Of a stretch of 32,272 bases of DNA, positions 1 through 32,272 are shown one piece after another. Made by a program: the position numbers and the translations under genes. Position 1 is the first letter of the stretch, and each line of letters opens with the position of its first letter. The stretch is taken from assembly GCA_944332025.1 (NCBI GenBank), contig CALVJB010000013.1, forward strand, positions 1 to 32,272, given 5' to 3'. The stretch comes from an uncultured Bacilli bacterium. Lineage in GTDB: Bacteria; Bacillota_I; Bacilli_A; RF39; UBA660. The notes below the pieces were generated by a model that worked only from the letters and a program-made list of their open reading frames with translations, had not been told where the DNA came from and made no database searches.

Positions 1-450
1 TACATGATGTATGGTGAAATAAACTATAATGGAAATACATATTATGCTAATCCAGATACAGGAGAACTTGCTAGTGGTCTTGTAGAAATAGATGGAAGAA
101 ACTACTATTTTGATCCTGAAACAAGAGTAAGAGCGAAAGGTGTAACAGAAGTAGATGGTAAAAAGTATTTCTTCGGAATAAAATATGGTTACATGATGTA
201 TAATTTTATAAATTATAATGGGGCTGTTTATTATGCCGACCCAACAACAGGAGAACTTGCAAGTGGTGTTACTATAATAGATAATAAAGGATATTTCTTT
301 GGAATAAATAAGAATAAATTAATGTATGGTTTAATAAATCATAACGGAGAATATTATTATAGTAATAGTGCAGGAATTTTACAAACCGGAAATATTACAA
401 TAAATGGTATTAATTATTATTTTGATAAGGAAACTTTTAAAGCCATCTAG
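1..450 (+). CDS. Wall-binding repeat protein, 3' part only (5' end outside window)
   Basis: The reading frame is open from the first base and ends at TAG 448-450, so only the last 149 codons are visible and the true start lies outside. The visible protein is made entirely of choline/glucan-binding-type repeats (CW_binding / glucan-binding family), with recurring aromatic pairs such as NYYFDPET, KYFFGIKYG and GEYYYSN. These repeats normally hold a secreted protein on wall polysaccharide. Two modules can be phased: 76-264 (63 codons) and 265-447 (61 codons), in the same order as in the next gene. The protein stops exactly at the end of the 61-codon module. The next gene's peptidase-like C-terminal domain is absent, so any catalytic domain would have to lie upstream. 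The next gene starts 16 bases later, suggesting cotranscription. Confidence 0.8.
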   Translation, partial: YMMYGEINYNGNTYYANPDTGELASGLVEIDGRNYYFDPETRVRAKGVTEVDGKKYFFGIKYGYMMYNFINYNGAVYYADPTTGELASGVTIIDNKGYFFGINKNKLMYGLINHNGEYYYSNSAGILQTGNITINGINYYFDKETFKAI

Positions 451-466
451 TGATTGGAGAGTATTT

Positions 467-3004
467 ATGATAAGAAAGTTAAGTTTAATATTTATACTTT
501 TTTCATCGTTTATGGTGGTTACTAATGTTAATGCTATAGAAAAAGAAGGTAATACTTCTTTTTCCTTGACTTATGGTAATGATAAAGAAGTTGTTTCTAA
601 TGGATTACAAGAAATTGATGGGTATATATATTATTTTGATCCTGCAACTGGTATGCGTGCTAGTGGTGTAACAGAGGTAGATGGTAAATATTATTTCTTT
701 GGAATAAAATATGGCTATATGATGTATGGAGAGATAAATTATAATGGTAATATTTATTATGCAGATCCTGATACTGGAGAACTTGCCAGTGGATTTGTAG
801 AAATAAATGGTTTAAGTTATTACTTTGATCCTATCACTAAAATACGTGCTAAGGGTGTAACAGAAGTAGAAGGTAAAAAATACTTCTTCGGAATAAACTA
901 TGGTTACATGATGCATAATTTTATAAACTATAACGGTGATATTTACTATGCTAATCCTATAACAGGAGAACTTGCAAGTGGTGTTACTATAATAGATAAT
1001 ATAGGATATTTCTTTGGAATAAATAAGAATAAATTAATGTATGGAGAGATAAATCATAACGGAGAATATTATTATAGTAATAATAATGGTGAATTGCAAA
1101 ATGGAATGATAAAAGTAAATGATAATTATTACTATTTTAATAACGATTATAAAGCTGTAAGTGGACTTGTAGAAATAGATGGAAGAAACTATTATTTTAA
1201 TCCTGAGACAAAAATAAGGGCTAAAGGCGTAACAGAGGTAGATGATAAATATTACTTTTTTGGAATAAAATATGGTTATATGATGTATGGAGAGATAAAT
1301 TATAATGGTAATATTTATCATGCAGATTCTGATACTGGAGAACTTGCTAGTGGACTTGTAGAAATAAATGGTTTAAGTTATTACTTTGATCCTATCACTA
1401 AAATACGTGCTAAGGGTGTAACAGAAGTAGGGGATAAAAAGTATTTCTTCGGAATAAAATATGGCTACAAGATGCATAACTTTATAAACTATAACGGTGA
1501 TATTTACTATGCAAATCCAGATACAGGAGAACTTGCAAGTGGTGTTACTATAATAGATAATAAAGGATATTTCTTTGGAATAAACAAGAATAAATTAATG
1601 TATGGAGAGATAAATCATAACGGAGAATATTATTATAGTAATAATGATGGTGAATTACAAAATGGAATGATAAAAGTAAATGATAATTATTACTATTTTA
1701 ATAACGATTATAAAGCTGTAAGTGGTCTTGTAGAAATAGATGGAAGAAATTATTATTTTAATCCTGAAACAAAAATAAGGGCTAAAGGTGTAACAAAAGT
1801 AGATGATAAATATTATTTCTTTGGAATAAATTATGGTTATATGATGTATGGAGAGATAAATTATAATGGTAATATTTATCATGCAGATTCTGATACTGGA
1901 GAACTTGCTAGTGGACTTGTAGAAATAGATGGAAGAAATTATTATTTTAACCCTGAAACAAAAGTAAGAGCGAAAGGTGTAACAGAGGTAGATGGTAAAT
2001 ATTATTTCTTTGGAATAAATTATGGTTATATGATGTATGGAGAGATAAATTATAATGGTAATACTTATTATGCAGATCCTAATACAGGAGAACTTGCTAG
2101 TGGACTTGTAGAAATAAATGGTTTAAGTTATTACTTTGATCCTGAAACAAAAATAAGGGCTAAAGGTGTAACAGAAGTAGATGGTAAATATTACTTTTTT
2201 GGAATAAACTATGGCTATATGATGTATAATTTTATAAACTATAATGGAAATACCTATTATGCAAATCCAGATACAGGAGAGTTAGCTAGTGATTGGCAAG
2301 AGATAAATAATGCTACTTATTATTTTGATACTTCCAGTAAAAAAATGGCATTAGGTAAGTTTGCAATAAATGGAAAAATTTACTATTTTAATCCTAATAA
2401 TGGAAAACTTGTTAGGGGAGTACAAATTATAAATGGAAATGAGTATCATTGTGATCAAGATGGAATATTAGAAAAAATACAGTATAATCCAGTTTATTAC
2501 AGTCAAAAAGATGATAGATGGGGTTATATTCTTTATGGTCTAGGACTTTTTAGATCTACAGGTTGTGCTCCTACTAGTATTGCTATGGCTTTTTCTAGTA
2601 TATTAGGAAGAGAAATTTTACCTACTACTGTTGCTAACTACTTATATTATAATACTGATGAGTTTAATAAAAGAGTCAAAGGATCTAGTGGGATGGCTAT
2701 TATATATGCAAGTAAGTATTTTAATGTTAAAGCTACTGCTTTAAAAAGTAAAACAGACTTAATTAATGCTTTAAAAGATGGAAAACTTGTATTCGCTGCT
2801 ATGGGTAATGGTAAGTTTGCTACTCCATTTTATAATCATGCTATTATTTTAACTAAATATAATAATGGACTTACTTATGCCTCTGATCCTTTAAAATCTG
2901 AAAATAATGGTTGGGTTTCAGTTGATCAAGTTTTTAATGAGCAAAGTAAGGATCCTGATGATTCTACTGGAGGCTCTAATTTTTATTCGCTAGAAGAATT
3001 TTAA
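467..3004 (+). CDS. Secreted C39-like cysteine peptidase with wall-binding repeat array
   Basis: An 845-residue protein. I place the start at ATG 467, not the in-frame ATG at 404, because GGAGAG lies just upstream (455-460) and a signal peptide follows at once (MIRKLSLIF, hydrophobic core, then NVNA). Residues of about 45-670 are wall-binding repeats in modules of 63, 63 and 61 residues. Residues of about 673-845 look like a papain-fold C39 family domain (Peptidase_C39_2 type). Its likely catalytic residues are Gln680 (YYSQKDDRWG), Cys700 (STGCAPTS), His791 (YNHAIIL) and Asp807 (ASDPL). The expected role is a surface-bound peptidase or amidase acting on wall peptides or secreted proteins. The substrate is unknown, and there is no adjacent ABC exporter of the bacteriocin-processing kind. 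The gene ends inside a hairpin terminator. Confidence 0.9.
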   Translation: MIRKLSLIFILFSSFMVVTNVNAIEKEGNTSFSLTYGNDKEVVSNGLQEIDGYIYYFDPATGMRASGVTEVDGKYYFFGIKYGYMMYGEINYNGNIYYADPDTGELASGFVEINGLSYYFDPITKIRAKGVTEVEGKKYFFGINYGYMMHNFINYNGDIYYANPITGELASGVTIIDNIGYFFGINKNKLMYGEINHNGEYYYSNNNGELQNGMIKVNDNYYYFNNDYKAVSGLVEIDGRNYYFNPETKIRAKGVTEVDDKYYFFGIKYGYMMYGEINYNGNIYHADSDTGELASGLVEINGLSYYFDPITKIRAKGVTEVGDKKYFFGIKYGYKMHNFINYNGDIYYANPDTGELASGVTIIDNKGYFFGINKNKLMYGEINHNGEYYYSNNDGELQNGMIKVNDNYYYFNNDYKAVSGLVEIDGRNYYFNPETKIRAKGVTKVDDKYYFFGINYGYMMYGEINYNGNIYHADSDTGELASGLVEIDGRNYYFNPETKVRAKGVTEVDGKYYFFGINYGYMMYGEINYNGNTYYADPNTGELASGLVEINGLSYYFDPETKIRAKGVTEVDGKYYFFGINYGYMMYNFINYNGNTYYANPDTGELASDWQEINNATYYFDTSSKKMALGKFAINGKIYYFNPNNGKLVRGVQIINGNEYHCDQDGILEKIQYNPVYYSQKDDRWGYILYGLGLFRSTGCAPTSIAMAFSSILGREILPTTVANYLYYNTDEFNKRVKGSSGMAIIYASKYFNVKATALKSKTDLINALKDGKLVFAAMGNGKFATPFYNHAIILTKYNNGLTYASDPLKSENNGWVSVDQVFNEQSKDPDDSTGGSNFYSLEEF
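602..1723 (+). repeat. Two tandem 561-nt super-repeats inside the peptidase gene
   Basis: Copies run 602-1162 and 1163-1723. Each is 187 codons, built from modules of 63, 63 and 61 codons. The period can be checked at several points: the GLQEIDG/GLVEIDG codons fall at 602, 1163 and 1724, and ATGGAATGA falls at 1101 and 1662. The last module of each copy (GVTIIDN through YKAVS) is nearly identical at DNA level. Such long in-frame repeats can expand or contract by recombination without breaking the protein. Confidence 0.9.
1724..2290 (+). repeat. Three further 189-nt wall-binding modules
   Basis: Modules run 1724-1912, 1913-2101 and 2102-2290, each 63 codons starting GLVEI and ending TGELAS. 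The 61-codon module that closes each super-repeat upstream is missing here. A diverged module beginning DWQEINN follows and leads into the peptidase domain. The first of the three is almost identical to 1163-1351. Confidence 0.85.
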
Positions 3005-3020
3005 AACTTCTAGCGTTTTT
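2988..3020 (+). terminator. Rho-independent terminator after the peptidase gene
   Basis: Nine-base stem CGCTAGAAG (2988-2996) pairs with CTTCTAGCG (3007-3015) across an AT-rich loop, followed by TTTTT (3016-3020). The left arm and loop overlap the last codons and stop of the peptidase gene. It separates the wall-binding genes from the teichoic-acid block. Confidence 0.85.
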
Positions 3021-3063
3021 AATCGTTATATGGTATAGTTATTTTATAGAAAGAAGTGATAAG

Positions 3064-4320
3064 ATGCTTACTATTGCTTTCCAAAGCTTTCCTGATTTTT
3101 CTAGTAATGCTAGAGCTTTATTTCAATATATGTATAAGAAATATGATAATAAAATGAAGTTTATTTGGGTAATAAATGATGATGGGATTAGAAACAAAAT
3201 AACTTCAAAAAATGTTGAAATAATAAATGTTAATAGTGATAACTTAGATAAAAAGTTAAGCAATGTAGATGTCTTTTTTACAACCCACGCTAATTTAACT
3301 GATTATAAAAAACAGAATTCACATACCCTTTATATCGAATTATGGCACGGAGTTAGTCCCAAAAACGTTGGCTTTTTAATTAATAATATGAATGAAAGTG
3401 ATTATAACTGGCTTAATAAAATACGAAAAAAAATTGATTATTTTATTGTACCAAGTGATTTTTGGGTACCAATTTTTGCGGCAAGATTTAATGTTTTACC
3501 AGAGAAAGTTTTACCTTTAGGTTTTCCTATGCTTGATAATATAGTTAATGCAGGTGGAAAAGAAAATCTGTCTAAAGTCTTAGAATGTGATATTAGTAAA
3601 TATGACAAAATAATTTATTACATGCCAACAGCAAGATTAGGATTTGGTAGAAGTGAAGATGTTTCCACTAATTTAAAAAATACTTTAAATTTAAAGCCTT
3701 ATAGTGAAAAGGAATTAGTTAATTATTTAGATAAGAATAATTATTTATTATGTATTAAATATCATCCTAGTGAAGAATTAAAATTTAACCAAGAAGATAG
3801 CAAATATATAAAATACATTAATCAAGATATGTTACAGAAATATAATTTAGATACTAATATGATATTAAATGCTGCTGATATAATGATAAGTGATTATTCA
3901 TCTTTGGGATTACTTTTCTTAATATTAGATAAACCTGTATTATACTTTTCTAGTGATGCAAGTGAGTTTTCTGTTTCGAGAGGCATACTATTTAATGATT
4001 TTAATTTTTGGACTAATAATGATACTATTGATACAATAGATAAGTTCAAAGAAAAGGTTAGTAGAGAGTTGAATACATCTAATATTGAATCCGTAAGAAA
4101 AAGAAGAAAACTTTTCTTTGGTGATTTGAAAGATGGGGGATGTTCTAATATTGTTGATTACTTTTTTGATAAAGATGGCAATTTGAAGTCTAATATTAAA
4201 TATACATATGATGAAAATTATGTCTTGAAACAAGAAAATTTAAAGTTAAAAGAAGAGTTAGATAATATATATAATTCTAAAGGGTATAAATTTTTAGAAA
4301 AGATTAGGAAGTTGAAGTGA
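3064..4320 (+). CDS. CDP-glycerol glycerophosphotransferase family protein (TagB/TagF-like)
   Basis: A 418-residue cytoplasmic, membrane-associated transferase expected to move glycerol phosphate from CDP-glycerol onto a lipid-linked acceptor or growing chain. The family's two catalytic histidine motifs are present: LWHG with His95 and KYHP with His234. PTARLGF and the nucleotide-site motif DIMISDYSSLG are also present. Its size suits a single TagB-type domain rather than a long TagF with an extra N-terminal region. Residues from about 390 form a charged helical tail (QENLKLKEELDNI) ending in NSKGYKFLEKIRKLK. The same ending recurs in the small protein at 12643. The TagD-like donor-making gene follows with an overlapping start, which supports CDP-glycerol as donor. 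Whether it primes, extends or decorates cannot be decided from sequence. Confidence 0.88.
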   Translation: MLTIAFQSFPDFSSNARALFQYMYKKYDNKMKFIWVINDDGIRNKITSKNVEIINVNSDNLDKKLSNVDVFFTTHANLTDYKKQNSHTLYIELWHGVSPKNVGFLINNMNESDYNWLNKIRKKIDYFIVPSDFWVPIFAARFNVLPEKVLPLGFPMLDNIVNAGGKENLSKVLECDISKYDKIIYYMPTARLGFGRSEDVSTNLKNTLNLKPYSEKELVNYLDKNNYLLCIKYHPSEELKFNQEDSKYIKYINQDMLQKYNLDTNMILNAADIMISDYSSLGLLFLILDKPVLYFSSDASEFSVSRGILFNDFNFWTNNDTIDTIDKFKEKVSRELNTSNIESVRKRRKLFFGDLKDGGCSNIVDYFFDKDGNLKSNIKYTYDENYVLKQENLKLKEELDNIYNSKGYKFLEKIRKLK

Positions 4321-4745
4321 ATAATATGAAAAAATATAAAATTGGATATGTTCAAGGAAGTTTTGATATGTTTCATATCGGACATTTAAATATACTTAAA
4401 AATGCAAAAAGTATTTGTGATTATTTGATAGTTGGTGTAAATAGTGATGATTTTATGTATTCATATAAACATAAGCATCCTGTTATTCCTGAAGAAGAAC
4501 GTCTTGAAATAATTAAATCTATAAAGTATGTTGATGAAGCACATATTGTTAATAATAGAGATAAGTTAGAAGCTTTAGAGAAGTTTCACTTTAATGCTTT
4601 AATTATGGGAGATGATTATAAAGGGACTGAATTTTATAATAAAGTAGAAAAGCAGTTAGAGGATAAAAATGTAGATATTGTTTATTTTCCTTATACTAAG
4701 ACTACTTCATCTACTATAGTTAGAGAGAAACTTTATAAATATTAG
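4317..4745 (+). CDS. tagD: Glycerol-3-phosphate cytidylyltransferase
   Basis: A nucleotidyltransferase of 142 residues (139 if ATG 4326 is used) that should make CDP-glycerol from CTP and glycerol 3-phosphate. The HIGH motif of the cytidylyltransferase fold is at residues 20-23 (DMFHIGHLN), and the C-terminal TKTTSSTIV matches the RTxGISTT-type nucleotide motif. Length is typical for TagD. GTG 4317 overlaps the upstream stop and has AGGAAG about five bases before it. ATG 4326 is the alternative, with the same site 14 bases away, so I prefer GTG only moderately. It supplies the substrate for the upstream TagB/TagF-like enzyme. Ethanolamine-phosphate or FAD-synthase-like relatives are less likely in this context. 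Confidence 0.88.
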   Translation: MNNMKKYKIGYVQGSFDMFHIGHLNILKNAKSICDYLIVGVNSDDFMYSYKHKHPVIPEEERLEIIKSIKYVDEAHIVNNRDKLEALEKFHFNALIMGDDYKGTEFYNKVEKQLEDKNVDIVYFPYTKTTSSTIVREKLYKY

Positions 4746-4749
4746 AAAG

Positions 4750-4778
4750 TTGACGTTAATATTATAAAATGCTATACT
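4750..4778 (+). promoter_or_regulatory. Promoter before the TagGH-like exporter
   Basis: TTGACG (4750-4755), a 17-base spacer, then TATACT (4773-4778) with an extended TGC just before it. A perfect inverted repeat, ATACTTT-T-AAAGTAT (4774-4788), overlaps the -10 and could be an operator. Confidence 0.7.
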
Positions 4779-4809
4779 TTTAAAGTATTAGATGAAAGAG
4801 GAGTGCAAA

Positions 4810-5622
4810 ATGACTAAGTTAAAAAATATTTGGTATAATTTTAAAAAATATCAGTTTTTAATGCAACAATTAATAACAAGAGATTTTAAAGTAAAATATA
4901 AAAGATCTGTTTTAGGTGTAGTATGGAGTTTACTTTATCCAATTTTGATGATGACTGTAATGGCTATGGTTTTCTCACAAATGTTTAGATTTAATGTTGA
5001 AGGTGTTAACTACCTTGTTTATTTAATGACAGGTATTATTATGTGGCAATATTTTAGTGAAGCGACTAATAATGCTATGACATCTGTTGTTAGTAACTTT
5101 GCTTTAATTAGTAAAGTATATATTCCTAAATATATCTTTCCTGTCGCTAAATGTATATTTGTTGGAATAAACTTTGTTTTGACATTAATACCTTGGTTTC
5201 TTTTGATAATAATAACACAATTTGGTCTTGGTACTTATCCGGCTTCTATTAATTGGTATTATTTATTGATTCCTTATATTTTTTTCTGTTTCTTCTTATT
5301 TACTGTTGGAGTAGGTATGTTGCTTTCATGTGTATCAGTATTTTTAAGAGACATGTTTTATATATATGGTATTATTTTAACGATATGGAATTATTTTACA
5401 CCAGTATTTTATAGTATAGAGATATTACCAGTTTCACTACAAGCATTATTTAAATTTAATCCACTATATCAATTTATTACAGCAGTTAGAAGTATTGTTT
5501 TGTATGGAGCAAGACCTTCTATAACTACTCTTGTATTATTAGCATTAATTGGTGGTGGTACATTGCTTGTAGGAGCGATTGTCTTTAAAAAGAAACAGGA
5601 TAAATTTATTTATTATATTTAG
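4810..5622 (+). CDS. Polysaccharide ABC exporter, permease subunit (TagG/ABC-2 type)
   Basis: A 270-residue integral membrane protein of the ABC-2 family that exports lipid-linked polymers. ATG 4810 is chosen because GAGGAG sits just upstream. The in-frame ATG at 4792 would leave almost no leader after the promoter. An N-terminal amphipathic segment (LITRDFKVKYKRS) precedes VLGVVWSLLYP, a hallmark of TagG/RfbA-type permeases. About six membrane segments follow. The ATPase gene begins nine bases after the stop. Within this cluster the likely cargo is the glycerol-phosphate or glycan polymer made by the neighbouring enzymes. The class also carries O-antigen-like polysaccharides, so the exact cargo is inferred. 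Confidence 0.88.
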   Translation: MTKLKNIWYNFKKYQFLMQQLITRDFKVKYKRSVLGVVWSLLYPILMMTVMAMVFSQMFRFNVEGVNYLVYLMTGIIMWQYFSEATNNAMTSVVSNFALISKVYIPKYIFPVAKCIFVGINFVLTLIPWFLLIIITQFGLGTYPASINWYYLLIPYIFFCFFLFTVGVGMLLSCVSVFLRDMFYIYGIILTIWNYFTPVFYSIEILPVSLQALFKFNPLYQFITAVRSIVLYGARPSITTLVLLALIGGGTLLVGAIVFKKKQDKFIYYI

Positions 5623-5631
5623 GAGGTTACT

Positions 5632-6405
5632 ATGATTAGAATTGAGCATGTTTCAATGAAATTTAACTTAGGTATTGAAAAAGAATATTCTATTAAAGAG
5701 GCCTTTATATCTTTTTTTGATAGAAAAAGAAGAAAGCCTAAAAGTGAGTTTTGGGCATTAAAAGATGTTTCTTTTACTGTAAATAAAGGAGAAGTTATAG
5801 GATTAATTGGTAGTAATGGTGCAGGTAAGAGTACTTTATTAAAAGTAGTTAGTGGTGTTATGAAACCTACTAAAGGTAAAGTAACTGTTAATGGTGTTAT
5901 ATCTCCTATGATTGAGTTAGGAGCAGGATTTGATGCAGAACTTACTGCTAGAGAAAATATTTATCTAAATGGTTCTATTTTAGGATATTCTAAAGAGTTT
6001 TTAGATGAAAAATTTGATGAAATAGTAGAATTTTCAGAGTTAAAAGATTTTCTTGATGCCCCTGTTAGAAACTTTTCTTCAGGAATGGTTGCAAAACTTG
6101 CCTTTTCCATCGCTACTATTGTTAATCCAGAGATCTTAATTGTTGATGAAATATTATCAGTAGGTGATATAAAGTTTCAAGAGAAAAGTAAAAATAAGAT
6201 GATGGAAATGATTAAGGGGGGTACTACTGTTCTTTACGTTTCTCATGATTTAGATTCTATCCTAAAACTATGTAATAGAGTAGTTTGGTTAGAACATGGA
6301 CAAGTTGTTAAAGTTGGTGAAACAAAAGAGATTTGTGAGGAATATTATAAAAAGCAACTTGGTAGAGATTTAAAAACTAAAGAAAAGAAAGAATTTAAAG
6401 ATTAA
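5632..6405 (+). CDS. Polysaccharide ABC exporter, ATPase subunit (TagH-like)
   Basis: A 257-residue ATP-binding subunit. Walker A is GSNGAGKST (60-68), the signature is NFSSGM (around 147-152) and Walker B is EILIVDE (around 167-173). A switch histidine lies in VSHDLDS. An N-terminal segment before the nucleotide fold ([16 protein letters not shown]) is usual for polysaccharide exporters. There is no long C-terminal carbohydrate-binding or wall-binding extension, so it is a short form compared with Bacillus TagH. An AGGAGG-type site precedes the ATG. It pairs with the permease just upstream. A strong hairpin follows its stop and probably ends this operon. Confidence 0.88.
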
Positions 6406-6440
6406 TATAAAATACAACGATTAAGTTGTATTTTATATTA
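6403..6440. terminator. Long hairpin after the exporter ATPase
   Basis: A perfect 16-base stem (6403-6418 with 6425-6440) around a six-base loop GATTAA starts at the stop codon. The arms are A-rich on the left and T-rich on the right (ATAAAATACAAC / GTTGTATTTTAT). It reads as a likely rho-independent terminator, although the T run is inside the stem rather than after it. Confidence 0.7.
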
Positions 6441-6452
6441 TAAATAGAACTA

Positions 6453-6481
6453 TTGTAACTATCTCTAAATTATGTTAACAT
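6453..6481 (+). promoter_or_regulatory. Probable promoter of the GT2 / GT-C pair
   Basis: TTGTAA (6453-6458), 17-base spacer, TAACAT (6476-6481), with an upstream TG at the extended -10 position (6473-6474). It lies between the hairpin and the next gene. Confidence 0.45.
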
Positions 6482-6527
6482 TTAATTAGATAAGATAAAG
6501 AGTTATTTAAGAAACAAGGAGTTAAAA

Positions 6528-7259
6528 ATGGTAAAAAAGAAAAAAGATGATACTTTGTATATTGTTATACCAGCATATAATGAAAGTGAAAATATAAAAA
6601 AAGTTATTGATGAATGGTATCCTATAGTAGAGGAAATAGGTAAAGATAGTAGACTTATTATTATTGATGATGGTAGTAAAGATGAAACATATAAAATAAT
6701 AAAAAACAGTGCTAAAAAGAGAAAGCAGTTAATAGCACTTACTAAAGAAAATAGTGGGCATGGTTCTACTGTTCTTTATGGCTATAATTATGCTCTATCA
6801 AATAATGCTGACTATATTTTCCAAACAGATTCTGATGGACAAACTAATCCTTTAGAATTTTGGGACTTTTGGAACTTTAGAAAAGAATATGACATGATAA
6901 TTGGCTATAGAAATAAACGTAAAGATGGGTTATCTAGAATTGTTGTTACAAAAACATTAAAGCTAGTTATACGTTTTTGCTTTAAAGTTAATGTTACTGA
7001 TGCAAATACACCTTTTAGATTAATGAGTAATAGAACATTAAAAGAGTGTATAAAATTAGTACCAAAAGATTTTAATTTGTCTAATGTAATATTATCAGTT
7101 ATTTATGAGAAAAAGAAAATGTCTGTAAAATATATTCCAATTACTTTTAGAGAAAGGCAAGGTGGAGTAAACTCTATTAATATTAAGAAAATAACTAAAA
7201 TTGGTTTTAAAGCACTAAAAGATTTTAAAGAGATTAATGCTAATTTAAAGGAGCTGTAA
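6528..7259 (+). CDS. GT2 polyprenyl-phosphate glycosyltransferase (DPM1/GtrB-like)
   Basis: A 243-residue enzyme with a GT-A fold: VIPAYNESENI near the start, IIDDGSKDET for the nucleotide site, and metal-binding DSDG at 101-104. The order resembles dolichol-phosphate mannose synthase and GtrB proteins, which move a sugar from a nucleotide donor to undecaprenyl phosphate. No C-terminal membrane segments are seen, unlike the second GT2 at 18625. An AAGGAG site precedes the start. The GT-C membrane gene follows two bases after the stop. The pair fits the logic of one enzyme loading the lipid and the other transferring the sugar on the outer face. The sugar is unknown. Confidence 0.82.
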   Translation: MVKKKKDDTLYIVIPAYNESENIKKVIDEWYPIVEEIGKDSRLIIIDDGSKDETYKIIKNSAKKRKQLIALTKENSGHGSTVLYGYNYALSNNADYIFQTDSDGQTNPLEFWDFWNFRKEYDMIIGYRNKRKDGLSRIVVTKTLKLVIRFCFKVNVTDANTPFRLMSNRTLKECIKLVPKDFNLSNVILSVIYEKKKMSVKYIPITFRERQGGVNSINIKKITKIGFKALKDFKEINANLKEL

Positions 7260-7261
7260 GT

Positions 7262-8734
7262 ATGTTAAAGAAAGTAAAGAATAATTATATAAGCATTATA
7301 GTAGTATTTGTTATACTTCTTCTAACATTTATTATTACTATGCAAAGTCCTTTAAATATTTTTTCTAATAAATTAATATCAGGAACTGATTCTAGTGTAT
7401 TTAGAACAGTAGCATATTACATGAGAGAAGAATTAATGCCATATAAGGATATTTTTGATCATAAAGGTCCAATAATATATATTCTTAACTATATAGGCAT
7501 GGCTATTTCTTATAATAGAGGAATATGGTTAATAGAATTTTTATCTATGTTTATCAGTTTATCTTTTATGTATAAAACTGCTAGGCTTTATTGTAATAAA
7601 TTTCTATCAATTTTAATATTAATATTAGTAACTTCTCCTTTGTTCTTATTTTTTGAACAAGGTAATTTAACAGAAGAGTATGCACTACCTTTTATTTCAA
7701 TATCATTTTTTATTTTTTTAGATTATTTAAAAAACAATAAGATATCTTCTTTTAGATTAATTGTGTGTGGAATATCTTTTGGAAGTGTTTGTCTTTTAAG
7801 AATAAATATGATACCTTTATGGATAGTTTTTTGTATAAGTATATTTATTAAAGAATTGAAAGATAAAAATATAAGACAACTTTTAAGATTTTGTCTATAT
7901 TTTATTTTAGGTATACTAATTATTGTATTACCAATATTTATTTGGTTAATTATAAATGGTGCTTTTATTCCTTTTTTTGAATCATATATACTATTTAATT
8001 TAAAATATACATCTGCATCAAGTATTACACTAATAGATAAATTAAACTCAATGGATTATTTTATGACTAATAGTATATCATTACTAGTTATAGCATTTTC
8101 TATATTTAATATATATAAAAGTAGAAACTTTATTAATATTAGTTATATTATATGTCTTTTATTAACTTATATTTTTATTACTCTTAGTGGTAGAACTTAT
8201 CCACATTATGGTATGATTTTAATCCCTTTATTTATTTATCCACTAGCTTATTCTTTTTATCTAAATAAAGGTAAGAATGAAAGATTCACATTAGAGTTAA
8301 TAACGATAATATTAGTGTTTTTATTTGCTTTTCCTAGTTATTTTGAAGGTGTAATTAAAGCTAGTAGTGATTATAATGATAGAGCATTAAATATAAATAA
8401 TACTTCAACTACAACTGAATTTGCTATTGCTTACGATGTTATTAGTAATACTGATGAAGATGATAAGATAACAGTTTTTGGCAATAATAATATAATCTAT
8501 CTCTTATCTAAACGTATGTCAGTTTCTAAGTATACATATCAGTTTCCTATATTAAATATTGATAAATCTATAAAAAAGAGTTACTTTACAGATTTAAATG
8601 AAGATAAGCCTAAGATTATTGTAAAGATATATGAAGATGAAGCGATGAAAAAATTTATAGAAGAAAATAATTATGTTTTGATTAGTTCTTATCCTTATTA
8701 CGATTGGAATGCAGAAGTTTATAAAATTAGTTAA
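7262..8734 (+). CDS. GT-C-type membrane glycosyltransferase
   Basis: A 490-residue protein with about ten hydrophobic segments and a soluble C-terminal region. After the first membrane helix comes GTDSSVFRTVAYYM, with MPYKDIFDHKGP soon after. This acidic first outer loop, with DHKGP and a YINYIG-like sequence, is typical of GT39/ArnT-related enzymes in Gram-positive polysaccharide clusters that use a polyprenyl-phosphate sugar as donor. The paired GT2 gene upstream would supply that donor. The C-terminal region (residues of about 395-490, with DEDDKITVFGNNN) resembles the outer domain of such proteins. Acceptor and sugar cannot be inferred. Confidence 0.75.
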   Translation: MLKKVKNNYISIIVVFVILLLTFIITMQSPLNIFSNKLISGTDSSVFRTVAYYMREELMPYKDIFDHKGPIIYILNYIGMAISYNRGIWLIEFLSMFISLSFMYKTARLYCNKFLSILILILVTSPLFLFFEQGNLTEEYALPFISISFFIFLDYLKNNKISSFRLIVCGISFGSVCLLRINMIPLWIVFCISIFIKELKDKNIRQLLRFCLYFILGILIIVLPIFIWLIINGAFIPFFESYILFNLKYTSASSITLIDKLNSMDYFMTNSISLLVIAFSIFNIYKSRNFINISYIICLLLTYIFITLSGRTYPHYGMILIPLFIYPLAYSFYLNKGKNERFTLELITIILVFLFAFPSYFEGVIKASSDYNDRALNINNTSTTTEFAIAYDVISNTDEDDKITVFGNNNIIYLLSKRMSVSKYTYQFPILNIDKSIKKSYFTDLNEDKPKIIVKIYEDEAMKKFIEENNYVLISSYPYYDWNAEVYKIS

Positions 8735-8744
8735 TTTTCCTTTG

Positions 8745-8773
8745 TTGTCAGTATTATTCTAGCATGATATAAT
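8745..8773 (+). promoter_or_regulatory. Strong promoter of the two-domain glycosyltransferase operon
   Basis: TTGTCA (8745-8750), exactly 17 bases, TATAAT (8768-8773), with the extended element TGA immediately before. This is the best consensus match in the window, 42 bases upstream of the next start codon. Confidence 0.8.
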
Positions 8774-8814
8774 GTAATTGTTTAAAAATTAATAGAAAGT
8801 ATTGAGGTAATCAT

Positions 8815-10629
8815 ATGAAAAAATATATTCATTATTGTTGGTTTGGTGATAAGCCATTCCCTAAATTAGCAGAAAAATGTTTGAAGAGTTGGAAAAAATA
8901 TTTGCCTGATTTTGAAATTATGAAGTGGTCAGAAGAAAATGTTGATTTAAATGAATGTCCATTTATTAAAGAGGCTTATGAAAATAAGAAATGGGCTTTT
9001 GTAGCAGATTATGCTAGAGCGAAAGCTTTGAAAGAATATGGTGGTATTTATTTTGATACTGATATGGAAGTAGTTAAAGATATTAGCAATTTGCTTAATA
9101 AAGGCAATACTTTTTTAGGGGTAGAAGATACTGGATATGTAGCAGTTGGTGTATGGTATGAAAATAAGGAAAATGCTTTACTTCCTACCAAATTGTTAGA
9201 TATTTATAGGTCAATTGAACATTTTAATGTCGATGAAATGTCAGAATATGCTATTCCTAAATTATTAAGTTCAATATTAGATCCGTTAGGCTTAAAAAAA
9301 GGAAGTAAAGAATTGCAGATTTTAGGTGATGGTATTTATATTTATCCAAGAGAGTATTTTTATCCTTATTCTTACGATAGAACTAATAATATTTTTACAG
9401 ATAATACTTGTATGATCCATTACTATGATGCTAGTTGGATTCCTCTTAAAGAGAGAATTGAAACTAGTATGGTAAGAAAAATTGGTAGAAAAAGAACTTT
9501 TGCTATATTACACTATTATAGAAAATGTAAAGATGGAATAAGAAAATGTGCTAAGGTCATTTTATTTCCTGTAGTTATCTATAGAGAAAGAAAAAGAAAA
9601 CAGGCATTAATAGATGATAAGTATTTAGAAAGAATTGATAATACTGTTAAAGCCATAAACGATTTAACTTCTAAAAATATAGATTATATAGTTTTTCATA
9701 ATAATGAATGGATGGGAGTTACTAGTGCTACTAAAGAGTTGTTTAATAATACAGTAGATTGTGGGGAAATATATAGAAAAAGTGATGTTCAGAAAATATG
9801 TAATGCTATTATTGGTACTAGTGTAAAACAAGTTATTTTTAGTTCATTTGCTAAAGGATATAAAGATTTGGCTATTTGTTTAAAAAAGAAAAATTCTTCT
9901 TTAATGTTAAAGACTTATTGGCATGGAAGTCATTCACAAATATTAGATTCTTATGGTTTCCCACGTAATTTGGAGATAATAGAATTGCATAAAAAAGGAA
10001 TTATTGATGTAATGGGAACTTGTAAAGAGAGTCTCTTGAACTTTTATTTAAAAGAAGGTTATAAAGCTAAATTTATTACTAATAAAGTTTCTACTAATAT
10101 TAAGCCTCTTACTAAAAAGAAAAATGAAGAAGTGAGAATAGGTTTATATGCTGCTAAATGTGATGATTGGCGAAAAAATATGTTTACTCAGATAGTTGCA
10201 GCCTCATTTATTGATAATGCAGTTATTGATATGGTTCCTTTAAATGATGAAGCAGTTGCTTTTTCTAAACTTGTAGGTGTAAAAATAGAAGGTATACCTA
10301 ATTCTTTAAAAAGAGAGGAATTAATTAAAAGAATGTCAGGTAATAACATAAATTTATATGTTACATTTTCTGAATGTGCACCAATGTTACCTTTAGAAAG
10401 TTTAGAAATGGGAGTACCTTGTATTACTGGTAATAATCATCATTATTTTAAAGATAGTGAGTTAGAAAAGTATTTAGTAGTTAATAATGAAGAAAATCCT
10501 AAGGAAATAAGTGAAAAAATAAAGAAATGTATTTCTTGTAAAGAGGAAGTTTTAAAGTTATATAAGAAGTTTTCTAAAGATAATTTAGAACAAGCTAAAA
10601 AAGATGTGAAAGAGTTTCTTGAAATGTAG
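8815..10629 (+). CDS. Two-domain glycosyltransferase: GT32-like plus GT4-like
   Basis: A 604-residue cytoplasmic protein with two transferase domains. Residues 1 to about 235 match the DXD sugar-transferase family (GT32/OCH1-like): IHYCWFGDKPFP at the start, then WAFVADYARAKALKEYGGIYFDTD with DTD at 81-83. A basic linker (RERKRKQ) follows. Residues of about 275-604 look like a GT-B (GT4-like) domain with TYWHGSHSQ, a conserved basic segment, and the EX7E motif Glu520...Glu528 (SECAPMLPLES). This second domain is clearly related to the N-terminal half of the next gene's product. The two genes probably act on the same glycan, adding two successive sugars. Donors are unknown. Confidence 0.78.
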   Translation: MKKYIHYCWFGDKPFPKLAEKCLKSWKKYLPDFEIMKWSEENVDLNECPFIKEAYENKKWAFVADYARAKALKEYGGIYFDTDMEVVKDISNLLNKGNTFLGVEDTGYVAVGVWYENKENALLPTKLLDIYRSIEHFNVDEMSEYAIPKLLSSILDPLGLKKGSKELQILGDGIYIYPREYFYPYSYDRTNNIFTDNTCMIHYYDASWIPLKERIETSMVRKIGRKRTFAILHYYRKCKDGIRKCAKVILFPVVIYRERKRKQALIDDKYLERIDNTVKAINDLTSKNIDYIVFHNNEWMGVTSATKELFNNTVDCGEIYRKSDVQKICNAIIGTSVKQVIFSSFAKGYKDLAICLKKKNSSLMLKTYWHGSHSQILDSYGFPRNLEIIELHKKGIIDVMGTCKESLLNFYLKEGYKAKFITNKVSTNIKPLTKKKNEEVRIGLYAAKCDDWRKNMFTQIVAASFIDNAVIDMVPLNDEAVAFSKLVGVKIEGIPNSLKREELIKRMSGNNINLYVTFSECAPMLPLESLEMGVPCITGNNHHYFKDSELEKYLVVNNEENPKEISEKIKKCISCKEEVLKLYKKFSKDNLEQAKKDVKEFLEM

Positions 10630-10637
10630 GTGATATT

Positions 10638-12641
10638 ATGATAGAGAAGAGTTTAGATATAATATATAATAAAAAATATTTGGTTATTGTACCTTCTATG
10701 ACAAGTGATTTATTAGAAAGTTTTAGATATTCATTTAAAAATGTTGTTTTGATGAAAAATGATTTAGATGATTTAGAATTTATGATAGATTTTATAAATA
10801 AAAATAATTTTAAAAAATTAATATTTGTTGATTATCAAGTGGAGTATGAGCAGCTTATCGCTAGATTAAAAGTAGAACCTAAAATTGATTTTATTTTTAC
10901 AAGGTCCCTTGGAGCTTTAACAGATAAGTTTATATATGATGTTTTTATGAAGGTTTATGATTTGTATAAACAATATAATTCTTCTTTAGGTCTTTTGGAT
11001 AAGGGATTATTTAATTCGTTAAAAAGACAAAAAGAAAACGTTAAATATCTTATGCTTGATATAGAAGAAAAGCATGAAGAGGTCCAATATAAAAATACAA
11101 CAATAGGTTTATTAAATAATGAAGAAGATCCTAAACATAGTTTTTATAATGAACTTAGTGCAATTAAGTTAATTGATGGCATGAAAGCTAAAATATGTAA
11201 GCCAACTAAAGTTACCAAAGAATTTTTAAAGGCTTTTGAAATTAATTATGATGTTGTTAGTTCTAATGATAGTCTTTTAGAAGGCAATATAGTTAATTTA
11301 TATGTTAATTTTGCTGCTAACAACAATTCTATATTTTTAAAGAGTATGGATAAAAGTATTCCTTGTATTTTAGGCAATGTTGAATTTTTAGATAATTATA
11401 AATTTTTAAAAGACATGTTAGTTGTAAATAGTGATGATAATATAGATGAGATTGCTACTAAGATAAAATCAGTTATTAAAAATAGAGATAAAATATGTAA
11501 GGAATATAAAAAATTTAGAAAAGATTATAGTGAAAAAAGTAAGAAAACTGTGGAGGATTTTTTAAATTTTAAAATAGAGAATAGAATGCTTGATAAAGAT
11601 GAATTATTAATGACTGTAGTTGTTCCTGTTTATAATGTAGAGAAGTATCTTGCAAATTCTCTTGATTCTATTATTGAAGCTAGTATTGATGATATGGAAA
11701 TATTAGTTGTTAATGATGGTTCTACTGATAATAGTGAAGAGATTATTTTAAAATATCAAAAAATCTATCCTAAGTTGATTAGATATATAAAGCAAGAAAA
11801 TCATGGCCTTGGTAATGTTAGAAATGTAGGACTTAAAGAAGCTAAGGGAAAATATATCGCTTCAATAGATTCAGATGATACTATAAATCCTGTATTTTTT
11901 GAAGAAGCTTTAAAATATATGCAAGAAGATATTGATATTATTATTTGTGATTGGCTTACAGTTACAGATGAAAATAAATATGAAACGGCAGCTTTAGATT
12001 ATATTTTCAATGATATTAATCGCTATGAAGGTTTGTTATATACGACAATTATGCCTTCAACATGTAATAAGATAGTAAAAAAATCTTTATATAAAGAATT
12101 AGATTTAACTTATATCGAAGATAAATTTGAAGATTTAAGTACTAATCCTTTTGTTATGTTAAGAGCAGAAACAATAAAATATATTAATAAACCTTATTAT
12201 GAATATTATATAAGAAGTAACTCTATTATGAGAACAAAACCTGGACTTAGTATGATTGATATTATAAAAATTGTTAATGAAAGATTAGAAAAATATAAAG
12301 ATTATATTAATGTTGATATAGAGAAATTTAAATATTATACATTTTCTTGGAGAATTGAGGAGTATGTTATTAACCAGTTATATACTATAGATGATGAAGA
12401 AATTGAGAATTATGTAAAATATATGACTACAAATTTAAAAAATATTATGTTAGATACTTTTAATAATTCTTTATATAAAGAAAGACTTAATACTTTAAAG
12501 ACAAAAGAGTTGAAAGATTATATTGTTAAACGTAATAAAGCTTTTGAAAAGGGAACTTTAACTAAATTTATAAAAAATGCTAGGAAAGATGATAAGTATT
12601 ACAAATTAACACCTCCAATTATATATTATGGGGAGAATTAA
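10638..12641 (+). CDS. Two-domain protein: degenerate GT4-like plus GT2 glycosyltransferase
   Basis: A 667-residue protein. Residues 1 to about 310 are homologous to the C-terminal domain of the preceding gene product. A gap-free alignment around NLYVNFAANN...SIPCILGN shows both EX7E glutamates replaced (Ala227 and Lys235), and the WHG segment is also lost. This half is therefore probably inactive as a transferase. Residues of about 325-667 form a GT2 domain with VVVPVYNVEKYL, VVNDGSTDNS and the metal-binding DSDD at 411-414, all of which look intact. It is spaced eight bases after the preceding gene. The inactive half may serve to dimerise with the active GT4-like domain next door; that is inference. 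Confidence 0.78.
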   Translation: MIEKSLDIIYNKKYLVIVPSMTSDLLESFRYSFKNVVLMKNDLDDLEFMIDFINKNNFKKLIFVDYQVEYEQLIARLKVEPKIDFIFTRSLGALTDKFIYDVFMKVYDLYKQYNSSLGLLDKGLFNSLKRQKENVKYLMLDIEEKHEEVQYKNTTIGLLNNEEDPKHSFYNELSAIKLIDGMKAKICKPTKVTKEFLKAFEINYDVVSSNDSLLEGNIVNLYVNFAANNNSIFLKSMDKSIPCILGNVEFLDNYKFLKDMLVVNSDDNIDEIATKIKSVIKNRDKICKEYKKFRKDYSEKSKKTVEDFLNFKIENRMLDKDELLMTVVVPVYNVEKYLANSLDSIIEASIDDMEILVVNDGSTDNSEEIILKYQKIYPKLIRYIKQENHGLGNVRNVGLKEAKGKYIASIDSDDTINPVFFEEALKYMQEDIDIIICDWLTVTDENKYETAALDYIFNDINRYEGLLYTTIMPSTCNKIVKKSLYKELDLTYIEDKFEDLSTNPFVMLRAETIKYINKPYYEYYIRSNSIMRTKPGLSMIDIIKIVNERLEKYKDYINVDIEKFKYYTFSWRIEEYVINQLYTIDDEEIENYVKYMTTNLKNIMLDTFNNSLYKERLNTLKTKELKDYIVKRNKAFEKGTLTKFIKNARKDDKYYKLTPPIIYYGEN

Positions 12642-12642
12642 A

Positions 12643-12822
12643 ATGGATAAAGAAAAAATACAAATGGATGCTTTAAAAGCTGAAAACTTATATATGCGTG
12701 ATAATATTAAAAATTTAAGAGATATAATTAGAGATCGTGATAAAGAACTTTTTCTAATTAAAAATTCTAAGGGGTATAAACTAATAGAGAAAATTAGAAA
12801 ATTAATGTTTTGGAGAAGATGA
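12643..12822 (+). CDS. Small coiled-coil protein with glycosyltransferase-type tail
   Basis: A 59-residue protein. ATG 12643 is preferred to ATG 12628 because GGGGAG (12630-12635) sits the right distance before it and the start falls one base after the upstream stop. Residues 1 to about 40 are highly charged and helical (KAENLYMRDNIKNLRDIIRDRD), fitting a coiled coil. The end, KNSKGYKLIEKIRKLMFWRR, is basic and amphipathic, likely membrane-touching. It matches the tail of the TagB/TagF-like protein at 3064 (YNSKGYKFLEKIRKLK). No catalytic motif is present. It may be a tether or assembly factor for the glycosyltransferases around it, or a remnant of a lost larger transferase. The next gene begins one base after its stop. 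Confidence 0.75.
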   Translation: MDKEKIQMDALKAENLYMRDNIKNLRDIIRDRDKELFLIKNSKGYKLIEKIRKLMFWRR

Positions 12823-12823
12823 A

Positions 12824-13840
12824 ATGAAAAAAATAGCATTGGTTGTAGACAAGGATAATTGGGCTTTTGCTAATATAGCAAAAATATTAAAAAAGAAACT
12901 AGAAAAATATTATGATATTGATATTATAATATTAGAGTTTTTAGGAGGTAATTTAACACAACTTTTTTTGCTAGTTAAAGATTATGATTTAGTTCATTTT
13001 TTATGGAGAGAACCTCTTTATAATTTAACTAGACCATTTTTTGAAGAATATACTTATTTATTAGGTTCATCTAAAGAGCAATTTATGAATGATTATGTTA
13101 ATTTTAAGAAAATAAGTACTGCAGTTTATGATCATTTATTTTTAGATGAGAATATTAAAATTACAAAGTTCTTGTTTAATAATATTAGTAATTATTATGT
13201 ATCTTCTAGAAAATTATTAAAAATTTATAATAATTTAAATATTGAGTATAAACCTAAAATGGTTATTACAGATGGAGTAGATTTAGAGAAGTTTTATCCT
13301 CGTAATATAGAAAGGTTTGATAATTTAGATAGAACTATTGTTATTGGATGGGTCGGTAATAGTAAGTGGAGTGAATTTGGAGAAGATACTAAAGGGTTAG
13401 TTACAATATTAAATCCTGCTATAGAAGATTTAAAAAAAGAAGGATATGATATTAAAACTAATTATGCAGATTCTAATGTTAAATTTATACCTCATGATGA
13501 AATGATAGATTATTATAGTTCTATAGATGTTTTAATCTGTTCATCTATGTCTGAAGGAACACCTAATCCAGTTTTAGAAGCAATGGCTTGTGGTGTTCCA
13601 ATAATATCAACAAATGTAGGTATTGTTAGTGAAGCTTTAGGTCCTTATCAAAAAAAATATATATTAGAAGATAGAACTGTTGAATGTATGAAAAATAAAA
13701 TTAAAGAGCTTCTTAATAATCCTAAAGATTTTAAAAAATTATCTATGGAAAATATGAAACAGATAAAGAAATGGTCTTGGGATGAGAAAGCAAAAGATTT
13801 TAAAGATTTTTTTGATAGATGTCTTAAAGAGGAGGATTAG
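12824..13840 (+). CDS. GT4 family glycosyltransferase
   Basis: A 338-residue GT-B fold enzyme. The C-terminal Rossmann half is clear: VIGWVGNSKW starts the nucleotide-binding domain, IPHDEMIDYYSSIDVLICSS follows, and the EX7E motif is Glu244...Glu252 (EGTPNPVLEAMACGVP). It lacks a signal peptide or membrane helix and should act at the cytoplasmic face on a lipid-linked intermediate. The N-terminal half (MKKIALVVDKDNWAF) is more diverged, as usual for the acceptor domain. It starts one base after the small coiled-coil gene, with GGAGAAG as ribosome site, and ends three bases before the DUF6020-like gene, so it is part of the same operon. The sugar is not predictable. Confidence 0.85.
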   Translation: MKKIALVVDKDNWAFANIAKILKKKLEKYYDIDIIILEFLGGNLTQLFLLVKDYDLVHFLWREPLYNLTRPFFEEYTYLLGSSKEQFMNDYVNFKKISTAVYDHLFLDENIKITKFLFNNISNYYVSSRKLLKIYNNLNIEYKPKMVITDGVDLEKFYPRNIERFDNLDRTIVIGWVGNSKWSEFGEDTKGLVTILNPAIEDLKKEGYDIKTNYADSNVKFIPHDEMIDYYSSIDVLICSSMSEGTPNPVLEAMACGVPIISTNVGIVSEALGPYQKKYILEDRTVECMKNKIKELLNNPKDFKKLSMENMKQIKKWSWDEKAKDFKDFFDRCLKEED

Positions 13841-13843
13841 ATT

Positions 13844-15595
13844 ATGCTTGATAAAATAATGAACAATAAATATTTAATACCCATTATTTTAAGCCTTTTT
13901 ACATATATATCCTTATGCTTTCAAGATGTTTTACCAGCTAATAATATCTTTTCACTATTAGTGTTAGTACTTATTATATATTTTTATAAAAATAATATTT
14001 TAAAAAAGAGTGAGTATAATAGAGATATTTTAATATTTTCTTTATTCTTTGCAGTTATATTGATTGCAGGAAGAATACTTTATAATTTTAGATACTCCGC
14101 TACTGATAGTTTTTGGAATGAATTATTTACTATTAAAAATATTATTTATTTAATTGGTAATACTAGTTTAATTTATACTATACTTGTAACTGTTATTCCT
14201 AAATTAGTTAATATTAAATTTAAAGATAAAAAAGTGTTTAAGAAAAAGTATATTTTTCTATGGTCATTATTAATCATTTTTATTTGTTGGTTACCTTATT
14301 TTATTGTTTATTATCCAGGAATAATAACAGGAGATTCTATTGATGAGTTAAATATGGTTTTAGGTAATAGAGCAGTTTCTGATCATCATGCAGTTATTCA
14401 TTTTATTTTTATGTATATTCCATATAAAATAGGTTATTTTATCTCAGAAAATGTTAATTTTTCTGTTGGACTTATTTCCCTTGTCCAGATGCTTGTTATG
14501 GCTTCTATTTTTGCTTATTCTGTTTTCTTTCTTGCTAAGAGAAATGTAAATAAATATTTATTGATTGCAACTTTGTTATTTTATGCTATAGTTCCTATGT
14601 TTGGATTTTATAGTATTACTATGTGGAAAGATATTATCTTTAGTGGTATGGTCTTATTATTAGTTTTAGAACTTATTAAATTATTAGAAAAGAAAAATGA
14701 TATCTCATTTAAAAATTTTTATAGTTTTATAATAATATCTTTATTGACAATATTTTTTAGAAATAATGCTATTTATATGTATTTCATTTTAGCTTTAGTG
14801 ACATTAATTGTTTTTAGAAAAAAACTAAAAGTAATAGTACCTATGTTAATTATAGTTTTTGCAGTTTTCTTTGTAGTAAAAGGACCAATTTATAATTATT
14901 TTGGTATCCAAACTTCAAAATCTTCTGAATATATAGCGATACCTCTACAACAGATAGGTAGGATGGCTTACAAAGGAGTAGAATTTACTAAAGGGGAAGA
15001 AGAGTTAATAAATAAGTTAATACCATTAGATACTTTAAGAGAATCATATAACGCAGAGATTGTTGATAGTATAAAATTTAATTATAATTATAATGCAGAA
15101 GCATTTGAAGAAAATAAAATTGAATATTTAAAACTATGGATTAGTTTATGTTTTAAACATTTTGGTATTGCTACAGAAGCATATTTGACTAGTACTTTAG
15201 GTTATTATTATCCTAATGTGGATTATTGGGTTACAACGGCAAAAATAGATGAAAATGATATTGGTGTTCATACAAGTAGTTTTGTTCCTGATAATATTAG
15301 AAATGAGATTACAAAATTAGGTACAAGAACTCTTCCTATTATAGGTAATACTTGGTGTATTGCTTTAGCTTTTTGGTTAATTTTGCTTTCAGCATATATT
15401 GCTGTTAAAAGATATAGGAAAAAGAGTATTTTATATGTTTATGTTCCAATATTTGGGATTTGGTTAACTATGATGGTAGCAACTCCTGTTTTTGCAGAGT
15501 TTAGATATATTTTTAGTGCTTTTACTTGTTTACCAATATTACTTATTGTTCCATTTTTAAAAAAAAGAGGTGTAAGTTATGAAAAGGTTAAATAA
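13844..15595 (+). CDS. Polytopic membrane protein, DUF6020-like (first of tandem pair)
   Basis: A 583-residue protein with about twelve hydrophobic segments. Features suggest the DUF6020 family and a GT-C-like layout: YYPGIITGDSIDEL after a membrane helix, DHHAVIHF, and YSITMWKDIIF. A soluble stretch (GRMAYKGVEFTKGEEEL) precedes the last helices. Conserved acidic and histidine residues on outer loops are compatible with a lipid-linked sugar transferase, but no enzyme activity can be claimed from sequence. It lies directly after a GT4 gene and overlaps its paralog by 17 bases. It probably takes part in building or decorating the surface glycan. Confidence 0.72.
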   Translation: MLDKIMNNKYLIPIILSLFTYISLCFQDVLPANNIFSLLVLVLIIYFYKNNILKKSEYNRDILIFSLFFAVILIAGRILYNFRYSATDSFWNELFTIKNIIYLIGNTSLIYTILVTVIPKLVNIKFKDKKVFKKKYIFLWSLLIIFICWLPYFIVYYPGIITGDSIDELNMVLGNRAVSDHHAVIHFIFMYIPYKIGYFISENVNFSVGLISLVQMLVMASIFAYSVFFLAKRNVNKYLLIATLLFYAIVPMFGFYSITMWKDIIFSGMVLLLVLELIKLLEKKNDISFKNFYSFIIISLLTIFFRNNAIYMYFILALVTLIVFRKKLKVIVPMLIIVFAVFFVVKGPIYNYFGIQTSKSSEYIAIPLQQIGRMAYKGVEFTKGEEELINKLIPLDTLRESYNAEIVDSIKFNYNYNAEAFEENKIEYLKLWISLCFKHFGIATEAYLTSTLGYYYPNVDYWVTTAKIDENDIGVHTSSFVPDNIRNEITKLGTRTLPIIGNTWCIALAFWLILLSAYIAVKRYRKKSILYVYVPIFGIWLTMMVATPVFAEFRYIFSAFTCLPILLIVPFLKKRGVSYEKVK

Positions 15596-17312
15596 TAATT
15601 TTGGATATTTATTAATATCTTTAATGATTTATTTGGCTTTAGCTAAGTATTTATCATTAGATAATTTTAATATTTTAAGTCTTATTATTTATATTTTAAA
15701 TTTTATTGTTGTAAAAAAATATTTCTTTAAATTACTTTCTAAAAGAAGTATAATTCTTTCTTTAATATTTACCTTGTGCTTTACTTTAGGTAAAGTCTGT
15801 TTTGATAATATGTATACTACAAAAAATGTTTTTATAGAATATTTCACTTTTGAAACATTATATTTATTTATTGGTATTTTTCTTTTATTTACTTTATTAA
15901 TTTCTATAATATTAAAAAAATTAGAAACATTAAATTTAGTCAGCGAAAATAATTTTAAGAATAATAAAAAATTATTTATTATTTCATTTATTGTTATAAT
16001 GCTCTGTCTTATTCCATACTTTTTACATTCATTTCCAGGTTTAATCGCTCCAGATGCTATTTATCAGACTCAACAGTTTAAACATTTAACAACTTTAACT
16101 GATCATCATCCAGTTTTACATACTTTCTTTTTAAAGGTATGTTATGCTTTTGGTAGTATTTTTTCAAATAGTGAAAATATAAGAGCATCTGTTTCTACAA
16201 TTGTCCAGATGATTATTATGTCATCTATTTATTCTTATTTTATTGTTTTTCTAAATAAACATAAAATTGATAAAAAGATTTTGATAGGACTTATGTTTTT
16301 GTTTGGACTACTACCTGTTTATGCCTTTTATAGTATTACAATGTGGAAAGATGTAATGTTTGGTGGTTTCTTCTTACTTTTCTTGATTAATATTTATGTT
16401 TTTATTGAAAAGAAAGAAGAATTAAAATATTATCATTTTATTTCTTTTGCAATTATATCTTTATTAGTACTGTTTTTTAGAAATAATGCTTTATATATGT
16501 ATATATTATTTATTCCTTTTATTTTAGTATATTTTAAAGATAAAATAAAACCATTCGCTATAACTATATCTTTAGTATTACTTTGCTTTTTTGTTGTAAA
16601 GTATCCTGTATTTAATTATTTTGGAGTTGAAAAGAGTAAATCTTGGGAATATTTAGGTATGCCAATACAACAAGTAGGAAGGATGGCTTATAAAGATGTT
16701 AACTTTACTAAAGAAGAGAAAGAGACATTAGAAAAGTTTATTACTATTGAAAATTTAAAGAGTGATTATAATCCAATAGTTTCTGATGGTATTAAATTTA
16801 GTTTAAATTTAAATCAAGAATATTTTGATTCTCATAATATGGAATTTTTACTTTTATGGAAAGATTTAGTAATTGAACATTTTGATGTGGCAGTAGAGTC
16901 ATATTTAATATCTACTTTAGGTTATTGGTATCCTAATTTAGCGAATAACGCTGTAGAATTAGGTGTAACTGATAATGATTTAGGCTTTTATCAGCAGTCG
17001 TTAGTACCTAAAAGTGTTGGTAATTTTATAGATAATTTATATAGTTATGATACTCCTATTTTAAGTTTACAATGGAATTTAGGCTTAATAATTTGGTTTA
17101 CTATTATTTTAGGTGTAGTTTGTTATAGAAAAAATAAGAAAAATTTACTTTGTTATGTTCCGATAGTTGGAATGTGGTTAACTTTAATGGTGGCATCTCC
17201 AGTTAATGGAATGCTTAGATATATATTCTGGTTGTATACTGCTTTACCTTTATTATTCTTTATTAATTATTTACCTTCAATTAATATAAAAAGCACTAAA
17301 AAGAGAAGATAA
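15579..17312 (+). CDS. Polytopic membrane protein, DUF6020-like (second of tandem pair)
   Basis: A 577-residue paralog of the preceding protein with the same landmarks in order: FPGLIAPDAIYQT, DHHPVLHT, YSITMWKDVMFGG, FFRNNALYMY, GRMAYKDVNFTKEEKE and GYWYPN. Similarity extends over the full length, so this is a tandem duplication that has since diverged. The start ATG 15579 lies inside the end of the preceding gene, with AAGAGGTG as ribosome site. Translational coupling is likely. A strong hairpin ends the operon. Function is inferred only from family and context, as for its partner. Confidence 0.72.
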   Translation: MKRLNNNFGYLLISLMIYLALAKYLSLDNFNILSLIIYILNFIVVKKYFFKLLSKRSIILSLIFTLCFTLGKVCFDNMYTTKNVFIEYFTFETLYLFIGIFLLFTLLISIILKKLETLNLVSENNFKNNKKLFIISFIVIMLCLIPYFLHSFPGLIAPDAIYQTQQFKHLTTLTDHHPVLHTFFLKVCYAFGSIFSNSENIRASVSTIVQMIIMSSIYSYFIVFLNKHKIDKKILIGLMFLFGLLPVYAFYSITMWKDVMFGGFFLLFLINIYVFIEKKEELKYYHFISFAIISLLVLFFRNNALYMYILFIPFILVYFKDKIKPFAITISLVLLCFFVVKYPVFNYFGVEKSKSWEYLGMPIQQVGRMAYKDVNFTKEEKETLEKFITIENLKSDYNPIVSDGIKFSLNLNQEYFDSHNMEFLLLWKDLVIEHFDVAVESYLISTLGYWYPNLANNAVELGVTDNDLGFYQQSLVPKSVGNFIDNLYSYDTPILSLQWNLGLIIWFTIILGVVCYRKNKKNLLCYVPIVGMWLTLMVASPVNGMLRYIFWLYTALPLLFFINYLPSINIKSTKKRR

Positions 17313-17334
17313 TTTGAATTATTTTCTCTTTTTT
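17298..17334. terminator. Terminator closing the glycosyltransferase operon
   Basis: A 15-base stem with one G.T pair (17298-17312 with 17319-17333), loop TTTGAA, T-rich right arm (TTTTCTCTTTTTT). The left arm contains the stop codon of the second DUF6020-like gene. Confidence 0.85.
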
Positions 17335-17345
17335 CGTCAAAACTA

Positions 17346-17375
17346 ATGACATGAAAAGTTAATTTGTGATATAGT
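17346..17375 (+). promoter_or_regulatory. Promoter of the acyltransferase gene
   Basis: ATGACA (17346-17351), 18-base spacer, TATAGT (17370-17375), with an extended TG at 17367-17368. It follows the terminator directly. Confidence 0.6.
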
Positions 17376-17404
17376 TTATATATAATAGTTGGGGGGGATA
17401 AAAA

Positions 17405-18568
17405 ATGACAGATGTAGAAAATGTCAGAAATTCTAATTTTGAACTTTTGAGAATTGTATCAATGCTATTTATTATAATTTTTCATCTCATTTTTCGGCTT
17501 TGTAGTATTCATTCATATGAGATGAGCTCTAGTATATATATATTAATAAGATTTATAATTGCAATTACATTAGTGCATGTTAGTTCTTTTGTAATAGTTA
17601 CAGGGTATTTTCAATGTAAAAAGAAGATGAGACTATCAAAAGCAATATCTATAAATAATGCAACGTGGTTTTATGGTGTTATCTTCCTATTAATAGCATT
17701 AATTTTGACAGAAAAATTAAATATTTCTTTAACATATCCTATTACAAGTTTAGATATTTTTAAAACTATAATACCGCTTGATTATGGACTTTATTGGTAT
17801 ATAGGGTGTTATTTAGTCTTATATTTAATTTCACCAATCTTAAATATAGTTATAAATAATTGTGATAAAAAGACTTTAAAAAGAATAATAATAACTTTAT
17901 TTATTATATTTAGTATAATACCAACTCTTACTTTAGATGCTACAGTTTATACTAACGAAGGGCATTCTATTTATAATTTCATACTTTTATATTTTATAGG
18001 TGCCTACTTAAGGTGTTATCCGCTTGATAAGAGTGCTCTATTATCTAGATTTACTGATAAAGGGAAACAACTATTATATTTTGTAGGTTATATCTTTTTT
18101 GCCTTTTTATCTGTTTTATTCTTTTCAATATCAAGAGAGTTAAATTCATCAAACGAAATAGTTAACTATATATCAAATATCTTTTATTGGTTTCATAATA
18201 GTTTTGGTAGTCCTATATTAATTGTTCAGACAATACTTTATTTTTTATTCTTTAGTACCTTAAATATAAAGAGTAAGATAATTAATTATATTTCTAGTTG
18301 TACACTAGGTATTTACTTAATACATGAAAATATCTATGTTAGAGATAATCTTTATGGGTTTTTGGAATATTTTAATGTTTCTAGCATGACTTTAAAAACT
18401 ATAGTATTAATATTATTGACGGCAGTAGTTATCTTTGTTATTAGTATGTTAATAGAAATGTTAAGAAAAAAGTTATTTAAATTTATTTATAATCGAAAAA
18501 TATCTTGTAGATTTAGAGAGTTTTATAGATCTTATTTTAAAAAAATAGGTTTAAATATTAATTGGTAA
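17405..18568 (+). CDS. Acyltransferase-3 family membrane protein
   Basis: A 387-residue protein with about ten membrane helices. The start NFELLRIVSMLFIIIFHLIF carries the family's characteristic ELLRI...H pattern; His in IIFH is the expected functional residue. Later segments (YWYIGCYLVLYLISPIL, LGIYLIHENIY) also fit. Members typically O-acetylate or O-succinylate extracellular or lipid-linked glycans from a cytoplasmic acyl donor. It appears to be a single-gene unit, since a terminator and promoter precede it and another promoter follows. It adds a second possible route of acylation in this cluster beside the MBOAT at 22186. The ribosome site is an unusual run of seven G (17391-17397). Confidence 0.82.
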   Translation: MTDVENVRNSNFELLRIVSMLFIIIFHLIFRLCSIHSYEMSSSIYILIRFIIAITLVHVSSFVIVTGYFQCKKKMRLSKAISINNATWFYGVIFLLIALILTEKLNISLTYPITSLDIFKTIIPLDYGLYWYIGCYLVLYLISPILNIVINNCDKKTLKRIIITLFIIFSIIPTLTLDATVYTNEGHSIYNFILLYFIGAYLRCYPLDKSALLSRFTDKGKQLLYFVGYIFFAFLSVLFFSISRELNSSNEIVNYISNIFYWFHNSFGSPILIVQTILYFLFFSTLNIKSKIINYISSCTLGIYLIHENIYVRDNLYGFLEYFNVSSMTLKTIVLILLTAVVIFVISMLIEMLRKKLFKFIYNRKISCRFREFYRSYFKKIGLNINW

Positions 18569-18591
18569 AATACATATTAACGTGTTATACT
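18562..18591 (+). promoter_or_regulatory. Promoter before the membrane-anchored GT2
   Basis: TTGGTA (18562-18567), 18-base spacer, TATACT (18586-18591), with TG at 18583-18584. The -35 overlaps the stop of the acyltransferase gene. Confidence 0.5.
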
Positions 18592-18624
18592 ATAAATATA
18601 TTAATTAGGAAGTAGGAGAAAGAA

Positions 18625-19551
18625 ATGAAAGAAAATAAAAAAATTGCAGTATTAATACCATGTTATAACGAAAGTAAAACAATTGAAAAAGTAGTAAAAG
18701 ATTATAAAAAGGTTTTGCCTAATGCTGATATTTATGTTTATGATAATAATTCTACTGATGGTACTGATAAAATTGCTAAGAAAGCTGGTGCTATTGTTAA
18801 ATATGAATATCGTCAAGGTAAGGGGAATGTTATTAGAAGCATGTTCAAAGACATTGATGCAGACTGTTATTTGATGATAGATGGTGATGATACATATCCT
18901 AAAGAAAATGCCAAAGAAATGTGTGATTTAATTTTAAATGGCAAAGCTGATATGGTAATAGGTGATAGATTATCATCAACTTATTTTTCTGAAAATAAAA
19001 GACCTTTTCATAACTTTGGTAATAAAATGGTTAGAGGCTTAATCAATACTTTATTCAAAAGCAATATTCATGATATTATGACTGGCTATAGAGCTTTTAG
19101 TTATGAGTTTGTTAAGACTTTTCCAGTCTTATCTAAGGGATTTGAAATAGAGACAGAGATGACTATACATGCTTTAGATAAGAATTTTCTATTAAAAGAA
19201 ATTCCAGTTGAATATAGAGATAGACCAGAGGGAAGTGTATCTAAACTTAATACTTATAGTGATGGTTTTAAAGTATTAAAAACTATAGCTAGGTTATTTA
19301 AAGAATATAAACCAATGATTTTTTTCACTATAATAAGTTTAATTTTCTTAATTATTTCTTTAATATTTGGTATTCCTGTATTTGTTGAATATTTTGAGAC
19401 AGGATTAGTTCCAAGATTTCCAACTCTAATATTTGCTGGTTTTATGTTAATAATTGCAATACTATTATTAATATGTGGTTTAATTCTTGAAGTATTAGTA
19501 AAAAAACATAGACAATTATTTGAACTTTTACTTATTAAAACAAGAAAATAG
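18625..19551 (+). CDS. GT2 glycosyltransferase with two C-terminal membrane helices
   Basis: A 308-residue enzyme. The N-terminal GT-A domain has VLIPCYNESKTI, YDNNSTDGT and the metal motif DGDD at 86-89, then MTGYRAFS and IPVEYRDRPEGS. These match polyprenyl-phosphate glycosyltransferases of the DPM1/GtrB group. Two hydrophobic helices (about 229-255 and 265-292) anchor it, as in GtrB and YfdH-type proteins. It should load a sugar onto undecaprenyl phosphate for a GT-C enzyme, and the DUF6020-like or GT-C proteins upstream are candidate partners. It differs from the GT2 at 6528, which has no membrane helices, so the cluster may feed two different lipid-linked sugars. No GtrA-type flippase gene is present in the window. 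Confidence 0.83.
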   Translation: MKENKKIAVLIPCYNESKTIEKVVKDYKKVLPNADIYVYDNNSTDGTDKIAKKAGAIVKYEYRQGKGNVIRSMFKDIDADCYLMIDGDDTYPKENAKEMCDLILNGKADMVIGDRLSSTYFSENKRPFHNFGNKMVRGLINTLFKSNIHDIMTGYRAFSYEFVKTFPVLSKGFEIETEMTIHALDKNFLLKEIPVEYRDRPEGSVSKLNTYSDGFKVLKTIARLFKEYKPMIFFTIISLIFLIISLIFGIPVFVEYFETGLVPRFPTLIFAGFMLIIAILLLICGLILEVLVKKHRQLFELLLIKTRK

Positions 19552-19598
19552 TATTATAAGATTTACTGATAATTCTTAAAAGATGAATATAAAATTTT

Positions 19599-19643
19599 GG
19601 TTAAGCTTATAAGTTTGACCGGTTAATAAATTAATGTTATACT
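19599..19643 (+). promoter_or_regulatory. Promoter of the FkbH operon with overlapping palindrome
   Basis: TTGACC (19615-19620), 17-base spacer, TATACT (19638-19643), with TG at 19635-19636. A 22-base palindrome (19599-19620; GGTTAAGCTTA paired with TAAGTTTGACC, two G.T mismatches in hairpin terms) covers the -35. GGTTAA recurs directly after it at 19621. The arrangement suggests a repressor or activator site, but no regulator gene is nearby. Confidence 0.65.
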
Positions 19644-19662
19644 CGAATTGTAGGTGGTGTAA

Positions 19663-21444
19663 ATGAAAGAACTTGATTATCCTTTTGATAGTGATTATAT
19701 TTTAAAAAAGAAAAAGAGTTTAAAGAAAGAATTATTAAACCAAAATACTAATTTTTTAGAAAAGAAAATTGCTATTTTAGGAGGTTCCACAACTAATGAT
19801 ATAAAACTTATATTGGAATTGTTTTTGTTAAACTATGATATAAAACCCTCATTTTATGAGTCTGAATATAATCAATATTTTCAAGAGGCTATGTTTGAAA
19901 ACAAAGAACTAGATGAATTTGAACCTGACATTATTTTTATTCATACTTCAAATAGAAATATTACTAATTATCCTACTATTTTAAATACTAGTGAGGAAAT
20001 TGATAATCTATTACATCAAGAATATCAGAAGTTTGTAGGAATATGGGAAAATTTATCAAAAAAATATAATTGTCCTATTATTCAAAATAATTTTGAATAT
20101 CCATTTTATAGATTGTTAGGGAATAAAGATGCTACTGATATACATGGTAAAACTAATTTTATTACAAGACTTAATTTAGAATTTTCTAAATATGCAGATA
20201 GTCATAATAATTTCTTTATAAACGATATTAATTATCAGTCTAGTTTATATGGTTTAGAAAAATGGTCTGATCAGTTTTATTGGCATATGTATAAATATGC
20301 TTTAGCAGTACCTGCAATTCCTCTTTTAGCTTTTAATGTAGCGAATATTATTAAGTCAATTTATGGTAAAAATAAAAAAGGTCTTGTACTTGATTTAGAT
20401 AATACTTTATGGGGAGGAATAGTAGGAGATGATGGTGTTGACAATATAAAAATTGGCAAGGATACTTCAGAAGGTCAAGTATATTATGAATTTCAAAACT
20501 ATATTAAAGAGTTAAAACAAATGGGTATTATTTTAAATATTAATAGTAAAAACGATTATGAAAATGCTATTTCAGGTCTAGAACATCCTGATGGTGTTTT
20601 AAAAAAAGATGATTTTGTTGTAATAAAAGCTAATTGGCTACCCAAGTCAAAAAATATGTTGGATATTGCCAACGAGCTTAATTTAGGAGTAGATAGTTTA
20701 GTCTTTGTTGATGATAATCCTGCTGAAAGGGCTATTATTAATCAACATATTCCTAGTGTTAAAACTCCAGAAATGAAAAGCCCTGAGACATATATAAATA
20801 CAATTGATAGAGCTGGTTTCTTTGAAGTTACTAATCTTTCAAAAGACGATTTGAAGAAAACACAGATGTATAGAGATAATATGGAGAGAAATAAAATAAT
20901 GGCATCTTTTACTAATTATGATGATTACTTAAAGTCATTAGAGATGCATGCTAAAATTGAGAGCTTTATACCATTATATATGGCTAGAATTGCTCAATTA
21001 ACTAACAAGAGTAACCAATTTAATTTAACGACCAAAAGATATACACAAGCAGAAATAGAAGAAGTTAGTAAGGATGATAACTATCTTACTTTATATGGTA
21101 AACTTGAAGATATTTTTGGAGACAATGGAGTTATTTCTGTAATAATAGGTCATATTAATAAAACTATATTAGATATAGATTTATGGATTATGAGTTGTAG
21201 AGTTTTAAAACGAGATGTAGAGAAGGCTATGCTAGATGTTTTAGTTAAAAGAGCATTAGAAAAGGGGATTAAAGAAATACATGGCTATTATTATCCTACT
21301 GCTAAAAATGGTATGGTAAAAGATTTTTATGAGTTGCAAGGTTTTACAAAAATTAAAGAAGATGATAAAGGTAATACAGAGTGGATACTAAAGATAGATA
21401 AAGATTATGAACCTAAAAATAAATTAATAAGAGTGGAGGAATAA
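19663..21444 (+). CDS. FkbH-like enzyme (HAD phosphatase / acyl loading onto ACP)
   Basis: A 593-residue protein. Residues 1 to about 230 form the SGNH-like N-terminal region common in this family (KIAILGGSTTND, PDIIFIHTSNRN). The HAD core begins with LVLDLDNTLWGG (Asp244, Asp246) and continues through LNINSKNDYENA and LVFVDDNPAER. The C-terminal part (LTNKSNQFNLTTKRY, DLWIMSCRVLKRDVE) is acetyltransferase-like. Cys512 in MSCRV is the residue I expect to carry the acyl group. In characterised FkbH-type enzymes, 1,3-bisphosphoglycerate is dephosphorylated and the glyceryl group passes to an acyl carrier protein. The ACP gene starts two bases after this stop, supporting that role. The exact acyl unit here is inferred. 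Confidence 0.88.
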   Translation: MKELDYPFDSDYILKKKKSLKKELLNQNTNFLEKKIAILGGSTTNDIKLILELFLLNYDIKPSFYESEYNQYFQEAMFENKELDEFEPDIIFIHTSNRNITNYPTILNTSEEIDNLLHQEYQKFVGIWENLSKKYNCPIIQNNFEYPFYRLLGNKDATDIHGKTNFITRLNLEFSKYADSHNNFFINDINYQSSLYGLEKWSDQFYWHMYKYALAVPAIPLLAFNVANIIKSIYGKNKKGLVLDLDNTLWGGIVGDDGVDNIKIGKDTSEGQVYYEFQNYIKELKQMGIILNINSKNDYENAISGLEHPDGVLKKDDFVVIKANWLPKSKNMLDIANELNLGVDSLVFVDDNPAERAIINQHIPSVKTPEMKSPETYINTIDRAGFFEVTNLSKDDLKKTQMYRDNMERNKIMASFTNYDDYLKSLEMHAKIESFIPLYMARIAQLTNKSNQFNLTTKRYTQAEIEEVSKDDNYLTLYGKLEDIFGDNGVISVIIGHINKTILDIDLWIMSCRVLKRDVEKAMLDVLVKRALEKGIKEIHGYYYPTAKNGMVKDFYELQGFTKIKEDDKGNTEWILKIDKDYEPKNKLIRVEE

Positions 21445-21446
21445 AG

Positions 21447-21689
21447 ATGACAAAAGAAGAAATATATAATGCTTTAGATGAAGTTTTTCAAGAGGTTTTT
21501 GATGATGATGAAATTCATGTTAATGAATCTACTACTGCTGATGATATTGAAGATTGGGATAGTCTAGAACATATTAATTTGGTTGTAGCAGTTGAAAATA
21601 AATTTGGAATAAAATTTAATATGAACGAAGTAACAACTATGAAAAATGTTGGGGAAATGGTTGATATTATATTAGAAAGACAACAATGA
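21447..21689 (+). CDS. Acyl carrier protein
   Basis: An 80-residue acidic protein with the phosphopantetheine site DWDSLEHINLV; Ser39 is the attachment residue. The helix pattern and length match free-standing carrier proteins. DWDS replaces the DSLD of fatty-acid ACPs, a form common in specialised pathways. It follows the FkbH-like gene by two bases and overlaps the MaoC gene by four, so it is very likely the carrier that FkbH loads. A dedicated AcpS lies at 27340 in the same gene run. It could be compared functionally with DltC, which carries D-alanine to MBOAT DltB. Confidence 0.92.
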   Translation: MTKEEIYNALDEVFQEVFDDDEIHVNESTTADDIEDWDSLEHINLVVAVENKFGIKFNMNEVTTMKNVGEMVDIILERQQ

Positions 21690-22105
21690 AAGAATACGAA
21701 TTTAAAGATATTGAAGTAGGTATGGAGGTATCTTTTGAATATGTGCTAGATGAAGAAATGATGGAGATGTTTAAAAAAATTTCTAAAGATATTAATCCTC
21801 TTCATAATGATTTAGAATATGCTAAAGAAAATGGTTATAAAGAAAAAGTAGTATATGGTTTGCTTACTGCTTCTTGTCTATCTTCTTTAGCAGGTATGTA
21901 TATACCAGGTAAGTATAGCTTGATTCATAATATTGAAATATCATTTATTAAACCAGTTTATCTTAGAGATTGTCCTTTAATAGTACAAGCTAAAGTTGTA
22001 TCTATTGATGAGAGATTTAAACAGATTGAATTAAAGTATAATATATACAATCAAAATAAAGAAAAAGTATGTAGAGGTAAAATGAAAATAGGAGTTACAA
22101 AGTAG
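21686..22105 (+). CDS. MaoC-like (R)-specific hydratase/dehydratase
   Basis: A 139-residue hot-dog fold protein. The hydratase motif is intact: Asp35 and His40 in KDINPLHND, then VVYGLLTASCLSSLAG and GKYSLIHNIEISFIKPV. PhaJ and MaoC proteins add or remove water at C2-C3 of acyl-thioesters. Its ATG overlaps the ACP stop (ATGA), so it is translationally coupled to the carrier and probably acts on the acyl-ACP. If the substrate were glyceryl-ACP, removal of water would give a 2-hydroxyacryl thioester that can tautomerise to pyruvyl. This is speculation, and a fatty 3-hydroxyacyl substrate is also possible. Confidence 0.85.
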   Translation: MKEYEFKDIEVGMEVSFEYVLDEEMMEMFKKISKDINPLHNDLEYAKENGYKEKVVYGLLTASCLSSLAGMYIPGKYSLIHNIEISFIKPVYLRDCPLIVQAKVVSIDERFKQIELKYNIYNQNKEKVCRGKMKIGVTK

Positions 22106-22114
22106 TTACTATTA

Positions 22115-22144
22115 TTGACTGCTATATGGAAAATACTATATACT
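22115..22144 (+). promoter_or_regulatory. Promoter before the MBOAT gene
   Basis: TTGACT (22115-22120), 18-base spacer, TATACT (22139-22144). It sits ten bases after the MaoC stop and probably starts a second transcript covering the MBOAT through AcpS genes and perhaps the NatAB-like pair. Confidence 0.6.
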
Positions 22145-22185
22145 AATATATATCTAGAAAAATTATAGACTTGGGGGCAGTACTT

Positions 22186-23697
22186 ATGAGAATTACGTCA
22201 TTTAATTTTTTTGTATTTCTATTTTTAAGTTTAGTTGTATTCTATATATTTCCTAAAAAATATCGCTGGTTTGCTTTGTTAGGAATCAGCATTTTCTTTT
22301 TTGTATTTTCTAGTTCATGGAAATTATTATTATATATGATTTTCGGAATAGTAGTAAGTTATTTAGGAAGTAATATAATAGAGAAAAAATGTAAAAATGA
22401 TAAAAGTAAAAAGATAGTTCTATTTTTAACTTTATTCCTTATTGTGGGGGAACTTGCTATTTTAAAGTACATTAATATATTTCCAGCGACTATTAATCTT
22501 TTTGGTAGTTTATTTAATTTAGATATTTATTTTAATACTATCAACCTTTTAGCACCACTTGGTATATCTTATTATACACTTTCTTTAATAGGGTATGTTA
22601 CAGATGTATATAGAACAACTTCTAAAGCACAAACTAATATATTAAAACATGCTTTATTTACTTGTTATTATCCATTATTAATATCAGGACCAGTAGTTAG
22701 ATATAATTATATGCAACGAGAATTTTTTGAAGAGAAAAAACTAGATTTTAATAATCTATTTATTGGATTTACTAGATTAATATATGGTCTATTAAAAAAA
22801 TTGGTAATTGCTGATCAGTTATCACAAGTAGTAAATGCAGTCTTTTCAAATTATAATTATTATACAGGGTGGTATTTGGTTGTTGCTGTTATTTTGTATG
22901 CTATTCAGATATATGCAGATTTTTCTGGGTGTATGGATATTGTTATTGGAGCATCTAAAATGTATGGAGTAAACCTTCCTGAAAACTTTAATAGTCCATT
23001 TTTCTCAAAAAATTTATCTGAATTTTGGCGAAGATGGCATATATCTCTTGGTACATGGGGTAAAGATTATATAATGTATCCTTTATTAAAAGCTAATATT
23101 TTTCAAAAAATAGGTAAGAAATGTAAGAAGTTATTTGGTAAGAAAATTGGTAAACTAATCCCCACAATAATATCTATACTATTATTATGGTTATTTATTG
23201 GGTTATGGCATGGAGCAAGTTATAAATATATTTTTGCTGCTGGTATTCTTCCTTGGATTTATTTAACAGTAGGACAAATAGTAGAAAAGCCTATAGAAAA
23301 ACTAACAGAGAAGTTACACATAAAAACAGAGTGTTTTAGTTTTAGATTGTTTCAGTCACTTAGAACATTTTTCTTTATGTGTGTGATTTGGCTTTTCGCT
23401 TGTTCTCCAAGTTTAAGAGAAAGTATTTATATAATAAAAAATATTTTTGTAAATGCAAGTTTATTACTTAGAAATGAATTGCCAGTGATACCTATATTAC
23501 CTATACTATTTTCAGTTACTATTGTTTTTATAGTAGATTATCTTAACTATAAGAATATTGATGTTTCTTTAAAATTTAAAGAACAAAATTTAATATTTAA
23601 ATTTATCGTTTTATTTGCCTTTATAATAACTATTTTGATATATGGGGCTTATGGACCTGGTTATAATCCTACAGATTTTATTTATGGAGGTTTTTAA
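22186..23697 (+). CDS. MBOAT family O-acyltransferase (DltB/AlgI-like)
   Basis: A 503-residue polytopic membrane enzyme. ATG 22186 is chosen over TTG 22171 because GGGGG (22173-22177) is well placed before it. Family hallmarks are YYTLSLIGYVTDVYR, LISGPVVRYN, ADFSGCMDIVIG, WRRWHISLGTWGKDYI with His285, and LWHGASYKY with His342, the expected catalytic histidine. Such proteins hand acyl groups across the membrane to extracellular polymers, as DltB does for D-alanine and AlgI for acetyl. The SGNH gene starts right after the stop, as in AlgI/AlgX-like and DltB/DltD pairs. With an ACP and its loader just upstream, the donor is probably the acyl-ACP rather than acyl-CoA. Confidence 0.9.
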   Translation: MRITSFNFFVFLFLSLVVFYIFPKKYRWFALLGISIFFFVFSSSWKLLLYMIFGIVVSYLGSNIIEKKCKNDKSKKIVLFLTLFLIVGELAILKYINIFPATINLFGSLFNLDIYFNTINLLAPLGISYYTLSLIGYVTDVYRTTSKAQTNILKHALFTCYYPLLISGPVVRYNYMQREFFEEKKLDFNNLFIGFTRLIYGLLKKLVIADQLSQVVNAVFSNYNYYTGWYLVVAVILYAIQIYADFSGCMDIVIGASKMYGVNLPENFNSPFFSKNLSEFWRRWHISLGTWGKDYIMYPLLKANIFQKIGKKCKKLFGKKIGKLIPTIISILLLWLFIGLWHGASYKYIFAAGILPWIYLTVGQIVEKPIEKLTEKLHIKTECFSFRLFQSLRTFFFMCVIWLFACSPSLRESIYIIKNIFVNASLLLRNELPVIPILPILFSVTIVFIVDYLNYKNIDVSLKFKEQNLIFKFIVLFAFIITILIYGAYGPGYNPTDFIYGGF

Positions 23698-24774
23698 ATG
23701 AAAGAGAAGTTTAAGAAAAGTATGATTCCTATAACTAAAATGATTGCTTTTATCATCATATTTATATTTGTATTTACTTATTTAACATATTTAATGAAAC
23801 CCGATGAAGTTAGTTTAAGGAATATTAATGGATATTATGGAGAAAAGAAGAATTCTTTAGATATGGTATATATAGGAGGAAGTGCTTGTTTTGTATATTG
23901 GGCGCCTTTACAAGCATTTGAAGATGAGGGAATTGCTTCATATAGTTATGGTGCTTATGTTGTTCAGGCAGAATTATATAAATATTTAATAAAAGAAGCT
24001 TTAAAAACTCAAGATCCAGAATTAATTGTTATTGATGCTAGGGCTTTTCAATATAGAGAGAATCGATTACCTGAAGAAGTTCATTATCGTAACTTTTTAA
24101 CAGGTATGAGTTTTTCTTTAAACAAATTGGAATTTATAAATGAAAATGTAGAAAAAAATATAGGTCAGGAGACTTTACCATATATCTTTGATATAATAAA
24201 ATATCATCGTTCATTTTTCTCTGATAACATAAATCCTAATGCTTTATCTATGATGTTTCATACATACAAAAATCCTCTAAAAGGTTTTTACTTTGTTCCA
24301 GAAGTAGCTATGTTAGAAGAGTATGATAATAAGACTGATGAGGAAAAGAAGATAGCTAAAGAGTCTGAAGATATCTTATTAGATTTATTAGATTATATTA
24401 AAACTACAGATAGTGATTATTTATTTGTCGTATCTCCTTATCAAGAAACAAAAGAACAAAGAATGCAGTTTAATTATATAGAAGATATAATTACTGAAGC
24501 TGGTTATAACTTTGTAGATGCTAATCTTTACTATGATGAAATGAATTTAGATTTTGAAGGCGATCTTTATAACTTTAATCATGTTAATATCTATGGAGCT
24601 GAGAAGTATACAAGTTTTATCTCAGATTATATAAAAGAAAATTATGACTTGCCTGATCGTAGGGATGATAGTAATTATAAAGAGTGGTATGATTTGCTTG
24701 ATAATTGGCATGAACAAGTAGATATGACTAAAAAAACTATTGATGATAAGAAGAAGGAGTTATTAAATGAATAA
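23698..24774 (+). CDS. Membrane-anchored SGNH-fold protein (DltD/AlgX-like partner of the MBOAT)
   Basis: A 358-residue protein with one N-terminal membrane helix (about 13-33), the rest facing outward. The likely nucleophile is Ser62 in YIGGSACFVYW. His295 in FNHVNIYGAEKYT is the block V histidine, and Asn292 sits where many SGNH proteins have Asp. DARAFQYRENRL and FVVSPYQETKEQR are further family-like segments. It starts directly after the MBOAT stop. Such partners finish or assist O-acylation of wall or exported polymers. Hydrolase activity instead of transfer cannot be excluded. The C-terminal helix (KEWYDLLDNWHEQVD) overlaps the next gene by eight bases. Confidence 0.82.
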   Translation: MKEKFKKSMIPITKMIAFIIIFIFVFTYLTYLMKPDEVSLRNINGYYGEKKNSLDMVYIGGSACFVYWAPLQAFEDEGIASYSYGAYVVQAELYKYLIKEALKTQDPELIVIDARAFQYRENRLPEEVHYRNFLTGMSFSLNKLEFINENVEKNIGQETLPYIFDIIKYHRSFFSDNINPNALSMMFHTYKNPLKGFYFVPEVAMLEEYDNKTDEEKKIAKESEDILLDLLDYIKTTDSDYLFVVSPYQETKEQRMQFNYIEDIITEAGYNFVDANLYYDEMNLDFEGDLYNFNHVNIYGAEKYTSFISDYIKENYDLPDRRDDSNYKEWYDLLDNWHEQVDMTKKTIDDKKKELLNE

Positions 24775-25594
24775 AGATAATTTTAATATGCCTTTGATAG
24801 GATTTGGTACGTGGAAATTACCTAATAGTGAAGAGACTATTGAAATAGTAAAAAATGCTATTGATAGTGGATACAGACTAATAGATACTGCTAAAGCATA
24901 TGGAAATGAAACTTATATAGGTAGAGGTATAAAAGCTTCTTCTATAAAAAGAGAGGAATTGTTTATTACTGGAAAATTGTGGAATAGTGATAGAGATAAT
25001 GTAGAAGAGGCTTGTCTTTCAACAATCTCTAAGTTAGATTGTGACTATTTAGATTTATATTTAATGCATTGGCCAGCATCAAAAGCAGTTCATGAAGATT
25101 GGATTTTGATTAATAAAAGAGTATGGGAGCAGTTAGAAAAGTTATATGATAAAGGATTAGTTAAAGCGATAGGGGTATGTAATTTTAATAAATTGCAATT
25201 AGAAGAATTATTAAAGACAGCTAGAATAAAACCTTTTGTTAATCAAATAGAATTTCATCCAGGTTTTAGACAAGAGGAAACTTTGGACTTTTGTTTTAAA
25301 AATAATATATTAGTAGAAGCATGGAGTCCTTTAGGATCAGGAAAATTATTGAAGAAGAAACCATTGCAAGATATGGCTTTAAAGTATAATAAGACACCTG
25401 CTGATATTTGTATAGCTTTCTCTATTCAAAATAATGTCATACCTATTGTTAAAACTAGAAATAAAGATAGGATGATATCAAACTTGAAAGCAGTAGAGTT
25501 TAAATTATCAAGTGAAGATTTAAATAACTTAAATAATTTACCTTATATAGGTGGCTCTGGATTAGACTCTTTTACAATAACAATATTCGATTAG
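24767..25594 (+). CDS. Aldo/keto reductase
   Basis: A 275-residue NADPH-type reductase with a TIM-barrel fold. The full catalytic tetrad is visible: Asp40 and Tyr45 (LIDTAKAYGNE), Lys70 (FITGKLW) and His101 (YLMHWPAS). IPIVKTRNKDRMISN near the C-terminus matches the cofactor-binding motif. Family members reduce carbonyls of sugars, alpha-keto compounds and aldehydes. The overlap with the SGNH gene and position before the split transketolase suggest a role in making or trimming the acyl precursor, but general metabolic or detoxifying activity is possible. Confidence 0.87.
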   Translation: MNKDNFNMPLIGFGTWKLPNSEETIEIVKNAIDSGYRLIDTAKAYGNETYIGRGIKASSIKREELFITGKLWNSDRDNVEEACLSTISKLDCDYLDLYLMHWPASKAVHEDWILINKRVWEQLEKLYDKGLVKAIGVCNFNKLQLEELLKTARIKPFVNQIEFHPGFRQEETLDFCFKNNILVEAWSPLGSGKLLKKKPLQDMALKYNKTPADICIAFSIQNNVIPIVKTRNKDRMISNLKAVEFKLSSEDLNNLNNLPYIGGSGLDSFTITIFD

Positions 25595-25602
25595 GAGGAA
25601 AA

Positions 25603-26436
25603 ATGGAAGATAAATTAAAAGAAATTAGAAAAGAAATATTTTTAACAGCATATAGTGCGTCTATTGCTCATATTGCTTCCGCATTTTCAATAGTAGAGAT
25701 TTTATATACCTTATATAAATGTAATATATTAAACTATGATCCTAAAAATCCAAATTCTGAAGGAAGAGATTACTTTATTTTAAGTAAGGGACATGGTAGT
25801 TTAGCTTTATACCAAGTGTTAGCAGATGTTGGATTTTTTGATAAGAGTATTTTGAAAACATTTTCTAAGCCTGGTTCTATTTTAGGAGGAGAACCATGTT
25901 ATCCTTATGTACCTGGTGTTGAAACATCAACAGGTTCTTTAGGACATGGATTGTCTTATGCTACTGGAGTTGCTAAAGCTTTAAAACTTGATGGTAAAAA
26001 GTCTAAAGTATATTGTCTTTTAGGAGATGGTGAATGTGAAGAGGGGACAGTGTGGGAAGCTACTATGTTCGCTGTACATGAAAGATTAGATAACTTAACT
26101 ATAATAGTAGACTGCAATAAAATTCAAAAAATGGGTAGTTTAGAAGATGTTATGGGCATTAAATCTTATAAAGAATATTTTCAAGCATTTGGCTGTGATG
26201 TATGTGAAGTAAATGGACATGATGTTGAGGAGTTAGAAAAATGTTTTAAACAAGTAAATAATAGTTTAAAGCCAAGAGTTGTTCTAGCTAATACTGTTAA
26301 AGGTAAGGGAGTATCTATTGTAGAGAATAATCCAAGATGGCATTGGAAGTTACCAAATAAAAGAGAATTAAAGGTATTTGTCAATGAGTTAAATATTAGT
26401 GATGAGGAGATAGAAGAATGCAAAAAGCTTATATAA
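25603..26436 (+). CDS. Transketolase, N-terminal (thiamine diphosphate-binding) subunit
   Basis: A 277-residue subunit of a split transketolase. Motifs are SKGHGSLALY (61-70), GSLGHGLSYATG (from 111) and the thiamine diphosphate/metal motif GDGECEEG (141-148) with Asn172 (DCNKIQ). It covers only the first half of a full-length transketolase. The second half is encoded by the next gene, overlapping by 19 bases. Transketolases move two-carbon ketol units between sugar phosphates. A split, cluster-embedded pair often serves a specialised pathway rather than the core pentose phosphate route. AGGAGG precedes the start. Confidence 0.88.
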   Translation: MEDKLKEIRKEIFLTAYSASIAHIASAFSIVEILYTLYKCNILNYDPKNPNSEGRDYFILSKGHGSLALYQVLADVGFFDKSILKTFSKPGSILGGEPCYPYVPGVETSTGSLGHGLSYATGVAKALKLDGKKSKVYCLLGDGECEEGTVWEATMFAVHERLDNLTIIVDCNKIQKMGSLEDVMGIKSYKEYFQAFGCDVCEVNGHDVEELEKCFKQVNNSLKPRVVLANTVKGKGVSIVENNPRWHWKLPNKRELKVFVNELNISDEEIEECKKLI

Positions 26437-27332
26437 AAACTATATATAATTTAATGAAACAAGATAAAAATGTTATATTATGTCTTTCTGATAGTGGTAC
26501 TGATTATGATGAGATGATTGCAAGAGAATTGCCTTCCCAAGTCATTAATTTTGGCATTAGTGAGAATAATAAAGTAGCTGCTTCTGCAGGACTAGCTAGT
26601 CAAGGTAAGATACCTTTTGTATATACAACTAATGCTTTTTTAGCATATAGATCTTATGAGTTTATAAGAGATGATATATGTTTACAAAATAGAAATGTTA
26701 AGTTAGTAGGAATGGGTTCTGGTCTTTCTTGGTCTACATTAGGACCTACTCATCATGCTACAGAAGATATTGCGGTATTAAAAGCTCTTCCTAATTTAAC
26801 AATATTATCTCCTGCTAGTCCTTTTGAATTAGAAAAATCTATACTAGCTGCTTATCAAATAGATGGTCCCGTTTATATTAGAATGGGTATGAGCAATGAA
26901 AAAGAGATATATGAGGATGATTATTCATTTATTGTATCTAAAAACATAAAAATAACTGATGGAGATATGGGGACTGTATTTGTTACTGGTAGTATAATAA
27001 ATGAATTACTAGATACTATTGAAATGCTTAATAAAGAAGGTATCTCCTTAAGAGTTATAAATGTTCATACTTTGAAGCCATTAGATGAAGGAAATATAAT
27101 TGAAGAATGCAAAAATAGTAAGATAGTATTTTCTTTGGAAGAACATAACATTATTGGCGGATTAGGCAGTAGTATAGCAGATGTAATTGCAACAAATAGT
27201 ATTGATACAAAGCTTATCAAAATAGGACTTAATGATACTTTCGCTACTGGTTATGGTACTTATAGTGAGATAAAGAGACTTAATGGTTTAGATAAAGATT
27301 CTATTTATAAAATAATAAAAGATAATTTATAG
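26418..27332 (+). CDS. Transketolase, C-terminal subunit
   Basis: A 304-residue partner of the preceding subunit. It contains the pyrimidine-binding domain with the catalytic Glu49 (NFGISENN), the segments PFVYTTNAFLAYRSYEFIRDD and LGPTHHATEDIAVL, and a transketolase C-terminal domain (from about residue 180). The ATG lies 19 bases inside the preceding gene, so translation is probably coupled and the two form an alpha2beta2-type enzyme. The related layout of deoxyxylulose-5-phosphate synthase and pyruvate dehydrogenase beta subunits makes the exact reaction uncertain. No lipoyl-domain gene is present, which argues against a pyruvate-dehydrogenase-type complex. Confidence 0.87.
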   Translation: MQKAYIKTIYNLMKQDKNVILCLSDSGTDYDEMIARELPSQVINFGISENNKVAASAGLASQGKIPFVYTTNAFLAYRSYEFIRDDICLQNRNVKLVGMGSGLSWSTLGPTHHATEDIAVLKALPNLTILSPASPFELEKSILAAYQIDGPVYIRMGMSNEKEIYEDDYSFIVSKNIKITDGDMGTVFVTGSIINELLDTIEMLNKEGISLRVINVHTLKPLDEGNIIEECKNSKIVFSLEEHNIIGGLGSSIADVIATNSIDTKLIKIGLNDTFATGYGTYSEIKRLNGLDKDSIYKIIKDNL

Positions 27333-27339
27333 GTGTATT

Positions 27340-27681
27340 ATGATTGTAGGTATTGGTATTGATATTGTTGAAAATAGAAGAATAGATGAAAATACATTTA
27401 ATAATTTGAAAGAGAATATCTTAACAGTTAAGGAAAAAGAAGTGCTTTTAACAAAGAAAGGTAAGAAAAAGTTAGAATATTTGTGTGGAAGATTTGCTGG
27501 AAAAGAAGCAGTTATTAAAGCAATTGGTGATAAAGAAATACTAAATATGAAGGAAATAGAGATTCTTAATAGAGAAAATGGAAAACCTTATGTTATATTA
27601 AAAGATTATAACATTTTAATTTCAATTTCTCATGAAAAAAATTATACAGTCGCTGAAGCAATCGTATTAAAGGAGGAATAA
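27340..27681 (+). CDS. acpS: Holo-acyl carrier protein synthase (phosphopantetheinyl transferase)
   Basis: A 113-residue enzyme that attaches 4'-phosphopantetheine from coenzyme A to the carrier serine. The AcpS motifs are clear: GIGIDIVENRR with Asp8, LCGRFAGKEAVIKA, and ISISHEKNYTVAEAI. Size is typical of AcpS. It starts seven bases after the transketolase subunit and ends two bases before the ABC ATPase gene, so it lies within the acyl-modification operon. It probably activates the ACP at 21447, though it could also be the cell's general AcpS. Confidence 0.9.
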   Translation: MIVGIGIDIVENRRIDENTFNNLKENILTVKEKEVLLTKKGKKKLEYLCGRFAGKEAVIKAIGDKEILNMKEIEILNRENGKPYVILKDYNILISISHEKNYTVAEAIVLKEE

Positions 27682-27683
27682 TT

Positions 27684-28580
27684 ATGCTTGAAGTAAAACA
27701 CATTACAAAATATTATGGTAAAAATAGGGCAGTTGATAATCTGTCCTTTACTGTCAATGATGGAGAAATATTTGGATTACTTGGTGAAAATGGTGCAGGG
27801 AAGACTACTACATTTAGAATTATTATGGGCTTAATTGATGCTAGTAGTGGAGAAGTTTTACTTGATGGTAAGAAAATCGATTATAACTTAACTAATGAAA
27901 TAGGTTTTGTTACTGAAGAGAGAAGTTTACTTACTAAACTTACAGTCTTAGAACAACTTACTTTTTATGGAGTATTAAAAGGACTTGATGAGAGAACTAT
28001 AGAAAAAGATATAGATAAATGGTTAGAAAAGTTTTCTATTGCTAGTTATAAAAATAGAAAGATTAAAGAATTATCTAAAGGTAATCAACAAAAGATTCAG
28101 TTTATTTCTGCTATCATCAACCATCCTAAACTATTAATATTAGATGAACCCTTTACAGGGCTTGATCCTATTAATGTTAAGATGATGAAAGATGCTATAT
28201 ATGATTTACAAAAAGAAGGAACATCTATTATCTTTTCATCACATCAGATGGAATATATAGAGGACTTTTGTGAAAAGTTAGTTATCCTTGTAAAAGGAAA
28301 GCCTGTTGTTAGTGGAATGTTAAAAGATATTAAAGAAGAATTTGGTATTAAAAATATTATGTTAAGAGGAGATGATTTACCTCTTGATAAAATAAAGAAA
28401 GTAAAAGGGGTATTAGGTGTATCTAAAGTAAGAGGAGAAATAGAAGTAAAAATAGAAGATAAGAGTGTCGCTCCAAAGATATTCTCTTTAGTTAAAAACT
28501 GTAATATTACTAAATATGATGTAGTAGAACCTACACTTAATGAAATATTTATTGCGAAAGTAGGGGGTATTCATGAATAA
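27684..28580 (+). CDS. ABC transporter ATPase (NatA-like)
   Basis: A 298-residue ATPase of the drug/sodium/antibiotic exporter class. Walker A is GENGAGKTT (34-42), the signature is a non-consensus LSKGNQQK, Walker B is LLILDEPFTGLDP, and the switch histidine is in SSHQMEYIE. The extra C-terminal domain of about 80 residues (IKNIMLRGDDLPL onward) is usual for NatA/YhaQ-type subunits. AAGGAGG precedes the start. The permease follows with an eight-base overlap. Cargo is unknown; neighbours alone do not prove a link to the acylation genes. Confidence 0.87.
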   Translation: MLEVKHITKYYGKNRAVDNLSFTVNDGEIFGLLGENGAGKTTTFRIIMGLIDASSGEVLLDGKKIDYNLTNEIGFVTEERSLLTKLTVLEQLTFYGVLKGLDERTIEKDIDKWLEKFSIASYKNRKIKELSKGNQQKIQFISAIINHPKLLILDEPFTGLDPINVKMMKDAIYDLQKEGTSIIFSSHQMEYIEDFCEKLVILVKGKPVVSGMLKDIKEEFGIKNIMLRGDDLPLDKIKKVKGVLGVSKVRGEIEVKIEDKSVAPKIFSLVKNCNITKYDVVEPTLNEIFIAKVGGIHE

Positions 28581-29889
28581 GAAGTTCCTGTATCTAACTA
28601 AAGTTAGTTTAAGAAAAAAATTTAAAACTAAATGGTTTGTTATTACTAATATAATACTTGCAGTAGCGATTATTCTTCTTTTAAATATAAATTCTATTGT
28701 ATCTTTCTTTGGAGGAGATTTTGATAGTAAGACTAATATAATTGTTATAGATAATAATACTAATAGTTATTCATTATTTGAAAAGAATATAGAAAGTTAT
28801 TCAAGTACTTTAAATAATGACGAAGATGAAGTAAAAGTAACAGTTAAAAAGAGTAATAAGAATGCTAATGAATTAAAAGATAATCTAAAAGATGATGAGA
28901 TATTAGTAGAGTTAAATAGTGATAATAAAGAATATTTGAAAGCGAAAGTTACATCTAATGAGAAAATAGATACACTAACTTATCAAGTTTTATCTCAGAG
29001 TTTAAACTCTACTAAGACTACTATTGGTATGGCTATTAATAATATAGATGCTAGTACATTAAATAATATTTCTAGTCCTGTAACAATAGATAGAGTAGTT
29101 CTTAATGAAGATAATAGTGTTGATGAGAATATGGGTCTTATTATGAGTAGTGTCTTCCCAACAATTATTCTACCATTCTTTATGTTGACAATGATTTTAA
29201 TACAAATGGTAGGAGGAGAAATATGTGAAGAGAAAACAACTCGTAGTATGGAGATAATTATATCTAATGTTTCTCCTAAACAACATTTAATGTCTAAGAT
29301 ACTTGCTAGTAATATCTTTGTTATAGTACAAGGATTACTCTTAGTAGTTTATGCTGTTATTGGCCTATTAATAAGTACTAATATGTTAAGTAGTGGTATG
29401 TCTTTACCTAGTGAAGTTACATCTATCTTTGATAGTTTAGTAGCATCTGGATTTGTAGAAAAATTAATCTATGTAATACCTTTAACATTAGTATTAATAG
29501 TACTATCATTCTTAGCATATTCAATAGTAGCAGGTATCCTTGCCTCTATGACTGTTAATATGGAAGACTTTTCACAGTTACAAACACCTTTAGTATTTCT
29601 TTCTTTAGGAGGATATTATTTAGCGATGATGGCAGGTATGTTTAATGGTTCACTTCTTATTAGAATATTATCTTATGTACCATTCTTATCATCATTTGTT
29701 AGTCCTAGTCTTTATATGATGGGAGAAATAGGTTTAGTTGATATAGTTATTTCTATTGTAGTATTAATTTTATTTATCTATTTAATATTACATTTTGGTA
29801 TGAAAGTATATAAAGTAGGAATACTTAATTACTCTAATGAAAAAGTTTGGAGTAAGTTCTTTAAAGCTTTTAAAAGTAAAGATGTATAA
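28573..29889 (+). CDS. ABC-2 type permease (NatB-like)
   Basis: A 438-residue membrane subunit. One N-terminal helix (about 22-45) is followed by a large outward domain (about 48-195, with NNTNSYSLFEKN and DRVVLNEDNSV) and then a membrane block with MVGGEICEEKTTRSMEIIISNVSP, the hallmark of YhaP/NatB permeases. It ends VWSKFFKAFKSKDV. It pairs with the overlapping ATPase gene. A 31-base stretch of its 3' end (ATGAAAAAG through TTTAAAGC) recurs with three mismatches at the end of the HIRAN gene. Function may be export of sodium, peptides or toxic lipids. Confidence 0.85.
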   Translation: MNKKFLYLTKVSLRKKFKTKWFVITNIILAVAIILLLNINSIVSFFGGDFDSKTNIIVIDNNTNSYSLFEKNIESYSSTLNNDEDEVKVTVKKSNKNANELKDNLKDDEILVELNSDNKEYLKAKVTSNEKIDTLTYQVLSQSLNSTKTTIGMAINNIDASTLNNISSPVTIDRVVLNEDNSVDENMGLIMSSVFPTIILPFFMLTMILIQMVGGEICEEKTTRSMEIIISNVSPKQHLMSKILASNIFVIVQGLLLVVYAVIGLLISTNMLSSGMSLPSEVTSIFDSLVASGFVEKLIYVIPLTLVLIVLSFLAYSIVAGILASMTVNMEDFSQLQTPLVFLSLGGYYLAMMAGMFNGSLLIRILSYVPFLSSFVSPSLYMMGEIGLVDIVISIVVLILFIYLILHFGMKVYKVGILNYSNEKVWSKFFKAFKSKDV

Positions 29890-29897
29890 TATTTATC

Positions 29898-29926
29898 TTG
29901 CAATTCTCTAAGTTATAGTGTAATCT
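29898..29926 (+). promoter_or_regulatory. Probable promoter of the HIRAN gene
   Basis: TTGCAA (29898-29903), 17-base spacer, TAATCT (29921-29926), preceded directly by TG. No clear terminator separates it from the permease gene. Confidence 0.45.
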
Positions 29927-29951
29927 ATATGTATCAAGAGAGGTGCTACTA

Positions 29952-30641
29952 ATGAATAATGAAATGTGGTTAATTTGGAAACATCCTAAGACTAGAAGAA
30001 GATATAAAATTGGAATTCTTACATATAATGATGATAAATATGTGTTCAAATATGTCAATCCAGAACTAAATGATGCTAGAGAAGTTGGATTTGATTTTTT
30101 CCCAGGATTTGAAAATATTAATAATGTGTATAGCAGTGATAAATTATTTGCAAATATTGAAACTAGGTTACCAAATCCTGCTAGACCAGATTATTTAGAA
30201 ATTTTAAATGCTTATGGATTAGAGAAGGATTCTACTAAATTAGAAATTTTAAAAGCTACTAAGGGGAGACTAATTACAGATAATTATGAATTTGTTCCAG
30301 CTTTTGATAAAGTTAAAGTACAGTTTGATGTTGCTGGTACTAGACATTGTTCTGATGTTAAAAAATGTTTAAAATTAATAAGTGTAAATGATAAATTATT
30401 ATTAGAGTTAGAACCTAATAATCTATATGATGAAAATACTATTAAAGTTATTCTCAATAAGAATAATAAATGTTATCATTTAGGATATGTTCCAAGATAT
30501 TATTCAAAGGAATTAACTGAATTATTAAAAAATGACATAAAATACTCTGCTATGGTTCAAAGTTTGAATTTTGAAAGTAATATTAATGATGAGGATATTA
30601 GTGTAGTTGTAAAATTAATTTTCGATGATAATATGAAATAG
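29952..30641 (+). CDS. HIRAN-domain protein
   Basis: A 229-residue soluble protein. I use ATG 29952, with GAGAGGTG just upstream; GTG 29943 lies within that ribosome site. Residues of about 115-215 match the HIRAN domain (RHCSDVKKCLKLISV, LLLELEPNNLYDENTIKV, YHLGYVPRYYSKEL), known from DNA-repair helicases and as a possible damaged-DNA or DNA-end binding module. The N-terminal half (MWLIWKHPKTRRRYKIGILTY, FFPGF, RLPNPARPDYLEILN) resembles the region attached to HIRAN in some Bacillota proteins with unknown role. It has no link to wall synthesis and interrupts the layout. Its last codons fall in a copy of the permease gene end, suggesting insertion. Confidence 0.8.
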   Translation: MNNEMWLIWKHPKTRRRYKIGILTYNDDKYVFKYVNPELNDAREVGFDFFPGFENINNVYSSDKLFANIETRLPNPARPDYLEILNAYGLEKDSTKLEILKATKGRLITDNYEFVPAFDKVKVQFDVAGTRHCSDVKKCLKLISVNDKLLLELEPNNLYDENTIKVILNKNNKCYHLGYVPRYYSKELTELLKNDIKYSAMVQSLNFESNINDEDISVVVKLIFDDNMK

Positions 30642-30664
30642 TATGGAATAAGTTCTTTAAAGCA
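30632..30664 (+). pseudogene. Remnant copy of the ABC permease 3' end
   Basis: Read in the permease frame, this stretch gives YEIVWNKFFKA, against NEKVWSKFFKA at the true permease end (29836-29868). At DNA level about 28 of 31 bases agree, from ATGAAA to TTTAAAGC. The stop codon of the HIRAN gene (30639-30641) lies inside it. It is best read as a scar of a duplication or of a lost second permease gene. Confidence 0.6.
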
Positions 30665-30700
30665 TTATATATATTAATTAGACAAATATATGTTATGTTT

Positions 30701-30738
30701 ATTACGAAAAATAAGCCAAAATGGCAAAAATTCGTAAT
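30701..30738. other. Nested inverted repeat
   Basis: ATTACGAA (30701-30708) pairs with TTCGTAAT (30731-30738), and inside it GCCA (30715-30718) pairs with TGGC (30722-30725). A-rich bulges lie between the two stems. It could be a protein-binding site or part of a tandem transcription stop with the hairpin at 30756. Confidence 0.4.
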
Positions 30739-30755
30739 GAATTATAATACAAAAC

Positions 30756-30788
30756 AAAAAGATGAATTTACGTTCGTCTTTTTCTTTA
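30756..30788 (+). terminator. Terminator upstream of the dehydrogenase gene
   Basis: Eleven-base stem with one G.T pair (AAAAAGATGAA 30756-30766 with TTCGTCTTTTT 30773-30783), loop TTTACG, and a T-rich right side continuing to 30787. Confidence 0.8.
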
Positions 30789-30813
30789 TAAAAGATTAAT
30801 TCTGTGATAGACT
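30785..30813 (+). promoter_or_regulatory. Possible promoter of the dehydrogenase gene
   Basis: TTTATA (30785-30790), 17-base spacer, TAGACT (30808-30813), with TG at the extended position (30805-30806). The match is moderate, but spacing and location between terminator and gene are right. Confidence 0.4.
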
Positions 30814-30829
30814 AATTATAGAAGGATTG

Positions 30830-31750
30830 ATGAAGATGAAGAAAGTTGTAATTATAGGTTGTGGTAATGTAGGCTTAGAATATTTAAAAAAACTGTGTAT
30901 GACTGATATAAATGTTGAGATAAGTTTAATTGATGTAGATGAAGATAAGCTAGAAGGGGAGATACTTGATTTAGAACATTCTTTAGTCTATAGAAATTGT
31001 AATATCAGTATAAAACTTGGTAATTATAGCGATTGTGATAATGCTGATATAGTTGTTATAACTGCTGGTGTTCCACAGTCTACAAAAGATAGGATGAGTG
31101 ACTTAGAGAAAGCTAATCTAATAGTAGTAGATATTACTAATAAATTAAGGGATACATCTTTTAGTGGTATTACCTTAGTTGCGAGTAATCCAATGGAAGT
31201 TATAACTGAACTTATCGCACATTATACAGATTATCCTTATAATAAAGTAATTGGTACTGGAACAATGCTTGATACAGCAAGATTAAAGTCATTAATTAGT
31301 AAAAAGATTAAGGTTAAGCCTAATGATATAAATGTCTATGTTTTAGGAGAACATGGTAATAGTCAGTTTGTTGCATGGAGTAATGCTAATATAGGACTAG
31401 AAAATTTAAATAGATTTTTATCCCTGGATGAGAAAGAAGAGTTAGCAGATGAGACTAGACATATGGGAGGTGTTATAGTTAAGCATAAAGGTTATACTAG
31501 TGATGGAGTAGCATCTTGTCTTTTAGAACTTACATTATGTGTTCTTAAAGATTTAAAAAAAGTATATCCAGTATCAAATTATAATACTACTTATGATGTA
31601 TATCTTTCTACGCCTTGTATAATAGGTAAAAATGGAATAGAGAAATCTATTAATATTAAATTAACAAGTGAAGAAGAAGAGAAATTGGAAGAGTCAAGTG
31701 AAGTAATTTGTGAAGCACTTGATAAAATATTACCAAAAGAATTGTATTAG
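30830..31750 (+). CDS. L-lactate/malate dehydrogenase family, L-lactate dehydrogenase-like
   Basis: A 306-residue NAD-dependent dehydrogenase. The Rossmann motif is IIGCGNVGLEYL (GxGxxG at 10-15), Asp in SLIDVDEDK accepts NAD, and ASNPMEVIT and GTGTMLDTARLK are family segments. The catalytic His175 sits in LGEHGNSQ. In the mobile loop (AGVPQSTKDRMSDLEKAN) Gln holds the position that is Gln in lactate and Arg in malate dehydrogenases, favouring lactate. The loop appears one residue short, so activity on another 2-oxo acid is possible. The start is uncertain: ATG 30830 and 30836 share GAAGG at 30821-30825. It would regenerate NAD by reducing pyruvate. A terminator separates it from the upstream genes. 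Confidence 0.85.
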   Translation: MKMKKVVIIGCGNVGLEYLKKLCMTDINVEISLIDVDEDKLEGEILDLEHSLVYRNCNISIKLGNYSDCDNADIVVITAGVPQSTKDRMSDLEKANLIVVDITNKLRDTSFSGITLVASNPMEVITELIAHYTDYPYNKVIGTGTMLDTARLKSLISKKIKVKPNDINVYVLGEHGNSQFVAWSNANIGLENLNRFLSLDEKEELADETRHMGGVIVKHKGYTSDGVASCLLELTLCVLKDLKKVYPVSNYNTTYDVYLSTPCIIGKNGIEKSINIKLTSEEEEKLEESSEVICEALDKILPKELY

Positions 31751-31762
31751 GAGGTATTAGTT

Positions 31763-32092
31763 ATGGGTAATTATTTATTTTTAGTAATCATTTTCTTATT
31801 TATGGCTATTGAAGTTGTTAGTGCGTATAAGTTTTTTAGGTTTAAAAAAATTAAGTTAGGTATTTTTTCTGCTATTTATTTTCTTGTTACATTAATACTT
31901 ACTTTAAGTTATTTTGGAACAAGAGATGTTTTAGTTGAAACAGAGTTTGAAAGTCTTATTAATGGTCTTATGGAACTTAACTTATTTGCTATCTTAGTTC
32001 TTATTCTTAATGTAGGAATGATAGTAATTAGTACTATTAGTTATGTTAAAGTAATGATGTGGAGTAGAGAGTTAAAAAAGGATAAGAAGTAA
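31763..32092 (+). CDS. Small membrane protein of unknown function
   Basis: A 109-residue protein with three predicted membrane helices (about 4-22, 32-52 and 70-95), a short basic loop (RFKKIKLG) after the first, an acidic outer loop (VLVETEFESLINGLME) and a basic tail (SRELKKDKK). No family is recognised. AGGAGG precedes the ATG twelve bases after the dehydrogenase stop, so the two are probably cotranscribed. Confidence 0.65.
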   Translation: MGNYLFLVIIFLFMAIEVVSAYKFFRFKKIKLGIFSAIYFLVTLILTLSYFGTRDVLVETEFESLINGLMELNLFAILVLILNVGMIVISTISYVKVMMWSRELKKDKK

Positions 32093-32112
32093 TAAGAATA
32101 TTTAAAAAATAC

Positions 32113-32154
32113 TAAGTAAGATGTAAAGTGGAAAATAAATACTTTACTTACTTA
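32113..32154. terminator. Imperfect hairpin after the small membrane protein
   Basis: GTAAAGT (32123-32129) pairs with ACTTTAC (32141-32147), and the outer arm TAAGTAA (32113-32119) with TTACTTA (32148-32154), with a three-base bulge. No clean T run follows. A possible terminator or RNA structure; the remaining 118 bases to the window end hold small inverted repeats but no gene that I can support. Confidence 0.45.
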
Positions 32155-32272
32155 TTTAACTTGTGGTAATATCAAGTTAATAAAATTGTAGAAAGTGTAG
32201 AATGACAAACTTCTTTCTACTAGAAATAGAATAAAATGACGAATTATTTTACCCTAGATTTATATATAAAAT

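Follow-up and report, generated by a model that had tools for sequence, protein, structure and literature searches.

Among the described pathways that couple a membrane-bound O-acyltransferase (MBOAT) to an SGNH-type partner protein, Dlt stands apart in using a carrier protein; the others do without one because they take their acyl groups from acyl-CoA (PMC12148441, in which the FXYXXF motif is also defined), and the contacts between the MBOAT DltB and the carrier DltC are given in PMC11035591. FkbH-type enzymes, which load free acyl carrier proteins (ACPs), are known from a different setting, and the chemistry of their glyceryl-ACP cassettes is described in PMC7489565 and PMC8949500. No description of a surface system joining FkbH, ACP and MBOAT was found in the open-access literature (subscription papers lie outside that scope).

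The window analyzed here is a stretch of 32,272 nucleotides from an uncultured Bacilli bacterium of the order RF39 (GCA_944332025.1, contig CALVJB010000013.1). A sequence-only reading had placed at 19663-27681 a Dlt-like acylation gene run, next to teichoic-acid-type genes. Inspection of the open reading frames recovers all nine genes on the + strand, intact and nearly contiguous, with short overlaps or gaps of 0-10 bases except for about 80 bases ahead of the MBOAT gene; profile matches confirm the families, the SGNH protein being recognized by its predicted fold, and the teichoic-acid-type genes are indeed present upstream. The run encodes FkbH, ACP, MaoC, MBOAT, SGNH, an aldo/keto reductase (AKR), a two-chain transketolase and AcpS. 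The features are, in window coordinates:

3064-6405, + strand: teichoic-acid-type context, with CDP-glycerol glycerophosphotransferase, cytidylyltransferase, and ABC-2 exporter permease and ATPase (PF04464, PF01467, PF01061, PF00005)
18625-19551, + strand: polyprenyl-phosphate glycosyltransferase-like protein, directly upstream of the run (PF00535; TIGR04182 at 240.6 bits, under its cut-off)
19663-21444, + strand: FkbH-type HAD-IIIC/acyl-loading enzyme, 593 aa, proposed ACP loader (TIGR01686; FkbH_N, PF21211)
21447-21689, + strand: free ACP, 80 aa, with Ser39 as phosphopantetheine site (codon 21561-21563; PF00550)
21686-22105, + strand: MaoC/(R)-hydratase-type dehydratase with a proposed role in tailoring (PF01575)
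22186-23697 (alternative TTG start at 22171), + strand: DltB-like MBOAT acyltransferase (TIGR04091)
23041-23205, + strand: lysine-rich 55-residue MBOAT region, net charge +9, lying where DltB has its DltC-binding helix HC (sequence comparison with DltB)
23677-23694, + strand: C-terminal FIYGGF acyl-shuttle hexapeptide of the MBOAT, acceptor Tyr505 (FxYxxF motif)
23698-24774, + strand: membrane-anchored SGNH (DltD-like fold) transferase, Ser62/His295 (predicted model, Foldseek)
24767-25594, + strand: aldo/keto reductase, proposed to reduce the acyl-ACP after tailoring (PF00248)
25603-26436, + strand: transketolase N-terminal (ThDP) chain (PF00456; best PDB match 6yak, a split-chain transketolase)
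26418-27332, + strand: transketolase C-terminal chain (PF02779, PF02780; PDB match 6yaj, a split-chain transketolase)
27340-27681, + strand: AcpS holo-ACP synthase (TIGR00516 at 61.5 bits, cut-off 59.8)

An AT3 acyltransferase is also encoded upstream of the run, at 17405-18568.

The FkbH protein scores 282.7 bits against TIGR01686, whose curated cut-off is 146.65, and thus belongs to that family; its PDB relative, 3slr, spans residues 18-394. In a seven-way alignment that took in the FkbHs of methoxymalonyl and tetronate (glyceryl-ACP) cassettes, D244, D246, S295, D350, D351, S511, C512, R513 and N549 are invariant, so that the window enzyme and those of known cassettes have in common both the pair of HAD nucleophile aspartates and the acyl-Cys motif S511-C512-R513, in which C512 is presumably the acyl-bearing residue. 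We infer that FkbH would load the ACP with a glyceryl unit from 1,3-bisphosphoglycerate. The ACP, which has a counterpart at 98 of 106 FkbH loci, carries a net charge of -16 and a WDSLEHIN motif invariant across 25 relatives. It is the only PF00550 match of its genome, just as the AcpS is the only PF01648 match and the MBOAT the only DltB-like one, and no beta-ketoacyl synthase was found in that genome; the ACP thus has no fatty-acid role. Ketoacyl synthase is likewise absent from 27 of the 28 FkbH-positive genomes, 19 of which have a single PF00550 match, and AcpS is present in 25/27 FkbH-positive genomes versus 51/358 others (Fisher p = 1.6e-17). A canonical Dlt system was rejected, since the sole carrier is the FkbH-linked ACP, the MBOAT falls under the DltB cut-off and no DltA reaches its cut-off (best TIGR01734 match 107 against 559.85 bits in this genome, and none above it in the 28 FkbH-positive genomes); the NCBIfam matches of the ACP are to general ACP families and include no DltC model. 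It is apparently a glycolysis-linked FkbH, in place of the usual Dlt enzyme, that charges the single carrier protein.

The catalytic residues named by the sequence-only reading (Ser39 of the ACP, His285 and His342 of the MBOAT, Ser62 and His295 of the SGNH protein) all proved to be conserved in relatives. The closest family of the MBOAT is DltB, by TIGR04091 at 138.6 bits, short of the 375-bit equivalog cut-off, and its best PDB matches are DltB structures (6bug/8jem), whether searched by sequence or by predicted model. Its two histidines (H290 and H347 when counted from the earlier TTG start) are invariant in an alignment of 37 relatives together with F503, I504 and Y505, the model being of low confidence at residues 501-508. 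Residues at the positions of the DltB HC contacts match in part, hydrophobic/basic character being retained and identities not; the PLGGNR loop of unlinked MBOATs is missing and a longer lysine-rich region stands there instead, a difference in sequence that argues against an acyl-CoA donor. In an order-wide profile search, all MBOAT matches of at least 571 bits (n = 27) came from FkbH-positive genomes with one exception (L157), where the contig ends just before the ACP position. The SGNH protein matched no family in the profile search; its confident model (pLDDT 93.6) aligns to the SGNH fold at Z 11-12, with DltD leading the Foldseek hits and also aligning over the greatest length, and S62 and H295 are conserved in 41 relatives.

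A genome search for conserved FkbH-ACP-MBOAT-SGNH neighborhoods found them: the FkbH-ACP-MBOAT core is linked at 27 of the 30 FkbH loci of the same order, 25 of them with a detected SGNH gene, and at 58 of 76 loci outside it, a set rich in Clostridia. The core also occurs, in the same architecture with a VOC gene, in Alphaproteobacteria (Rhodobacteraceae and Sinorhizobium meliloti); at Eisenbergiella-type and Oscillospiraceae loci, no SGNH gene was detected adjoining the MBOAT. Occurrence of these genes only in unlinked places, which would have counted against a joint system, is therefore not the rule, although one genome (G105) has its MBOAT-SGNH pair on another contig. About 18 of the 76 outside loci have FkbH-ACP and no MBOAT within reach, and the pair at L108 lies beside nonulosonate-type genes; FkbH-ACP by itself is thus no proof of MBOAT use. 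In sister genomes, a cassette runs adenylation enzyme-(PLP enzyme)-ACP-MBOAT-SGNH, AcpS being encoded on the opposite strand and a DltA-like adenylation enzyme occupying the position of FkbH. The MBOATs of such cassettes are, in the order-wide search, the nearest relatives outside the FkbH-linked group, and the same MBOAT class follows an ACP in both kinds of cassette; this directly shows an exchange of loader between FkbH and an adenylation enzyme. Conserved linkage, a sole ACP, loader exchange and a built-in acyl-shuttle motif largely support the proposal of a Dlt-like system with FkbH in the place of DltA.

A carrier-protein-dependent surface O-acylation pathway, Dlt-like in build and charged by FkbH, is on this basis of sequence and comparison (intact parts, conserved linkage, sole carrier, AcpS and MBOAT, loader exchange, shuttle motif) a quite probable reading, within which we infer the glyceryl loading, the order of tailoring, the final acyl group and the acceptor. 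AcpS would equip the ACP with phosphopantetheine; FkbH would take a 3-phosphoglyceryl unit from 1,3-bisphosphoglycerate, strip its phosphate and pass D-glyceryl to the ACP. MaoC may then dehydrate glyceryl-ACP to pyruvyl-ACP, which a reductase (AKR here, SDR elsewhere) may convert towards lactyl-ACP, the transketolase possibly adding two carbons ahead of the reduction. At its basic cytoplasmic face, the MBOAT would accept the acyl group from the ACP and move it onto Tyr505 at its own C-terminus; from there the SGNH protein would hand it, via Ser62, to a hydroxyl of a wall polymer, probably the teichoic-acid-type glycan whose genes lie upstream. No biochemical work on members of the FkbH-ACP-MBOAT system was found, nor, in the open-access literature, any paper on a gene for the L-glyceryl group of gellan.

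Tailoring of the acyl group, predicted to end as glyceryl, lactyl or a C5 hydroxyacyl, is presumably the task of the optional enzymes found at such loci (MaoC and reductase, VOC, transketolase, methyltransferase). The window MaoC has an (R)-specific enoyl-CoA hydratase (5cpg) as best PDB match and conserves the motif D35-x-N37-P-L-H40, while D40, Y45, K70 and H101 are conserved in the AKR. The "split transketolase" noted earlier is an ordinary two-subunit enzyme of the split-chain type and no broken gene, a possibility ruled out by its best PDB match, the split transketolase of Carboxydothermus. This enzyme is without obvious acyl-ACP chemistry, and the action of MaoC on glyceryl-ACP is a proposal. 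The final group could possibly, though we doubt it, be a branched C5 polyhydroxy acid, made if MaoC yields pyruvyl-ACP, the transketolase extends this by a C2 ketol unit taken from a ketose phosphate, and the AKR reduces the product before the MBOAT takes it. Transketolase halves do accompany MaoC (12 of 14 transketolase loci, p = 6e-6), the AKR is confined to such loci (6 of 14, p = 2e-6), FkbH and the two chains are adjacent in several Clostridia loci, and the MBOATs of the window, L033, L054, L063, L064 and L066 group in a single clade with full support; however, transketolase acceptors are normally aldehydes, no acyl-ACP precedent was found, and the enzyme could instead serve sugar synthesis. 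The tailoring modules require 19 changes on the MBOAT tree and 18 on the FkbH tree, the latter from a quick search only; the fit is equal, and the comparison is thus uninformative on the specificity of the MBOAT for the tailored group. The trees suggest that modules have been repeatedly swapped.

Less probable still is a division of labor in which another cytoplasmic transferase uses the FkbH-ACP product to acylate a sugar or lipid, the MBOAT-SGNH pair separately adding acetyl from acetyl-CoA in the manner of PatA/PatB. PatA has the same C-terminal motif and uses acetyl-CoA (PMC12148441), and the absence of MBOAT from some FkbH-ACP loci fits this as well; yet the genome's sole carrier protein and sole DltB-like MBOAT are close neighbors in one run, the same MBOAT class follows the ACP whichever the loader, and the PLGGNR loop is absent. 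The upstream AT3 acyltransferase could be such a transferase, but AT3 genes lie near FkbH at just 4 of 106 loci. Although polyketide pathways are the best-known home of FkbH-ACP pairs, a remnant of a natural-product pathway (tetronate or methoxymalonate) rather than a surface system is very improbable, the polyketide reading being rejected for want of a ketoacyl synthase in this genome, where the oxidoreductase/methyltransferase set is also absent and the partners are a membrane MBOAT and SGNH protein; moreover, the sole FkbH-positive genome with a ketoacyl synthase (G087) keeps a second FkbH on the contig of that synthase, apart from its FkbH-MBOAT locus.

Returning to the FkbH-charged surface pathway, it would constitute a second, widespread carrier-dependent class of MBOAT-SGNH systems, in which a glycolytic precursor is turned into the acyl group on the carrier itself, tying surface chemistry to glycolytic flux; it would predict glyceryl, lactyl or related esters on the glycans of uncultured gut bacteria and explain why ACP and AcpS are retained in lineages without fatty-acid synthesis. 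The HC region offers a testable sequence rule for telling carrier-fed from CoA-fed MBOATs, and the counterparts in Sinorhizobium meliloti, which lie on pSymB in strains 2011 and Rm41, and in Eisenbergiella tayi DSM 26961 bring the system within direct experimental reach. More broadly, and with somewhat better than even confidence, these loci may represent a modular "surface acyl factory", common among gut Bacillota and found in Alphaproteobacteria too, in which interchangeable enzymes turn a glycolytic intermediate into small hydroxy acids while it is bound to a dedicated ACP, and a single carrier-dependent MBOAT-SGNH export machine, served by swapped loaders, places varied, previously unrecognized esters on polymers.

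The window system resembles Dlt in its dedicated AcpS-armed carrier, DltB-like MBOAT, SGNH protein of DltD-like predicted fold, acyl-Tyr shuttle motif and nearby teichoic-acid-type genes. In contrast to Dlt, its loader is FkbH and not an adenylating ligase, the shuttle motif forms part of the MBOAT instead of being carried by DltX, tailoring enzymes are proposed to act between loader and MBOAT, and the predicted acyl group is a hydroxy acid instead of D-alanine. With the O-acetylation systems PatA/PatB and AlgI/AlgJ-X, it shares an MBOAT with a fused C-terminal FxYxxF motif and an SGNH partner, and it has the features expected of an MBOAT-SGNH pair, namely the catalytic His and FxYxxF Tyr of the one and the Ser and His of the neighboring other; those systems, however, are described as using acyl-CoA without a carrier protein (PMC12148441), while the window cluster has an ACP. 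With the FkbH-ACP pairs of methoxymalonyl-ACP, tetronate and NRPS pathways, it has in common the loader family, active-site residues, a free ACP and the presumed 1,3-bisphosphoglycerate donor; those pathways oxidize glyceryl-ACP or condense it into polyketides or peptides, whereas the window's would export it as a surface-polymer ester. Gene order and lineage are shared with the sister cassette of adenylation enzyme, PLP enzyme, ACP, MBOAT, SGNH and AcpS, in which a DltA-like ligase charges the carrier, presumably with an amino acid, where the window uses FkbH.

The assembly that holds the window totals 1.59 Mb in 101 contigs and is 95% complete; contig C13 was taken entire (32,272 bases). Nine genes on the plus strand, near-gapless between positions 19663 and 27681, encode an FkbH-like enzyme, an acyl carrier protein (ACP), a MaoC protein, an MBOAT, an SGNH protein, an aldo/keto reductase (AKR), the N- and C-terminal parts of a split transketolase and AcpS, each intact, which confirms the gene run described in the sequence-only reading. 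The teichoic-acid-type neighbours that it had mentioned are likewise present 5′ of the cluster (a CDP-glycerol glycerophosphotransferase, a cytidylyltransferase and an ABC-2 exporter pair), together with glycosyltransferases and two DUF6020 membrane proteins; the acceptor polymer, deduced from the upstream genes of one window, is a guess. At its beginning the contig encodes other proteins:

Window 404-3004 and 1-450: proteins with choline-binding repeats, of which one also has a C39-like peptidase domain.

These suggest that the wall polymers of the organism bear choline.

An FkbH match over the cut-off was found in 27 of 385 genomes of the order, and 30 FkbH loci were inspected: those of the 27 genomes, that of the window and those of one more genome from the window's genus. 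The usual gene order is FkbH-ACP-[tailoring]-MBOAT-SGNH; an ACP is present in 29/30 loci, an MBOAT in 27/30, a recognised SGNH protein in 25/30 and an AcpS within reach in 16/30. For the three loci that lack an MBOAT nearby there is a full or partial explanation: in genome G105 a VOC-MBOAT-SGNH set sits on a different contig, the contig of L048 is short, and L052 is the second FkbH of G087, the only one of the 28 FkbH-positive genomes with a ketoacyl synthase, which lies on the same contig. Extra carrier domains are on that contig too, and the locus (L052:6000-19901) looks like a natural-product cluster, in a lineage that otherwise has no FAS. Another 76 loci came from named records, for the most part of Lachnospiraceae, Oscillospiraceae and other Clostridia; in 58 of them an MBOAT lies no more than 9 kb away. 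Since these loci were chosen for scoring highest against the FkbH of the order itself, the fraction is no census of FkbH at large. Across the loci, not every MBOAT has a recognised SGNH partner. A Rhodobacteraceae plasmid carries ACP-FkbH-MBOAT-SGNH-VOC and S. meliloti pSymB carries VOC-MBOAT-SGNH-ACP-FkbH, the alphaproteobacterial SGNH proteins being identified by GxS and DxxH motifs alone. The FkbH-ACP-MBOAT core recurs in the order, in Clostridia and in Alphaproteobacteria.

Several loci depart from this pattern in detail. L065:12027-19986 combines one FkbH-MBOAT locus with five SGNH paralogues, and several loci have two or three, which suggests that a single acyl donor serves several acceptor sites or several polymers. 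In strain 1021 of S. meliloti, FkbH on pSymB is broken into two reading frames (L165:8824-10688); it is in one piece in most other S. meliloti records, including strain 2011, and in two in a few, reflecting either variation between strains or an error in sequencing. L108:10001-15989 has FkbH-ACP without an MBOAT and, by eye, CMP-sugar synthetase-like and NeuB-like genes within the next 2-3 kb, so that FkbH-ACP may also be an acyl source for nonulosonic acids. On a Niveispirillum plasmid (L166:6785-11265) FkbH-ACP is followed by a WcbI-family putative acetyltransferase, possibly another transferase for the same acyl-ACP, and an SDR protein. Two human faecal records titled "Bacteriophage sp.", both unannotated, hold FkbH-like sequences (MT835480.1:71470-73143, MT839313.1:3-806), which may be contaminating bacterial DNA or a surface-modification gene carried by a phage.

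The cluster ACP is dedicated to the cluster system. In the window's genome a PF00550 carrier, an AcpS and a DltB-like MBOAT each occur exactly once, in every case within the cluster, and a search for a ketoacyl synthase (PF00109) in this genome found none, the same search being positive in 14/14 control genomes. Across FkbH-positive genomes the synthase is absent in 27/28 and a single carrier was detected in 19/28, while AcpS occurs in 25/27 against 51/358 of the others (odds ratio 75, p = 1.6e-17, kinship ignored; 20 genera are represented among the FkbH-positive genomes). When an MBOAT profile was searched across the order, a distinct top tier of 27 matches emerged at or above 571 bits, all in FkbH-positive genomes save one, on contig L157, which carries ACP-MBOAT-SGNH and is cut just before the ACP, at the place where FkbH would stand.

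The matches of the second tier score about 420-520 bits and belong to a sister cassette, found in 14 of the 51 AcpS-positive, FkbH-negative genomes. In it an adenylation enzyme, with 309 bits against TIGR01733 and 293 of 560 bits against the DltA model, is followed usually by a LysA-like PLP enzyme, then by ACP, MBOAT and SGNH:

L144-L154, L159-L161, e.g. L145:4555-10320: sister cassette with PLP enzyme, AcpS on the opposite strand.
L155, L156, L163: form without PLP enzyme.

Gene order is identical to that of the FkbH cassette, and the loader and tailoring gene alone differ; no other finding speaks so directly for FkbH as loader where Dlt has DltA. The sister cassette is itself a second unusual Dlt-like system, presumably aminoacyl.

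As for the loading chemistry, residues D244, D246, S295, D350, D351, S511-C512-R513 and N549 of the window FkbH are invariant in an alignment with the FkbHs of a methoxymalonyl-type cassette (L170) and tetronate-type cassettes (L172, L173). Since cassettes of these types are described as putting glyceryl from 1,3-bisphosphoglycerate on a free ACP (PMC7489565, PMC8949500), glyceryl loading would be the default expectation for the window enzyme. Alternative tailoring genes stand between or around ACP and MBOAT and were counted over 106 loci. A VOC/glyoxalase-like protein (PF13669) is present in 16/106 and could epimerise glyceryl at C2. SDR always accompanies MaoC (21/21 loci, p = 1.6e-14), MaoC is associated with the split transketolase (p = 6e-6), and AKR is added in six loci (p = 2e-6); MaoC and reductase might convert glyceryl to pyruvyl and then lactyl, and the transketolase variant of the window might add a C2 unit or have a separate role. 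A methyltransferase module occurs in a few loci, and others lack any tailoring gene. VOC and MaoC are almost mutually exclusive (p = 0.04), meeting once only, in L043, which also holds SDR and where VOC is broken into two frames (L043:7933-8317), possibly one route lost after another was gained. Module swaps are frequent, with at least 18 changes on either the MBOAT or the FkbH tree. A PKS analogue is the DH-MT-FkbH-ACP module, judged inactive by its authors (PMC4552970).

The window MBOAT is probably of carrier type. Its best PDB match, by sequence and by model, is DltB (TM-score 0.78 on target), which lacks its FIYGGF C-terminus. An FxYxxF-like hexapeptide ends nearly all relatives; this motif carries an acyl-Tyr shuttle, as shown for PatA and, for Dlt, on the microprotein DltX (PMC12148441). 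DltC touches helix HC of DltB via hydrophobic residues and Lys312/Arg317 (PMC11035591). In the corresponding region, MBOATs adjoining FkbH-ACP mostly have 54-55 residues between two conserved WH motifs, with a net charge of +5 to +10 and no PLGGNR loop, and adenylation-linked MBOATs have the long form too; in MBOATs of the same loci that stand farther away or are encoded on the opposite strand, this stretch takes a PLGGNR form of 38 residues. The window ACP has a net charge of -16. This rule for ACP-linked MBOATs is a trend only, because DHHW-paired MBOATs have a third form, of 35 residues, and the MBOAT of L142, 208 bases from FkbH, has a PLGGNR-like form. In L127, L129, L130, L133, L134, L138 and L141, FkbH-ACP stands beside this separate MBOAT clade, with its 35-residue form of the HC region and its DHHW/AlgX-like partners.

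Taken together, the conserved core, dedicated carrier, loader exchange and probable carrier-type MBOAT support, at the level of sequence, the main proposal of a Dlt-like surface acylation system with an FkbH loader. The system would probably work in a Dlt-like manner, but it has no DltA, its carrier is not DltC, and its MBOAT scores below the DltB cut-off. Because membership of Dlt fails on these three points, it is placed as a variant: a predicted carrier-dependent MBOAT-SGNH surface acylation system, distinct from canonical Dlt.
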